DNA of 64,000 nucleotides from Clostridium thermobutyricum. Its GTDB lineage: Bacteria > Bacillota > Clostridia > Ch29. The stretch is taken from assembly GCA_016842005.1 (NCBI GenBank), contig JAENYD010000007.1, positions 1-64,000 on the forward strand. The letters are read 5' to 3'. Position numbers and translations under genes: made by a program. Positions 1-64,000 of the stretch are shown here, in pieces; positions within the stretch are counted from its first letter, which is position 1, and the number at the start of each line of letters is the position of its first letter. Under the pieces are notes generated by a model. That model was given only the letters and a program-made list of their open reading frames with translations, made no database searches and was not told the DNA's origin.

Positions 1-56
1 TTTCTAAGCTTCAGATGGGGTTAAAACCCCACCTGAAGCTTAGAAACCTGTTTATG
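1..56 (+). repeat. Dispersed structured repeat, copy A (right part)
   Basis: Only the right-hand part is in the window. It is a long hairpin whose arms (1-21 and 26-46) are complementary except for one mismatch, followed by the conserved end CCTGTTTATG. The same hairpin and end recur at about 7.9, 20.1, 46.5 and 58.1 kb. The end lies 24 nt from the stop codon of the M23 peptidase gene on the other strand. Confidence 0.85.
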
Positions 57-79
57 TACTGTTATATTTCTCCGAAGTC

Positions 80-1084
80 CTATTGTCCTTTTACGAAAGT
101 TACAGGATTGACCACTTTTCCGTTAACTTCAACTTCAAAATGCACATGGGGACCTGTACTCATTCCGGTTGACCCAACCTTGGCTATAATCTGCCCCTTC
201 TCAACCCTGTCCCCTACCTTTACCAGATTTACGTCATTGTGGGCGTACAGAGTCTTGATACCATAGCCATGACTGAGCTTTACCACCTTGCCGTATCCGT
301 TCATCCATCCCGAGAAAACAACCACTCCCTTTCCCGTGGCTTTAATGGGAGTACCGCGTCTGGTAGCAATATCCACACCGGTGTGAAAGTTGTATTGGCG
401 GGTGAAGGGGTGCTTCCTGCCGCCAAACCTGGATGTTATTGTCCCGTATACCGGCAGGAAAGATGGCCTGGCCTCAAGATACGCCAGCCGGGCATCCACA
501 TCATTCAGTAATTTGTCCAATTCCGATTTTTGCACGTCCATCTGGCTGGACAGTATCTGGATGGAATTATTAAGCTGATTTACCGAACTCAACATCACAG
601 GACTGTTGGCTTCAGCTTCAGAGACAGCCTCTTTGATAACAACATCATCAGACACGGCAGAAATACCGGTTCTGTTCACATTTCCCCGTGATGCAACAAG
701 TACTTCCTCGAACTCCTCAAGTCTTTGGTCGCTCTTGTCTCTCAGCCCCACCATATTTCTAACCTGACCGTCAAACTTAATAAGATTCTCCATCTTGTTC
801 CTTACCTGCTCGCTGTAATTGTAAATATCGGCTATTTCCTGCTGATGGGCTTCTATATCCTGCTCAAGACATTCTATTCTGGCTAAAGAAGTATTGTACG
901 CCTTGCACAGGTCGGCAAAACCGGTTATGTTGGTGGTACTGTAGGTGAGGAACAGAGCTGTGAAAACTGCTGCCGATTTTAGAAGGGTTTTTTTGACACG
1001 AATTGTTTTTATTTGTTTATCGGGTCCGGATACAAACATTAAAGTTATGTAGTTGTCTTTGTTTGTGGAATATGCCTTTTTCAT
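80..1084 (-). CDS. M23 (LytM-type) peptidoglycan endopeptidase, membrane-anchored
   Basis: This is a predicted zinc metallopeptidase that cuts peptide cross-links in peptidoglycan outside the membrane. The 334-residue protein has a short basic N-terminus, one membrane segment (about residues 28-52), a coiled-coil stretch (about 60-130), and a C-terminal M23 domain (about 205-330). The zinc-site motifs HTGVD (near 233) and HVHFEVEVNG (near 311) are both intact. AGGAGG five bases before the ATG supports the start. A c-di-GMP-I riboswitch and an intrinsic terminator lie in its 5' leader, so expression should follow c-di-GMP. The coiled-coil plus M23 plan is shared with peptidases of division, sporulation and wall remodelling; the exact role is not readable from sequence. 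Confidence 0.93.
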   Translation of the reverse strand: MKKAYSTNKDNYITLMFVSGPDKQIKTIRVKKTLLKSAAVFTALFLTYSTTNITGFADLCKAYNTSLARIECLEQDIEAHQQEIADIYNYSEQVRNKMENLIKFDGQVRNMVGLRDKSDQRLEEFEEVLVASRGNVNRTGISAVSDDVVIKEAVSEAEANSPVMLSSVNQLNNSIQILSSQMDVQKSELDKLLNDVDARLAYLEARPSFLPVYGTITSRFGGRKHPFTRQYNFHTGVDIATRRGTPIKATGKGVVVFSGWMNGYGKVVKLSHGYGIKTLYAHNDVNLVKVGDRVEKGQIIAKVGSTGMSTGPHVHFEVEVNGKVVNPVTFVKGQ

Positions 1085-1210
1085 ATTAACCTCCTGACAA
1101 ACAAAAGGTATTTTTAGTTAGACAAGCCAATGTTGGACAGTCCCATATATTTATTTAAACGTCAACCCCTCAAACCCTTTAGAAAGAAATGTAAATTTAA
1201 AAATTTTCCG

Positions 1211-1250
1211 AAAAACAAACCTGCTCCCAGGCTATCCGGATAAGCAGGTT
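1211..1250 (-). terminator. Intrinsic terminator in the M23 peptidase leader
   Basis: Read on the minus strand, the arms AACCTGCT and AGCAGGTT are followed by TTGTTTTT. It lies between the c-di-GMP riboswitch and the peptidase start codon, so it is the likely expression platform of the switch. Confidence 0.85.
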
Positions 1251-1268
1251 AAAAACACCCATTCTATT

Positions 1269-1350
1269 TCCGGCAACCCGGCTACCATGGCATTCACATG
1301 CTTTAGGCCCGTGGCTTTGCGTCCCTCTCTTTCGACAGGTTTGCCTTTAT
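1269..1350 (-). ncRNA. Cyclic-di-GMP-I (GEMM) riboswitch
   Basis: The minus strand carries the class I hallmarks in order: GGCAAACC, a CGAAAG tetraloop region, GGGACGCAAAGCCACGGG, CCTAA, and the closing GGTAGCCGGGTTGCC. These match the GEMM-I consensus, including the GNRA loop and its receptor segment. It sits about 185 nt upstream of the M23 peptidase, with a terminator in between. From the architecture it should control transcription elongation; whether ligand turns the gene on or off cannot be settled by eye. Confidence 0.96.
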
Positions 1351-1513
1351 CAGTTTGTTGTATAGTATCATTTCTACATTTTTTTTCTAATTCCTTCTTT
1401 TTGAATAAATTTTTTTAAATTTTTTCAAGCAAAAAATTCCTCTTTGTAATAAAGTATTCTTGAAATGTCTGTAGCAAATGATATGATAACGATGATTGTA
1501 TAGGTATAAGCAC

Positions 1514-1546
1514 AAAAAAATACTACATCTTGGGTGTAGTATTTTT
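1514..1546 (-). terminator. Terminator after the tRNA pair
   Basis: On the minus strand, AATACTACA and TGTAGTATT form a stem followed by a T-run. It starts at the CCA end of tRNA-Val, so it ends the tRNA-Gly/tRNA-Val transcript. Confidence 0.85.
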
Positions 1547-1621
1547 GGTGGGGCGAACAGGGCTTGAACCTGCGACCTCTACCATGTCAAGGTAGCGCTC
1601 TCCCGGCTGAGCTATCGCCCC
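1546..1621 (-). tRNA. tRNA-Val (anticodon GAC)
   Basis: A complete cloverleaf can be drawn. The acceptor stem is GGGGCGA with TCGCCCC, the anticodon stem CTACC/GGTAG encloses the loop TTGACAT, and the T arm contains GGTTCAAGC. The anticodon GAC reads valine codons. The CCA end is encoded (1546-1548). It is cotranscribed with tRNA-Gly ten bases upstream. Confidence 0.95.
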
Positions 1622-1631
1622 GGGTAGATAA

Positions 1632-1705
1632 TGGAGCGAGTAACGGGAATCGAACCCGCATTACCGGCTTGGGAAGCCGGCGCTCTACCATTGAGCTATA
1701 CCCGC
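1632..1705 (-). tRNA. tRNA-Gly (anticodon CCC)
   Basis: The acceptor stem GCGGGTA/TACTCGC, the anticodon stem CCGGC/GCCGG enclosing TTCCCAA, and the T arm GGTTCGATT are all intact. The anticodon CCC reads GGG glycine codons. CCA is encoded (1632-1634). It is the first of two tRNAs in one minus-strand unit. Confidence 0.95.
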
Positions 1706-1812
1706 CCGTCTGTATAGATATTATAACTTTTTTGCCCGTTATAATCAATATAATTATTTGCCATATTTGGCGCACACAATACCCAGATCGGAAATATTGC
1801 AACATTTGCTAT

Positions 1813-1841
1813 TTGACAGAAAATCATTTATGTTTCATAAT
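1813..1841 (+). promoter_or_regulatory. Vegetative promoter of the FMN riboswitch/ribU unit
   Basis: TTGACA, 17 bases, then CATAAT. It lies about 30 nt before the FMN aptamer and fits a sigma-70/A-type promoter. Confidence 0.75.
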
Positions 1842-1869
1842 ATTTATTGAAATTAAATATCGTATGGAC

Positions 1870-1986
1870 CATCTTCGGGGAAGGGTGAAAATCCCTACCG
1901 GCGGTACAGCCCGCGAATCGCCCCAAGCGATTGAACCGGTGAAATTCCGGGGCCGACAGTGAAAGTCTGGATGGGAGAAGATAAAT
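1870..1986 (+). ncRNA. FMN riboswitch (RFN element)
   Basis: The RFN hallmarks are present in order: ATCTTCGGGG, AGGGTGAAAATCCC, ACCGGCGGTA, AGCCCGCGA, GGTGAAATTCCGGGGCCGAC and GTCTGGATGGGAGAAGAT. It precedes a riboflavin transporter gene, the usual target of this switch. A terminator just downstream (2056-2085) suggests transcription attenuation by FMN. Confidence 0.97.
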
Positions 1987-2055
1987 GCTTTCAGCAGCTG
2001 TGTCCTCTGACTGCTGAATGACTAAAAAAAACCAATTATAGAATTTTGTTTTATA

Positions 2056-2085
2056 CCCCGGAGCTTACCGGGGTTTTTTATTTTT
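2056..2085 (+). terminator. Terminator of the FMN riboswitch platform
   Basis: CCCCGG and CCGGGG arms are followed by TTTTTTATTTTT, a few bases before the ribU ribosome site. It is the likely off-structure of the riboswitch. Confidence 0.88.
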
Positions 2086-2101
2086 ACAAGGAGGCTTTAT
2101 T

Positions 2102-2707
2102 ATGGAAAAAATCACACTAACGGTAAACTCAAGCGGATTGGGCAAACTGATCAAGGTGTCACTGCTTTCGGTTATTTCATTTTTACTGATGTATATAGAG
2201 ACACCCTTACCTCTTTTCCCTGTGTTTTTGAAACTTGATTTAAGCGATGTCCCCGCAATACTGGGCACATACGCCCTGGGCCCGGGAGCGGGAGTATTGA
2301 TACAGATACTGAAAAACCTGCTGCACCTGATACTTAAATGGGGGGCCGACTCCCCTGTAGGTGAACTGGCCAATCTGATCATCGGCATTTCCTTCGTCCT
2401 GCCTGCGGGACTGATATACAATCGTAACAAGACCAGGAAAACCGCCATAAAATCGATGGCTGTGGCAACCCTTGCCATGGGAATTACAGGGGGACTGGCA
2501 AACTATTATATCCTGATACCCTTTTACTCAAAGCTGTTTCCCCTGGAAATAATCATAGACATGGGACGCCAGGTAAACAATGCAATTGTAGACTTGAAAA
2601 GCCTTGTCCTGTACGGTATAATACCTTTCAACATCTTAAAAGGTACGGTGCTGTCAGCCGTTACACTGTCAATATATAAACACATATCAAAAATTCTTCA
2701 CAGGTAA
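2102..2707 (+). CDS. ribU: Riboflavin ECF transporter S component RibU
   Basis: This integral membrane protein (201 residues) is the substrate-binding S subunit of an ECF transporter. It binds riboflavin and works with a shared EcfA/EcfA'/EcfT module. It has about five to six hydrophobic helices and the RibU-like stretch KLDLSDVPAILGTYALGPG near residues 40-58. The start follows AAGGAGG at a normal distance. The FMN riboswitch directly upstream is strong independent support for riboflavin as substrate. No energising ATPase gene is adjacent, as is normal for group II ECF transporters. Confidence 0.94.
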   Translation: MEKITLTVNSSGLGKLIKVSLLSVISFLLMYIETPLPLFPVFLKLDLSDVPAILGTYALGPGAGVLIQILKNLLHLILKWGADSPVGELANLIIGISFVLPAGLIYNRNKTRKTAIKSMAVATLAMGITGGLANYYILIPFYSKLFPLEIIIDMGRQVNNAIVDLKSLVLYGIIPFNILKGTVLSAVTLSIYKHISKILHR

Positions 2708-2714
2708 TGTATGA

Positions 2715-2742
2715 CCGGCTCCGCTGAAAGAGCCGGCTTTAT
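2715..2742 (+). terminator. Terminator after ribU
   Basis: CCGGCTC and GAGCCGG arms with an eight-base loop, followed by CTTTATATT. Confidence 0.7.
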
Positions 2743-2809
2743 ATTGATTGCCCCAAAGGTTATAATTATACTATGATTATAGAAGATTTTCTTTTGGAGG
2801 AGATAATCG

Positions 2810-5800
2810 ATGAGTGCCCCTTCCGCAAAAGACCTGTTCAATGAAGTTCATAAGACGCTTTCGGATCCGGAGGTTTTAAAGGCATTGTCCGTAGACCGGA
2901 CACTGGTGAAGGAATTGTTCGAAGATACGTCCTTTGCCCGTATGTTGGAACATATGGTTGAAAATAAAGATTACAGATGCAGTACGGTTCTTTCGCTGTG
3001 TAAAAGTGCGCTGAACAAACTGGCCGGGAATAACGCCCCCAAAAACTGGCTCCAATATATTTACCGGTTCACCCTCAGCAGGTCTTTCCCCCATACAGTT
3101 GATATCCCTCTTCTACCCGAATTGGACAGCGCCTGCACTCTGTATCTGAAAATTCTGAAGCTGGTTTGCCAGTATGAGAAATTCCACGGGACCCCGGACA
3201 ACTGGCAAAGTAAATATCCCCTTGAATTCCTGTCTCCCCGAGAACTGCAGAACCTGGAAGACGACGAATACAGAGCCTTCGTGAAAGCCTTTGAGAACGA
3301 ATATATATACGAGATGATGAAACTCAACAAGGAGGTCATGGGATATAATACCCTTGATCACATCTGTGGTGTGCATTATATGGCCTTGTTTATTGCCCGG
3401 CAGCTGCTTGATGCAGGTCTTCCGGTTGACCTGGGGAGAATATCAGGGGCGGCTGCAGGACACGATATCGGAAAATACGGGTGTAAAGGAGAAGAACTCA
3501 AAAGAGTTCCCTATCTGCATTACTATTACACCGACCAGTGGTTCAAAAATCACGATATTGTTTACATCCGTCATATAGCATTGAACCACTCCACCTGGGA
3601 CCTTGAACTGGAGAACCTGTCCCTGGAATCCCTTATTCTGATTTATTCTGATTTCCGCATAAAGAAGAAAGGTCCCCATATGCATGTCTTTACCCTGGAT
3701 GAAGCCTTTGATGTGGTACTCAACAAACTTGACAACCTGGACCAGGCGAAAGAAAAACGTTATCGCAGGGTATTCTCCAAGTTGAAAGATTTCGAAGATT
3801 TTCTGGTTCACATGGGTATCAATGTGGACATTGACAGCCCCAAAAATGAAAAAGCCCTCCCTGGCAACAGGGGGAACCACTACCCCCTCATGCAGGGTAA
3901 AGAGATTGTAGACAACCTGAAATATTTTTCAATCAACCACAATATCCGCCTTATGCACCAGCTTCGCAACGAGGCATCCCTCAATAGTTTGCTGGAGCTT
4001 GCCCGCAGTGAAGACAACTGGCATCATTTACGGGAATATCTGCGCATATTTGAAGAGTATTCCACATACCTTACCCAGAAACAAAAACTTATTACTCTTA
4101 ACTTTCTCTATGAACAACTGATCCACCCCGAAGAGGATATAAGGAGGCACAGTGCGGAGCTTATCGGGGCCTTGATAGCCCTGTTCGACGAAAAACACAG
4201 AAAAGAAGTTCCTCCAGATGCCAGTATCGACCCCCCCGATATTACCAGCTCTGAGCTACTGGACAAATATCTGGTCCTCTTTACCACCCCGGACCATAAG
4301 ATGATTCCCGCCCACCGTGTATGGATAAGACACAGTATGAGCATAATGATTTCCTCGCTGTTCACCCACTGCAAAAGTGACAAGGTGGACCCCTTCATCG
4401 GGGTACTGTCCAATTATTATAAAAAGAAATCCTTTGAGGAAAAGGATACTCAATTGTACCTGCTCAGGTCCGCAAAATATATTCCAGTATGGCGCAAGGA
4501 AAAATCTCTGGAAGCCATGTTTGATTTTATCCTGCAGGCACTGGAAGAAGAAGACCCTGCAATAAGGCTTGCAGCTCTGGAAACTACTTATAACTTGCTC
4601 CCTTTCCTCCATACCCACTGCACTCTGGTAAAGGGCGTAAAAAAAATGTTCCAGGAAAGTATAACTTACTCGGATATACCCGCGGAAAATTTTTTGAAAC
4701 TGAGAATTTCCGGGCTTCTTAACCTGGATAGAACTACTATTGAGACCTACAGCAATTTCAGCCAAAGAGACAAAGAAAAAATCGCAGACATATTTCTGTC
4801 AAATCTGAAGACAGCCACTCACTGGGTCAAGAAAAAAATCCAGGTGGACCTTTTGCTTGAGCATACCCTTAAAAATGATATAGAGAATGTGCTTCATACA
4901 GCCATGCACTTCTGCAACCTGATTAAGGTCAGTGCCGCAGAGAATGTAAGGAACAGGGCCGGGGAAGCCCTTGTGCAGATTATACCCCATTTGTCCCCCG
5001 ACCAGAGAAACGATGTTACCATTGAACTGCTCCGGGCCCTCGAAATTGAGGGCTACCAGTTCTCCAAGTACATCCCCTACTACCTGGGACAATTGATGCT
5101 TTACCTTCCCCCTGTGGAACTGGATGAGCTGATTGACGATTTAATAGAAAAGGTGAAACAGTCAAGACCCCAGGTAGTCTCACTACTTCTGAAGACAGTA
5201 GGTATTGCCCTTTCCAATTACCCCAAATATAAAGCCAGATTCAAAGAAGCCGACCGGTTGTACAATGAACGGCTGAAAAAGCTGCTGGGCATCCTTTTGA
5301 ACGGCATGGTTAACTATAACCTCCAGATAAGGCAGGTAGCCTTCAGTGTTATAGGAAAAGACATCTTCGGTTCCAAATTTCTCACCCTGGAACAGAAGAA
5401 TCAGGTATTCCAGCTTATTGCAAAGAAAATCTTAACAATGATAGCTTATGCCGAAGAGAAGAAGCGTCTGCCTTTTCTTTCCAATACTGCCGGATTGAAT
5501 CACATTTACAGGTTTATTTCGGACTATATGTTCTTCAAAGAAGATATCAATATCTGTATATCCAGAAAAGTGGCATTCTTCCCGGGCACCTTCGACCCCT
5601 TCACCCTCAGCCATAAGGAAATCACCAAGGAGATAAGAGACCTGGGTTTTGAAGTCTATCTGGCAGTGGATGAATTCTCCTGGTCCAAGCGTACCCAGCC
5701 CAATCTCATAAGAAGGAATATCATAAACATGTCTATTGCGGACGAGCTCGGTATTTATATTTATCCCGGAGATATACCCATTAATATTGCAAACCCGGCT

Positions 5801-7714
5801 GACCTAAAGACACTGCGAGAGAGCTTTCCCCATTCCGATGTATATATGGTGGTGGGCAGTGATGTAATAATGCATGCCTCAGGCTATCTGCAGGATAAAG
5901 AGGAATGCTCTGTTCACACCTTCCCCCATATCATTTTCGAGAGAAAAAGTCTTCTCTCCTCTGAGGAAGACGATAATAAGCTTGATGATGCCATAAGCAG
6001 GATAGACGGGGAAGTAATAAGGCTTTCCCTGCCCCCGCAGTATGAGGACATCAGTTCCACCCTTATCAGGGACTATGTAGACCAGAACCGCGATATATCA
6101 AGACTGGTGGATCCCCTTGCACAGAAATATATATATGAATACAGCCTCTACAGGAGGGAACCCCAGTATAAAACCATGATGCAGACAAGGTCAATAAGCG
6201 TGGAAGTATTAAGGGAATTCAGCCCGGAGCTGCTTGACAGATTATCCTCCGAAATCTTCAAAAACAAAAGGCAGGTGCTGGAACACCTCAGAGAACTGTC
6301 CAACAAACTCAATCCAAGGATACTGATTATACGGGAAGCAAACCGCCGTGGAAAACTGATGGGTTTCTCCGTTTTCCACGGGGTACGTTCCAGCATGCTT
6401 TTCCAGGAATTCAAAGACAATATGATATCTGAATATATCCGGGATAATGCAGTGGGCAGGATACTGGTTATAAACGGCATATTCGCAAAAAAAGACACCA
6501 GGTTCCCCAACCTTGAACAGATAATTCTTACCGAAACCCTGTCATACTGCCTTGAAAGGGACTACAGCTACGCTGTCTTTAAAAATGCAGTAGACAGTTA
6601 TTCCTCTCCTGACTTACATGATACGCTCAGACTCCAGGGATTTTTTCAGATACCTTACAGTGGCAGCATTAATCCTGTTTTTGCCGTAAATATGAACGCC
6701 CCCTGTACCCTGAATCTGGACGTGGATACCATTATCAAGGAACCCTTCAGGAGCAGTCCGGACATAAACCAGACAATAATCCGCTCCAGAAAAAGACTTC
6801 AGAAGGCCCTTACAATGCTTTACCCCGGACGTCTTGTGTTATCCTTTGACAGAAATGTAATGCACGAGAAACTGATCATGAAGATATGCAGTGAGAACGG
6901 CGTGCCTACAACACCTTCTGAACCCCGGATGCTGGGGCCTGCCATGTGTGTGCCTTATGGCAACATACTGAACAAATCAGTGGTACCCAACACCGTTACA
7001 AAATCCCTGCACACAGAAAAAATGTTTGCACCGGATATGAAAGATTTCCGGATAGGTCCCTTCCCCTATTATCTTGATCTGGAAGTCCAGGTCAGAATGC
7101 TCAGGTCCTTCGGCAGACCCATAATACTGGTGGATGACCTGCTGAACAAGGGCTACAGGATTAAAGCCCTGGACCCCCTGTTTAAAAGAGAAGGCATCAA
7201 TATAGAGAAAATAATCGTAGGGATACTTTCGGGCAGGGGAAAAGAACTGATGGATATACAGGACAGGGAGGTTGATTGCGCATATTTCATACCCAAATTG
7301 AAGGCATGGTTTAATGAGAAAGCCATGTATCCTTTCATTGGGGGAGACAGCCTGTGGAGAGGTATTTACCCTCGCAGAAATCTGTTGCCATCGGTCAACC
7401 TGATACTGCCGTATACATCTCCTACGTTTATTAATGATGCGTCCAACGCTGCCCTGTATAACCTGTCCCAGACCTGTATACAAAATGCACTTGATATACT
7501 GACAGCCCTGGAAACCGAATACCAGAACATAAACGAAAGGGCCTTGACCCTGGGTCTTCTGGGAGAGGTCATAATTCATCCCCGGTGCCCCGACCACGGA
7601 AAGAATATGGATTATGACCTGAGCCTCAAACCCTCCCATTACCTGAAAAATGACCTGGAGCTTTTAAAACGTCTGGAATTAAGCATTATCAAAGATGATA
7701 GGAAACATCTATAG
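2810..7714 (+). CDS. Giant multidomain protein: HD, helical repeats, NadD-like, GNAT-like, PRTase-like
   Basis: The protein has 1,634 residues and no single family name that I recognise. An HD-type metal-phosphohydrolase region (about 170-300) has LDHICGVH near 182 and AAGHDIGKYG near 216. A long alpha-helical stretch (about 370-880) looks like HEAT/ARM repeats. From about 920 a nucleotidyltransferase domain carries the NadD/CoaD-type signature FFPGTFDPFT and, near 1080, ISSTLIRDYV. A region at about 1120-1290 resembles GNAT acetyltransferases. A C-terminal part contains IILVDDLLNKGYR (near 1437), which resembles the PRPP-binding loop of phosphoribosyltransferases. The start follows GGAGG. 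It stands alone behind ribU and ends before repeat copy B. The HD and nucleotidyltransferase calls are firm; the last two are tentative. A role in nucleotide or NAD metabolism is inference. Confidence 0.88.
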   Translation: MSAPSAKDLFNEVHKTLSDPEVLKALSVDRTLVKELFEDTSFARMLEHMVENKDYRCSTVLSLCKSALNKLAGNNAPKNWLQYIYRFTLSRSFPHTVDIPLLPELDSACTLYLKILKLVCQYEKFHGTPDNWQSKYPLEFLSPRELQNLEDDEYRAFVKAFENEYIYEMMKLNKEVMGYNTLDHICGVHYMALFIARQLLDAGLPVDLGRISGAAAGHDIGKYGCKGEELKRVPYLHYYYTDQWFKNHDIVYIRHIALNHSTWDLELENLSLESLILIYSDFRIKKKGPHMHVFTLDEAFDVVLNKLDNLDQAKEKRYRRVFSKLKDFEDFLVHMGINVDIDSPKNEKALPGNRGNHYPLMQGKEIVDNLKYFSINHNIRLMHQLRNEASLNSLLELARSEDNWHHLREYLRIFEEYSTYLTQKQKLITLNFLYEQLIHPEEDIRRHSAELIGALIALFDEKHRKEVPPDASIDPPDITSSELLDKYLVLFTTPDHKMIPAHRVWIRHSMSIMISSLFTHCKSDKVDPFIGVLSNYYKKKSFEEKDTQLYLLRSAKYIPVWRKEKSLEAMFDFILQALEEEDPAIRLAALETTYNLLPFLHTHCTLVKGVKKMFQESITYSDIPAENFLKLRISGLLNLDRTTIETYSNFSQRDKEKIADIFLSNLKTATHWVKKKIQVDLLLEHTLKNDIENVLHTAMHFCNLIKVSAAENVRNRAGEALVQIIPHLSPDQRNDVTIELLRALEIEGYQFSKYIPYYLGQLMLYLPPVELDELIDDLIEKVKQSRPQVVSLLLKTVGIALSNYPKYKARFKEADRLYNERLKKLLGILLNGMVNYNLQIRQVAFSVIGKDIFGSKFLTLEQKNQVFQLIAKKILTMIAYAEEKKRLPFLSNTAGLNHIYRFISDYMFFKEDINICISRKVAFFPGTFDPFTLSHKEITKEIRDLGFEVYLAVDEFSWSKRTQPNLIRRNIINMSIADELGIYIYPGDIPINIANPADLKTLRESFPHSDVYMVVGSDVIMHASGYLQDKEECSVHTFPHIIFERKSLLSSEEDDNKLDDAISRIDGEVIRLSLPPQYEDISSTLIRDYVDQNRDISRLVDPLAQKYIYEYSLYRREPQYKTMMQTRSISVEVLREFSPELLDRLSSEIFKNKRQVLEHLRELSNKLNPRILIIREANRRGKLMGFSVFHGVRSSMLFQEFKDNMISEYIRDNAVGRILVINGIFAKKDTRFPNLEQIILTETLSYCLERDYSYAVFKNAVDSYSSPDLHDTLRLQGFFQIPYSGSINPVFAVNMNAPCTLNLDVDTIIKEPFRSSPDINQTIIRSRKRLQKALTMLYPGRLVLSFDRNVMHEKLIMKICSENGVPTTPSEPRMLGPAMCVPYGNILNKSVVPNTVTKSLHTEKMFAPDMKDFRIGPFPYYLDLEVQVRMLRSFGRPIILVDDLLNKGYRIKALDPLFKREGINIEKIIVGILSGRGKELMDIQDREVDCAYFIPKLKAWFNEKAMYPFIGGDSLWRGIYPRRNLLPSVNLILPYTSPTFINDASNAALYNLSQTCIQNALDILTALETEYQNINERALTLGLLGEVIIHPRCPDHGKNMDYDLSLKPSHYLKNDLELLKRLELSIIKDDRKHL

Positions 7715-7722
7715 AAAGTGCA

Positions 7723-7770
7723 GGAAGGGGATGTCCCTTGAATTCCGCTTTCAACGGTCTGTCCCCTTCC
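7723..7770. other. Hairpin after the giant gene
   Basis: GGAAGGGGA and TCCCCTTCC form a 9-bp stem with a 30-nt loop just downstream of the stop codon. There is no T-run, so terminator function is uncertain. The loop is loosely similar to 29893-29930. Confidence 0.5.
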
Positions 7771-7789
7771 ATCACCCGAATGAAGCTCT

Positions 7790-7922
7790 ATTTTATCCGA
7801 TGGCTACCACAGCTAATACTCCCGTCTCTTAGATAGGAGATAAGCGGCGTTACGCCTCTGGATAACGATTTCTAAATTTCAGATGGGTTAAAACCCACCT
7901 GAAGCCAGGAATCCTGTTTATG
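7790..7922 (+). repeat. Dispersed structured repeat, copy B (complete)
   Basis: This is the best complete copy. It starts at TTTTATCCGATGG, has nested inverted repeats around CTCCCGTC, a GGCGTTACGCC hairpin, the closing GGATAA complementary to the opening TTATCC, a long TCAGATGGGTT hairpin, and the end CCTGTTTATG. The last bases supply the TAA stop codon of amtB on the opposite strand. Confidence 0.85.
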
Positions 7923-9198
7923 CCCTGTTATTGCTGAGCTGTAATTGGGTAGGGTTGAACCCCTTCATCTCAAAATCGGCATAACTCTCTATACCATGTT
8001 CCTCTAAATCCAGCCCCATTAACTCCTCTCTTTCGTTCACCCTGAGACCGACTGTTGCATTGATGAACTTAAACAGTACAAAGGTTGTAGACAGAGTCCA
8101 CAGGGCTACAGCTCCCATTCCCAGGGCCTGAACCCACAGCAGTGAAGTTCCCCCGCCATACAGAAGCCCTCCATCCTGTGCAAATATCCCTACCGCAACA
8201 GTGCCGGCAGCACCACAGAGACCGTGTACCGCTACAGCGCCCACAGGGTCATCAACTTTCAAAACTTTGTCTACCAGTTCAACGCCGTATACGATAACAA
8301 ACCCGGCTATCAGGCCTATTGCTGTTGCACCCAGAGGGCTTACGGCATCTGTTCCTGCCGTAATCGCAACCAGTCCGCCCAGGGCACCGTTAAGAGTCAT
8401 ACTAACATCAGGTTTGTTGTATTTCAGCCAGGTAATGGTCATTACAGTAACTGCGGCCATTGCAGCAGCCAGATTGGTGGTTACAAATATATGGGCAATA
8501 TCTCCTGCAGCCATTCCCGAAAGGGTAGACCCGGGGTTAAACCCAAACCAGCCGAACCAGAGTATGAAAACCCCCAGTGCTCCTAAAGTCAGGCTGTGGC
8601 CGGGAATAGTATTTGACCTGCCCCATTGGGTATACTTACCGATACGGGGACCCACAATCCATGCGCCTATAAATGCCGACCATCCGCCCACCGAATGAAC
8701 AACGCTTGAACCGGCGAAATCATGAAACCCCAATTGGCTCAGCCATCCGCCTCCCCATGCCCAGTGTCCCACTACCGGGTAAATAACCGCGCTGATAAAG
8801 AAACTGTAAATGAGATAAGATAGAAACTTGGTTCTTTCAGCCATGGCTCCCGATACAATGGTGGCAGCAGTAGCGCAGAATACCGTCTGGAAGATCAAAA
8901 ACGCTTCTTTGGGAATATTCAGCCCCAAATGCTCAAAACTTCCGGATGATAACAGTGATATTTCCCCTATAAACCCTCCTTTATCAATACCAAACATAAT
9001 ACTGAATCCCAAAATCCAGAAGGTCAATGAACCTACCGAAAAATCCATCAGGTTTTTCATTATGATATTTCCTGCGTTTTTGGCCCGGGTAAATCCTGTT
9101 TCAACCATTGCAAACCCGGCCTGCATGAAAAATACCAGAGTAGTAGCCAATAAAACCCATACCGTATCAACGGCAATTCCAATACTGGTTAAATCCAT
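7918..9198 (-). CDS. amtB: Ammonium transporter AmtB
   Basis: This Amt/MEP/Rh-family channel carries ammonium across the cytoplasmic membrane. Eleven or so hydrophobic helices can be counted over about 426 residues, and the family stretches FFMQAGFAMVETGFTRAKN, WGGGWL, DFAGSSVVHSVGG and GDPVGAV-like DDPVGAVAVHGLCGA are present, including both pore histidines (in VVHSVGG and VAVHGLCG). The ATG at 9198 is chosen because AGGAG lies eight bases before it; an ATG six bases upstream is too close to that site. No PII gene is adjacent, which is unusual for amtB. The gene is divergent from glutamate synthase, so both ends of ammonium assimilation share one control region. Confidence 0.96.
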   Translation of the reverse strand: MDLTSIGIAVDTVWVLLATTLVFFMQAGFAMVETGFTRAKNAGNIIMKNLMDFSVGSLTFWILGFSIMFGIDKGGFIGEISLLSSGSFEHLGLNIPKEAFLIFQTVFCATAATIVSGAMAERTKFLSYLIYSFFISAVIYPVVGHWAWGGGWLSQLGFHDFAGSSVVHSVGGWSAFIGAWIVGPRIGKYTQWGRSNTIPGHSLTLGALGVFILWFGWFGFNPGSTLSGMAAGDIAHIFVTTNLAAAMAAVTVMTITWLKYNKPDVSMTLNGALGGLVAITAGTDAVSPLGATAIGLIAGFVIVYGVELVDKVLKVDDPVGAVAVHGLCGAAGTVAVGIFAQDGGLLYGGGTSLLWVQALGMGAVALWTLSTTFVLFKFINATVGLRVNEREELMGLDLEEHGIESYADFEMKGFNPTQLQLSNNRA

Positions 9199-9268
9199 TT
9201 CCATTTCTCCTCTCATGTTTTTAATATATTTGATATATGCAGCTGCATTAAATAAAAAAGTCCACAGC

Positions 9269-9285
9269 ATCCCCCAGGGGGAACA
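9269..9285. promoter_or_regulatory. GC-rich palindrome in the amtB leader
   Basis: CCCCCAGGGGG flanked by AACAC, about 75 nt upstream of the amtB start. A near-copy with the same AACAC flank lies upstream of the divergent glutamate synthase genes. It could be an operator or an RNA hairpin. Confidence 0.5.
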
Positions 9286-9481
9286 CTATAGACTCCTTTG
9301 CCTATGTAATATCCATATCCACTTTGGCGTACCAATTATGTTTTTTATTATATCCATACCATCTGTTCCTGTCAATACTATTTTACAAAAAATTAACACA
9401 ATAATGCAAATTGCAAAAAATATTATTATTCTTGCATATTTATAAGAGTTATTAGATAATTGCCGAAATTGCAAATCAGTA

Positions 9482-9509
9482 TTGAGTTTTGCCGATTTGC
9501 TGGTATAAT
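9482..9509 (+). promoter_or_regulatory. Promoter of the glutamate synthase operon
   Basis: TTGAGT, 16 bases, TATAAT, with TGG just before the -10 (extended -10 character). It lies about 160 nt upstream of the first gene, leaving a leader that contains the GC-rich palindrome at 9558-9575. Confidence 0.65.
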
Positions 9510-9557
9510 GTACGTTATATATATAATAAATCTATATATAAAATTCCTTCGCAATTT

Positions 9558-9575
9558 TTCCCCGGGGGGAACACA
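9558..9575. promoter_or_regulatory. GC-rich palindrome in the glutamate synthase leader
   Basis: TTCCCCGGGGGGAA followed by CACATG, about 95 nt before the start codon. It mirrors the site at 9269-9285 in position and sequence, which suggests one shared regulator or RNA element for both divergent genes. Confidence 0.5.
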
Positions 9576-9668
9576 TGTACATAATGAATGATTTGCAAAA
9601 TTAATTTCATAATTGTTTATTTTTTAGAACAATCTCATATTCCGGATGTATATAAGGAGGCCCTGACC

Positions 9669-10787
9669 ATGAAAAGAGAAGGTGAAGTAAGAATTCCCTC
9701 AGGCTGCGCCATTTGCGGCATAATGAGTAAGAGGGGCGAAGTCTTTACAGGACAGGACATTATACAGTCAATAGCTGTGATGCATGAGCGTTCCAACGGA
9801 TTGGGGGGCGGATTTGCCGCATACGGCATATACCCTCAGTTTGAGGGTTATTATGCATTACACCTGTTCTATGATGATACGGCAGCCAAAATAGATACCG
9901 AATACTTTATATATAAACACTTTAATGTGGTTGATTCGGATGAAATACCCCGCAGAAAAACTGCCGGTGTTGAAAATCCGCCCATCATATGGCGCTACTT
10001 CGTGAGCCCCAAGGCTGACAGGCTTGTATGCCTGGGCTTTGATGAAGACGAATTCGTAGTGCAGTGTGTCATGAATATCAATAAATTGTTCAAAAACGCC
10101 TTTGTCTTCTCCAGCGGTAAAAACATGGGAACATTTAAAGGTGTAGGATACCCGGAGGATATAGGCGAATTCTACAGGCTTGATGAATACAGGGGATATA
10201 TGTGGACTGCCCACGGAAGATTCCCGACTAATACCCCCGGCTGGTGGGGAGGTGCTCATCCCTTTACCCTGCTTGACTGTTCGGTGGTGCACAACGGGGA
10301 ACTGTCTTCTTACCGGACCAACAGGAGATATCTTGAAGAATTCGGTTACAACTGCACCTTGCAGACAGACACCGAGGTGGTTGCTTATCTCTTCGACCTG
10401 CTCCACAGAAGGCACAACCTGCCTCCGGAGATGGTCTGCAATATACTGGCCCCTCCTTTTTACAACCATATTGACAGGATGGAAGATGAAACGAAGGCAT
10501 TGCTGAAAAACCTTCGCGTAATTTACGGGAAAGGATTGATGAACGGTCCTTTCTCAGTCATCATCGGGTGGAAAGAAGGCATGCTGGTCCTTAACGACAG
10601 GATTAAACTCCGTTCGGTAGTGGCTGCCTCCAAAAATGACATGTTGTATGTAGCCAGCGAAGAAGCAGCCATCCGCGAAATTTGCCCTGAACCCGAAAAA
10701 ATCTGGACCCCCAGGGGGAGCGACCCTGTAATAGGGAGGCTTGAAAAGCGAGGCAGTCTCAGGGTTGGAGGTGCAGAGGCATGCTAG
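9669..10787 (+). CDS. Glutamate synthase, class II glutamine amidotransferase subunit
   Basis: This is a separate GATase II (Ntn-hydrolase) subunit of an archaeal-type glutamate synthase. It releases ammonia from glutamine for the FMN subunit. I place the start at ATG 9669, behind AAGGAGG, not at an upstream in-frame codon without a ribosome site. The N-terminus is KREGEVRIPSGCAICGIM. The catalytic cysteine is therefore internal (Cys-12 or Cys-15) and would need N-terminal processing or a different arrangement. Further GATase motifs are RFPTNTPGWWGGAHPF and VVHNGELSSY. It overlaps the next gene by seven bases, so translation is coupled. Confidence 0.9.
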   Translation: MKREGEVRIPSGCAICGIMSKRGEVFTGQDIIQSIAVMHERSNGLGGGFAAYGIYPQFEGYYALHLFYDDTAAKIDTEYFIYKHFNVVDSDEIPRRKTAGVENPPIIWRYFVSPKADRLVCLGFDEDEFVVQCVMNINKLFKNAFVFSSGKNMGTFKGVGYPEDIGEFYRLDEYRGYMWTAHGRFPTNTPGWWGGAHPFTLLDCSVVHNGELSSYRTNRRYLEEFGYNCTLQTDTEVVAYLFDLLHRRHNLPPEMVCNILAPPFYNHIDRMEDETKALLKNLRVIYGKGLMNGPFSVIIGWKEGMLVLNDRIKLRSVVAASKNDMLYVASEEAAIREICPEPEKIWTPRGSDPVIGRLEKRGSLRVGGAEAC

Positions 10788-12280
10788 CGCAACTACCGCC
10801 GGAATACATGGTGGAAAGAGAACAGGGAAAATGTATAAACTGCAGGGCCTGTATAAAGCAGTGTTCCTTCGGAGTACACCAGTTAAACAAAAACAACGAA
10901 ATAATTGTCGATGAAACAAAGTGCGTGTGCTGTCACCGTTGTGTTGAGTTCTGCCCTGTCCGGGCAATTACTATCAGAAAAAACCCTCTCGCTTTCAGGG
11001 AAAATTTCAACTGGACCGGTAAAGCAATCCGTGAGATACAGAAGCAGGCTGCCACTGGAGGGATACTGCTGTCGGGAATGGGTAACCCGGAACCTTATCC
11101 CATTTATTGGGACCGCATTGTCATTAATGCCAGCCAGGTTACAAATCCTCCCATAGACCCGCTGAGGGAACCCATGGAGTTAAAAACCTTCCTGGGGAGC
11201 AAACCCGAAAGACTGCATATGGACAAACAGGGGAATCCATTACCAGAAATCCCTCCCCAGCTGGAGCTGGAGATACCTGTAATGTTTTCAGCCATGTCCT
11301 TCGGTTCCATAAGTCTAAACGCCTGCAAAGCCATTGCGGAAGCGGCTGCCCGTCTCGGTACCTGTTACAATACCGGGGAAGGCGGTCTGCACAAACATCT
11401 GGGCAGATATGCATCAAACACTATAGTGCAGGTGGCTTCAGGCAGGTTCGGAGTGAATTCGCAGTATTTAAACAACTGCGCTGCCGTAGAAATCAAAATA
11501 GGACAGGGGGCAAAACCGGGTATCGGCGGTCATCTTCCGGGAGAGAAAGTGGACAGGGAAATCTCCAGGACAAGGATGATACCGAAGGGGAGCGATGCCC
11601 TTTCCCCCGCTCCTCACCACGACATATACTCGATAGAAGACCTGAAACAGCTTATATTTGTGCTCAGGGAAACAACCGATTATGCCAGGCCCATAATAGT
11701 CAAAGTGGCTGCCGTTCACAACATATCCGCCATTGCTTCAGGCATTGCAAGGGCTGGAGCGGACATAATCGCTATTGACGGCTTCCGGGGCGGCACCGGG
11801 GCAGCCCCCACCCGTATTCGGGATAATGTGGGCATTCCCATCGAAATGGCTGTTGCATCGGTTGATACCCGTCTTAAAGAAGAAGGCATCCGGAAGCACG
11901 TATCAATCGTTGCCGGCGGCAGTATCAGGAACAGCGCAGATATAGTAAAAGCGATCGCCCTGGGTGCTGACGCCGTATATATAGGTACCGCCGCCCTTAT
12001 TGCCCTTGGCTGCCATGTGTGTCAGAAATGCTACACCGGTAAATGCAGCTGGGGTATTGCTACTCAGGACCCCGAACTGGTAAAAAGGCTGGATCCTGAT
12101 CAGGGTGCCGGCCGGCTTGTAAATCTTGTAACCGCATGGAAACATGAAATACAGGAGATGCTCGGGGGAATGGGGATAAATTCTATAGACAGCCTTCGCG
12201 GTAACAGGGATATGCTCAAAGGCGTAGGACTGAACCAGAAAGAACTTGAAATACTGGGTATTGGCGCTGCAGGTGAATAA
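10781..12280 (+). CDS. Glutamate synthase FMN/iron-sulfur subunit
   Basis: This subunit makes glutamate from 2-oxoglutarate and ammonia on FMN. The 499-residue protein has an N-terminal ferredoxin part with two CxxCxxCxxxC clusters (from residues 20 and 49). The GltB-type FMN barrel follows, with FSAMSFGSISL, NTGEGG, KIGQGAKPGIGGHLPG, AIDGFRGGTGAAP and VAGGSIRNSADIVKA. The late cysteine set CHVCQKCYTGKC fits the 3Fe-4S site. Compared with bacterial GltB, the amidotransferase and GXGXG parts are encoded by the flanking genes. No NAD(P)H-oxidising GltD is nearby, so reduced ferredoxin is a plausible electron donor; that is inference. Confidence 0.95.
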   Translation: MLAQLPPEYMVEREQGKCINCRACIKQCSFGVHQLNKNNEIIVDETKCVCCHRCVEFCPVRAITIRKNPLAFRENFNWTGKAIREIQKQAATGGILLSGMGNPEPYPIYWDRIVINASQVTNPPIDPLREPMELKTFLGSKPERLHMDKQGNPLPEIPPQLELEIPVMFSAMSFGSISLNACKAIAEAAARLGTCYNTGEGGLHKHLGRYASNTIVQVASGRFGVNSQYLNNCAAVEIKIGQGAKPGIGGHLPGEKVDREISRTRMIPKGSDALSPAPHHDIYSIEDLKQLIFVLRETTDYARPIIVKVAAVHNISAIASGIARAGADIIAIDGFRGGTGAAPTRIRDNVGIPIEMAVASVDTRLKEEGIRKHVSIVAGGSIRNSADIVKAIALGADAVYIGTAALIALGCHVCQKCYTGKCSWGIATQDPELVKRLDPDQGAGRLVNLVTAWKHEIQEMLGGMGINSIDSLRGNRDMLKGVGLNQKELEILGIGAAGE

Positions 12281-12285
12281 GATAG

Positions 12286-12475
12286 ACTTATAAACGGGGT
12301 TTCGAGCTTGGAAACCGTTATCCAGGGGCGTAGCACCGCTTATCTTTAGTTGGGGACATGCCGATGAGGACATTACTGTCCGCAGAGGAATGCCGGGGCT
12401 TCAGCAGGTGTGTCCCCTGACCTCTGACAGGGCCGGAGTATTGGCGGCGGTAGCCATCGAATAAATAGTTCTCTA
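12286..12475 (-). repeat. Dispersed structured repeat, copy C (with nested insert)
   Basis: This is a minus-oriented copy. Read on the minus strand it runs from GATGGCTACCGCCGCCAATACT to GGATAACGG and ends near GTTTATAAG, eight bases from the stop codon of the FMN subunit. The distal hairpin has decayed. The central loop carries an extra segment of about 75-95 nt (roughly 12348-12448) that copy D also has. It separates two genes of one operon. Confidence 0.8.
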
Positions 12476-12498
12476 GTCTAAAAGGAGGAGATGATATT

Positions 12499-13236
12499 AT
12501 GACTGTTATTGATGCAAAGGGAATACTGTACAGGGAAATAAACCGCCAGGTTAAAGCCGCAGCACAAAAAAATAACTGCGAGATAACCGTTACCAATGTG
12601 AACGGGCAAAGATACATCGGTGCCGGTCTGACAGAAAAGGTCAGCATTTTCATTGAAGGGGTACCCGGTAACGACCTGGCCGCTTTTATGAAAGGCCCCA
12701 GAATAGTGGTAAGTGCCAACGGACAGGATGCCATAGCCAATACCATGAGTGACGGTGAAGTTATTGTTAACGGTCTGGCGGGCGATGCTGTGGGATATGC
12801 CATGACCGGAGGATCGGTGTATATAAAGGGAAGTGCAGGGTACAGGGCCGGGGTCAACATGAAGGAATACAGAGATAAGGTGCCCGCCCTTGTGATAGGC
12901 AATAAAGCCGGTGATTTCCTGGGGGAATACATGGCAGGAGGAATACTGATTGTTCTGGGTCTTGATGCAGAAAAGGGAGAACCTGTTGTGGGAAATTACT
13001 GCGGAACCGGGATGCACGGTGGTGTTATATATATCAGGGGTGAAGCAGAGGACCACCGGCTGGGACGGGAAGTAAGGTGCATTGACATGGAAGATAAAGA
13101 CTACAAAAAAATTGAAGGTTATATAAAGAGTTTTTGTAAATACTTTCAGAAGGACTATTCCGAGGTCCTGGCAAGACCTTTTAAAAAGCTGGTACCCTCC
13201 AGTAATAGACCATACGGTAACCTTTATGCCTATTGA
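12499..13236 (+). CDS. Glutamate synthase GXGXG subunit
   Basis: This is the C-terminal beta-helix domain of GltB as a separate protein (245 residues). The spaced glycine repeats are visible, for example GDAVGYAMTGGSVYIKG, GYRAGVNM, GGILIVLG and GTGMHGGVIYIRG. In glutamate synthases this part helps hold and shape the barrel and tunnel. AAAGGAGGAG lies upstream of the ATG at 12499. The 218-bp gap to the FMN subunit is filled by repeat copy C, so the operon may be partly uncoupled here. Confidence 0.92.
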   Translation: MTVIDAKGILYREINRQVKAAAQKNNCEITVTNVNGQRYIGAGLTEKVSIFIEGVPGNDLAAFMKGPRIVVSANGQDAIANTMSDGEVIVNGLAGDAVGYAMTGGSVYIKGSAGYRAGVNMKEYRDKVPALVIGNKAGDFLGEYMAGGILIVLGLDAEKGEPVVGNYCGTGMHGGVIYIRGEAEDHRLGREVRCIDMEDKDYKKIEGYIKSFCKYFQKDYSEVLARPFKKLVPSSNRPYGNLYAY

Positions 13237-13259
13237 AGCAAAGCATCACAACAAAGACA

Positions 13260-13323
13260 AACCGGTTCATCCGCCGGGCTGTCGCAATATCTGTATTACG
13301 GTGGATGACCCCGGTTTTTTTGT
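13260..13323 (+). terminator. Terminator of the glutamate synthase operon
   Basis: ACCGG and CATCCGCC pair with GGTGGATG and CCGGT across a 22-nt loop, then a run of seven T. Confidence 0.85.
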
Positions 13324-13371
13324 TTTATTATTCTCATGATTGGCTTATAATAAAATTTAGAGGTGACAGCA

Positions 13372-14616
13372 GTGCTGTATTACAAATATAAGGACAAGAT
13401 TCTGATCTCCCGGTTCAAGTATGCGGAACTGGACCGAATACCTGAAAATATGGCCAGAGACAGCCAGGGTATTATTTATGTGCTTAACAGGCTGGACCCG
13501 GCCAAATCCAGGAAGAGCTTCTGTATTTCCGACCCTTCCCTCATGTTTATCGACAGGGAAGACCTTCACCTGCTTAAAAAGCCTTCCGGCTCCCTCCCCC
13601 AATATCCTGAATGGCTTATGTCCCGGATAGACGCAAGGGAAGTCATGTCGGTCAATACTTTGTACCCGGGATGGCGGGAGACCCTGCACAGCGGCTTTCC
13701 TGAAAAATGGATCATTAATATCGTGGGGCTGGGAGATGTGGGAGGTACACTGACCATCGGCCTCCGGTTGCTGGGGGGAGACTGTATCTCGGGTATCGGA
13801 ATATATGCCAGGGACCGGAACAAGATAAAAAGGTGGGAATACGAGGCAAACCAAATCCTTGCTCCCTCTGGAGAATACAATTATCCTCCTGTGTACGGTG
13901 TATCCCCTGAAGATATTTTCCGCTGCGATATGCTGGTTTTCTGCGCCTCATCGGGGGTGCCCCCCATTGAAGATAAGGTGGATGATGTGAGGATGGCACA
14001 GTTTGAGCAGAATTCCCGTATATTAGCTGCGTATGCAAAAGAGGCCAGGGAAGCAAACTTCAGAGGAATATTCGCAATGGTATCCGACCCTGTTGATCTG
14101 TTGTGCAAAGCAGCATTTCTTTCGAGCAATGCCGGTGATACCGGCAAACTGGACTTTGAAGGGCTCAGCCCCGAACAGATACGGGGTTACGGCCTTGGTG
14201 TCATGCATGCCCGTGCTGTATATTATGCCGGGCAGGACCGCCGGACCATGCACTACCTGCGGGAAGGCCGGGCCTTTGGACCCCATGGCAGGGATCTGGT
14301 CATAGCAGACAGTATAAGGAATTATAATGAGAAATTATCTCTATATCTCACGGCCAAAACCATAAATGCCAACATGGAAGTCAGGGCCACAGGCTACAAA
14401 CCGTACATTGCTCCCGCCCTTTCCTCCGGGAGCCTGTCCATAATTGATACAATAAAAGGAAACTGGCACTACAGCGCCACTTTCCTGGGAGGGGTTTTCA
14501 TGGGTTCCATGAACAGACTGAACAAATCGGGTGTGGAACTTGAAAGGCTGGATATCCCTGAAGCCTTGTTTGAACGGCTGGAAAATACCTATAGAAAGCT
14601 GGGTAATACCCTATGA
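13372..14616 (+). CDS. Lactate/malate-dehydrogenase-like NAD-binding protein
   Basis: A Rossmann nucleotide-binding segment, WIINIVGLGDVGGTLTIGLRL, begins near residue 118. It is followed by regions typical of the LDH/MDH superfamily: DMLVFCASSGVPP, ILAAYAKEAREA and GIFAMVSDPVDLL, the last resembling the VTNPVD motif with Ser-Asp in place of Thr-Asn. An N-terminal part of about 115 residues is not seen in ordinary LDH or MDH. I take GTG 13372 as the start because AGAGGTG lies six bases before it; an in-frame GTG at 13363 lies inside that site. Its stop overlaps the next start (ATGA). The substrate is unknown, and the extra domain argues against plain LDH or MDH. Confidence 0.78.
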   Translation: MLYYKYKDKILISRFKYAELDRIPENMARDSQGIIYVLNRLDPAKSRKSFCISDPSLMFIDREDLHLLKKPSGSLPQYPEWLMSRIDAREVMSVNTLYPGWRETLHSGFPEKWIINIVGLGDVGGTLTIGLRLLGGDCISGIGIYARDRNKIKRWEYEANQILAPSGEYNYPPVYGVSPEDIFRCDMLVFCASSGVPPIEDKVDDVRMAQFEQNSRILAAYAKEAREANFRGIFAMVSDPVDLLCKAAFLSSNAGDTGKLDFEGLSPEQIRGYGLGVMHARAVYYAGQDRRTMHYLREGRAFGPHGRDLVIADSIRNYNEKLSLYLTAKTINANMEVRATGYKPYIAPALSSGSLSIIDTIKGNWHYSATFLGGVFMGSMNRLNKSGVELERLDIPEALFERLENTYRKLGNTL

Positions 14617-15662
14617 ATAAACTACACGTGATTATACCGGGCCGGATTTCCGGGCAACTGACAGACATGGTGGAAGCCGCAGTGGGGGATATTCCCCCGG
14701 TATTTATAACCGGCAGCCCGATCGACCAAGACCTCAGGGGTAAAAAAATCCTGTTTGCCGTGGAACTGGACCAAACAGGTTTTAACAGACCCCTGATGAA
14801 AATCTTCTCACAATTGTTCAGAAAGGGCAGGGATGCTCTTCTGGGTTCTGATGCAGCGGTTCTTGTGCACAGTTGCGGCCAGCTGTACACAAAAAGTGCG
14901 GCCCAGCATGTTGTATTCCTTGCAAATCAACTGGGCTGCCGGTTTCCTGGAAATCCGGTGGTGGAAGCCACCGGAGACCTGGACAATTTTCTCACATGGC
15001 AGAAGAAGCTGAATATGCCCATTTCGGACATATGCCTTGAACTTTGCCGGCGTCTCGGCAAAAGGCTGGAAAAAGATAACCCCCTTCCTGTTGAAAAGCC
15101 CGATATCCTGGTGCTGCACTCCAGCTCCCATCAGACCTCCAATACGCTCATGCTATGGCAGATGGTAAAGCAACATCTGTGTGACTGCAGGGTCAGGGAA
15201 CTGCATGTGGAAAACGGTACGGTGCTGGACTGCAAAGGATGCTCATACAGGACCTGCAAACACTACAGCATGCAGAAAAGCTGTTTCTACGGGGGGGTTA
15301 TGGTCAAAGAGATACTCCCCGAGATTGAAAAGGCCGATGCCATCGTATGGATCTGCCCCAATTACAACGATGCCATATCGGCCAACCTCATGGCAGTCAT
15401 AAACAGGATGACAGCTTTATACCGGCGGACAAAATTTTTTGACAAAACCCTTTTCTCGGTCATTGTATCCGGCAACTCCGGAAGTGACAGTGTTGCAAGG
15501 CAGCTCATCGGGGCACTGAATATAAACAAGAGCTTCAGGCTGCCGCCATACTTCGCCATTATGGCTACAGCCAATGACCCGGGAACCATCAGAAAGGTAC
15601 CCGGAATAGAAGAAAAGGCCATACAATTTGCCCAAAACATGATCAGGGAAATAAAGGCATAG
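14613..15662 (+). CDS. Flavodoxin-type NAD(P)H-dependent oxidoreductase with extra N-terminal region
   Basis: The C-terminal half (about 165-345) matches the flavodoxin/NADPH-dependent FMN reductase fold, with ILVLHSSSHQTSNT as phosphate-binding loop, CKGCSYRTCKH, and WICPNYNDAISANLMAVINR. Four cysteines around CKGC...TCKHYSMQKSC resemble the cysteine-rich insert of iron-sulfur flavoproteins, though spacing should be checked. The first 150 residues are not recognised. The gene overlaps the dehydrogenase-like gene by four bases, so the two proteins probably act together in one redox reaction. Confidence 0.78.
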   Translation: MNKLHVIIPGRISGQLTDMVEAAVGDIPPVFITGSPIDQDLRGKKILFAVELDQTGFNRPLMKIFSQLFRKGRDALLGSDAAVLVHSCGQLYTKSAAQHVVFLANQLGCRFPGNPVVEATGDLDNFLTWQKKLNMPISDICLELCRRLGKRLEKDNPLPVEKPDILVLHSSSHQTSNTLMLWQMVKQHLCDCRVRELHVENGTVLDCKGCSYRTCKHYSMQKSCFYGGVMVKEILPEIEKADAIVWICPNYNDAISANLMAVINRMTALYRRTKFFDKTLFSVIVSGNSGSDSVARQLIGALNINKSFRLPPYFAIMATANDPGTIRKVPGIEEKAIQFAQNMIREIKA

Positions 15663-15665
15663 TAT

Positions 15666-15750
15666 GGATTAACTGACCCCACTTATATCCCGCCCTCTTA
15701 GACGGGAAATAAGGGACCCCCGGATAACGGATTCAGTTTTCTATATGCCC
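15666..15750 (+). repeat. Dispersed structured repeat, copy E (degenerate)
   Basis: It keeps ACTTATATCCCGCCCTCTTA, GACGGGAAATAAGGG and CCCCGGATAACGGATTC, but the distal hairpin is lost. The stop codon of the CapA-like gene on the opposite strand lies inside it. Confidence 0.65.
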
Positions 15751-16755
15751 TATTCCTCCCGTTACCGAAATATCCGTATTCATCCCTTCGGAATACAACT
15801 TCAGTCTGGACAGTATGTACTCCGCATCACTGCCCTTTACTGGCCGGGGCTGGCAGTCAATAACCCTGACAGGAATGATACGCGCCTTTTTCCACTGGTC
15901 ATCCTCTATTCTTATATCCAGCATAATTGATTCATCGGTTCCTTCCTGTATCTGTCTGTCGAACACAAAGTTGCCAAGGCTGTAGAAAATCAGCCGGTCT
16001 TTATACCTTTCTACCCCCTGCAGTACATGGGGATGATGTCCTATAACCAGGTCAGCCCCGCTGTCAATCGCAGTATGGGCCAGTTTTTTCTGTGAATCTT
16101 CTGGATAAAAATCAAACTCATTGCCCCAGTGGAAGGAAACCACAAGAAAATTACACTGCTCCCCGGCAGCAGATATCTCTGTTTCCAGGGTCTCATAATC
16201 AATACGGGCTGTATCAGGCCTGCTGGCAAAACTTATATAGCCCTCGGGAGGAAAGACCGAATACCCCAGGAAACCGATAACGCAGCCCCTTTTTTCGATA
16301 AATACGGGCTTACGGGCTTCCTGTCTGTCAGTCCCTCCTCCCGGGGTGTAAATGCCCAGGTCAGTCAAACCCGTTATTGTGTCCGCAATCCCTTCATACC
16401 CGTAATCCATGGCATGGTTGTTGGCAAGGTTTAGAACATCAAAACCTGCCCTTTTCAGGGCCGAACCGTTCTCCACATCCCCTCTGAAAATTATCTTCCG
16501 ATCTTTAAGAACGGGAGTGCCCCTGTGGGTTAAAGGACACTCCAGATTTGCATAGGCAATATCAGCCCTACTAATAATATCTTTTGCCTTTTGGTAAGGA
16601 TAGTCGTAACCCTGTTTGTCCAGTTCTGTTCTTACACCCCTGTCAAGAAGGATATCACCGGCAAAACACAGGCTTACTTTACTGCTACACCCGGCGGATG
16701 CGAGCAGAACAATTATTGTAGCAGTGATACTTATTACATTATAAATTTTTCTCAT
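15733..16755 (-). CDS. CapA-family (poly-gamma-glutamate type) lipoprotein, metallophosphatase fold
   Basis: The protein has a lipoprotein signal (hydrophobic stretch ending LLASAGC, near residues 14-22), so it is exported and lipid-anchored. The mature part carries CapA-family motifs: LCFAGDILLDRG, ADIAYANLECPLT, VLNLANNHAMDYG, VVSFHWGNEF and ADLVIGHHPHVLQG. These are the metal-ligand positions of a calcineurin-like fold. Relatives take part in poly-gamma-glutamate capsule synthesis, but no capB or capC is nearby, so that role is not shown. I place the start at ATG 16755, with AGGTGAT upstream. It is the last gene of a minus-strand group with DUF3160 and FG-GAP-like proteins. Confidence 0.9.
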   Translation of the reverse strand: MRKIYNVISITATIIVLLASAGCSSKVSLCFAGDILLDRGVRTELDKQGYDYPYQKAKDIISRADIAYANLECPLTHRGTPVLKDRKIIFRGDVENGSALKRAGFDVLNLANNHAMDYGYEGIADTITGLTDLGIYTPGGGTDRQEARKPVFIEKRGCVIGFLGYSVFPPEGYISFASRPDTARIDYETLETEISAAGEQCNFLVVSFHWGNEFDFYPEDSQKKLAHTAIDSGADLVIGHHPHVLQGVERYKDRLIFYSLGNFVFDRQIQEGTDESIMLDIRIEDDQWKKARIIPVRVIDCQPRPVKGSDAEYILSRLKLYSEGMNTDISVTGGIGHIEN

Positions 16756-16773
16756 AGATATCACCTGTATCCA

Positions 16774-19053
16774 TTAACAGCCCGAGTGGTAAGGTTCTGC
16801 AGGCAGAGGCACCTCATCCTTTCCACCTTCAATAAAGGTCTCCATCCAATCCGGCTGAGGAGGCTGTTTATTCTCCTTCAGCATCTGCTGCCACTCTTCA
16901 TCTGTAAGCCTCTTCCCGGCCGGGGCACAGAATTCATAATAGCTGAAAACAGCACCCCTCGTCAGATATAATTTCCCGTCAATAGGTACCACAACATATA
17001 TTTCGTAGGCCGGTCCTACGCCAACCTCGAAATATCCTCCGCTGCTGAACTGGTTTGGGGCAATGGTATGCACATCGGCAATGATGGCCATGTTCTTATC
17101 CGTTTCCGAGGTTATCTCAAACCATCTCATACCGTCACCGGCAAAGGAACTGGTCAGGTACTCCAGCAATCCCCCATAAGTCAGAAGCTGATCATACTCA
17201 TCCTGGGTCAGTTCCTGGTTCTTTAACTCTTTCACCGAGCAGTTTATCAGGAACTGCAGCAGGTCCTCAAAACGCTGCATTTTGCTTTCAAGAGTGCCGG
17301 GAAGTATGTCCTTCTCCTTCAGATTTGTTCTTGAGTATTTTGTAAGCCACAAAAGTTTCTCATAAACGCCTATACTGGGTTCAACATAACCCCTCACCTG
17401 AGGCGGCTCCAATCCGCCGCCACATTCCGCACCGCTCTGCTTCCCGTAGAGAATGGTATCATGTCTCAGTTCAGCCCAGCTGCCAAGGGCGGTACTCAAC
17501 GACTTGTCCTGCCAGGCATCGTTAGTCATAAATGACGGGTATCCGTCTCCCAGAGGCTTCAGGAAATCGGACAATACCCATAACCAGCCGTAATACATGT
17601 TGGACTGCCATATATCCATTGTAATTTTAGCAAACTTAGCAGCCATTTTGTTAAAAGCATCCGGGTATCCTTCCCACTTCCGGTCTTCATGGTACCGGTT
17701 TATCAGAATATCGTATGCCCTGTCCGAACCCAGCACCGCCATGACATCCAGCCCGGAAGGTATGGGCCTCAAAATGGGTTCAACCAGTCCCTGAATTATC
17801 TCGGAATCAGGAATATATCTCTGTCCCATAAGCCTGAACTGTTTGCCCACAGGCGTGGAAACAGAAGTATAATTTGCCTTTATCCGGGGTTCGGGTAGTT
17901 TATCCGCTTCCTGGTATAATTGGTCAAGTTTTTCTCCCTCGTCCAGTCTGTTCAGGTCGGGTTGTTCTCCGTAGACTTTTACCAGTAAGTCCTTATAGTG
18001 ATATATGTTCAGGTCGTCTGTATTGCCTGCATAAAAAACGGTCGGGTCATATATGTTTTCCCATAGTATGCTGTCAGGTGTGCCACCATTCTCCAAAAAC
18101 AGGCTATAGGTAATAATCAGGGCCTGCAGGGTCTGCTCTATATTCCTTTCCTTTGTCTCTTCATTCTTGTACAGCGGAAAGGGGGCCTGGCCGTACCACA
18201 TCATTGTTTTGAAATACCTTTTGACATCATCGTTTCTGGTATAATGTCCCCTGGGTCTGTACTGGCTGTAATCAAGTTCATAGGGAAAAATGGCAGACGC
18301 ATTAAAGCCCCCCATATCGCATATCAGCCGGTATTCTTGCGATGCCATGTCTTTTGCCTCCTGAGGTATGTTCTCGGGCAGAGGTTTCTCAAGGGCAAGC
18401 TGGGCAGTGGCAAAGAATGCAATGTTCTTTAACTGTACATTCTTTATTTCTTCATTATCCAACTCATTATACAGATATATGGACTTTTGAAGCATGCTGT
18501 CGGTAAACTCCTCCAGCATGCCCAGGAGTTTCTCGTTTTCAAGCACCCTCAGCGAATAATCGTAAAATATGTGATATACCTGTAATACCGAATCAGTGGT
18601 TATAAAAGACGGGATTTTTTTATACTCGTTTTCCTCATATATGTAAAAAAGCTGCTCCTGTCTGGAGGGATTCACGACAAATCCGTTCCGTATCAATAAT
18701 TCTTTCTGTTCTTGTGTAAAATCCCCATATTGCTCAAGATTCTCAATGTTGGACAGATCGGTATCAACCTTGTATGGCTCAACCAAGGCTTCATGCTTCA
18801 CCGTCTCAAAAGGTACTTTCACAGGCTTCCTGTCCTTTTCTGATTTGAGTACAAGACTGTAAATCAGCTCATCCCCTTCATCGCTGCCAGTCCTTTCCTG
18901 ACCGCCTGTCTCATCAGGTTGTTGAATTTCGCTGTTTTCTTCCTCTCGTCCAGGCTCTCCCCTTTCCACAGTACGGGAACAACCCGCAGAGGTTATTATA
19001 AGGGCTGCGATGCAGAAAAAACACAAAAGGCACCTGTTTAACCTCTTCTTCAT
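16774..19053 (-). CDS. DUF3160-family lipoprotein
   Basis: The start ATG at 19053 follows AAGGGGGAAG, giving about 759 residues. A basic N-terminus and a lipobox (LIITSAGC) predict a lipid-anchored surface protein, followed by an acidic Glu/Gly-rich linker. The rest fits the DUF3160 family: QLFYIYEENEYKKIPSFITT, DSVLQVYHIFYDYSLRVLE and, near the end, MAIIADVHTIAPNQ and GVGPAYEIYVVVP. The biochemical function of this family is unknown to me. It lies between the FG-GAP-like gene (41-bp gap) and the CapA-like gene (18-bp gap), so the three are probably one operon of surface proteins. Confidence 0.87.
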   Translation of the reverse strand: MKKRLNRCLLCFFCIAALIITSAGCSRTVERGEPGREEENSEIQQPDETGGQERTGSDEGDELIYSLVLKSEKDRKPVKVPFETVKHEALVEPYKVDTDLSNIENLEQYGDFTQEQKELLIRNGFVVNPSRQEQLFYIYEENEYKKIPSFITTDSVLQVYHIFYDYSLRVLENEKLLGMLEEFTDSMLQKSIYLYNELDNEEIKNVQLKNIAFFATAQLALEKPLPENIPQEAKDMASQEYRLICDMGGFNASAIFPYELDYSQYRPRGHYTRNDDVKRYFKTMMWYGQAPFPLYKNEETKERNIEQTLQALIITYSLFLENGGTPDSILWENIYDPTVFYAGNTDDLNIYHYKDLLVKVYGEQPDLNRLDEGEKLDQLYQEADKLPEPRIKANYTSVSTPVGKQFRLMGQRYIPDSEIIQGLVEPILRPIPSGLDVMAVLGSDRAYDILINRYHEDRKWEGYPDAFNKMAAKFAKITMDIWQSNMYYGWLWVLSDFLKPLGDGYPSFMTNDAWQDKSLSTALGSWAELRHDTILYGKQSGAECGGGLEPPQVRGYVEPSIGVYEKLLWLTKYSRTNLKEKDILPGTLESKMQRFEDLLQFLINCSVKELKNQELTQDEYDQLLTYGGLLEYLTSSFAGDGMRWFEITSETDKNMAIIADVHTIAPNQFSSGGYFEVGVGPAYEIYVVVPIDGKLYLTRGAVFSYYEFCAPAGKRLTDEEWQQMLKENKQPPQPDWMETFIEGGKDEVPLPAEPYHSGC

Positions 19054-19093
19054 CTTTCTTCCCCCTTCAAATGGTTTTGTTTGAGACGCTGTT

Positions 19094-19936
19094 TTATTGT
19101 CTTGTTTTAAGCTTTCCGTTTTCATAGTACACGCTTACCCACTTATAAAAATACCTTTCTTTCACTCTGGCATGAATTACATCTCCGTCTCCTTTATCGC
19201 CTTTTTTTATATCCGATATGTCTTCAAAACTGTGACTTTCCCCTATTCCTTCAAAGCCAAAGCCCTTCCATTTGTAAACATTCAGCACTTCACGTCCATC
19301 AGACAGTATTTCTATGGATACAAGCTCATCCATGCCATCCATGTCTAGATCCGAAAAAGTATAATCCTCAAAGGGCCTCGCAAGCCGGGACCCTCTCCAT
19401 TTGGGAAATATAGAACCGTCGTGCCAGTTGTACAGGTAAGGCCTTTTGGCCATAACCGGATGGAATTCGGTCTTTTTATACATGCTTATGGATATCTCTT
19501 TTATGCCGTCTCCATCTACATCCGCAGTCTGCACTTTCCAGGGATTCATTTGTGCAATAGGGTATTCATATATCTCCTTGAGCTTGCCGTCCAAAGTCAG
19601 TATCACTAACTTCTCACCGTATTCATCACCTTTTTCCCCTGTAACCATCAGTATCTCGCTGCTGCCGTTGTTGTCCAGATCCGAAATACAGATGCTGATT
19701 ACAGCCTTCCCCTTATTTTTGACGGGATAATTGTCAATCAGTTCCCCTCTGGAAGAATATACCATCAGCCTGCTATCTACAATATAAGCGACATAGTTTC
19801 GCCCCTCGGCGGACAGGATACCGGTCGGTTCCAGTTGTGTATCCTTCACCCTGTCAACATCTTTATGGTTGAAAACCGCTGTCAGTATTAAAATGCACGA
19901 GATAACCGCCCTCATTGAAATATAGTTTCCTTTCAC
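19094..19936 (-). CDS. Secreted or membrane-anchored FG-GAP/VCBS-like repeat protein
   Basis: The protein has 280 residues from a GTG start at 19936, or 273 from ATG 19915. The N-terminal hydrophobic stretch RAVISCILILTAVF predicts export. The body holds calcium-loop repeats of the FG-GAP type: SDLDNNGSSEI, ADVDGDGIKEI and SDLDMDGMDEL, spaced about 50-80 residues apart, which suggests a partial beta-propeller. No enzyme motif is seen. It is first in the putative operon with the DUF3160 and CapA-like lipoproteins, so a binding or structural role at the cell surface is likely. Confidence 0.78.
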   Translation of the reverse strand: MKGNYISMRAVISCILILTAVFNHKDVDRVKDTQLEPTGILSAEGRNYVAYIVDSRLMVYSSRGELIDNYPVKNKGKAVISICISDLDNNGSSEILMVTGEKGDEYGEKLVILTLDGKLKEIYEYPIAQMNPWKVQTADVDGDGIKEISISMYKKTEFHPVMAKRPYLYNWHDGSIFPKWRGSRLARPFEDYTFSDLDMDGMDELVSIEILSDGREVLNVYKWKGFGFEGIGESHSFEDISDIKKGDKGDGDVIHARVKERYFYKWVSVYYENGKLKTRQ

Positions 19937-19965
19937 TTTCTCGTATTCCCTCTTAACTGTAAAAT

Positions 19966-20160
19966 TTTATCCGATGCTACCCGCCGCTAATACTCCCGTC
20001 CTATCAGAGGTCAGGGGACACACCTGCTGAAGTCCCGGTATTCCTCTGTGGACAGGAATGTCCCCAACTAAAAGATAAGCGCACCACGCCGCTGGATAAC
20101 GGATTCCAGGCTTCAGATGGGGTTAAAACTCCACCTGAAAAGCCAGGCATTCTGTTTATC
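19966..20160 (+). repeat. Dispersed structured repeat, copy D (with nested insert)
   Basis: It runs from TTTTATCCGATGC through ACTCCCGTC to CTGGATAACGG, then the long hairpin CAGATGGGGTTAAAACTCC and the end TCTGTTTATC. The central loop contains an insert (about 20002-20071) with GGGGACA/TGTCCCC inverted repeats, shared with copy C in the same relative place. This is the one copy whose right end is not close to a stop codon. Confidence 0.85.
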
Positions 20161-20303
20161 GACTATATTGTATCATTTTATAATTAGCTGTTCTACCATT
20201 ACATTTTTGCATATATATAGCAGAAAGGCATTGTACCTGATAAACCGGTCCATATAATTTAGAAGCATTTGAAGGGAATAATTGTAATTGATGAGATATT
20301 TTA

Positions 20304-20329
20304 GGCTGTATCCAAAACCGGATACAGCC
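20304..20329 (-). terminator. Hairpin after the SDH-protease unit
   Basis: On the minus strand, GGCTGTATCC and GGATACAGCC form a perfect 10-bp stem with a 6-nt loop, followed by TAAAATATCT. The T-run is weak. Confidence 0.6.
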
Positions 20330-20338
20330 TCATAATCA

Positions 20339-20503
20339 TTATCTGCGATGCTTGAATCTGAATCTGCCGCTGGTTTCATTATTGTCATAAGGAACTATAA
20401 CGCTTTCCTGCTCTTCTTCTGCTATATTGTAATTAGCAGACACACAGCCCGAATGTTTCGAAATCTTTATATACTTTTTTGAATTTAAATTATTATACGG
20501 CAT
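20339..20503 (-). CDS. Small hypothetical protein downstream of the SDH protease
   Basis: An open frame of 54 codons starts at ATG 20503, nine bases after the SDH-protease stop. The preceding GGGAGGGATAGG could serve as ribosome site while overlapping the end of that gene. The product is polar, with KKYIKISKHSGC near the start, an acidic middle (AEEEQES), and a basic end (GRFRFKHRR). I recognise no family. Position, ribosome site and the terminator right after it support translation, but it is short. Confidence 0.5.
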   Translation of the reverse strand: MPYNNLNSKKYIKISKHSGCVSANYNIAEEEQESVIVPYDNNETSGRFRFKHRR

Positions 20504-20512
20504 TTTGCTGAC

Positions 20513-21508
20513 CTATCCCTCCCTTACTGTTTTCCAGCCCTGGTCGGTTATATTTACGCTATCCTGTGCCCCTGGGTCATGGGTTTTTGTTTTCTGAATT
20601 ATACCGTCAAAAACGTACCCATCCGTCCTGTTCAGACTTTCAATAATACCGCAATAAACCGAAAATTTACCGTCCATATCCGCAACCCGTTCCGGATAAA
20701 AAGGCTTTTCCAGCATCAGGTCTTCCTTATATTCCTGGAACAGCTGCCACATGGCCTTCTCCAGTTCATCGCTGCAGAAAACCACCGGCAGTTTGATATG
20801 TTCCAGGGCCTCTCGCCGGCTTATCATATAATTATGGGCAAACAGCCTCTCGGTAAGGTTACTTACAATCTTATCTATTTTGGCCTCTTCGGAAATATCC
20901 ATATGTGTCAGCAGCAGCTTTTTGGCTACAACGCGGATTAAAGAGTATGTCCTCTGTATGGTGCCTATAGCCAGGGGATGAACGCGGTCAACCAGATGTG
21001 CCAGGACTTCTGCCAGGGCATCATCGCTTTTAATGCCTACTACCTCCCTGACTATTGAAAAAAAGGAATATACATCCTCAACGTTTATAGGGAGTTTAAC
21101 CTGAGGATTGGATGGGTCCTCGGGATTGAACATGCTGTTGACATTGGGATCCACCGGACTCAGTTCTCCCATTTTTCCCATTACTATCCGGGATGCTCCC
21201 AGTGCTATCAGGGTACCGGCACTATATGCCTTGTAAGGTATTAAAACAGAGAAGTTGTCGGTATATTCATATATAAGATGGACCAGTCTTAAAGCAGTAA
21301 GCACATCTCCTCCTTTTGTAAACATAAACAGGTCAATTTTGTCATTCTGCCCTATATCCTCCAGATGATTGTAAAATACCGGGATGATATCGGGAGCAAT
21401 TCTTGTGCTGATATTTTGCCTGTCTCCTCCTATATAACATATCACCTTTGACTGTCTTATTTCGGATATTCGCTTTATCATATCCTTACGGTTGGCATGC
21501 ATATACAC
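20513..21508 (-). CDS. Clp-fold serine peptidase of the SDH (serine dehydrogenase proteinase) family
   Basis: The 331-residue protein has a ClpP/crotonase-type core. LFMFTKGGDVLTALRL (near 62-77) corresponds to the oxyanion glycine-rich segment, and PYKAYSAGTLIALGAS (near 92-107) carries the nucleophile serine. GELSPVDPNV is typical of the SDH_sah family (also called SppA-like). No transmembrane anchor is obvious, so it is probably cytoplasmic or peripheral. The start is GTG with AAGGA five bases upstream. The substrate is unknown. Confidence 0.85.
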   Translation of the reverse strand: MYMHANRKDMIKRISEIRQSKVICYIGGDRQNISTRIAPDIIPVFYNHLEDIGQNDKIDLFMFTKGGDVLTALRLVHLIYEYTDNFSVLIPYKAYSAGTLIALGASRIVMGKMGELSPVDPNVNSMFNPEDPSNPQVKLPINVEDVYSFFSIVREVVGIKSDDALAEVLAHLVDRVHPLAIGTIQRTYSLIRVVAKKLLLTHMDISEEAKIDKIVSNLTERLFAHNYMISRREALEHIKLPVVFCSDELEKAMWQLFQEYKEDLMLEKPFYPERVADMDGKFSVYCGIIESLNRTDGYVFDGIIQKTKTHDPGAQDSVNITDQGWKTVREG

Positions 21509-21659
21509 GGCAGTCCTTTCAGTTGAATTTATACAGAATTATTTTTTGGACTGTGGCAGACAAATATTCTCCTTATTTAAGCTTTAATAGTTTGAATAAA
21601 TCCGTCCTATTCAGCAAAAAATAAAAAAGTCCAAACCAAATATAAAAGGAGGAATTTGA

Positions 21660-22352
21660 ATGTACGTAACAAACCAGCAACTGGGGTCTGCAGTTCACTA
21701 TGCGCATTTTGCCCCTATTTGCACCAACTTTACGAACATGGGAACAACAGTAACCTATGCCAGTCGTCCAGAAGCGGCTATTAATGCCTCTGCTGTAAAT
21801 CCCGGGGTTTCGGGGAATTTTGCAGCTGCACAGCAGCCGTTATGGAACCAGGCATCCGCAAATGTACAACCCAGCATCACAGCAGCTCAATTTGCACAGC
21901 CTGTGAGTGGCACAATGGCTGCCTATAATCAGTTAAGACCTCTTGGAACCCTTGTAAGCGCATATAACCAGTTTCAACCCTTTAGCGGTTCCATAACCGG
22001 ACTGAATCAGTTCCAGCCTTACTGGCAATCCGGTCATGTTATGGTTCAACCGAGCATAGACATTTCGGAAACCTCGAGAGACGTAGTGGTATCAGCCTAT
22101 ACGCCGAATGTTGACCCTAACAACATCAGCCTGTCAGTTACCGATAATGCTGTCACCATATCAGCATATGCCTGGACCGGTAATCAACCCATGATAGTTA
22201 ACAGGACTGTGGCACTGCCCACAAATATACGGGCGGAGGCTGTTGACGCCAACCTTCAGAATAACGGTATTCTCGAAATAAGGCTGCCAAAAGCCGAAAA
22301 GAGCACCAGGGGCACAACGCTGAGCCAGGACGTGAAACAGCAGACAGTATAG
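21660..22352 (+). CDS. Hsp20/alpha-crystallin-domain protein with Gln/Ala-rich N-terminal region
   Basis: Residues from about 135 to 225 form an alpha-crystallin-like domain: PSIDISETSRDVVVSAY, NISLSVTDNAVTISAY, and the C-terminal NGILEIRLPKAE, matching the family GxLxIxLPK ending. The first 130 residues are rich in Gln, Ala, Asn and aromatic residues, with repeated FQP/NQF motifs, unlike standard Hsp20 N-termini. AAAGGAGG before the ATG gives strong translation. A chaperone, or a spore-coat-like protein with this fold, are both possible. Confidence 0.82.
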   Translation: MYVTNQQLGSAVHYAHFAPICTNFTNMGTTVTYASRPEAAINASAVNPGVSGNFAAAQQPLWNQASANVQPSITAAQFAQPVSGTMAAYNQLRPLGTLVSAYNQFQPFSGSITGLNQFQPYWQSGHVMVQPSIDISETSRDVVVSAYTPNVDPNNISLSVTDNAVTISAYAWTGNQPMIVNRTVALPTNIRAEAVDANLQNNGILEIRLPKAEKSTRGTTLSQDVKQQTV

Positions 22353-22371
22353 CAACCTCTGACAGAAAACA

Positions 22372-22406
22372 AGCCTTGATTTGCCTGCGCGGATCAAGGC
22401 TTTATT
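22372..22406 (+). terminator. Terminator after the Hsp20-like gene
   Basis: AGCCTTGAT and ATCAAGGCT arms with a 12-nt loop, followed by TTATT. Confidence 0.75.
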
Positions 22407-22410
22407 ACTC

Positions 22411-22507
22411 GTTTTATCCGGTGACTACCACGGTTGCTGATAGTCCCGTCCTCTTAGACGGGTGGTAAGCGGCACGATGCTCCTGGATAATGGCTTCGAA
22501 GCTTCCT
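22411..22507 (+). repeat. Dispersed structured repeat, copy F (truncated)
   Basis: It has TTTTATCCGGTGACTACC, GTCCCGTCCTCTTAGACGGG, GGTAAGCGGC and CTGGATAATGG. The distal long hairpin is missing, but a TTTAT at its end supplies the stop codon region of the M15 peptidase gene on the other strand. Confidence 0.75.
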
Positions 22508-23209
22508 TTATTGCCACTGTATCTCTTTCTGAAAATGCTGGTAATCCTTGTAGTATTTCCAGCTGCCACCCCAGGTCCATCCCCTATCAACGAACGCCCT
22601 GAAGCAGGCATCACCTTCCACAATCATACCCTTTCTCACCGGATCCCTGTTGATATAGGCCTTTCCTTCTGAAGGCAGTATCTTATCACCGACAACATAG
22701 GGATTCTGCACAGGGTTTATATCAACGGCAACCCCATAGCTATGCAGGGATAGTTTGCTATTATTGCCCGGTACAGGGCGAAAGCAAAAACCGGATGTGT
22801 TGTTATCCGCCATTGATCTGTTATCATCAGCACCATATTCGTCAATTAACTTGACCTTTTGGATAGGAAATTTTGCAGCATACAGGTCCTTAAAGATATC
22901 CGCCACTTCCCCGGCCACTTCTCTATGAACTATAATTTCTCCCCTGTGTTTTTTATCATCAAATCCCCAATAAGTCACCCTGACATAGGCCAGGTCTTCC
23001 AAAGGTACAGGACATCCCGGTTTCCAGGATACCCCTTCCATCTTTTCCTTTACGTCTTCCGGTAACGGGCCCCAGACAAATTCGTCATTATGATCCGCCT
23101 CCGTTTTCTCCCGGGACTTCGGATCTGCAGCGGGGTCTTCCTCCGGGTATTTACCCAGCAGTACGGGGAACAATACCAGCACGACAGTGATAACCACGAC
23201 TGTTCCCAA
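22508..23209 (-). CDS. M15-family D-alanyl-D-alanine carboxypeptidase-like protein
   Basis: The protein has an N-terminal membrane segment (VVVITVVLVLFPVLL) and an extracellular M15 zinc peptidase domain. The motif LHSYGVAVDINP (His and Asp ligands) and the C-terminal GWTWGGSW...DYQHFQ (His ligand) are intact. It should trim stem peptides or cross-links in peptidoglycan. The start is unsure. The listed TTG has only a weak AAGG close by, while a better GGGGTGAG lies about 40 nt upstream with no ATG, GTG or TTG in frame at the right distance, only ATA. A D-Ala-D-Ala-ligase-like gene is divergent from it. Confidence 0.85.
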   Translation of the reverse strand: MGTVVVITVVLVLFPVLLGKYPEEDPAADPKSREKTEADHNDEFVWGPLPEDVKEKMEGVSWKPGCPVPLEDLAYVRVTYWGFDDKKHRGEIIVHREVAGEVADIFKDLYAAKFPIQKVKLIDEYGADDNRSMADNNTSGFCFRPVPGNNSKLSLHSYGVAVDINPVQNPYVVGDKILPSEGKAYINRDPVRKGMIVEGDACFRAFVDRGWTWGGSWKYYKDYQHFQKEIQWQ

Positions 23210-23554
23210 GAACCTTATCTTGCCAGTTTTTATATTATCTCACCCCTTCCCTGTTATTTCAATTGAATATATAATATATTTATATGCTCAATTTCTAATC
23301 CCTTCTAAATTTGTTCTCACATCCAAGAAAACATATACCTTGACTATATAAAGCTCCCGCCATCAATCCGGCCCCAGGATATATATGTCCTTTGGAGAGG
23401 CAATGCCCCGGAACGGCTGACTTTCCTGGAACAGACCTTTTGGCCGTGACAATAATATTTATGGGTATGAAAAAAACTATATTGTAATTCATAACCTTAG
23501 GTGCTAAAATGATTTCATTAGATCAATCCATGTAAAGGAGAAGATGGTAATAAG

Positions 23555-24562
23555 ATGGAGGACAGTGGAAAGCTCAGGGTAGGGCTTACCTACAACTTGA
23601 AAAAACATGAGAACCTTTCCAATGAGGATGATGAAGCAGAATACGATGATATGGATACGGTCAACGCTATAAAAAATGCGCTGGAAAAAGCGGGATGCGA
23701 AGTCTGCCTCATGGAAGCCACGAGCCGGATTGTAAATATAATACAGGAAAAGGACGTAGATATTGTCTTCAATTTTGCTGAAGGTCTGAAAGGAAGAGGA
23801 CGGGAATCCCAGATACCCGCACTGCTGAACATGCTTTGTATACCTTTTACAGGTTCGGATGAAACCACTCTCGCAGTAGCTCTGGATAAAGCCCTGGCCA
23901 AAAGAGTCGTGGCCTCTGAGAACATCAGAACCCCCAAATTCCAGGTCTTTTTTTCAGGCAAGGATAAACTGAACAGAAAACTGAAATTCCCTCTTATCGT
24001 AAAACCCAACGCCGAAGGGTCGAGCAAAGGCATCATTGACACATCTGTGGCAAACAATGAAGATGAACTGTACAGACTTGTTGCCAGAATAATAGATAAC
24101 TACGACCAGCCAGCCATAGTAGAGGAATTTATTGAAGGCAGGGAATTTACTGTGGGGATGCTGGGTAACGGGGATGATGTGGAGATACTGCCCGTAATGG
24201 AAATAACTTTTGACCATACCCGCGGAACAGGTTTTTACAGCTATAACGTAAAGAAAAATTCTGAAAAACTGACTTCCTACACATGCCCTGCCCATCTAAC
24301 AGCAAAAGAAGAAAAAATGATCAGGAACTTTGCCTTCAGGATTTTTGATATCCTTGAATGCAAGGATGTAGCGAGGATTGACCTGAGACTCTCCCGTATG
24401 GATGGTAAACCCTATTTCCTGGAGATTAATCCTCTCCCGGGACTGATTGACGGGTACAGTGACCTGACTATAATTGCAAAATCAGCAGGAATGGAATACA
24501 AGGATTTGATTAAAAGAATTCTTAACGAAGCTTTGAAAAGGTACCGGATGCAGACCATATAA
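23555..24562 (+). CDS. D-alanine-D-alanine ligase-like ATP-grasp protein
   Basis: The fold and late motifs match Ddl and related ATP-grasp ligases. DIVFNFAEGLKGRGRESQIP and IPFTGSDE in the N-terminal half are followed by FPLIVKPNAEGSSKGI (ATP lid), VEEFIEGREFTVGML and, near the end, FLEINPLPGL (metal ligands). The first residues, RVGLTYNLKK, lack the usual glycine-serine-rich Ddl start, so a ligase for another amino-acid pair is possible. The start ATG is 14 bases from AAAGGAGAAG, a long spacing. The stop codon lies within a perfect 20-bp inverted repeat. Confidence 0.83.
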   Translation: MEDSGKLRVGLTYNLKKHENLSNEDDEAEYDDMDTVNAIKNALEKAGCEVCLMEATSRIVNIIQEKDVDIVFNFAEGLKGRGRESQIPALLNMLCIPFTGSDETTLAVALDKALAKRVVASENIRTPKFQVFFSGKDKLNRKLKFPLIVKPNAEGSSKGIIDTSVANNEDELYRLVARIIDNYDQPAIVEEFIEGREFTVGMLGNGDDVEILPVMEITFDHTRGTGFYSYNVKKNSEKLTSYTCPAHLTAKEEKMIRNFAFRIFDILECKDVARIDLRLSRMDGKPYFLEINPLPGLIDGYSDLTIIAKSAGMEYKDLIKRILNEALKRYRMQTI

Positions 24563-24594
24563 GAAGCGGCTGGAGCCGCTTCTTATATGGTCTG
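24551..24594. repeat. Perfect 20-bp inverted repeat over the ddl-like stop codon
   Basis: Positions 24551-24570 are exactly complementary to 24575-24594 across a TGGA loop, so the RNA would form an uninterrupted hairpin. It contains the stop codon of the upstream gene and has no T-run. It may act as a transcript-end stabiliser or terminator; its perfection is unusual. Confidence 0.8.
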
Positions 24595-24829
24595 GTCTCT
24601 CCTGTCACCGACACCGTATCCAGGCCCCGCTCAACAGGTATACCGCAGACAGTACCTTTCCGGTCTTCCATTATGTCAGACATGAAAATAGAATTTGAAT
24701 TCACTTTTTCTGAATTCAAAATGATACATAAGCTGAAGAGGCTGACTTCAAGCATATACATTTACATCAATTGACAAGAATTATATAATTACAGATAATA
24801 GACAAAATGCCGAAGAAAGGAGTGTATTC

Positions 24830-25726
24830 ATGTATTTTGCCACCTTTAGCTACAACTGCTCCCAGCAGATTGGTGTCTTGAGCCCGGATAAGAAAAATAT
24901 GATCCCGTTAAAAGAAGTCTTTGACAGAATGGGCAAAGATACACCGGATTCCTTAAACCGGTTGATAGAGATATTTGACGACAGTCTTGGAGAATATATC
25001 AGGGATATGCTAAATACATCAGGTTTTAACGGAATACCGGTTGAAAAAATAAAGTTATGTGCACCCATTCCGTATCCTAAAAGGAACCTCATATGTCTCG
25101 GGAAAAATTATGTGGACCACGCCAGAGAAGTGGCCGGATTGCCCGGAGCTGACAATGATATCCCGAAATATCCCGTTTTTTTTACCAAGTTTGCGGACCC
25201 TGCCATTGGAGATGGTGATATCATCAAGAACCATTCGGAAATAACAGAAATGATTGACTATGAAGTGGAACTGGCCGTGGTGATTGGTAAAGATGGCATC
25301 AACATCCCTGAAGAAGACGCAGAAAATTATATATTTGGGTACTCCATCGCAAACGACGTATCTGCCAGAAATATTCAGAGGAAGCACGGTCAGTGGTTCA
25401 AGGGTAAAAGCCTGGAAACCTTCTGCCCCATGGGACCCTACCTGGTCCACAGGAGTGAAATTCCCTTCCCTGTGGAACTGGATATAATGTGTAAAGTGAA
25501 CGGGGAGGTCAGACAGCACTCCAATACCCGGAACATGGTATTTGACATACCCTGTATTATAAGCCATCTGTCCAAAGGAATGTACCTGCGAACCGGCGAC
25601 ATTATTATTACCGGCACACCTTCAGGGGTGGGTCTGGGGTTTAAACCCTTCAAATTTTTGAAGTCCGGTGATACGGTAGAATGCTACATAGAAAAAATCG
25701 GTACTCTGACCAATATAATAGAATAA
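24830..25726 (+). CDS. Fumarylacetoacetate hydrolase family protein
   Basis: The 298-residue protein carries FAH-family motifs: LICLGKNYVDHARE (near 86-99), FTKFADPAIGDGD, DYEVELAVVIG (metal-binding Glu residues), YSIANDVSARN, KSLETFCPMGP and IITGTPSGVG. Members hydrolyse or decarboxylate 2-oxo acids or hydrate double bonds in aromatic breakdown; the substrate here cannot be read. The start follows AAAGGAG. It appears to be a single-gene unit. Confidence 0.93.
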   Translation: MYFATFSYNCSQQIGVLSPDKKNMIPLKEVFDRMGKDTPDSLNRLIEIFDDSLGEYIRDMLNTSGFNGIPVEKIKLCAPIPYPKRNLICLGKNYVDHAREVAGLPGADNDIPKYPVFFTKFADPAIGDGDIIKNHSEITEMIDYEVELAVVIGKDGINIPEEDAENYIFGYSIANDVSARNIQRKHGQWFKGKSLETFCPMGPYLVHRSEIPFPVELDIMCKVNGEVRQHSNTRNMVFDIPCIISHLSKGMYLRTGDIIITGTPSGVGLGFKPFKFLKSGDTVECYIEKIGTLTNIIE

Positions 25727-25739
25727 CCGCACATACTAC

Positions 25740-25769
25740 AGCCCTTGATCCTTTATTGAATCAAGGGCT
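25740..25769. terminator. Hairpin between convergent genes
   Basis: AGCCCTTGAT and ATCAAGGGCT form a 10-bp stem between the FAH gene and the convergent small gene. There is no clear T-run on either side, so the terminator call is tentative. Confidence 0.45.
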
Positions 25770-25830
25770 GTCCCCATGCTTCCTTAACAGAATAGTATGC
25801 AACTCCTGCAAAGCAAAGGTTCCCCGTGCT

Positions 25831-26157
25831 CTACCCATCTTCTTCATCGCTGTCACTTTTCTCTTCCCCGTCTTTCTCATGTACTGCATTGATTTTCTCA
25901 CTTATCTCCGCAATCTCTTCTTCAATGCTTTTGATCTCATTAACCATTTCCATAATAGTATCCTTGTCCGGCTGGTTGCCATCTTTGTAAGCATGGTATA
26001 CTGCATTACCGATTTCGGTCTTTTTGTCCTCAATTTTTCCTTCCAGTTGATTACGCTTCATTTTAAGTTTTCCAATTTCTATCATCTCGGAAGATTTGGC
26101 ACCAATGGATGATGCCGTGTTCATGGCAGTTTTACTTACTTTTTTCCAGATACTCAT
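25831..26157 (-). CDS. Hypothetical coiled-coil protein (108 residues)
   Basis: The N-terminus MSIWKKVSKTAMNTASSIG is amphipathic. Residues 25-95 are strongly heptad-like and charged, and the last 18 residues are acidic (EKDGEEKSDSDEEDG). AAAGGAGG precedes the ATG. It resembles the helical part of small zinc-ribbon proteins but lacks cysteines, so I make no functional call. Confidence 0.75.
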   Translation of the reverse strand: MSIWKKVSKTAMNTASSIGAKSSEMIEIGKLKMKRNQLEGKIEDKKTEIGNAVYHAYKDGNQPDKDTIMEMVNEIKSIEEEIAEISEKINAVHEKDGEEKSDSDEEDG

Positions 26158-26447
26158 AACATCTACCTCCTTTGATTATTTAGCACTGTTTTCCGGTTCA
26201 GGGGCAACCCCCTGCTCTGCTGACCCGGCAAGGGCAGACCCGTAAATCTCCGGGCATTTCTTTATTATATTCTATGCACGGATACAGTTTATTTTCATCG
26301 CTGCTTTCAATATAGAATGTTTTTTCCCTTAGTCCTATTCTCATTCTAACTTGTTCCCCTTTTGGTAACCTTTCAAACAGTTCTTTTTATTCAGTAACAC
26401 TTTACTTTTTCCGGTCATATTATATCAATACAGGAGGGGGGATTTTT

Positions 26448-27758
26448 TTGTTTATTGATGAAGTAAAATGGATTCGTTCCTATAGACATAAGCTCTGTCC
26501 CACATTGAGAAAACGGGCATTGGAGTGTTATCGCCTGTCCGGAAAAGTTCCTTGCTACATGCAAAAACCTGTCAGAAATATAAAAAAACGATTGCAGAAG
26601 ATGCCTGTAATCGTCCAGACGTATGAAACCCGCGGAAATACCGACAATATAAGGAAGGCAGCCGGGCTCACCGGATGCGCTGTCAGGAGGGAACTCCCTG
26701 CTATCAATGCCTTTTCCACAACAATAACCGCCAAACAACTGGAAAAGCTGGTTCAGAGCAATTATATAAAGAAGATATGGTATGACGGAGAAATCAGAGC
26801 TGTACTGGATACGGCAGTGTCTACAGTACAGTCATCCTCACTCTGGAACAGGGACATTACCGGTAAGGATGTAGTGATTGCAGTACTGGATACGGGAATA
26901 TATAACCATCCCGACCTGGAGGGCAGGATAGTGGGATTCAAGGATTTTATAAGGGAAAAGACTGAACCGTATGATAACAATGGTCATGGCACTCATGTGG
27001 CCGGAGACATTGCTGGCAGCGGTAAAGAGTCCGGCTTTCGCTACCGGGGACCTGCCCCAGAAGCAAAACTTGTGGGCGTAAAAGTTCTGAATAAAATGGG
27101 TTCAGGCTCACTCTCGGTTGTAATAGAAGGAATACAATGGTGTATAAACAACAAAGACGCCCTCGGTATCAGGATTATCAACCTGTCTCTTGGAAGCGAT
27201 GCCAACGAATCATACATCGATGACCCGGTATGCCAGGCAGCTCAAAAGGCATGGGAAGCGGGAATAGTGATGTGTGTGGCAGCAGGCAACAGCGGTCCTG
27301 AGGCAAAAACCATTAATTCACCGGGAATACACCCTCTTGTAATAACAGTTGGAGCTCTTGACGATACGGGCACCTCATCGTCACAGGATGATAAGGTCGC
27401 TGATTTCTCCAGCCGCGGCCCTACGGTTGACAGTCTTGAAAAGCCTGATATCCTTGCCCCGGGAGTCAATATTATATCTCTGCGTTCTCCAAAGTCCATG
27501 CTGGATAAGCAGAAGAAAAAATCACGGGTTGATGAATGGTACAGTTCCCTGTCAGGCACATCCATGGCAACTCCGGTTTGCGCCGGTGTCATAGCCCAGA
27601 TGCTTCAAATGGACAGTTCCCTGACCCCGGACCAGGTGAAAGAAAGATTAATATCCACTGCCAAACCTTTACCGGGTCTTGACCGCAATATCCAGGGAGC
27701 CGGAGTTATTGATGCTGTTAAAGCCGTGGATGGTGCCAGAACAGCTTACAACAACTGA
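26448..27758 (+). CDS. Subtilisin-like serine protease (S8 family)
   Basis: The catalytic triad is intact: Asp in VIAVLDTGI (near 148), His in NNGHGTHVAG (near 180) and Ser in SLSGTSMATPV (near 372). The oxyanion Asn lies in AAGNSGPE. An inhibitor-like propeptide region (about 50-115) precedes the catalytic domain. No signal peptide is evident, so it may be intracellular or released atypically, like other clostridial subtilisins. The start is TTG, seven bases after GGAGGGGGG. The 290-bp stretch upstream holds no other gene. Confidence 0.93.
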   Translation: MFIDEVKWIRSYRHKLCPTLRKRALECYRLSGKVPCYMQKPVRNIKKRLQKMPVIVQTYETRGNTDNIRKAAGLTGCAVRRELPAINAFSTTITAKQLEKLVQSNYIKKIWYDGEIRAVLDTAVSTVQSSSLWNRDITGKDVVIAVLDTGIYNHPDLEGRIVGFKDFIREKTEPYDNNGHGTHVAGDIAGSGKESGFRYRGPAPEAKLVGVKVLNKMGSGSLSVVIEGIQWCINNKDALGIRIINLSLGSDANESYIDDPVCQAAQKAWEAGIVMCVAAGNSGPEAKTINSPGIHPLVITVGALDDTGTSSSQDDKVADFSSRGPTVDSLEKPDILAPGVNIISLRSPKSMLDKQKKKSRVDEWYSSLSGTSMATPVCAGVIAQMLQMDSSLTPDQVKERLISTAKPLPGLDRNIQGAGVIDAVKAVDGARTAYNN

Positions 27759-27762
27759 AAAA

Positions 27763-28020
27763 TTGAAGCTATATCCAAAATTACCGGTACGCTGGGAAAG
27801 CGAAAAAGCCTGGATACCACTTCTATGAAAAATTTTATGGCGGCATTGACATCCCTGTCTGCCACAAAACCACAGTCGCACCGGAATATACGTACAGAAA
27901 GAGAGCAGAGATTCCTTTACTTCTCCACAACACGAACAGGTTTTGGATGATGGAAACCACTTATCTATTTTGATAAGCTTTTCCCTTTGATCCTCTAACC
28001 TGTATCTGTTCTGATTAGTC
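27763..28020 (-). pseudogene. Relic of an IS200/IS605-type tnpB gene (C-terminal end, frameshifted)
   Basis: On the minus strand, KIDKWFPSSKTCSCCG is followed, after a one-base frame change, by FRCDCGFVADRDVNAAIKF. These are the C-terminal zinc ribbon and last RuvC motif of TnpB. Everything upstream is gone and the fragment is squeezed between the SWIM gene and the subtilisin stop codon. It shows that a TnpB element was once here. Like the dispersed repeats, its 3' end faces the stop codon of the convergent gene. Confidence 0.8.
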
Positions 28021-29748
28021 CTATACTCTTGATAATTCATCTTTGAACGCAGGTCTATTTGCATATCTGGTAAAAAGCTTCTGTTTGATTTCCAATGCCT
28101 GCTCTTTTCCACCTGCTTTTTTCAGAGTCCGGATAATAGTGCATACCTGCTGATAATCTTTCCTGTTGCGCGCCCTCATGGCAGTCTGCTCAATATATTG
28201 CAGAAACAGCGTGTAAACTTCTTCTTTGAATTCAGGAATAAGTTGCTTGTAAAAATCCTCAACTGCTGATGGTCTTCCTTTAACATACTCAAGAAGCTTT
28301 TGTTTTTCCCCTTCCTCTATGAGAATACGGGTATATACATCATTATATGTTTTCTTTTGGTTTTCCAGCAGAAAAATGATCTTGGGGTAAACGGAGGACC
28401 ACTCACTTGCATCATATGTGCTTTTCAATTCCTTGTAATATTCAAAACTTCCATCCAGAATAAACTCCATTGCAATTTCACGCTGCTCATCAAGCCTACC
28501 GGAAAACTGAAATGCTTTGTACCGGTATTTCTTCCACTGATTTACCAATCCGCGCTTATCTTTATCCTTCTCTTCTCCATCAAGCGTAAGCTTTATTACA
28601 GAGTCATAATCTTTTTTCCTCATCGCACTTTCTATTGCCATTTTCCTGAAGTTGGAGTATTGAAGATTTTGCTCAATAAACTCCTGTGCCTTTTTCTGCC
28701 CGTCATGTTGTTCAATCATGTGATATCTGATCAGATTAACTCTTTCAGCAAAGTAATTAACACTCCATGAATCTCCTTCTTTGTTTTCTATGATTGAAGC
28801 CAGATGATTTTCCAGTTTATCCCGTAGAATCGGGGTGTCTGCAAGCTCCAAACAGTTGTCAAGAAGGTCCAGCCTCCAGTCAGTCCAACCTTCGTATCGT
28901 CTATTAGATGCTTCTTCCACCAGCTTATTGAAAATGCTTTCTTTATCAAGTGAACTTAATTTTTCATCCTGAATAATTTCACTAATAAAAGCAAAGCTTT
29001 CTTCAATTACTCCTCCGACTATCCCGTCAGAATCATCCGCACCCTCAAGTAAATCCATCATCTCATGTATTACGCAAAGGGCTAAGTCTAAAGCATGCAT
29101 GGTTTTATTCTTTTCAAAAGCGGAGCGGGCCTTTTCCAGCACCAAATCAGCCCCCTTGACTGCCTCATAAGTATCTGCGTAGTCTACAAACCCATAATAA
29201 TCCGAATTGTTTCTGATAAAGGTGCGAATAAGTTCAATAGATTTTCTTATTTCGTCCTCATCATTTCCATCGCCAAAATTCAGTTCGATGCGCTGCTTGA
29301 TTTCTTCATACCCAGAAGCAATATCCAGAAGGAATTCAACAAGCTCGTCTTTAGTTCTCTCAGAAAGTATTTTCTCAATATCAGGTGCTTTTCTTTTCTT
29401 TTTTTCAGCCGGAGACTTAAGAACTGTTCCTGAGTCTGACCTATTTGGGGAGAAACGGCTGTTTCTACAGGGTAAATCATTTTTCATATCCCGCAAGGCA
29501 AGAAATACCGCTACCTGATGCTTGCAATATTCTCCCATATCATAAGGGCAATCGCATTGGGTATCTATGATATTATTCTCCTCATCCAGTTCAACCTCGA
29601 CAAGGTATAAGTCGGTCCCCTCAACTTCAGCCTCATATTCATTCTTGCCTATTTCCTCAATTGAAAATACACGGTCATTCTCATAGTAGCCGTAACCCCT
29701 TGCGAGTATTTTTTTATCAATATAGTTTTCAAAGTTATTCAAATTCAT
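28021..29748 (-). CDS. SWIM zinc-finger protein
   Basis: About 575 residues. The N-terminal part holds the SWIM motif CDCPYDMGEYCKH (CxC...CxH; near residues 64-76), preceded by the usual VEVELDEENNII strand. The rest is helical and charged, resembling the long C-terminal region of bacterial SWIM proteins. ATG 29748 is preferred because GGGGATGG lies nine bases upstream; ATG 29757 lies too close. SWIM domains bind DNA or protein, and some act near SNF2 helicases, but none is present here. The C-terminus runs directly into the tnpB relic and may have been altered by it. Confidence 0.85.
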   Translation of the reverse strand: MNLNNFENYIDKKILARGYGYYENDRVFSIEEIGKNEYEAEVEGTDLYLVEVELDEENNIIDTQCDCPYDMGEYCKHQVAVFLALRDMKNDLPCRNSRFSPNRSDSGTVLKSPAEKKKRKAPDIEKILSERTKDELVEFLLDIASGYEEIKQRIELNFGDGNDEDEIRKSIELIRTFIRNNSDYYGFVDYADTYEAVKGADLVLEKARSAFEKNKTMHALDLALCVIHEMMDLLEGADDSDGIVGGVIEESFAFISEIIQDEKLSSLDKESIFNKLVEEASNRRYEGWTDWRLDLLDNCLELADTPILRDKLENHLASIIENKEGDSWSVNYFAERVNLIRYHMIEQHDGQKKAQEFIEQNLQYSNFRKMAIESAMRKKDYDSVIKLTLDGEEKDKDKRGLVNQWKKYRYKAFQFSGRLDEQREIAMEFILDGSFEYYKELKSTYDASEWSSVYPKIIFLLENQKKTYNDVYTRILIEEGEKQKLLEYVKGRPSAVEDFYKQLIPEFKEEVYTLFLQYIEQTAMRARNRKDYQQVCTIIRTLKKAGGKEQALEIKQKLFTRYANRPAFKDELSRV

Positions 29749-29926
29749 TTTATCCATCCCCGCCAACTAAACTCTCTATACAATATATTATATCCCAAAT
29801 TTGCATAAAGAGTTAATCTGTCATATTTTCCAGTATGCAAGGTTCTAACAAATGCAAGTTTAGTTTAATCATCTATAGAAAATCAGGTAAAAAGGGATGT
29901 CACTGCTCGCATTGCTTTCAAAGGCA

Positions 29927-29974
29927 CTGCATTAGTTACGCAGCTAAAGCGTAATTTTCATTTGCATTTATATA
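29927..29974 (-). repeat. Partial copy of the ssrA (tmRNA) tag region
   Basis: Of 48 positions, 41 match 48637-48684 of the real tmRNA gene, including 24 identical bases in a row, and the orientation is the same. It encodes NANENYALAA and a stop, preceded by TATATAAATG. The stop codon of the ECF fusion gene (29968) lies at its edge. The rest of tmRNA is absent. I read it as a recombination scar or old attachment site. Confidence 0.75.
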
Positions 29975-32760
29975 TATTCCCTTATTTCTCTTTTGTCTCC
30001 GGGCTCGAGCAGCCCGTATTTCACCTTTATTCTGTCCAGTTTTTCCAGCATAGGCTTTGCGATCAACCCCAGGAAGACTACAGTAGCAATGGCATGGATA
30101 AGGTCGAAGGGAATACCCTGAAGATACGCAAGATAAAACATCTCCGCCGTGGGTCGAATCTGGAACATCAGTACCGCCGCGGGATTCATTATTCCTCCGT
30201 AAATAAAAAATGTGGCCAGTCCACCAAAGATGCATAGGGCTGCCGTATTTCGCCGCAGAATACCCTTGCGGAAAAGAACTCCCGCCAGGAATCCGATAAC
30301 CCCGAAAGCAAACATTTGCCACGGTGTCCATGGTCCTTGACCGAAGAACATGTTGGATACAAAGCCGGTGACCGCACCTACCAGAAATCCCGCTTCACCG
30401 CCGAAACTTACACCACTGATTATAACTACAGCCACCACCGGCTTGAACTGGGGCAACATGAAGAAGGCAACTCGTCCTGCTACGCCTATAGCGCAAAGCA
30501 CTGCAATAACTATCAATTCCCGTGCCTGTGGCTTACGGCTCTCAAACACCATCACAAAAGGCAGCATAGTCTCCAGAATGATGAGCATGCTGATGAAGTA
30601 ATATTTCCTGTCGCCCAGATAGTAGATACCGATATAAATTGTCAGTGGTATTACAAACAGAATCATCACCATAGCCGTCAGTGTACGTTTTGAAAGGCGG
30701 CGCTCTCCTGCTGCTATCTGTTCATTTGCTATAGGTGCGTCCGGCTTTTTTTGATAAATCATCCGGCAAATAAGACCCAGCCCCACTGCCAGCACAAAAA
30801 TGATCAGCGTATAGCGCCAGATAGCGTCAGAATTGCCGGCCAGCCCGGCTGACAAGTTTTCCTTGGTCACAAGCGGGGAAAGAACCTCCATATTCCCCGC
30901 TGCAAAAACTCCTGTAGCGAGGAAAACCAGCACTGCAAGGGACATCTTAGTCTTACGCCATAGGACAAATCTTCCAGATTTCTCCTCACGCACTGATACG
31001 ACTTCCTTTTGCTCTGGTGATTTACTTGGTTCCCAAAGGTAACGGATAGACAGAGTATCCTCTTCCAGTGATTTTATTCCAAAGGGTATCTCTTCTCCCC
31101 CACAGGCAACGATTACATCTTCCACCGTCACCGCACCGGGCAGTTTATGCCGCGCCATACGATTGGCAGCAGTGGTATAAAAGCTGTTATTGGAGAAGAA
31201 CCGCCGGGGGATGTCCCGACTGACGATATTACCGTCAAAAAACATGGCGCAGCGATGGGCATATTTAGCACAGAATTCAATGTCATGGCTTACCATGATG
31301 ACGGCAACGTCCTTTCGTAAAAGCTCATAGAGAATTTCAGCAAATATCTTCTTGAATTCAGCATCCATACCTTTGGTGGGTTCGTCCAGGAGTAGAATTT
31401 TGGGCTGAAGAAGCAGTACCTTGGCCAATGCCGCCCTCTGTTGCTCACCGCCGGACAGGTCATAGGGATGCATGGAAAGCAAATGTTCAAGACGGCACAG
31501 CTTTGAAACCCTCTGTACACTATCGATTTTTCCCATCTTTGACTGCTTCTGCTCTGAAAGTATCTCAAGCAGGTCTTCTTTCACCGTCTTTTTAACAAAA
31601 ATAGCCTGTGGATTTTGAGGAAGCACGCCCAGCATCTGATGATAAAGCTGTCGGTTTCCCGTTCTGGATAATTCCTGTCCGTTAATCCTCACAGCCCCTC
31701 GATAGGGCTTGTTTATGCCAGAAATCAACGACAGGACCGTGGTTTTTCCGGTACCGTTTCCACCCAGAATGGCACAAAACTCACCAAAGTATGCTTTCAT
31801 AGAAAGTCCCTTCACTACGTCTGGTGCTTCCTTTTCGTAGCGGAACCACACCTCCTCTAGTTCAATAGCAGGCGTACCGTTTTGATTATACAACGGCGTA
31901 TCCACCATAGGCACTTCGCCCAACGGCTGTTTCTGTGCAAAAGTATCCAACCATGCACGCCCCTCTTTTACAGTGACGGGACAAGGCAAATTATTTTCCA
32001 CTCCAGCATAGATCCGCATGGGAGCCGGCATGGCAAGAAACATTCCGTGGTGACCTTCTTTTAGTTGTTTACCCACATCCTTCGGCGTACCGTCACAGAT
32101 AATTCGTCCTTCATCCATCACCAGCACCCGGTCTGAAAGGGGAAGTACCTCCTCCAGCCGGTGTTCGGTCATAACGACTGTGGTGCCTAGTTCACGGTTA
32201 ATCCTTCCCACATTGGCCAGAAATTCTGCCGCTGCAATAGGGTCCAATTGACTGGTAGGCTCATCCAGAATCAGTACAGACGGCTGCATAACCATAATAG
32301 CAGCAAGGTTGAGGAGCTGTTTCTGTCCTCCGGATAACTCAGTGACATTTCGATAAAACCAGGTCTGTATACCGAAAAAAGAGGCCATTTCCGCCACCCG
32401 CAAACGAATGGACGGTGTGTCAAAACCCAGGCTTTCCAGCCCAAAAGCCAGTTCGTGCCATACTTTGTCGGTAACAATCTGGTTATCCGGTGATTGCATT
32501 ACAAATCCAATTCTGGCACTTTGGGTACGCCGGTCCACGTTTGATAACGGCGTACCTTCGAATAAAATCTCACCGCTTCTTTTCCCATGGGGTGCAAGAA
32601 CGGTTTTAAGCTGTCTGAGTAGTGTGGTTTTTCCGCAGCCGGAGGGACCGCAAAGAACGATGAACTGTCCCTTTCGGATGGAAAAGGAAATATTGTCGAG
32701 TACCTTTTTCTCCTGCTGAGGATAGGAAAAAGTTAAATTTTTGATAGTATAGATTTCCAT
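29968..32760 (-). CDS. ECF transporter fusion: two Ecf ATPase domains plus membrane S-like component
   Basis: One polypeptide of about 930 residues. ATPase 1 (about 1-240) has GPSGCGKTT, LSGGQKQLL and LILDEPTSQLD. ATPase 2 (about 295-520) has GGNGTGKTT, LSGGEQQRAALAK and LLLDEPTKGMD. From about 590 to the end there are eight or more hydrophobic helices, including GQGPWTPWQMFAFG, typical of ECF S components. In most bacteria these parts are separate proteins. ATG 32760 follows AAGGAGG. The gene overlaps ecfT by 28 bases and ends the cobalamin-riboswitch operon, so a corrinoid is the likely cargo. Confidence 0.9.
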   Translation of the reverse strand: MEIYTIKNLTFSYPQQEKKVLDNISFSIRKGQFIVLCGPSGCGKTTLLRQLKTVLAPHGKRSGEILFEGTPLSNVDRRTQSARIGFVMQSPDNQIVTDKVWHELAFGLESLGFDTPSIRLRVAEMASFFGIQTWFYRNVTELSGGQKQLLNLAAIMVMQPSVLILDEPTSQLDPIAAAEFLANVGRINRELGTTVVMTEHRLEEVLPLSDRVLVMDEGRIICDGTPKDVGKQLKEGHHGMFLAMPAPMRIYAGVENNLPCPVTVKEGRAWLDTFAQKQPLGEVPMVDTPLYNQNGTPAIELEEVWFRYEKEAPDVVKGLSMKAYFGEFCAILGGNGTGKTTVLSLISGINKPYRGAVRINGQELSRTGNRQLYHQMLGVLPQNPQAIFVKKTVKEDLLEILSEQKQSKMGKIDSVQRVSKLCRLEHLLSMHPYDLSGGEQQRAALAKVLLLQPKILLLDEPTKGMDAEFKKIFAEILYELLRKDVAVIMVSHDIEFCAKYAHRCAMFFDGNIVSRDIPRRFFSNNSFYTTAANRMARHKLPGAVTVEDVIVACGGEEIPFGIKSLEEDTLSIRYLWEPSKSPEQKEVVSVREEKSGRFVLWRKTKMSLAVLVFLATGVFAAGNMEVLSPLVTKENLSAGLAGNSDAIWRYTLIIFVLAVGLGLICRMIYQKKPDAPIANEQIAAGERRLSKRTLTAMVMILFVIPLTIYIGIYYLGDRKYYFISMLIILETMLPFVMVFESRKPQARELIVIAVLCAIGVAGRVAFFMLPQFKPVVAVVIISGVSFGGEAGFLVGAVTGFVSNMFFGQGPWTPWQMFAFGVIGFLAGVLFRKGILRRNTAALCIFGGLATFFIYGGIMNPAAVLMFQIRPTAEMFYLAYLQGIPFDLIHAIATVVFLGLIAKPMLEKLDRIKVKYGLLEPGDKREIREYI

Positions 32761-33632
32761 TTCCGATCCTCCTTTATGTTGATAACAACCGGTGCGATAC
32801 ACAGCGCCAGATAGCAAAGATACAGGCTGACAGGGTAAGGCTCCAGCCCCACACCCTTCATAGTAGGAAAGTATCGATAGTAAAGCCCTCTCAACGCAGA
32901 ACCTGTCATGATATACCCGCCACAAAAAACCAGGAAAAGCATAGCACTTTTGTCCCGCCTGTCGAACCGGTAAATGGAGAAAGCAGTGCGTCCCGGCAGT
33001 CCATAACCCCGGCTTTTCATAGAATCCGACGTTTCAATGGCATTTTCTAGCGCCCATGTCACCATGATGGACAGTATTTTGATGCCGTGCTTTGCCCGCT
33101 GCAAAAGGCTTCCGTTGGACACATCCCGTCCCACACACTTCTGTGCGTCTGACACAACCCTGAGATACGCCTTAAAACGAGGCACAAAGCGAAGGGTCAT
33201 TGACAAAATCAGCGATAGAGCAGGAATCACCCGCCCAAAAAGATATACAAACTTGTCTGAAGTCATGATGGCGTTATAGCAGGAAAACCAGCACATAACA
33301 GTAATAATCATCACTGCTGCCGCAATGCCGTAGGTAATAGATTCCAGCGTCAAGGGATTACCGTCCCGCAGATAAGTGAGAATAGTCCCTCCTTCATGAT
33401 TGAAGGCGGGATTAACGAGTGCGGTAACAACCAGCATGGGAAGCATATATCTCAGATTGAAACGCAGTGCCTTTCTTCCGTTTAGATAAACCGAATAGCT
33501 AAGAGCGCATAACAGCGAAATGCCAAGACATACCGGATGCATGAAGAACATGGAAAATAATATCACCAGCGCAAAATACAGAAAATTGACCACCGGATGG
33601 TAGGAAGAAAAAGCATCCTTCATTATTATCAT
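32733..33632 (-). CDS. ecfT: ECF transporter transmembrane component EcfT
   Basis: The 299-residue protein has five to seven hydrophobic helices and the EcfT/CbiQ-family coupling segments: the arginine-rich stretch ALENAIETSDSMKSRGYG (near 195-212) holds the conserved A-R-G type motif that contacts the ATPases. It starts within the stop of the DUF4430 gene (ATGA overlap) behind AGGAGG, and its end overlaps the ATPase fusion gene. EcfT and the fused ATPases and S part therefore form a complete, dedicated ECF complex. Confidence 0.9.
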   Translation of the reverse strand: MIIMKDAFSSYHPVVNFLYFALVILFSMFFMHPVCLGISLLCALSYSVYLNGRKALRFNLRYMLPMLVVTALVNPAFNHEGGTILTYLRDGNPLTLESITYGIAAAVMIITVMCWFSCYNAIMTSDKFVYLFGRVIPALSLILSMTLRFVPRFKAYLRVVSDAQKCVGRDVSNGSLLQRAKHGIKILSIMVTWALENAIETSDSMKSRGYGLPGRTAFSIYRFDRRDKSAMLFLVFCGGYIMTGSALRGLYYRYFPTMKGVGLEPYPVSLYLCYLALCIAPVVINIKEDRKWKSILSKI

Positions 33633-34612
33633 TCACCTCCTGTGCTGTAATATCCGCCCACGTCAATACCGAGATTGCAGGTATACACCCATTCAACAAC
33701 GTCTCCGTCTTTAAGGGCATAGCGGGAACAGCCGTAATTGGGAAACCATCCGTTTACCTTGTACATCCATCCGGAAAGCTCACCGCAATCGAATTCATAA
33801 AGGTTGTTAATGCCCTCGATGTAGGCACTGTTATACATCGGTGTGTTTCTAAATTCCATGTGTATTCTGTTTCGCTTCATTTCACGCTGAAGGACGTTGA
33901 ACACGCTTTCATCATCATAGAAAGTCACCTCTGTGGGCGGAAAGATAATCCCATCCTCCGGCACAAGCTCTACCTTTTCCGGGTCCAGCCATTTTATATT
34001 ATCAAGAATGGTGTCGCAGCGCACCGACAGGGTGCATGTGTAAGCAGTGGTACTGATGACTGCATTCTGCGGCTCCACGGGAATGGGTTTACCCTCAGGC
34101 ACCGGGTCGGTGAGGTATTTGTCCTTGCCAGTATTCTCATCGATGACCATCCCCTGTTTCTCAGAATACTCCTTCGAGCCCTTTTCCACACCCGCTGAAG
34201 ATTTGCCACCAGCAAGGGAAGCGGCCAGCTTTAGCTTTTCCTCGGCGGTGAGGGGATGGTCGCTGTTTAGTTCGAACATGACAGCAGATAAGTTTTCATC
34301 GGGAGGTTGTTCCGATACCTGTTTAGCCGGAGCTGCGGAAACAGCGGATTCGAACTGGCCGTCAGATGCATCCGTTCCCGCCGGCATCGTTTCTGATGCA
34401 GAGTATGTAGTGACTTCCTGTATTGCATTCTGTATAGCCGTTTCCTGACTGATCGGGGGGTTTGCTGAGGATACCGTGGAATTAGGCGCCGAAGAGGTAG
34501 AAGAGGATAGATTCCACCCTCTGAGGCCGGGCGCATCTCCTCCCCACCAGAATGTAAAAGCGAGAACGCATAGAATGACCAGCGTTGTAACAATTTTACC
34601 TTTATGCTTCAT
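33629..34612 (-). CDS. Membrane-anchored DUF4430 (transcobalamin-like C-terminal domain) protein
   Basis: An N-terminal membrane helix (GKIVTTLVILCVLAFTFWWG) is followed by a Ser/Ala-rich, disordered spacer of about 170 residues and a C-terminal DUF4430 domain. The signature GELSGWMYKVNGWFPNYG and, later, LKDGDVVEWVYTCNLG fit well. DUF4430 is the bacterial relative of the beta domain of transcobalamin and intrinsic factor. ATG 34612 (or the TTG just before it) follows AGGAGGTG. It lies between the toroid SLH gene and ecfT with overlaps or tiny gaps. A role in handing corrinoid to the ECF transporter is inference. Confidence 0.87.
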   Translation of the reverse strand: MKHKGKIVTTLVILCVLAFTFWWGGDAPGLRGWNLSSSTSSAPNSTVSSANPPISQETAIQNAIQEVTTYSASETMPAGTDASDGQFESAVSAAPAKQVSEQPPDENLSAVMFELNSDHPLTAEEKLKLAASLAGGKSSAGVEKGSKEYSEKQGMVIDENTGKDKYLTDPVPEGKPIPVEPQNAVISTTAYTCTLSVRCDTILDNIKWLDPEKVELVPEDGIIFPPTEVTFYDDESVFNVLQREMKRNRIHMEFRNTPMYNSAYIEGINNLYEFDCGELSGWMYKVNGWFPNYGCSRYALKDGDVVEWVYTCNLGIDVGGYYSTGGE

Positions 34613-34629
34613 CAATCTGCTGCACCTCC

Positions 34630-36300
34630 TCAAATGAGATTGGCCGCTCCCAGCATATTAAAGAGCATCCCGGCGACCTCACAGCGTTTTATGGCATCCT
34701 TTGGCCGGATGTTAAGGTCCTGCTGTGAAAGAATGCCCTCTCTATAACAGAAGGCCAGCGACCGGCGCGCCCAGTCGGACGCAGTCACGTAGTCAATAAA
34801 TTGCGCCAGCATATCGCGCACCGCACCATCGTTCATATCGGTATCCATGCCGGCCAGTTCAGCGGCGCGGGCTATCATAGTGGCAGCCTCCTCACGGGTG
34901 ATTGTGCCCGCAGGATCAAATATTGATTCAGATTTACCGTTGACAATACCATAGCTGTATGCAGCACCTACATATCCCGCATACCAGCTATCCGCTGTTA
35001 CGTCGCTAAACACGCCGATCATACTTTCGGATAACCCCAGCCCACGCACAACAATAGCTGCAAACTCAGCACGGGTCATGGTGGCGTCCGGGTCAAACGA
35101 CATGTCAGATTTTCCGTTTATTACTCCCCGTGAAGCCAGCGCTTCGATAGCAGGCTGATTGACATGAGCGCTTATGTCAGGAAAGGTCTTGCCCGGATAT
35201 ATAATGGGTATGCTCGTGATGTCGGGATGCTTGCCCTCAAGCCCTTTACCGGTTTCCGGCCGGTTATTTTCCGAAGCGGAAATATGTAATGCATCGTCCA
35301 TACGGTACAGGCTGTTTTTACCTTCACTGGCACGCCAGGCAGCAACAAGACCATAAAAGGCCTGCTCGGTCGCCATCTGGTTTGAACCGCTGCCGTTTGC
35401 GGTATGCAAAAAACCCTGGCCCGGTATATAGAAGGTCATCAGATTATCAAGCAGTGTATACCCGTTTTTTACAAATCGTGGGTCGTCAAGAGAAATACCG
35501 AGTTCCGTAAGGGCCACAATAACCTGTACGACACTCTCCGAATTTGTAGTACCCCAGCTTGCATAGCCGCCCGTACTCTTCTGCATCTTCGAAAGGCATT
35601 CAAGAGCCTCCTCCGTAACCTTTTTCACATCGTCGCGGTACTGATATTTGACCAGAGCCTGCAGCGCCATGCCGGTGATGTCTGGATCAGCCACCATATC
35701 ACCCTCGGTGGCCGCTGCAGTTCCGCCAAAGAGCGAGAAACCGCCGTCGGGTAACTGGCATTCCAGGATGCGGTCAACATACATGTCCCGCGTGGCTTGC
35801 GTAGTCGCTTCACTATTTTGCGGCATGTCGTAGCTCCCGCTGTCAAGTGCTATAAGAGCCCAGATAGGACCGTTCAACCCCTGCCAGATTGTTTTGTCAT
35901 AATCTCCCAGTGCCGTCAGGAGATTGTATCCTGCCACATTCGCCGGATCTTTGCCAATTGCCGTCAGTGCCAGAATTACACGGGAATATTCCGTATATTT
36001 CTTTTTATGCAGAACACCGTTGCATGCTTTCACATATTCCTCAACTGTGGCGTAGTAGTCCTGGTAATACTCCTCCGGTACCTCGTAGCCGCTGCGGGCA
36101 AGACCAATTATCGCCCATTCTCCGCCAATGGAGCCGACCTGAGGATTTTTTACCGTATTGTAAATATATTCCGCAGTATCGTTTAAAGCCGCCTCAACCT
36201 CCGCAGAAGTCACTGCAAGTGCTGTGAAAGAACCCTGCAGCAGTATAATAAAAATTAAAGACAGGACACAGGCACTTCGTTTTAGTATTTTCTGCATCAT
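34630..36300 (-). CDS. Secreted alpha/alpha-toroid protein with SLH domains
   Basis: A signal peptide (LIFIILLQGSFTALA) leads into an alpha/alpha-toroid of the prenyltransferase/squalene-cyclase type (about 35-335), with the repeats GGEWAIIGLARSGY, GPIWALIALDSG, LPDGGFSLFGG and STGGYASWG. The C-terminal part (about 375-550) has two clear SLH repeats (FPDISAHVNQPAIEALASRG, FSDVTADSWYAGYVGAAYSYG) and a weaker third, which bind secondary wall polymer. The same toroid fold forms the alpha domain of intrinsic factor and transcobalamin, and the partner beta-like domain is encoded next door. Enzyme function is unlikely because cyclase catalytic residues are not evident. Confidence 0.85.
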   Translation of the reverse strand: MMQKILKRSACVLSLIFIILLQGSFTALAVTSAEVEAALNDTAEYIYNTVKNPQVGSIGGEWAIIGLARSGYEVPEEYYQDYYATVEEYVKACNGVLHKKKYTEYSRVILALTAIGKDPANVAGYNLLTALGDYDKTIWQGLNGPIWALIALDSGSYDMPQNSEATTQATRDMYVDRILECQLPDGGFSLFGGTAAATEGDMVADPDITGMALQALVKYQYRDDVKKVTEEALECLSKMQKSTGGYASWGTTNSESVVQVIVALTELGISLDDPRFVKNGYTLLDNLMTFYIPGQGFLHTANGSGSNQMATEQAFYGLVAAWRASEGKNSLYRMDDALHISASENNRPETGKGLEGKHPDITSIPIIYPGKTFPDISAHVNQPAIEALASRGVINGKSDMSFDPDATMTRAEFAAIVVRGLGLSESMIGVFSDVTADSWYAGYVGAAYSYGIVNGKSESIFDPAGTITREEAATMIARAAELAGMDTDMNDGAVRDMLAQFIDYVTASDWARRSLAFCYREGILSQQDLNIRPKDAIKRCEVAGMLFNMLGAANLI

Positions 36301-36423
36301 ATAGCATTCTCCTTTCTGAAAGGCCTGTTAATGCTACTTTGTTGAGTTGCTAATAAAACTGTAGTTCCCAACAACTTATAATTGAAAGCCACTTAGACCC
36401 GTTATGTCAAAACATGGCATATC

Positions 36424-39400
36424 TTAGCATTGCTCTAAATTAACTTTTTCCACAAATCTCATCAATATGGCCGCAACCTGGGCTCTTGTGGCGCTGCCGG
36501 ACGGAACAAGCGTCGTTTCGGTCAAGCCGGTTATGAGGCCCTCGGCGGTGGCCCAACTTATCGCGGCGGTGGCCCAAGGGCTAATATTTCCGCTGTCGGC
36601 ATAGACTGTAAGTTCGGCTGATGATGTCACATCATAACCCTTGTAGCCTGCATATCGGTACAGTATAAGCGCTATCTGCTCGCGGGTCACGTTGTCGTTC
36701 GTACCGAACAGGCCTTCACTGTAGCCTCCGACTATACTGTTTTCAGAGGCCCATATAACGGCATCGGTATACCATACATCGTCTTTAACATCTGTAAAGC
36801 TGTTTGTACCGGTAACTTCGGGCTCCCCATCCAGACGGTACAGCACCGTGACCAGCATTGCACGGGTCATGTTGCCCTCCGGACTAAACTCTGTTTCGCT
36901 CGTGCCGTTCATCAGGCCGTTTTCGGTGACATACATTACCTCGTCATAGTACCATGCATCTTCGGAAACGTCGACGTAGCCCTGCAAAGCCCTGGCTAAT
37001 ACAGCGTAGCAGGAAAAGTGATCAGTCGTAAAAACAGCCATGCCCCTCTTCTCATCATATACGGTATTCAATTCCGTGATCGTACCATCATCTGAAACGT
37101 GTACAACTACTACATTATCCGCTCTCTCGCCGTCCTTCAGTGTATACGGCAGAGCACCCGTGACTGTGCCGCCGAGCTTTGTAACTTTCTTGTCGCCCAC
37201 AATGACGTTCAGTTCGAAGATGACAGCTCCTTTAAGCTCTTTCTGCATTTCCTCCGGCATTGACGAAATGTCTACTGTGTTTATTTCTATAGTTACCGTC
37301 CTGTCTGTGCTCGCATCTGCAATAGCCTCAAGCGATTTGTCATCAAAGCTCAAATTGCCCTTCGGCGTTTCTACAGTCATTGTCAGGCCGGACTGCCTGA
37401 TTTCTGAAACTGATTTTCTCGGCAGAGAGATGCTAACGCCTGTTATATCCTCGTCGGTCTCGGCCTTGATGGTAATATCAGTCATGTCGTTTTTCTCCGC
37501 AGCATCAAGCACCTCATCTATCTGCTCTCTTGTCACGGAGGCTGTTGCCTTGCCGTTTGTAACTGCGGTCTCAAGCTTTATGCTGGCAGAAACCGTCTCA
37601 ACCGGCACTTCCTCGCTTCCAATGATGGTGGACGGAGTGTAGTTGTCCCTGTCGAAGGCGCCAAGCTCTTTAAGCTTTGCAATGGCCGCATTGTAATTCT
37701 CAACGTTGCCCACTGTTATATACAGCTTTTGCTCATCGAACAGCGCCTTGTACGCCGCATCAGCGGCCAAAACGGCGTTCTTGTCGGCGAGGGTGACCTT
37801 GGAAGCCTTGGGGATAACGGAGAGCAGGTCCTTAACGTTCTGTATCTCTTCATAGAAGGCAAATTTATCTTCCGCAGCAGTAAGCTTGGTCAAATTCACC
37901 TTGGCTTGTTCGGTTTCGTTAAGTACATTGTATATTGCTCTTGCATATTCAATGGCATCACGATAATCACTGTAATTGCCCATAGTGATCCCCTTTGCGG
38001 CGGGGAGATCTGAAATTACTTCATTAACATAGCTTGCGCCTTTATTTGTGTTGATAACATGCAGCTCATACCAGGTGCCGGTATAGTCAATCGCCTCGGT
38101 TTCCTGATTGTTCATGGAAGGCCATGCATACTCACCAACGCCTATATAGATGATGTCGCCGGGCACAACGGGAATGTACTCGGTGCGCTTATAGAAGGAA
38201 TTGCCCTCTGCATTAGTCGTGACCTTTTTGTTTAGAAAGGTCTTGACAAGGTAGTTTTTGTTAGCGGCCTCGGGCGTCACCTTCACTCGGGCACTGTCCC
38301 CGGATATAACAAGTACGTACTCGTTTTTATCCGAGGAAAATACCGGTATAAGAGTGCCTGTGTTTACCCTGAGTGCTTTAAGAGAAGTATCGTCGTTCCC
38401 CCAGGTGCCGCCAAGGTCTTCGCCAAGGTTTTGAGTGTACTGGATGCGTATTTCATCGCCGTCCGCAAGCTTGCCGTTTGCCACGGAAAACTCCTGGAAA
38501 CCTTCATTTGTAAACCAGTCATTAAGCGTACCCATCCATCCGGAGCCTGCTTCACCGGAGAATTCCCCCAGCTCTTTTTCACCCTTTGTTATACTGGCCA
38601 GATATGCTATGTCATAGGCGCCGGCATTTGCGCTTCCGCCGGTGCCCGTCCAGCTGTAGCCTTCATCCGCCAGGGCTCGAAGCACAACGGTCATCATGGT
38701 ATCATTCTCACCCAGGGCATATCCTGGCTTGCTTATAATCTTGCCTGTAAAATCGCCGCCGGGAAAGGTATAGTTTTCGATATATAAATCGACCGTACCA
38801 ACCTGATTTCCTGCGTCAAAAACGCTGTTGCCAACCTCCTGAATGTCTTCGGGCACCTTTTTCTCAACGGCTTCCATGGCGGCAAGCGCATCGGCTTTGG
38901 CTGTTTCGATTGCAGCATCATCTCCGGCCGCCGCTATGGCAGCAAGCCCGTTGTTGTATGCCGCAAGCAGCACCGCCCAGTTCTCGATGGTATAATCCTT
39001 TCTATCGTAGCTTTCGAATGCCTCCGTCAGCGCAGTGACCGCCTGATCGGCATACGAGCCGCTTACAGGGCCCCATATGATGGTGACACCCACATTGTTG
39101 TAGGGCATAATGAACCTTAACTCGGCATCCATGAAAAGCACTCTTCCATGGTTGGATTCCTTGCCCTTATAATCAGTACTGTCACTCAAGTTTTTATAAT
39201 TAAAAGATACACTGCTGCTTTCAATGCCGTCGTATTGTATGCTCTTGATTTCATATGCCTCACCGTTGATGTATACGGTGAAATTATTCAGCACCTCATA
39301 ATAATATGATACGCCTGTATGTCCGTTTTCATCGGTAAAGGGATGTTCGTATTCTGTATCCAGTTCAAAATCCTCATCGGAAATCGACCAGTTTTCTCCC

Positions 39401-42400
39401 TCCGGGGAAAAAACTTTTTCGCCCGCTGGGCTGCTGTCGGCGTCCCTCACCAGGAAATACGCGTAGTATCCCGCATCGAAGCCCAGGGCTATCTCGCTGT
39501 CGGGGAAAGCGGTTGTTACGCCCAGATTTGAATAATCGTAAATATCTCCGTTCAAATCTCTTGGGTAGGAAGCAAACTGGTTCAGCCGCTCTCTGTATTC
39601 GAATTCGCTGTAAGTAGCGTTATTCTGCAGATACGCGATCATGTCCTCAATGATTGCTTCCGCGTCATCGGTATCCGCCTCGATATTGATTTCCAATTGA
39701 TAGGGGGCAAGAGTAGGCAGACCTGCGGCATTGGCATCTACTATATCGCTGTATTTTGCAAGCTCCATGCCGGTCACCATGCCCTGCTGATAATCGCTCA
39801 TCCCGTTGTAGCTTTCGATAAGCGCATTTACCAGTTCCTGAGCGTTTGCACCCAGCAGCGTCATATCGCCCGGTAGGCGGTTAAGAAAACCGCGGAAGGC
39901 TGCAAGTTTTTCGTTAGTCTCCAAGGTCGTTGCTTCCTGTATCTCTTTAATCGCAGCTATCGCAGTTTTCTGTGCAGCGCTAGCCTCCCCTATTGTTGAC
40001 GCGTTCTGAATTCCGTCAATACCGGTCTGGTAGTGGTTTTGTATACTTGACCAGTCATCGGCGGTGAAATAGTTTTCGTCATAGGCGCTGTACACAGCAT
40101 CCAGCTCGGCCTTCAGTGCGCTTAGTACCGCTTCCGGATCCGACGGTTCGGTCACATTAATGCTCATTGTCGCGCCGGCGGTCAGACCGGGAATAATGCC
40201 AGCGTTGTAATTATTATCATCCAGTGGGTATATGCTGATCTGGTAGGTGCCTTCTTCATAGAAGGTATAGGAAAAACTGCCGTCGCTTCCCGTTTTAACC
40301 CCGGTATTTTCAAAGGTGCTTCCTGAAGGCGGTTTTACAAATACTGTTGCCCCTGACAGGGTGGACATTCTCCCGCTGTATTGTGCATAATATGATGCGC
40401 AGGAAGTGGCCGTATAGGTAGTCTCCTCGCCCGCCTCAACCGTATCGTTTCCTGACAAGTAAGATATGCGTAAATATTTCGCAACTTCATTGAAAAAGTA
40501 ATCGGTTGGAGCGCTGCTAGCGTTTAAAAAGTAAGGAGTGTCAAGATACGCTACTGTAACTGCGTCCCCGTTTTGCAGGTGGATTCCTGATACTCCAAGC
40601 CCACTGAGCATATTCCCTACTCCGTTGGCACCCATATTTGCTGTCGGACCACATACGAACACGCCGTTTACAAAGATTGTATATGCCTGATTATAGGCAA
40701 CATCTCCTGATAGATCGCGGATATCTGTGGCGATACCTGCCTGGGTGAGTGCATCAGCAACGGTATATCCATCGTTGAGCGTCAAGCTGTAGATTCCCGC
40801 GCCGGTGATGAAATCGACACTGTCCTTCCTTGCGGCAAGGTTGTCCACCACCGTCAGCGTGACGCTGATGCTTTCGTCTATGCTTATCAGCCCGTAGGCA
40901 GCGCTGACAAATCCTGCGTAGGCTGATTTCAGCGCATCGTATGCGATATGCCCATAAGTTTCTTCAGTAGGCCTGTCGGGGTATGATGCAAAATATGCCG
41001 CCGCTTCGCTCCGTGCGCTTGTGAAGGCACCCCAGCTTTCCGGCGTGTAATCATCTTCGTTAAGCCCCGCAAACAACGTGTTGTAAAGGGCTTTCAGCGA
41101 ATCGTATTTATAAACGGCATCGTTAAAAGTATATCCAAATTCGCTGGCAACACGCGTATCCAGCCCTTCAATGGCGGATGTAAGCGCAGCGGTTTGCGCA
41201 TCCACCTCCGTTTGATAGCCCGCGATGTTCAGCTCTGTGGGGCTCCCGTCATCGTACAGCGATTCGAGCATCTCATTTGCGGCGTCAACCTCGTCCTGCA
41301 TCGCTGACCACGAGGCAGTTGTATATTCATCCGCAACCTTAGTCCCTGCAATCTGCACCGCCTCGTATAGCAGCGTCGCATTGACGTTTGTAACGGGTAT
41401 CAGATTGTCTATGGCAGTTTGGAGGTCGTCTGCTGCGGTATCGACTTCCTCCTGCGTAGCGGCAGTATTATCATTTATCATATTTGCCGCTGTCAAAGCT
41501 GCCTGCATATCGGCCCAGAAGCCGTTTTCACTTGTTTCGCTACCGTTCCAGCGGTCACCGGTCATGTAATAGCCTTCTGTCGGGACAGCTGCTATGGCTG
41601 ACTGCAAAGCTGATTTATCGACAGAAGATGCGCCTGTAAGCGTAACTATGCAGTATGCGGATGAAAGGTATGCCTTTGTCGAATCACCCTGGTCAATGTC
41701 ACTGTTATAGTATCCCGACGAGCATATCCGGACAACATACAGACCCGGGCCGTCATAGTTTTCTATTTCAGAATACATTTGTGAAGCTTCGTTGAATTTA
41801 TAAAGCTTTGTTTCCTGCGTCTCGCCTTCTTCTAAAGTTACATCGCCTGCCGTACCGTCCAATACCGACTGAAGCTGAAAAGTCAGTGATGGGGCATCGT
41901 CCACTGAGGATGATACGGATGGAGAAGACATTTTGTAGAACGGGGAAGCGTTATCGCTGGAAGGGGTAGTAAATGCCACAATCTCCCGAGTTAAACCCAA
42001 AATGTCTCCATTGTTTACCGGGGTTTCCAGCAACGTGCCGTCCTTGGAAGTTGTGTTGCCATCAGTGATGACCATGCACTGCATCGGATATGTAACCGAA
42101 TACCACTTGTTGTTTGACTGGGATGAAGCCGACTTATAGGTGGTTATTTCTTGATTCAGTCCCGTCACAGTGCTTCCGCCAAGCGTCAGGGATCTGATAT
42201 AATAATCCTCTGAACTGTTTGACGTCACGGTTAACGTATCACCAAAGACATATGAACCACTTTCTGTTTCCTGAACAAGCGTAACGTGTGAATACGGATT
42301 GGTGTCACCGAGATCCGTCATTGCCTTGATTAAAAAATGGATTGCTTTATAATTGGTATCACTCAAGGTGTTTTCCGCTAAACCGAGACTGGTCTCCAAG

Positions 42401-42972
42401 GCACTGTTAATAGTCTCTATATCACCTAGTGTGACCGTAACTTCCCGCATAGGAAGAATGGAGTCTACTTCAGCCCTGAAATTGGACTTTCCTTGCACTC
42501 GTAATGTTGTGTTTTCTACAAAAAAGTATGCTGTAACCGAATCAGCCAGCTCTTCTTCCTTTACCACCACGCAGGCTATATTACTGGTTGCCGTTGCAGG
42601 TGTCTTGCCATACACTGTATTGGTAACATCAACGTAATAATATGTTGTGCCGGCGATATCTGTAGAAGGCGTATAGCTTGCATCTGTTTCATTTTCGATT
42701 ATATCTGCGTTTTCTGTGCTGCTCTCCGTATTGGAGTACCACTGATAAGTTAACGTACCGTCACCGTAAACGCTGGCGGTAACCGTCAGGGCATCTGCAT
42801 CATCACCGACATTATATTCCACAGGACCAGTGCTCAGATTGGTGTCAAAAACCGGCGTTTCCGCACTCTCGCCATCCGCCAGAGCCAGAGTCGGCAGCAA
42901 TGAAAAACACATGATGACTGAAAGGAGCATTGCACAAAGTTTATTGAATTTCATCTTTTTTCTTTGTTTCAA
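36424..42972 (-). CDS. Giant SLH surface protein with Ig-like, FIVAR-like and two DUF4430 domains
   Basis: About 2,180 residues (TTG 42972 after GGGGG is preferred; ATG 42954 is possible). After a signal peptide come an Ig-like domain (TLTYQWYSN), several FIVAR-like helical repeats (ATQEEVDTAADDLQTAIDNL and similar), a first DUF4430 domain (about 700-800, YTVADALTQAGI...GDAVTVAYL), a carboxypeptidase-regulatory-like beta domain, more helical repeats, a second DUF4430 domain (about 1390-1510, GSGWMGTLNDWFTNEG), and three SLH repeats at the C-terminus (YVDVSEDAWYYDEVMYV and two more). It should be anchored to the wall. Its place in a cobalamin-riboswitch operon suggests corrinoid capture. Confidence 0.88.
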   Translation of the reverse strand: MKQRKKMKFNKLCAMLLSVIMCFSLLPTLALADGESAETPVFDTNLSTGPVEYNVGDDADALTVTASVYGDGTLTYQWYSNTESSTENADIIENETDASYTPSTDIAGTTYYYVDVTNTVYGKTPATATSNIACVVVKEEELADSVTAYFFVENTTLRVQGKSNFRAEVDSILPMREVTVTLGDIETINSALETSLGLAENTLSDTNYKAIHFLIKAMTDLGDTNPYSHVTLVQETESGSYVFGDTLTVTSNSSEDYYIRSLTLGGSTVTGLNQEITTYKSASSQSNNKWYSVTYPMQCMVITDGNTTSKDGTLLETPVNNGDILGLTREIVAFTTPSSDNASPFYKMSSPSVSSSVDDAPSLTFQLQSVLDGTAGDVTLEEGETQETKLYKFNEASQMYSEIENYDGPGLYVVRICSSGYYNSDIDQGDSTKAYLSSAYCIVTLTGASSVDKSALQSAIAAVPTEGYYMTGDRWNGSETSENGFWADMQAALTAANMINDNTAATQEEVDTAADDLQTAIDNLIPVTNVNATLLYEAVQIAGTKVADEYTTASWSAMQDEVDAANEMLESLYDDGSPTELNIAGYQTEVDAQTAALTSAIEGLDTRVASEFGYTFNDAVYKYDSLKALYNTLFAGLNEDDYTPESWGAFTSARSEAAAYFASYPDRPTEETYGHIAYDALKSAYAGFVSAAYGLISIDESISVTLTVVDNLAARKDSVDFITGAGIYSLTLNDGYTVADALTQAGIATDIRDLSGDVAYNQAYTIFVNGVFVCGPTANMGANGVGNMLSGLGVSGIHLQNGDAVTVAYLDTPYFLNASSAPTDYFFNEVAKYLRISYLSGNDTVEAGEETTYTATSCASYYAQYSGRMSTLSGATVFVKPPSGSTFENTGVKTGSDGSFSYTFYEEGTYQISIYPLDDNNYNAGIIPGLTAGATMSINVTEPSDPEAVLSALKAELDAVYSAYDENYFTADDWSSIQNHYQTGIDGIQNASTIGEASAAQKTAIAAIKEIQEATTLETNEKLAAFRGFLNRLPGDMTLLGANAQELVNALIESYNGMSDYQQGMVTGMELAKYSDIVDANAAGLPTLAPYQLEINIEADTDDAEAIIEDMIAYLQNNATYSEFEYRERLNQFASYPRDLNGDIYDYSNLGVTTAFPDSEIALGFDAGYYAYFLVRDADSSPAGEKVFSPEGENWSISDEDFELDTEYEHPFTDENGHTGVSYYYEVLNNFTVYINGEAYEIKSIQYDGIESSSVSFNYKNLSDSTDYKGKESNHGRVLFMDAELRFIMPYNNVGVTIIWGPVSGSYADQAVTALTEAFESYDRKDYTIENWAVLLAAYNNGLAAIAAAGDDAAIETAKADALAAMEAVEKKVPEDIQEVGNSVFDAGNQVGTVDLYIENYTFPGGDFTGKIISKPGYALGENDTMMTVVLRALADEGYSWTGTGGSANAGAYDIAYLASITKGEKELGEFSGEAGSGWMGTLNDWFTNEGFQEFSVANGKLADGDEIRIQYTQNLGEDLGGTWGNDDTSLKALRVNTGTLIPVFSSDKNEYVLVISGDSARVKVTPEAANKNYLVKTFLNKKVTTNAEGNSFYKRTEYIPVVPGDIIYIGVGEYAWPSMNNQETEAIDYTGTWYELHVINTNKGASYVNEVISDLPAAKGITMGNYSDYRDAIEYARAIYNVLNETEQAKVNLTKLTAAEDKFAFYEEIQNVKDLLSVIPKASKVTLADKNAVLAADAAYKALFDEQKLYITVGNVENYNAAIAKLKELGAFDRDNYTPSTIIGSEEVPVETVSASIKLETAVTNGKATASVTREQIDEVLDAAEKNDMTDITIKAETDEDITGVSISLPRKSVSEIRQSGLTMTVETPKGNLSFDDKSLEAIADASTDRTVTIEINTVDISSMPEEMQKELKGAVIFELNVIVGDKKVTKLGGTVTGALPYTLKDGERADNVVVVHVSDDGTITELNTVYDEKRGMAVFTTDHFSCYAVLARALQGYVDVSEDAWYYDEVMYVTENGLMNGTSETEFSPEGNMTRAMLVTVLYRLDGEPEVTGTNSFTDVKDDVWYTDAVIWASENSIVGGYSEGLFGTNDNVTREQIALILYRYAGYKGYDVTSSAELTVYADSGNISPWATAAISWATAEGLITGLTETTLVPSGSATRAQVAAILMRFVEKVNLEQC

Positions 42973-43086
42973 GATTTCAACCCCCATCATCCATTTAAAA
43001 ACGGAGTTCAAATATTATAAGGGGGACCCGTGCAAATGTACACGGGACCCTTTCATTACCCTTTAACCTTGGGCTGGTGCATACGA

Positions 43087-44733
43087 CTATTTTTGTAACC
43101 TTAGAACGATAATGTACGGTTCAGCTGTACCGCTTTGTGAGATTATTTGTACATAGTGTACCTCGTTGTCGGATAGGTCGATGTTTGCAGATGTGGTGTT
43201 TACACCGTTGATATAAACATAGGTGCCGCCGGTAGCTTCTACCGTAACGCTGTTTTCACCGATCTCTGTTACATCTACCGCCCCCATGTTTTCAATCTGA
43301 TCTGGATCGTCGGCCCAATCTTCCAAATCATCACCATCAATTTCGATGTCCGGCAAACTCGGGCTGCCTGTATTAGTTCCAGTGGCGCGATAAGAACCAC
43401 AGACCTCTGTGGAGATCTCGCCGAAGATACCATTCATAGCCGAAGCACCGGTATAGACGCGGATGAAACGGATGCTGTCCAGGTAGTAGGGATTACCATC
43501 GGAGTCTACCGCCCAGGATATGTCGATGGGATCGCCGCCGCTGGCAGAGCCTTCATAAGGATTATACGCTGTAGATGAAGGGTTTTGTCCATTGGCATGA
43601 ACGTCGCAGTAGCCGAAGGTATAATTTGCCGTCGTTGTGTTGGTGGCGTCTCCCAGCATTACGCCGGAAATCGTAAGCTCCGATCCGTTCGTATCGTCAT
43701 AATCATAATCTACAAACGGAAGAGGCGTAGTATCCTCCGCTTTATCCATAGAGCCGAGGGCAGGGATAACTGTTGTAAAATAGTTGCAGTACAGCGGGAA
43801 CCAGCTGTGCTGGTGCCAGGAGTTATAGTCGACTGTGCCGGTTTCCGATCCCGTGTAGGGAACACCGTCTTGATGAATAGTGCCTGTATAACCGTAATCA
43901 TGGCTGTCATCATCATCGTCAGGTACCGGATTTGTGTAGGTCAGGTGATAATCGGCATCCGTGTCGCTGTCGTAGTACAGGGATCCGGCGATATCGTACC
44001 AGTGCACACCATCATCTGAGACTTGAACGCAGCCCGGTTCCGAGTTGTTGTTGAAAGCATTGCCGTAGAGGATGAAATCTACGCCGTAGGGGTTGGTAGA
44101 AGCATTGTCAATACCGTTAGTGCCGTAATCAAGCACAACATAGCCCCCGAAATAGCCCAGAGAAACGCCTGTGGTCACTACATTATCTGTCATATCCTTC
44201 ACCTCATCAAGGCTGGAGGTATAGATGGTGCCCCATCCGCCGGACTCAAGGCCTTCATTTACATATTGTCCCGGAGCCGGTAGATAAGCATAAATGCCGC
44301 TGGCAGAGCCTGTGCTGCCGCCGTCCGGCTCGTCGCAACGCAGTATGTAAGTATGCGCCGGAGTTGAATCGGAAGTGATGGTAATGGTTGTTGTCGTGCC
44401 TTCCTCCAGTGTTACAACATAATACGGTGCACTGTACTCGGTGACGCGGGAGTTGTTGTTAGTTGTTATGCTGTCCACCTCTACTCCGCTGTCAGGTTCG
44501 ATTACAAGGGAAAAGACTGAAGGGTAATAGCCCTGCAGCGTGGAATCCACATCATAGTAATGGGTATTATCTATGCTTTGGTCATAATTGAGCTCGATAT
44601 TTTCACCCGAGGGGATTGATACCTCAAGGTTTCCATGGGTCGCCGCCGATACTGAGACCGGCATGAGGATGAGTACCACAGCCAGCATGATAAGTATCGC
44701 TGGTACTCTTCTTTTTTTGAAATTTTTCTTCAT
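43087..44733 (-). CDS. Secreted cell-surface protein of the cobalamin-regulated operon
   Basis: 548 residues with a signal peptide (ILIMLAVVLILMPVSVSA). An N-terminal cadherin-like/beta domain is followed by a central domain with FGGYVVLDYGTNGIDN, NPYGVDFILYGNAF, CVQVSDDGVHWYDIAGSLY and HQHSWFPLYCNYF, and a second cadherin-like beta domain at the end (ENSVTVEATGGTYVYINGV). The central domain resembles secreted proteins of clostridial surface loci but I cannot name its ligand. GGGAGG precedes the ATG. It is the first large gene after the riboswitch leader. Confidence 0.8.
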   Translation of the reverse strand: MKKNFKKRRVPAILIMLAVVLILMPVSVSAATHGNLEVSIPSGENIELNYDQSIDNTHYYDVDSTLQGYYPSVFSLVIEPDSGVEVDSITTNNNSRVTEYSAPYYVVTLEEGTTTTITITSDSTPAHTYILRCDEPDGGSTGSASGIYAYLPAPGQYVNEGLESGGWGTIYTSSLDEVKDMTDNVVTTGVSLGYFGGYVVLDYGTNGIDNASTNPYGVDFILYGNAFNNNSEPGCVQVSDDGVHWYDIAGSLYYDSDTDADYHLTYTNPVPDDDDDSHDYGYTGTIHQDGVPYTGSETGTVDYNSWHQHSWFPLYCNYFTTVIPALGSMDKAEDTTPLPFVDYDYDDTNGSELTISGVMLGDATNTTTANYTFGYCDVHANGQNPSSTAYNPYEGSASGGDPIDISWAVDSDGNPYYLDSIRFIRVYTGASAMNGIFGEISTEVCGSYRATGTNTGSPSLPDIEIDGDDLEDWADDPDQIENMGAVDVTEIGENSVTVEATGGTYVYINGVNTTSANIDLSDNEVHYVQIISQSGTAEPYIIVLRLQK

Positions 44734-44890
44734 TTGATAATAACCTCCCTAATTTTTTACATTTTTTAATGCGTGCCGGTCCGGATCAGCATTTCAATGG
44801 CTATATTCAGACGGCACCTGCTTTAGCAAGGTCCCCTTTCATAATCCTCTATGGAACCACCCCCTTTCGGCCTCTGTTATTCCCCATAAT

Positions 44891-45052
44891 TCAAAGCTCC
44901 AGCTTCCTGATTGTCTTATCCACCTTTACAGGCTGCTTGTTCTTTACAATGATTCTTAACTCTCCGCTGGACGTTTCTCTTATCAGTCGGATTAGCCTTT
45001 TCTCCTTTGCGGTTGCATGAAACTGAGATTTTTCATCATTCATACTATTCAA
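44891..45052 (-). CDS. YezD-like (DUF2292) small protein, copy 2
   Basis: 53 residues. A TTG start at 45052 lies eight bases after AAGGAGG; an ATG three codons later is possible. The product contains EKRLIRLIRETSSGELRIIV and KNKQPVKV, clearly paralogous to the protein at 45469-45639. The family is a small DUF2292/YezD type, often found next to nutrient-regulated genes; its function is unknown. It lies between an intrinsic terminator and the first surface-protein gene. Confidence 0.75.
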   Translation of the reverse strand: MNSMNDEKSQFHATAKEKRLIRLIRETSSGELRIIVKNKQPVKVDKTIRKLEL

Positions 45053-45162
45053 ACGTTCTACCTCCTTCCGCTGTTTTCAATAAGCTGGAGCACATAAGAG
45101 CTTTTTCTCTAGCCTTTCAGGAAATGTCAATAATATTTCGCCCGTCTTTACATAATAAGCAA

Positions 45163-45197
45163 TAAAAAAAGCACTACCCTCGTTTCAGGGTAATGCT
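45163..45197 (-). terminator. Intrinsic terminator between the two YezD-like genes
   Basis: On the minus strand, AGCATTACCCT and AGGGTAGTGCT are followed by TTTTTTT. It lies inside the cobalamin-regulated transcript, so it would make the first YezD-like gene a short transcript unless read through. The 270-nt stretch from it back to 45468 has no gene and no riboswitch that I recognise. Confidence 0.85.
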
Positions 45198-45468
45198 TCC
45201 GTTTTTCGGTCAGCACTGCGCAGGCATCTGAAATTCCTGCTTTCACATATACCATTTATACCGATAGCTAAAAAGGTAATATGTGCAACAAATCTGTATG
45301 TAATTTGATAAAATACTTATTTTCAATCATCATTTCTCCTAGCCCGGACGAGCCGGAACCAAAAAGTCGAAAAATTTTTTCATCTTCTGAAATCTCTGCT
45401 ATGCGATGGGCTAAAAATTCGCATAAAAATTTCTTGCCCTATTTTCGCAAGATTTTACTCGTGAAGGA

Positions 45469-45639
45469 CTAAAGCTTGATTGATTTTGTAATTTCTTTTA
45501 TACGTATAGGCTGCTTATCCTGCACAGTAATTTTAGCCTCACCGTAACTAATTTCGCGAAGAATCCTGATCAATTTTTTCTCCTTTTCGGTAAATTCTTC
45601 ATTCAAAAATTTTTTTGAGTCATTCATATCATTATTCAC
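45469..45639 (-). CDS. YezD-like (DUF2292) small protein, copy 1
   Basis: 56 residues from GTG 45639, seven bases after GGGAGGTG. It contains EKEKKLIRILREISYGEAKI and QDKQPIRI, matching the YezD/DUF2292 pattern. It is the first gene after the cobalamin riboswitch. Its ribosome site AGGTG can pair with GCACC just after the aptamer, so its translation is likely controlled by the switch. Confidence 0.8.
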   Translation of the reverse strand: MNNDMNDSKKFLNEEFTEKEKKLIRILREISYGEAKITVQDKQPIRIKEITKSIKL

Positions 45640-45682
45640 TGCAAAGCACCTCCCTATCATCCGTAGAGTATTATGGTGCATA

Positions 45683-45856
45683 AAACAGGCAGGTCTTCTG
45701 GCTCAAGTATCATCGCTCCTGCTGCCTTCCCGGTCTCCCAGTGGCATTTGGCAAGAGCTCCTCTTTCACAGCGGCGGGACCGCGCGGGATTTTCACCCGC
45801 TTCCCTTTTCACCGATTCATGGACTGATATCAACTCCATAACCGGCACCTGTATTA
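45683..45856 (-). ncRNA. Cobalamin riboswitch
   Basis: On the minus strand the canonical elements appear in order: AGGTGCCGGTTATGGAG, TGAAAAGGGAAGCGGGTG, AAAATCCCGC, GCGGTCCCGCCGCTGTGA (B12 box region), GCCACTGGG, CCGGGAAGGC and GAGCCAGAAGACCTGCCT. This is an excellent match to the AdoCbl-class consensus. It heads the minus-strand operon reaching to 29968. A GCACC just after the aptamer can mask the ribosome site of the first gene, so at least part of the control is translational. Confidence 0.97.
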
Positions 45857-45879
45857 TGTGTCTCTTCTATCGAGTATAT

Positions 45880-45906
45880 ATTATAACACTAATATATTAG
45901 TGTCAA
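45880..45906 (-). promoter_or_regulatory. Promoter with embedded palindrome upstream of the cobalamin riboswitch
   Basis: On the minus strand, TTGACA and TATAAT are separated by 15 bases. The bases from inside the -35 to the -10 form a perfect 18-bp palindrome, ACACTAATATATTAGTGT. Such a palindrome in the core promoter is a typical repressor site. It would add protein-level control to the riboswitch. Confidence 0.7.
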
Positions 45907-46073
45907 TAGACTCATTAATGTATACCAAAATACCATTTCCCGTATGGTATCTGCCCAGCATCTCTCTAAGAAACCATGTTTTCCTCCAATCACAGTTTGA
46001 TACGAAAAGTGGTTGATTTATGGTAGGCCGTGTGATATATTTTAGCATAAAAATATTGATAGGGGGAATAAGC

Positions 46074-46484
46074 TTGAAAATAATAGTAATAGATGGTCAG
46101 GGCGGGAAAATGGGTAAAATGCTCGTAGAGCAGCTTAAAAAGAGTTTGCCCGATCATGAACTTATCGCCCTTGGCACAAACAGTATAGCTACCTCCTCCA
46201 TGCTTAAAGCTGGTGCGGACTTTGGAGCAACCGGCGAAAATCCGGTAATATTCAATTGTGCTGATGCTGATGTAATAGTCGGCCCGTTAGGAATTGTAAT
46301 TGCCAATTCGCTTTTGGGAGAAATCTCCCCGGCAATGGCACAGGCAATCGGTCAGAGTAAAGCTCATAAAGTTTTGATTCCGGTAAACAGATGTAACAAT
46401 ACAGTGGTTGGCATAAAAGAACTGCCCTTTAATGAATATATTCAGCTGGCAGTGCAACAGGTAAAGCAATTTGTCAGTAAATAG
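46074..46484 (+). CDS. DUF3842 family protein
   Basis: 136 residues from TTG 46074, which follows AGGGGGA. The sequence KIIVIDGQGGKMGKMLVEQL, then ELIALGTNSIATSSMLKAGAD, NADVIVGPLG-like ADVIVGPLGIV, and a final KVLIPVNRCNNTVVG fit the DUF3842 family, a small Rossmann-like protein of unknown function found in Clostridia. It is a single gene. Repeat copy G follows its stop codon by 11 bases. Confidence 0.85.
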   Translation: MKIIVIDGQGGKMGKMLVEQLKKSLPDHELIALGTNSIATSSMLKAGADFGATGENPVIFNCADADVIVGPLGIVIANSLLGEISPAMAQAIGQSKAHKVLIPVNRCNNTVVGIKELPFNEYIQLAVQQVKQFVSK

Positions 46485-46494
46485 TATAGTGTCC

Positions 46495-46588
46495 CCATAA
46501 ACAGGGTTCTTGGCTTCGGGTGAGGTTTTAACTCATCCGAAGCTTAGAAATCACTATCCTGAGGCGTAACACCGCCTGTATTTTACAG
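46495..46588 (-). repeat. Dispersed structured repeat, copy G (right half)
   Basis: Minus-oriented. Read on the minus strand it has GGCGGTGTTACGCCTC, AGGATAGTGATTTCTAAGCT, the long hairpin TTCGGATGAGTT/AACCTCACCCGAAGC and the end CCCTGTTTATGG. The left half with the CTCCCGTC hairpin is missing. Its right end faces the DUF3842 stop codon. Confidence 0.8.
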
Positions 46589-46589
46589 G

Positions 46590-47684
46590 TTATCTTCCAA
46601 AAACCAGATCGCTCTGTTCCCGGATTTTCATCTCTTCAAAATATTGATTTTCTAGTGGTATCCATTCAGAAAAAAATCGCTTTTGCATAAAAGTTTCGTT
46701 TCTTTTTTGGATGCGAAGGCGTTGTTCTTTTTCTTCAATCTGCAGGAAAATTTTTAGGTCATAGTTATTTACTAAAGCGGGATGCATACTATAAACACCC
46801 TCAATAATATTCAGCCGTTTAGGCAAAACCGATACATACTGTTCCAGAGCCATTTGCACACAGTCATATATTTGATACCGAAATTCACGCCTGCTTTGTA
46901 ATCCTGCAATTACTTCCTGCTGGAACCGGACATAATCTACATTTCCTCCGACCTCTTTTAAACGGTCTTCTGTCTTTAGTTCGGGCCGAAGAAAAAAATG
47001 ATCCATATGAAATACATTGCAATCATATACTGTGCTCAAGAGATGTGCTAATGTGCTTTTCCCGGCAGCACAATTCCCGTCAATGGCTACAAGGACGGTA
47101 TCCTTTGATTTTATCAGAGCATCAATTTTGCAGAATACTTTGAAATAATCCCTGTACTCCGCTTTTACAATACGATATGCAGGTAAATAGAAATCTCGAT
47201 AAATCTTACTGTGTCTTATCGGTGGATAACCTTGACTTTGATAGTCATACAGATAAGATTCTACTTCATCTATTGGATAAGGTAGGAGTTTATCCTTGCA
47301 GCACTGCTTTAAAACTTCTAGTTTTGCCTCAAAATTTTGAATACTCCCACTAACTGAATTAGCAGTATTGATAAACAGTCTGTTTACTGTCGCCAAGTCG
47401 ATACCGGCACCCTGCAACGTTGTTAAATGAAGCCTGCAAAGGCCATTGCCTATGTCTTCAAATACAGAGCCGGAAGGAATTTCCCTGTCTTCGGAGTGCC
47501 GCATAAAAGCACGGCACTCCTCCTCCAAACGCTTCAAACTGTCCATTTCATCGGTAATTAAATGACCACCGGCAAATTCATTATGATATATCAGCTTAAC
47601 CATATCCTGAATCTGCATTCTGGGATGCAGTCTGTACTGCTTTACTAGCAAATCTTTCAGTCTATTTATATTTATATATTGCAT
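46590..47684 (-). CDS. Uridine-kinase-like P-loop kinase with N-terminal extension
   Basis: 364 residues. The C-terminal half (about 195-360) is a uridine kinase/phosphoribulokinase-type P-loop domain: VAIDGNCAAGKSTLAHLL, NVFHMDHFFL (catalytic Asp region), NIIEGVYSMHPAL and the lid RIQKRNE. The N-terminal 190 residues (LVKQYRLHPRMQIQDMVKL, LIYHNEFAGGHL) are not recognised. The gene overlaps the ECF S-component gene by 13 bases, so the kinase probably phosphorylates the compound taken up, trapping it in the cell. That link is inference from position. Confidence 0.85.
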   Translation of the reverse strand: MQYININRLKDLLVKQYRLHPRMQIQDMVKLIYHNEFAGGHLITDEMDSLKRLEEECRAFMRHSEDREIPSGSVFEDIGNGLCRLHLTTLQGAGIDLATVNRLFINTANSVSGSIQNFEAKLEVLKQCCKDKLLPYPIDEVESYLYDYQSQGYPPIRHSKIYRDFYLPAYRIVKAEYRDYFKVFCKIDALIKSKDTVLVAIDGNCAAGKSTLAHLLSTVYDCNVFHMDHFFLRPELKTEDRLKEVGGNVDYVRFQQEVIAGLQSRREFRYQIYDCVQMALEQYVSVLPKRLNIIEGVYSMHPALVNNYDLKIFLQIEEKEQRLRIQKRNETFMQKRFFSEWIPLENQYFEEMKIREQSDLVFGR

Positions 47685-48208
47685 TTTAGGAGCTCTTGCT
47701 TTTTCAGAGCGATGATAATCACTGGAATGATAAGTATTTGAATCACAATGCCCGGAAGAGCATTGACAAATGCGCCGGTGATAAATAGCTTCATGCTAAA
47801 AGCACTACCACTAATCCCGTATAAAAAGAAGCTAACAATTCCCCAAACCACTCTTCCACAAATCATAGATAGGACCAGTGTTACATATATAAAAATATCT
47901 TTTTTGGGAAATAGTTTGTAAAAAAGTCCTGTAAGGCAGCCATAAGTAGCCAGTTCAAAGGTCATGGCAACAGCAGTGGGAAACATAGGGGGCATTCCGA
48001 AAATCATGCTTCTAAATACTGGCACAATAAGGCCTACTACTAAGCCATACTGCCATCCGCAAACAAAACCGCAAATCAAAACCGGAACGTGCATCGGCAA
48101 TAATTTGCTGCCTATGCTCGGAATTTGAGCCGTAAGAAACGGCAGCAAAAGTCCAAGAGCAAGAAATAATCCTGCAAGTGTCAAATTCTTTGTTGATAAT
48201 TTTCCCAT
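47672..48208 (-). CDS. ECF transporter S component (unknown substrate)
   Basis: 178 residues from ATG 48208, behind GGAGGGG. Six hydrophobic helices and the S-component stretches ALGLLLPFL, LPMHVPVLICGFVCGW and MFPTAVAMTFELATYG are visible. The family resemblance is to the general ECF S-component group (riboflavin, pantothenate or folate type). The substrate cannot be told from sequence. Coupling to a nucleoside-kinase-like gene suggests a nucleoside-like vitamin or base. It would share an ECF energising module encoded elsewhere. Confidence 0.88.
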   Translation of the reverse strand: MGKLSTKNLTLAGLFLALGLLLPFLTAQIPSIGSKLLPMHVPVLICGFVCGWQYGLVVGLIVPVFRSMIFGMPPMFPTAVAMTFELATYGCLTGLFYKLFPKKDIFIYVTLVLSMICGRVVWGIVSFFLYGISGSAFSMKLFITGAFVNALPGIVIQILIIPVIIIALKKQELLKCNI

Positions 48209-48225
48209 GTTCTTTTCCCCTCCAA

Positions 48226-48335
48226 ATAAAAAATACCATGTAGATATCACCTTCCTTGGGAAAGCAAAATACCTTCATGGTATAATTATTAAAAACAAAT
48301 AAAAATTTAAATACCTTGCTGGCTTCAGCCAGCCT
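48226..48335 (-). promoter_or_regulatory. Structured leader with terminator upstream of the ECF S component/kinase unit
   Basis: On the minus strand a small hairpin (GCTGGCT/AGCCAGC) precedes AAGGTATTT. Further on, ATACCATG and CATGGTAT close a long hairpin followed by TTTTTTATTT, a terminator just before the ribosome site. GGTAT after the first hairpin can instead pair with ATACC of the terminator arm, giving a possible antiterminator. I match it to no riboswitch class. Confidence 0.5.
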
Positions 48336-48416
48336 ATAATAATTCTAACACAAAATCAAAAAAAGTCAAATCAGGAAACATCAGGGCGGTTCTCGTTGTT
48401 TGCTGGGAATACAATG

Positions 48417-48772
48417 TGGTGGAGGCGGTGGGAATCGAACCCACGTCCGAAGATATATCACCAGGAGTTTCTCCGAGTACAGCTACCGCTTCAGGATTCG
48501 CCTCACCGTACTCCCGGTAGCAGGATTACGGCTACGCTAGCTTCATGGATTCGACACTGCCGCAAAGCTTAGGCAGTGCAGTTCCCCGCTTGGTCGACGC
48601 CCAATCCCGGCCTGCGGGACGACCGGGTTGAACGAGCTGCGTTAATTACGCAGCTAAAGCGTAATTTTCGTTTGCGTTTGTGTTTAAGTGCCCGGCTTTT
48701 TTACGTGGCACCAAGCAAACCACGACTCGCTGCTCCTGACTCTATCATCCCCGTCGAAACCAATACGCCCCC
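48417..48772 (-). ncRNA. ssrA: Transfer-messenger RNA (tmRNA)
   Basis: The 5' end GGGGGCGTATTGGTTTCGAC and the 3' end GTGGGTTCGATTCCCACCGC...CCA form the tRNA-like domain. The acceptor GGGGGCG pairs with CGCCTCC. The internal reading frame ends NANENYALAA-stop, a typical clostridial proteolysis tag. CCA is encoded. smpB lies just upstream on the same strand. tmRNA rescues stalled ribosomes together with SmpB. Confidence 0.97.
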
Positions 48773-48853
48773 ATATATATATTAAAACAGTCAATCGGAA
48801 GTGTTCGACCGGACAAAAATCTGCCCTCAGCCATTGACAGCCATTCCCCATTA

Positions 48854-49312
48854 TCAATATCTTTCCTTCAGCGCCCTTTCAATTCTTCTCTGGGCATCCT
48901 TCCGGGCAATGTCCTCTCTCTTGTCATAGACCTTTTTGCCTTTTGCCACTGCCAGTTCTATTTTAACAAGTCCCCGGGTAATATAAACGCTCAGGGGAAT
49001 AAGGGCATATCCCTTCTGCTGTATATACCCTATCAGCTTTCTGATCTCCCTTTTATTAAGCAGGAGTCTTCTGGTCCTCAAAGGGTCCTTGTTATATATA
49101 TTCCCTTTTTCATAAGGGCTGATATGCATATTGTGCAAAAAAACTTCCCCGTTTTCTATCCTGGCAAAGCTGTCTTTGATATTGACCTTGCCGCCACGGA
49201 TGGATTTCACTTCGGTTCCTGCCAGTTCGATCCCCGCTTCCAGGGTATCTTCCACAAAATAGTCATGACGGGCCTTTTTGTTTCTGGCTATTACTCTGAC
49301 ATCATCACCCAT
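48854..49312 (-). CDS. smpB: SsrA-binding protein SmpB
   Basis: 152 residues from ATG 49312. Family motifs are clear: [67 protein letters not shown] and the C-terminal [16 protein letters not shown]. An upstream in-frame extension has no ribosome site and is excluded. It sits between rnr and ssrA, the classical trans-translation grouping. Confidence 0.96.
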
Positions 49313-49335
49313 GAGTAAACACACCTGCTTTACGG

Positions 49336-49371
49336 GTAAAATCAGCCCTATTTGTCCGGCAAATAGGGCTG
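49336..49371 (-). terminator. Hairpin between rnr and smpB
   Basis: On the minus strand, CAGCCCTATTTG and CAAATAGGGCTG form a 12-bp stem followed by ATTTTA. It probably ends or weakens the rnr transcript ahead of smpB. Confidence 0.65.
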
Positions 49372-49451
49372 TCATATTTCTCTTACTCAGTTTATGATAC
49401 AGTAAATTACACAAATTGTCAAGGAATTATGTAAACTTATTCTTAAGCAAA

Positions 49452-51563
49452 CTATAACAGGACCAGGTCAAGGGTTCTGTTCTCAAGGTCGGCTTTCGCA
49501 ACCTGCACCCTCACAACATCCCCTATCCTGTATGTCTTTCTGGTTCTCTCCCCAATGAGCATATATCGTTTTTCGTCAAAATGATAGAAGTCGTCCAGCA
49601 TGGAGCTGACCCTCACCATACCCTCAATACCGTTGTCCAGTTCCACAAATATGCCGAAAGCTATTACCCCGGACACAATTCCTTCAAACTCTTCCCCCAG
49701 TCTCCGGGCCATATATTCAACTTTTTTGAGGTCTTCCACCGCCCTCTCGGCCTCTTCCGCGGCCCTCTCCCTTTCGGAGGACTGTACTGCAGCCTTCTCC
49801 ACAAATACGGACAGGCTTTCTGTCCTCTCCGGTCCCAGGTACCCTTTAAGCATATCCTTGATTATCCTGTGAATTACCAGGTCCGGGTACCTTCTTATGG
49901 GTGAAGTAAAATGACAGTAATACTCTGCAGCAAGACCGTAGTGCCCGGCATTGTTATGGGAGTACCTGGCCTGCTTCATTGCCCGCAGCAGGAGGGTGTT
50001 GACTATTTTTTCCTCCTTTCGGCCTTTTACTTTTTCCAGCAGCCTCTGGAGGGCTTTAGGGTGTACTTCTTTTATACCCTTTATAGAATAACCGAAACTA
50101 TAAATAAACTCATTGAATCCTTCCATCTTTTCAGTCTCCGGTTCTTCATGTATTCTGAATATAAAAGGGCTTCCCAGCCAGTACATATGCTCTGCCACAG
50201 TTTCGTTGCACACAAGCATGAACTCTTCAATAATTCTGTCCGCAATTCTCCTGTCGACCTTTACTATGTCTACCGGCTTGCCTTCACTGTCCAGAATAAC
50301 TTTTGTCTCCTCAAAATCAAAGTCAATACTTCCCCTCTTAAGCCTCTTTCTATTAAGTATATGGCATAATTCTTCCATTAGTCTGAATTTTTCTATGAGA
50401 TAATCATATCGCCGGAGGAGGGTTTTGTCTTCTTTCTCCAGTATATCGGATACATCGGTATAGGTCATACGCTCACAGGTATTAATCACACTTTCAAATA
50501 TTTCATGGTTGACCACCTTGCCCCGACTGTCAATTTCCATAAATACGCTCAGGGTAAGGCGGTCCACCCTGGGATTTAAACTGCAGATCCCGTTGGACAG
50601 TTTCGGGGGCAACATGGGTATGACCCTGTCCGCAAAATATACACTGGTGCCTCTTTTGTATGCCTCCTTGTCCAGTGCAGAACCTTCCTTTACATAATGA
50701 CCTACATCGGCAATATGCACGCCCAGCCTGAAATTGCCGTTGGATAGCTTCTCAATGGATACGGCATCATCCAGGTCTTTGGCATCCTCTCCGTCGATTG
50801 TAACAATATGCAGATGCCTTAAATCGGTTCTTCCCCTGATGTCGGTATCCCTCACCACCGCCGGCATACCTTTAACCTCTTCAAGTACCTTGAGGGGAAA
50901 CTCCTCCGGGATATTGTGGTCCCTTATTATTGACAGTACATCCACCCCTGCATCATTCCTATGCCCCAGGATCTCAATCACCCTGCCCTCGGGATTTCTC
51001 CGCTTCTCCGGCCACCGTGTTATTTCGACCACTACCTTGTGACCCTCAAGGGCTCCCATTGTCTCGTCTCTGGGAATATATATGTCCTGAAATATTCTTG
51101 TGTCATCCGGTACCACAAACCCGAAATATTTGTCTTTCTCAAAAGTCCCTACAATTCTCGTATTGTTTCTCTCCAGAATTCTGACTATCTCCCCTTCATT
51201 CCTGCGGCCCTCACCTTTTTTACTGATTATCTTGGCGATTACTTTATCATTGTTCATGGCGCCGTTGATATTTTCAGCCGGTATATACAGGTCCTCGAAT
51301 ATCTCCTCCCGGGGAATAACAAACCCGAAACCCTTCCGGTGGCACTGGAGCTTCCCTACCATCAGGTCCATTTTTTCGGGTATACCGTACCGGCCCTTCC
51401 GGGTCCGCACCACGTCCCCTTCCCGCTCCATATCCTTCAGGACCCTGAGCAGTACCGGATGCTCCTTCTCATGTATGCCCAGTTTATCCCCAAGCTCCTG
51501 CACCGACAAAGGTCTAAAAGCCTTTTCCTTCATAAAGGTGATTATTTGTTCTCTTAAATTCAA
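49452..51563 (-). CDS. rnr: Ribonuclease R
   Basis: 703 residues, normal for RNase R. It has an N-terminal helix-turn-helix/cold-shock part (KMDLMVGKLQCHRKGFGFVI), the RNB catalytic domain with HIVTIDGEDAKDLDDAV (metal-binding aspartates), GVHIADVGHYV and HYGLAAEYYCHFTSPIRRYPD, and a C-terminal S1 domain (GIVSGVIAFGIFVELDNGIE). It degrades structured RNA 3' to 5' and helps trans-translation. The start is TTG, nine bases after GGAGGT. It is followed by smpB and ssrA. Confidence 0.97.
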   Translation of the reverse strand: MNLREQIITFMKEKAFRPLSVQELGDKLGIHEKEHPVLLRVLKDMEREGDVVRTRKGRYGIPEKMDLMVGKLQCHRKGFGFVIPREEIFEDLYIPAENINGAMNNDKVIAKIISKKGEGRRNEGEIVRILERNNTRIVGTFEKDKYFGFVVPDDTRIFQDIYIPRDETMGALEGHKVVVEITRWPEKRRNPEGRVIEILGHRNDAGVDVLSIIRDHNIPEEFPLKVLEEVKGMPAVVRDTDIRGRTDLRHLHIVTIDGEDAKDLDDAVSIEKLSNGNFRLGVHIADVGHYVKEGSALDKEAYKRGTSVYFADRVIPMLPPKLSNGICSLNPRVDRLTLSVFMEIDSRGKVVNHEIFESVINTCERMTYTDVSDILEKEDKTLLRRYDYLIEKFRLMEELCHILNRKRLKRGSIDFDFEETKVILDSEGKPVDIVKVDRRIADRIIEEFMLVCNETVAEHMYWLGSPFIFRIHEEPETEKMEGFNEFIYSFGYSIKGIKEVHPKALQRLLEKVKGRKEEKIVNTLLLRAMKQARYSHNNAGHYGLAAEYYCHFTSPIRRYPDLVIHRIIKDMLKGYLGPERTESLSVFVEKAAVQSSERERAAEEAERAVEDLKKVEYMARRLGEEFEGIVSGVIAFGIFVELDNGIEGMVRVSSMLDDFYHFDEKRYMLIGERTRKTYRIGDVVRVQVAKADLENRTLDLVLL

Positions 51564-51581
51564 TACTACAATACCTCCATT

Positions 51582-52133
51582 CTACAAGCCCAGTTCCCCT
51601 GATATGGATTTCATGCTGTTCAGGGCTATTTCAGCGAACTCCTCCAGTGACAGGCCCAGTTCCTCGCAGGCAGAAATCCGGTCCCTCCTGGCTCCCCGGG
51701 CAAAACCCTTTTCATGGAATCTGTTGAGGACAAACTGTACATCTATGGATGCCAGTTTCCTATCGGGATGAATAAGGGCCGCAGCCGCAATCAGACCGGT
51801 TACAGGATCGGCGCAATACAGGGCCTTGTCCATAAGGCTCTTCCTTTCCAGCCCGTGGACATCATTGTGTACCTTTACAGCATACACAATATCCTCATCG
51901 TATCCCAGTTCTTCCAACATCCGGGCTCCTACCCTGCTGTGCTTCTGCGGGTCATCTGCCGTTCTGTCATAGTCAATATCATGAAGCAGTCCCGCCAGCC
52001 CCCATTTATCCGCATCTTCTCCGAAATGTTCGGCAAGGCCCCGCATCACCGCTTCGGCAGCCAGCATGTGTTTTAAAAAGTTCTTGCTCTTCACGTTCTC
52101 TTTTATCTGTTCAAGAGCCTTTTGTCTATCCAT
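51582..52133 (-). CDS. HD-domain phosphohydrolase
   Basis: 183 residues with an HD domain: NFLKHMLAAEAVMRGLAEHF, AGLLHDIDYDRTADDPQKHS and AVKVHNDVHG supply the metal-binding His/Asp set. Related stand-alone HD proteins are common in Clostridia, and the substrate is unknown. GGAGAATAATA precedes the ATG. It is 18 bases upstream of rnr and probably cotranscribed. Confidence 0.9.
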   Translation of the reverse strand: MDRQKALEQIKENVKSKNFLKHMLAAEAVMRGLAEHFGEDADKWGLAGLLHDIDYDRTADDPQKHSRVGARMLEELGYDEDIVYAVKVHNDVHGLERKSLMDKALYCADPVTGLIAAAALIHPDRKLASIDVQFVLNRFHEKGFARGARRDRISACEELGLSLEEFAEIALNSMKSISGELGL

Positions 52134-52181
52134 TATTATTCTCCTCTCCGTCCATTTTATTTTGATATAAATTCCCTATTA

Positions 52182-52215
52182 TCGAAAAAGGCACCGGATT
52201 ATTTCCCGATGCCTT
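52182..52215 (-). terminator. Terminator after hppA
   Basis: On the minus strand, AAGGCATCGG and CCGGTGCCTT, one mismatch, followed by TTTTCG. It lies between hppA and the HD gene. Confidence 0.75.
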
Positions 52216-52223
52216 AGATATCG

Positions 52224-54188
52224 TTATAGGAACAGGGGGGCGAAAACCAGAGACACAATGGTCATTAATTTTATCAATATATTGATTGAAGGACCTGAAG
52301 TATCCTTGAACGGGTCCCCTACAGTATCTCCGACAACAGCAGCCTTGTGGGCGTCACTTCCTTTTCCGCCGTGGGCGCCGCCTTCAATATATTTCTTGGC
52401 GTTATCCCAGGCACCGCCGGAATTGGCCATCTGAACCGCCAGAAGAACACCTGTTACAAGGGCTCCTGCCAAAAGGCCGCCCAGCGCATCGGCCCCCAGT
52501 ATAAACCCTGTCAGAATGGGTGCGATAACAGCCAGTAAACCGGGAAATATCATTTCCTTAAGGGCAGCACCTGTGCTTATGTCCACACATCTTGCGTACT
52601 CAGGTTTGCCGGTACCTTCCATTATCCCGGGTATTTCCCTGAACTGCCTTCTTACCTCTTCGATCATCTGGTTGGCCGCTTTACCTACGGCCTGCATTGT
52701 TATAGCAGAGAAGAGGAAGGGAAGCATTCCACCCAGGAACATCCCTGCTATTACCTCGGGTTTCAATATATTAATGGTATCCAGGCCTACTGCCTGCGAA
52801 TAGGAAACAAACAGCGCCAGGGCCGTAAGGGCCGCAGACCCGATTGCAAATCCTTTTCCTATGGCAGCGGTGGTATTGCCTACAGCATCCAGCTTGTCCG
52901 TTATCTGCCTTACAGAAGGCGGTAGTTCGGACATCTCCGCTATGCCCCCGGCATTATCGGCTATGGGACCATAAGCGTCAACCGCAATGGTCATGCCGGC
53001 CGTTGACAGCATACCAACGGCGGCAAGGGCTATCCCGTAAAGCCCGGCCACCCTGAAGGCTACAAGTATACCTGCCGCTATAAACACTATGGGCCAGGTG
53101 GTGGATATCATTCCAGTAGCCAGCCCGCTTATTATGTTTGTTGCAGCCCCTGTGGTGGATTGGTCCGCTATCTTCTTAACGGGTTTATAATCTCCTGAAG
53201 TATAATACTCTGTTAACTGGGCAATTATGATACCCACTGCCAGACCGGAAATCACAGCAAAAAACGGCCTGTAGCTGGCAAACAGCCACCTGCTGAGCAG
53301 GAATGCGCTGATGAGAACCAGTATACCGCTGACATATGTACCCATATTCAATGACTTGTGGGGACTGCTGTTTTCCCCGCCTTTAACAAATTGAGCCCCT
53401 ATAATGGAAGACACAATCCCTGCAGCTGCCAGAAGCATCGGAAACAATACCCCGTTCATCTGCCCCGAATATAGCACGGCGCCAAGGGTAACAGCCGATA
53501 TAATCGAGCCCACATAGGACTCGAAGAGGTCGGCACCCATGCCTGCGACATCGCCTACGTTATCACCTACATTATCAGCGATAACTGCGGGATTTCTGGG
53601 GTCATCCTCAGGGATACCGGCTTCCACTTTACCTACCAGGTCGGCTCCCACATCAGCAGCCTTGGTATATATACCCCCGCCAACACGGCCGAAAAGCGCA
53701 ATGGAGCTGGCACCAAGGCCAAATCCTGCGATTATTGTCGGGTTCCCGAATACAATGTAAAGTACACCGAGACCCAAAAGACCCAGGCCCACAACGCTCA
53801 TTCCCATAACGGCTCCGCCGGAAAAAGCAATGGTAAGGGCTTTGTTCATGCCTTCCCGTGCCTGGTTGGCAGTTCTTACATTGGCTTTTGTGGCAACCTT
53901 CATACCGAAATATCCCGCCAATATGGAGAAAAGCGCCCCGGTTAAGAAACAAACTGCCGTTTGAAGGTCAATTAAAAACGACAGTGCCGCGAACAACACT
54001 ACAATAAAGACAGCCAGACTTTTGTATTCCCTTGAAAGAAAGGCCATTGCCCCTTCCTGTATGTATGAAGCAATCTCCTTCATCCTGTCGGTACCTGCAT
54101 CAGCTTTATTTATTCTGGCTGACAGCATATAGGCAAAAAAAAGAGCAACCACGCCCACTGCAGGTACCAGGTAAAAATATCCTTGCAT
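52224..54188 (-). CDS. hppA: Membrane-bound ion-pumping pyrophosphatase
   Basis: 654 residues with about 15-16 hydrophobic helices. The pyrophosphate-site motifs are present: [55 protein letters not shown] and the C-terminal [20 protein letters not shown]. The stretch [16 protein letters not shown] has Ala where potassium-independent enzymes have Lys, so this is the potassium-dependent class. Whether it pumps protons or sodium cannot be decided by eye. It recovers energy from pyrophosphate, which suits a glycolysis-adjacent gene in an anaerobe. Confidence 0.96.
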
Positions 54189-54233
54189 CTACTGTGACCT
54201 CCTTAAGCATATTAATTTATCCTTTATATTTTA

Positions 54234-54464
54234 TTATCTCAATACCACCAGCGAAACAGAAGTAACTACGAACAGAATCGCACCAACAGCCGTAACTTTT
54301 GCCAGAAGGCCTTCATAGCTCCTGCCTTTGGATTTGCCCCAGATACTCTCAGCACCCCCGGAGATTGCGCCGGACAGTCCTGCGCTTTTACCTGACTGGA
54401 GCAGAATACTGCTAATAAGAATAAAACTGACTAACAGGTGTATAACTATTACGAAAGTCTTCAT
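54234..54464 (-). CDS. secG: Preprotein translocase subunit SecG
   Basis: 76 residues from ATG 54464 (an in-frame GTG four codons earlier is possible). Two membrane helices, VIVIHLLVSFILISSILLQ and VTAVGAILFVVTSVSLVVL, flank the conserved SGKSAGLSGAISGGAE and the GRSYEGLLAKVT segment. SecG joins SecYE in the translocon. Its place after eno is standard for Firmicutes. Confidence 0.95.
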   Translation of the reverse strand: MKTFVIVIHLLVSFILISSILLQSGKSAGLSGAISGGAESIWGKSKGRSYEGLLAKVTAVGAILFVVTSVSLVVLR

Positions 54465-54604
54465 ACTCTCCTGCACCCCCTACCTTTGTGATTAACAACG
54501 TTATTTTAACACACACATTGCTAAAATACAACAAAGATCAGCCGATTGCTCTGCCTTCTTATATTGTTGCTAAAATTTAGAATAATATACCGTTGTTATT
54601 CTGT

Positions 54605-56651
<2,047 letters not shown>

Positions 56652-56679
56652 AAATACCACTCCCATCTATATCAGTAGA

Positions 56680-57870
56680 TCATCTGTCCGCGTCCAGTAA
56701 TGCGGCAATACCCGGAAGCTCCTTACCCTCCAGAAACTCCAGGGCAGCACCTCCTCCGGTAGAAACATGGGTCATACTGCCGCTGTAACCCAGCTGTTTT
56801 ACCGCCGCTGCAGAGTCTCCCCCGCCTACTATGGTTGTACCGGTACATTCTGCCATGGCCCGTGCAATTGCTTCCGTACCTTTTGCATAATTGGGCATTT
56901 CAAATACTCCCATGGGCCCGTTCCATATTACTGTGGATGATTTCCGGATTATATCCGAGAAAATCCCGGATGTCTCCCCTCCAATATCCACACCAATGTA
57001 TTCAGGGGGTATATTATCAACCGCCGTGGTATGATGGGGGGCCTGGTTGTCAAGGGCCTCAGCCACCACAACGTCCACAGGCAGTACAAACTTTATCCCC
57101 TTTGCCTCCGCCCTGTCCATCAATTCCACTGCCAGGGGGATTTTGTCTTCCTCAAGAAGGGATTTCCCAATATCCAGATTTTTTGCTTTCAGGAAGGTGA
57201 ACATCATTCCCCCCCCTATCAGGAGGTTATCAACCCTGTCAATCAGACTGGATATTACCCCTATCTTGTCAGATACCTTTGCCCCTCCCAGAATAGCAGT
57301 AAAGGGCCTTTTGGGATTGGTCACAGCCTCTCCCATAACCTGCAGTTCTTTTTCCACGAGGAATCCTGCCACTGCAGGAATATAACCGGCTATCCCGGCT
57401 GTAGAGGCATGGGCCCTGTGGGCTGTGCCGAAGGCATCGTTCACATAGACATCCGCCATCCGGGCCAGTTCTCTTGCAAAATCCGGGGCATTCTCGGTCT
57501 CCTCCCTGTGAAATCTTAGGTTCTCAAGAAGAAGTACATCTCCCGGCCGGAGCCCGGCCACCTTATTCCGGGTATTCTCTCCTACCGCATCTTCTGTCAT
57601 GGAGACTTCTTTTCCCAGCAGCTCTCCCAGTCTTCTGGCTACGGGGGCCAGGCTGAATCTCTTATCAAACACCCCTTTCGGCCTTCCCAGGTGGGACATG
57701 AGAATAACCCGTGCTCCCTGCTCGCATAAATAATTCACCGTTGCAAGGGATGCTACAATACGGGTATCGTCCGTTATATTTCCCCCATCGTCAAGGGGGA
57801 CATTGAAATCGCAGCGTACAATAACCCTCCTGTCTTTGACATCCACATCCCTTACCGTCTTTTTCCTCAT
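56680..57870 (-). CDS. pgk: Phosphoglycerate kinase
   Basis: 396 residues, normal length. Motifs RRVIVRCDFNVPLDDGG, LMSHLGRPKG, VYVNDAFGTAHRAHAST, AILGGAKVSDKIGV and GGGDSAAAV are intact. It makes ATP from 1,3-bisphosphoglycerate. AAGGAGG precedes the ATG. The 300-bp gap upstream contains repeat copy H and no gene. Confidence 0.98.
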   Translation of the reverse strand: MRKKTVRDVDVKDRRVIVRCDFNVPLDDGGNITDDTRIVASLATVNYLCEQGARVILMSHLGRPKGVFDKRFSLAPVARRLGELLGKEVSMTEDAVGENTRNKVAGLRPGDVLLLENLRFHREETENAPDFARELARMADVYVNDAFGTAHRAHASTAGIAGYIPAVAGFLVEKELQVMGEAVTNPKRPFTAILGGAKVSDKIGVISSLIDRVDNLLIGGGMMFTFLKAKNLDIGKSLLEEDKIPLAVELMDRAEAKGIKFVLPVDVVVAEALDNQAPHHTTAVDNIPPEYIGVDIGGETSGIFSDIIRKSSTVIWNGPMGVFEMPNYAKGTEAIARAMAECTGTTIVGGGDSAAAVKQLGYSGSMTHVSTGGGAALEFLEGKELPGIAALLDADR

Positions 57871-58042
57871 TTGAATACCTCCTTGTCCCGGTGCAGCCGT
57901 CCGTAAGACTCCCGTTCGGTCCGGGTAGCGGGAAGTCGGATTTAAATATTTTCCTCAGCTCTCCCGGAGTTCCTCAGCTCACTGCCCGATCAACGGACGC
58001 CGGTGCCCCGATTGGTTCAACTTATTGTCATGAAGTTCCACT

Positions 58043-59256
<1,214 letters not shown>

Positions 59257-59304
59257 TCAATTAATATTTTCTACTGTTATCTTTGCTTATATTCTATATA
59301 ATAT

Positions 59305-59344
59305 CGGGACATATTTTGTCCCATATATATATATTCAGTCCCAT
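59305..59344 (-). promoter_or_regulatory. Putative CggR operator upstream of the first gap gene
   Basis: On the minus strand, GGGACTGAATATATATATAT is followed by GGGACAAAATATGTCCC. Two GGGAC half-sites in direct repeat, each followed after six bases by TATA or TGTC, match the layout of the CggR operator known from Bacillus (CGGGAC-N6-TGTC, repeated). Confidence 0.6.
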
Positions 59345-59431
59345 GTAGCTGATAAATAAAGGAGCTCTCTTCCCAGGCTCTTTGTTAAATTATTTTATAA
59401 CATTTATTGGCTAATTTCAATACAAATAATG

Positions 59432-59455
59432 TAAAACAGGCCGGATTTTCCGGCC
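59432..59455 (-). terminator. Terminator after the second gap gene
   Basis: On the minus strand, GGCCGGA and TCCGGCC with a short loop, followed by TGTTTTAC. It separates the two gap genes. Confidence 0.75.
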
Positions 59456-59460
59456 CGTTC

Positions 59461-60480
59461 TTATATTCCGCTGTTTGCGATATGTCTCACAAGGTCCAGT
59501 ACCCTGCAGGAGTATCCCCATTCGTTATCGTACCATGCCAGTATCTTTATCATGTCCTCTTCAATGACGGTAGTCGAAAGTCCGTCAACGATGGATGAAT
59601 ATGGACTTTTTTTATAATCGGCTGAAACCAGGGGTTTGTCACAATAATCCAGAATTCCTTTCATCTGACCCCGGGCCGCCTCTTTGAAGACCCCATTAAT
59701 TTCTTCCGCACCGCCTGCCTTGTTCTCCAGAACTGCAACCAGGTCGACAAGGGATACAGTGGGAGTAGGCACCCTTATGGACATACCGTTTATCTTGCCT
59801 TCCAGCTGGGGCAAAACAAGGGCAACCGCTTTTGCAGCTCCGGTGGTGGTGGGAATCATGGATAATGCCCCCGCCCTTGCCCTTCTTAAATCCTTGTGCT
59901 TCCCGTCAAGTATGTTCTGGTCATTGGTATAGGCATGTACGGTTGTCATTGATGCTTTTCGTATGCCGAATTTTTCATCAAGAACCTTGACCACGGGAGC
60001 CAGGCAGTTGGTGGTACAGGACGCATTGGATATGATATGATGCCTGTCAGGTTGATACTTTTCCTCATTAACCCCCATGACTATAGTGATATCTTCCCCT
60101 TTTGCAGGTGCGGTAATAACCACTTTCTTTGCCCCGGCATTAATATGCTTCTCGGCGGCCTCCCGGTTCCTGAAAGCTCCGGATGCCTCAACAACTATAT
60201 CCACGCCCAGTTCGCCCCACGGGAGTTCATCCAGGTCCAGACCGGTGAATCCTCTTATCCTGCGATTTCCGATTAAAATTTGGTCTCCTTCGGTATCTAC
60301 TTTCTCATTATATGTACCGTAAAGGGAATCATACTTAAACAAATGGGCTTTAATAGTATTATCCGAAGACCTCGCATTTACAGCTACAATATCAATATCA
60401 GTGGCTCCCTGTTCCAGTGCAGCCCTAAGGACATTTTTACCAATCCTTCCAAAACCGTTAATGCCTACTCTCACTGTCAT
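59461..60480 (-). CDS. Glyceraldehyde-3-phosphate dehydrogenase, type I (second paralog)
   Basis: 339 residues, full length, with [21 protein letters not shown] (catalytic Cys), [12 protein letters not shown] and [11 protein letters not shown]. At the cofactor-specificity position it reads VNARSSDNTIKAHL, so the NAD-favouring Asp is replaced by Ala and followed by Arg-Ser-Ser, which could suit NADP. It is separated from cggR by 63 bases and from the other gap gene by a terminator. Confidence 0.95.
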   Translation of the reverse strand: MTVRVGINGFGRIGKNVLRAALEQGATDIDIVAVNARSSDNTIKAHLFKYDSLYGTYNEKVDTEGDQILIGNRRIRGFTGLDLDELPWGELGVDIVVEASGAFRNREAAEKHINAGAKKVVITAPAKGEDITIVMGVNEEKYQPDRHHIISNASCTTNCLAPVVKVLDEKFGIRKASMTTVHAYTNDQNILDGKHKDLRRARAGALSMIPTTTGAAKAVALVLPQLEGKINGMSIRVPTPTVSLVDLVAVLENKAGGAEEINGVFKEAARGQMKGILDYCDKPLVSADYKKSPYSSIVDGLSTTVIEEDMIKILAWYDNEWGYSCRVLDLVRHIANSGI

Positions 60481-60543
60481 TGATACATCCCTCCGTTTAA
60501 AATAAAATTCAATATAAACTGAAATTTTATTCAGTTTGACAGC

Positions 60544-61572
60544 CTACATACTATCCAGTCTTACAATCTCCCTGGCCCCTCCTTCGTCTGTAACCAGAAG
60601 GGTTCTCTTTCTGAAAAAGCTTGCAGCCATAATGGCCCTGGCCTTTTTCGCTCCCCCTGCCACCGCAACGGCGCGGGGAATGTTGCCGTAATCTTCGAGA
60701 TTTAATCCTATACTGGTACTGGTATACACAATATTTCCATTTATATCAAAGTAAAAACCCAGGGCCTCCCCGGCCGCATTTTCAGACCTGATCCGCTCCA
60801 TAACCTCGAAGGGCAGTCCCCTTCTTTCTCCCATATCTTCTGCCCTTCCGATACCGAATATCAGAATATCCGCTTTTTTTATCCCGGCAACCACCTCTTC
60901 CACAGCCGGTTCGGTCTTGATTTTCTCAAGGGCTTCGCGGCTGAGATTGTCGGGTACGTAAAGGAGCCTGTATCTACCGCCTATTTTCCCGGCCAGGTCA
61001 GCAGCAATGGTATTGGCCTGGTATTCCACCACTTCCCCCAGACCGCCCCTGGCAGGTATGACTTCAATACTGTGCTCCCCGTAAAGGTCCGGCATCTGCC
61101 GGGCCACCTCCGCAAGAGTAGAGCCACCGGATACCGCAATTATTGAATCATCCTTCATCTCTTTCCTGATGACTGCCGCAGCAGCTTTACCCATGTCTTT
61201 TTTCACCGAAAGGTCTTCATCAACATTGCCGGGAACAACAAGAACAGCGTCAATACCAAGAATTTCTTTTACCCTGGATTCTAACTGGTGAAGGCCTTTA
61301 AACACTTTTATAAAATCCTGCAGCTCATCTATCAGTTCCAGACCCTCGGAATTAACCTCCATCCCCGCCGCAGTAATATCTATCAGTCGCTGCTCTTTCA
61401 GGAAGGACAGGTCCTTTCTAACTATTCTTTCACTGATATTCATCCGGTCGGCCAGCAATCGCCTGCCGATAGGCTGGTAATAATATATATTCTTCAGTAT
61501 GGAATACCGCTTTTCGATTAGAACCAGCATTTCAGGGGTTAGTTTTCTCAGATGATTCATCATTCTTTCCAC
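60544..61572 (-). CDS. cggR: Central glycolytic genes regulator (SorC/DeoR family)
   Basis: 342 residues from GTG 61572, seven bases after AGGAGG. An N-terminal helix-turn-helix (PIGRRLLADRMNISERIVRKD) is followed by a sugar-phosphate-binding domain with IIAVSGGSTLAEVA, VEVIPARGGLGE-like VIPARGGLGEVVEYQAN, ADILIFGIGRAEDMG and AVAVAGGAKKARAI. In Firmicutes CggR represses the gap-to-eno operon and is released by fructose-1,6-bisphosphate. A matching operator lies just upstream, suggesting autoregulation. Confidence 0.94.
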   Translation of the reverse strand: MERMMNHLRKLTPEMLVLIEKRYSILKNIYYYQPIGRRLLADRMNISERIVRKDLSFLKEQRLIDITAAGMEVNSEGLELIDELQDFIKVFKGLHQLESRVKEILGIDAVLVVPGNVDEDLSVKKDMGKAAAAVIRKEMKDDSIIAVSGGSTLAEVARQMPDLYGEHSIEVIPARGGLGEVVEYQANTIAADLAGKIGGRYRLLYVPDNLSREALEKIKTEPAVEEVVAGIKKADILIFGIGRAEDMGERRGLPFEVMERIRSENAAGEALGFYFDINGNIVYTSTSIGLNLEDYGNIPRAVAVAGGAKKARAIMAASFFRKRTLLVTDEGGAREIVRLDSM

Positions 61573-61596
61573 AACATCACCTCCTGGAGGAATTGG

Positions 61597-61632
61597 CTAT
61601 TTTTTGACCCGGGTGTACAAATTATGTCCCGG
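61597..61632 (-). promoter_or_regulatory. Putative CggR operator upstream of cggR
   Basis: On the minus strand, CGGGACATAATTTGTACACC then CGGGTCAAAAAATAGC. This follows the known CggR pattern of two CGGGAC-N6-TGTC half-sites separated by four bases, with three mismatches in the second. It lies immediately before the cggR ribosome site. Confidence 0.7.
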
Positions 61633-61691
61633 TCATGGCAGACCCAGCTTCCAAAAACCTTGCACTATCCCCCACCGACTGTAAACTGTAA

Positions 61692-63065
61692 TTAATATCT
61701 TTTCCTTCTGCTTGAAGAAGGAATATTCATATCGTCCCTGTATTTTGCAACCGTCCGCCTGGAAATCTCAATCCCCCTGGAGTTCAGGATATCGGTAATC
61801 CGCTGGTCACTGACAGGTCTGAAGGGGTCTTCGGCGTCAATAATTTCCCTGATAGCCTCTTTAATACTCTCTGAGGAAATTTCATCCCCCATAACATTAT
61901 TTACCCCGCTGGTAAAAAAGAATTTGAGTTCATAAATACCCCGGGGAGTCTGAACGTACTTGCCGTTAATAGCCCTGCTGACAGTGGATTCATGAACGCC
62001 TATCCTCATGGCAATATCTTTTAATGTAAGGGGTTTCAGGAATCTGATACCCCTTTCCAGAAAATCCTTCTGACAATCGACAATAGCACTTACGACCCTG
62101 AACAAAGTCATTCTCCGCTGCTCAATACTCTTGATGAGCCACAGGGCCGATTCCAGCTTGCTGGTAATATACTGGGAAATATTGTGTTGTTCGTTATAGT
62201 TCTTCAGAATATTCCTGTAATATGAATTAATGATGAGGCGGGGGGCAGCACTATCATTAACCAGAACCAGATATTCTCCGCCAGTCCTTCGCACTACCAC
62301 ATCAGGATTTATATATTTCGTTTCCAATGAATTCCCAAAAGACCTTCCCGGTTTGGGTTCGAGGGTTTTAATTATATCGTATATTTCCTGCACCTCCCCA
62401 GTGGAGATGTTGAACTCCCTCGCTATTTGTTTGAATTTCTTATCTGCCAGATGTTCCAGATGACATGATATAATTTCTCTTATAACGGGGTCATCAATGC
62501 CCCTGACCTGAAGCTGTATAAGGAGACATTCCGCCAGGCTACGGCATGCTACGCCGGCGGGATCGAAGGTTTGTATGACTTTAAGTACCTCTTCCACTTC
62601 CTCCTCTTTCACCGACAAAATATTGGCGATATCCGAAATACTGCCCCGCAAATAACCGTTCTGGTCCAGGCATTCAATAATATATTCTCCTATCTTCCTG
62701 GTCCGGCCGGGCATAATAGTTATATGCAGTTGAAAGAGAAGGTGATCTCTTAAAGTAGTGATGCTGGGAATGAAATTCTCATATGAATAATCTTTGTCCC
62801 CATCTTCACCGTACTGATAATCTTTTCTTCGGAAGTCGGCATTCCTGACGATCTCTGGAAAAATGCTGTGTTCCATATTCTCGGTATATGCCTCTTCACC
62901 TTCTTCTTCTTTGGTCTCAATCAAAGGATTGCTTTCCAGCTGCTGTTGAATATACTCATTAAGCTCCAGAGATGGCAACTGAAGAATTTTTATGGCCTGC
63001 TGAAGTTCCTGAGTCATTATCAGTTTTTGCGTTTGCTCGAGAGTCAGGTTAAACCCCATCTTCAT
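61692..63065 (-). CDS. rpoN: RNA polymerase sigma-54 factor
   Basis: 457 residues with all three regions: the Gln-rich N-terminal activator-interacting part (TQKLIMTQELQQAIKILQLP), the core-binding middle (DPAGVACRSLAECLLIQLQ), and the C-terminal DNA-binding part (MRIGVHESTVSRAINGKYV) ending in the RpoN box SRRTVAKYRDDMNIPSS. It directs transcription from -24/-12 promoters with enhancer-binding activators. It lies next to cggR, as in other Clostridia, with the cggR operator in between. Confidence 0.97.
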   Translation of the reverse strand: MKMGFNLTLEQTQKLIMTQELQQAIKILQLPSLELNEYIQQQLESNPLIETKEEEGEEAYTENMEHSIFPEIVRNADFRRKDYQYGEDGDKDYSYENFIPSITTLRDHLLFQLHITIMPGRTRKIGEYIIECLDQNGYLRGSISDIANILSVKEEEVEEVLKVIQTFDPAGVACRSLAECLLIQLQVRGIDDPVIREIISCHLEHLADKKFKQIAREFNISTGEVQEIYDIIKTLEPKPGRSFGNSLETKYINPDVVVRRTGGEYLVLVNDSAAPRLIINSYYRNILKNYNEQHNISQYITSKLESALWLIKSIEQRRMTLFRVVSAIVDCQKDFLERGIRFLKPLTLKDIAMRIGVHESTVSRAINGKYVQTPRGIYELKFFFTSGVNNVMGDEISSESIKEAIREIIDAEDPFRPVSDQRITDILNSRGIEISRRTVAKYRDDMNIPSSSRRKRY

Positions 63066-63279
63066 AAAAACCTCTCCCCCGGAAAATTAATCTGCTTTTT
63101 CCCCCGTTGATTCTTATTATATCATACCTCCCGCCATCATAAAAAGAGTAGATAACCGTTCAACCACCAATGAAAAAATTGCTAATAAAATCATTTTCAT
63201 GTATATTCATATGTAGGAAACTGCCAAATAAGTACAAGTTATTGATATTGTATACCCTGAAAGGAGATGTGTACGGTAA

Positions 63280-64000
63280 ATGTTTAGTGGAGAGACAACC
63301 GGATTTTTTATCGGCAACAGCGGCATCTACAGCCGGATTTTCCGGCCTGCTGGCGGGGATAACTGCCCCCTGGTCATACTGTTTCACGGTCTCCCGGGCA
63401 ATGAGACAAATCTCGACATCGCTTATGCCCTCAGGGAGGAAGGATATGCCGTTCTGACCCCCAATTACAATGGATGCTGGGGCAGCCGGGGCAGCTACAG
63501 GCTTCAGAATATACCTGAAAATGTAGATACTATTCTCAAACATGTCTTTTCAGTGCCATTTCTGAAAACCTGGGGTATTGACCCGGAGAGGGTAGGTGCT
63601 GTCGGACATAGTATAGGCGGATGGGCTTCATTGATCACCCCAAAGATTGATAAAAGGATAAAGGCAATAGCGGCACTGGCTCCGGTGATAGACTTCGACA
63701 GAATCAGGATATCCGCCCGGGACCTTGCCCCTGAGTTTATAATACCGTTGAAAGATATTACGGTTGAGCAACTGATTGAAGGATGGACCTGGGCGGGGAA
63801 AGAGTGGTCCCCCTTTGACACGATTAAGAAAATGGGTGACCAGTCGCTCATGCTGGTTGCAGCCACCGAAGACGAGATCCTTTTCCCCGAAAGCTGCCTG
63901 GAGCTGTACAACCAGGTTAAGGCTGCCGGAAGAGATGCAGAATTCTGGGTACTGCACACAGACCATTCCTTTGTATCCGAAAGGAAAAAACTCAGAAATC
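63280..64000 (+). CDS. Alpha/beta hydrolase (S9/dienelactone-type), partial at window end
   Basis: The frame is open from ATG 63280 to the window edge (240 codons, no stop). GETTGFFIGNSGIYSRIF leads to the oxyanion segment VILFHGLPGNETN, the nucleophile elbow VGAVGHSIGGWAS, the acid region AATEDEILFP and the His in LHTDHSFV, so the catalytic Ser/Asp/His set is complete. AAAGGAG lies upstream with a rather long spacing of about 13 bases. It is probably a soluble esterase or peptidase of the alpha/beta hydrolase fold. Confidence 0.85.
   Translation, partial: MFSGETTGFFIGNSGIYSRIFRPAGGDNCPLVILFHGLPGNETNLDIAYALREEGYAVLTPNYNGCWGSRGSYRLQNIPENVDTILKHVFSVPFLKTWGIDPERVGAVGHSIGGWASLITPKIDKRIKAIAALAPVIDFDRIRISARDLAPEFIIPLKDITVEQLIEGWTWAGKEWSPFDTIKKMGDQSLMLVAATEDEILFPESCLELYNQVKAAGRDAEFWVLHTDHSFVSERKKLRN

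Follow-up and report, generated by a model that had tools for sequence, protein, structure and literature searches.

The gene at 2810-7714 (+) of the window, that is, of the whole 64,000-nucleotide stretch of DNA that was analysed, is the first of a three-gene system. Its product (the large protein; 1,634 aa) joins an HD domain, a helical scaffold, a NadD-like nucleotidyltransferase (NTase), a GNAT fold and a type I phosphoribosyltransferase (PRTase) fold, and the other two genes encode a lactate/malate dehydrogenase (LDH/MDH)-fold protein and an FMN_red-type flavoprotein. We propose, with a probability of a little under one half, that the large protein assembles and proofreads a nucleotide by phosphoribosyl transfer, adenylyl transfer and HD diphosphatase action, and that it does so on an NAD-like or other dinucleotide tied to the redox partners.

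If this is true, the genomes of many anaerobes carry the genes of a so far undescribed pathway for building or recycling a nucleotide cofactor, the enzyme and the likely redox clients being identified, and the pairing of synthesis and proofreading in NadD-YqeK is extended to a new substrate. Each domain is already known; the set of five, together with the altered NadD pocket and the accompanying redox genes, forms a new combination that is apparently undescribed. No curated family was matched above its equivalog cut-off, and no paper on such a five-domain protein was found in the open-access literature.

Spread of the large gene

The original prediction had read 2810-7714 as a fusion of 1,634 residues, and this reading holds. 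A GGAGGAG ribosome-binding site lies just 5′ of the ATG (2796-2802 (+), from the sequence), and about 80 other genomes carry a full-length ortholog, so the ORF is not a chance one. The relatives were collected from one genome per species across 84,980 species, and the best 80 of 123 stretches were kept as loci; among these the orthologs are 44-62% identical to the window protein and nearly all full length unless cut by a contig end. The hosts (about 80 further genomes) are mostly Clostridia, plus one Atribacterota clade. In the tree (quick method, midpoint root), the Atribacterota copies form a single supported clade amid those of Clostridia, which suggests that they were acquired by transfer. 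The three-gene set is directly testable, and cultured carriers exist, including Clostridium carboxidivorans P7, Caloramator spp. and Acidaminobacter hydrogenoformans.

Among 293 genomes of the same class, 22 (from 18 genera) carry the large protein, all with E < 1e-150, and the others gave no match. No standalone relatives of the C-terminal part were found in these 293 genomes either; the non-carriers being blank, there is no twilight of partial C-terminal relatives. A role in sporulation was set aside, as in 6 of the 22 carriers no match is of Spo0A grade (the best E values being only 1e-18 to 1e-25). An origin from phage or defence systems was likewise rejected: the large protein matched 0 PADLOC families, had one weak PHROG match (function unknown) and found no relatives in IMG/VR.

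Two observations on unusual copies were also made. A 41%-identical full-length homolog in Acetoanaerobium noterae (L142; NZ_CP154629.1) lies on a 2.6-Mb record that is filed as a plasmid and, from its size, looks like a chromosome, and the genomes G125 and G144 harbour second, diverged copies of the large gene (L123 and L126) that are without adjoining partner genes.

Redox partner genes and their co-inheritance

The original prediction treated the large gene alone and overlooked its redox partners. In 75 loci (from the best 80 of 123 stretches), the next gene on the same strand encodes an LDH/MDH-fold protein of ~415 residues (partner 1), and in 67 the gene after it encodes an FMN_red flavoprotein of ~349 residues (partner 2). 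The large gene and partner 1 are mostly separated by less than about 30 bases, and partners 1 and 2 mostly overlap by 4 bases. A few Clostridium loci have the large gene and partner 1 without partner 2 next to them; in the most divergent carriers all three genes are retained. The conserved surroundings include no glycosyltransferase, synthase or transporter gene.

The usual place of partner 1 is immediately downstream of the large gene. In the window, partner 1 (13363-14616 (+); 417 aa) and partner 2 (14613-15662 (+); 349 aa) are displaced from it by a block of ammonium-transporter and glutamate-synthase genes, and in a close relative a gap of 5.4 kb separates the large gene from its partners too. 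The block (7918-13236) holds the ammonium transporter gene on the opposite strand (7918-9270 (-)) and a ferredoxin-containing glutamate synthase that is split into three genes (GATase, Glu_synthase and GXGXG).

Co-inheritance of the large gene and partner 1 is all-or-none. Of the 293 genomes, exactly the 22 with the large gene have orthologs of the LDH-like protein (E < 1e-120), against 0 of the remaining 271; further LDH-like matches in these class genomes are weak and look like ordinary LDHs. Co-occurrence in 22 of 22 would arise by chance at about 1e-33 if the genomes were independent; they are related, with 18 genera involved.

Partner 1 matches LDH in the PDB (E 8e-9 over the NAD-binding fold) and shares with lactate/malate dehydrogenases that fold, the GxGxxG glycines, the mobile-loop Arg and the equivalents of Arg171 and His195. 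In LDH, the Asn of SNPVD is a substrate-binding residue, Arg171 binds the substrate carboxylate and His195 is catalytic. Unlike these dehydrogenases, partner 1 carries SDPVD for SNPVD (Asp replacing Asn), has no Asp168 equivalent and begins with an N-terminal extension of ~110 residues. Partner 2 matches PF03358 (E 8e-22) and harbours an invariant C-x2-C-x4-C-x8-C motif. Iron-sulfur flavoproteins carry a compact four-Cys motif, and that of partner 2 is a putative Fe-S site; its 2-4-8 Cys spacing and an N-terminal part of ~160 residues without Pfam match set it apart from FMN_red proteins and iron-sulfur flavoproteins.

Upstream of the large gene in the window, an FMN riboswitch (1867-1986 (+)) precedes a gene for an ECF transporter S component (2102-2707 (+); riboflavin transporter-like) that ends 102 bases before the large gene. 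This riboswitch was considered and rejected as a family-wide regulator, since just two genomes, this one and a close relative, have the ECF gene upstream, and a terminator-like hairpin (2715-2736) intervenes between the ECF gene and the large gene.

Domains of the large protein

Sequence searches of solved structures with N- and C-terminal profiles returned nothing useful, and the domains were assigned from predicted structures of residues 1-345 and 1116-1634 together with Pfam models and residue conservation. The N-terminal model (AlphaFold, residues 1-345) is confident (pLDDT 94.0, pTM 0.92) and contains the HD domain (approximately residues 166-300; 3305-3709 (+)). Its best HD-type Foldseek matches are the phosphohydrolases 1xx7 and 2cqz and the PgpH phosphodiesterase 4s1c, at probability 0.95-0.98 and E of only 0.2-0.5. 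The match of Pfam HD to the window protein is weak (E 0.13 at full length, 0.016 as a segment), and 38 of 52 members have a match (best 1.8e-4); as the Foldseek E values are weak, the assignment rests on both lines together. All six metal ligands (H184, H218, D219, H237, H260 and D281) are invariant in 82 of 82 members, so that the HD site named in the original prediction is borne out.

The dinuclear H..HD..H..H..D signature is the YqeK motif (PMC8177086); all 82 members of the large-protein family have it, and their ligands follow one another as they do in clostridial YqeK. On profile comparison, assignment to YqeK was rejected: hhalign between the two profiles gave a non-significant probability of 0.4%, and the YqeK structure 3ccg came only at rank 43 (E 1.0) when the HD model was searched with Foldseek. 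Shared ligand order and negative profile comparison taken together, the domain is, as judged from its sequence, a dinuclear-type HD domain of YqeK-like layout and not a YqeK.

Residues from about 345 to 905 (3842-5524 (+)) are presumed to form a HEAT-like helical scaffold. The long helical scaffold that had been proposed earlier is right in outline, the sequence support being one HEAT repeat just below the Pfam cut-off (22.1 versus 23.5 bits).

The NTase (residues 917-1118; 5558-6163 (+)) carries the motifs GTFDPFTLSH, DEFSWSK, GSDV...Y1026 and ISSTLIR. It scores above the gathering threshold of PF01467 (25.9 versus 21), and G926, F928, D929, H935, S1082, S1083 and R1087 are invariant; the intact signature of GTFDPFT (with H935) and SSTLIR reported before is therefore real. 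NadD models score 34-39 bits on the window protein and at most 59 on other members, CoaD scores 24 bits, and no member's NTase reaches the TIGR00482 NadD equivalog cut-off (112.45 bits). Aligned with the canonical NadD and CoaD proteins of these genomes, the NTase tracks NadD to the end, including ISSTxIR...RDISxLVxP...YIY...LY.

With NadD the domain thus shares the fold, GxFDP...H and ISSTxIR, but three NadD motifs are replaced in it throughout. HxGH has Ser/Thr for its first His (S/TxxH), SWSK stands for PPHK (inside an invariant DEFSWSK), and Tyr1026 takes the place of the Trp that NadD has eight positions beyond GxD (GxDx7W). In NadD, this Trp stacks on the pyridine ring. By these residues, the NTase looks like a NadD paralogue re-tuned to another substrate.

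The C-terminal model (AlphaFold, residues 1116-1634; pLDDT 87.7, pTM 0.90) was compared with known folds, as the C-terminal parts might have matched unrelated ones. GNAT and type I PRTase folds were matched instead (Foldseek E 1.8e-5 for GNATs of the PDB and 3-4e-4 for the xanthine and uracil PRTases XPRT and UPRT), so that both earlier calls are right at the level of the fold. The GNAT-fold domain (approximately residues 1129-1305; 6194-6724 (+)) has its fold in common with GNAT acetyltransferases but, by alignment, wants their acetyl-CoA loop: [RQ]xxGx[GA], expected between beta4 and alpha3, occurs in 0 of 82 members. This makes acetyl transfer doubtful. An acetyltransferase role was therefore rejected, and the domain probably serves for binding or as a spacer.

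The PRTase-fold domain (approximately residues 1341-1530; 6830-7399 (+)) is also matched by Pfam Pribosyltran in 19 of 56 members. Its motif IILVDDLLNKGYR (residues 1438-1450; 7121-7159 (+)) contains the VDDLLNKGYR that had been likened to a PRPP loop, and the alignment agrees: D1442, G1448 and R1450 are invariant, D1443 is Asp or Asn (Asn in 17 of 82), and such a loop is shared with the xanthine and uracil enzymes. KGYR stands where the loop of type I PRTases usually ends in small residues. Moreover, a PNTxTKxxHxEK segment is near-invariant. Peculiar to the large protein are the setting in a giant fusion and the variability among the 82 members of residues 1347-1352, which follow the first core strand and approximately mark the expected place of the pyrophosphate loop. 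From this variability, it is possible that the PRTase domain binds its ligand without catalysis.

Proposed function and alternatives

The closest mechanistic precedent for the large protein is NadD-YqeK. The genes for NadD and YqeK adjoin in the window's own genome and are fused in another (L012). In a NadD-YqeK fusion such as JCVISYN3A_0380, NaAD and incorrect products of NadD are hydrolysed by the HD domain, which thereby acts as a proofreading diphosphatase (PMC9426524). Common to both systems is a NadD-family NTase combined with a dinuclear-ligand HD domain in one polypeptide, whereas the large protein has the two in reversed order with a scaffold of ~560 residues between them, has GNAT and PRTase folds added and its NadD pocket motifs replaced, and coexists with canonical NadD-YqeK in the same genome.

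In the proposed scheme, the PRTase domain would convert PRPP and a base or base-like compound into a mononucleotide, the NadD-like domain would adenylylate this to a dinucleotide, and the HD domain on its long scaffold would hydrolyse incorrect or used (di)nucleotides, the role that YqeK has as a neighbour or fusion partner of NadD. Oxidation or reduction of the product might fall to the LDH-like protein and the flavoprotein, or the product might serve them as cofactor; the presence of redox partner genes suggests a product that either is a redox-active nucleotide or derives from one. What the analysis shows directly are the folds, the invariant catalytic residues of the HD domain and the NTase, the operon, its all-or-none co-inheritance with partner 1 and the persistence of canonical NadD alongside; we infer the activity of the three catalytic domains, the order of the steps and the NAD-like nature of the product, with the NadD-YqeK fusion as the model. 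Support for a multi-step enzyme comes from the HD ligands, the invariance of the NadD-derived NTase and the PRTase fold with its PRPP loop intact, as well as from the NadD-YqeK adjacency, fusion and proofreading precedent, the conserved partner loci and the co-occurrence among the class genomes. It is weakened by the variable pyrophosphate-loop region, the Asn at D1443 in some members, the HD-YqeK profile comparison, the NTase pocket unlike that of NadD and the Clostridium loci in which partner 2 is missing. A more specific version is considered improbable: the three genes together would produce, proofread and employ a non-standard dinucleotide that resembles NAD but has a different base, the LDH-like protein being its dedicated dehydrogenase and the flavoprotein its redox exchanger. 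If true, anaerobic Clostridia and Atribacterota would possess a redox cofactor system that has gone unrecognised.

The original prediction had suggested that one polypeptide may carry out linked steps of nucleotide or cofactor salvage. Linked steps in such metabolism are still the most likely class of function, but ordinary NAD salvage is now unlikely: canonical NadD is present in 21 of the 22 carriers, most carriers have NadC (above cut-off in 13) or a PncB-type enzyme (11, with divergent PncB-like proteins in several others), and the NTase pocket is invariantly changed. With canonical NadD in nearly all carriers, the large protein is not the cell's main NAD synthase, and replacement of canonical NadD by it was rejected. 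Against this background, a backup route on one polypeptide, from base and PRPP through the mononucleotide to an NAD precursor, is given very little credence, even though NadD models are the best HMM matches of the NTase and one carrier (G003) has no canonical NadD above cut-off; that genome is a draft assembly and the absence may be an assembly gap. The type I PRTase fold is also, to our knowledge, not the fold of NAPRT or NAMPT.

A rather doubtful alternative is that of a metabolite sensor or regulator, whose PRTase and GNAT domains would bind nucleotides or PRPP while the HD domain, the NTase or both make or destroy a signal that tunes the redox partners. PRTase folds do serve as sensors, for example in the PurR repressor of Bacillus, and the missing acetyl-CoA loop, the unconserved pyrophosphate loop and the large scaffold would suit such a role. 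Strict invariance of the HD and NTase catalytic residues argues against it, however, as does the strong conservation of the PRPP loop and of PNTxTKxxHxEK, which looks like catalysis; nor was a DNA-binding domain found in the large protein by Pfam and curated-family model searches. It is also unlikely that the NTase activates a phosphorylated acid or sugar that the partners modify, so that the activated precursor of a secondary or cell-surface compound results. This route would fit the Ser/Thr at the first position of HxGH, a trait of members outside NadD such as CoaD, and the carboxylate-binding Arg and catalytic His equivalents kept by partner 1 hint at a hydroxy- or keto-acid; yet the PRTase fold and the dinuclear HD domain have no obvious place in it, and the genes for a glycosyltransferase, synthase or transporter are not among the conserved neighbours.

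Elsewhere in the window, a c-di-GMP-I riboswitch (1269-1355 (-)) lies just upstream of a same-strand Peptidase_M23 (LytM-type) gene (80-1084 (-)), and a cobalamin riboswitch is found at 45671-45867 (-). Tandem SLH-domain proteins of 556 and 2,195 residues are encoded at 34630-43011 (-), the larger being without other Pfam match at 1e-8. Finally, a 985-residue ORF (29968-32925 (-)) combines ABC ATPase domains with an ECF-type S component and is thus an apparent fused ECF transporter.
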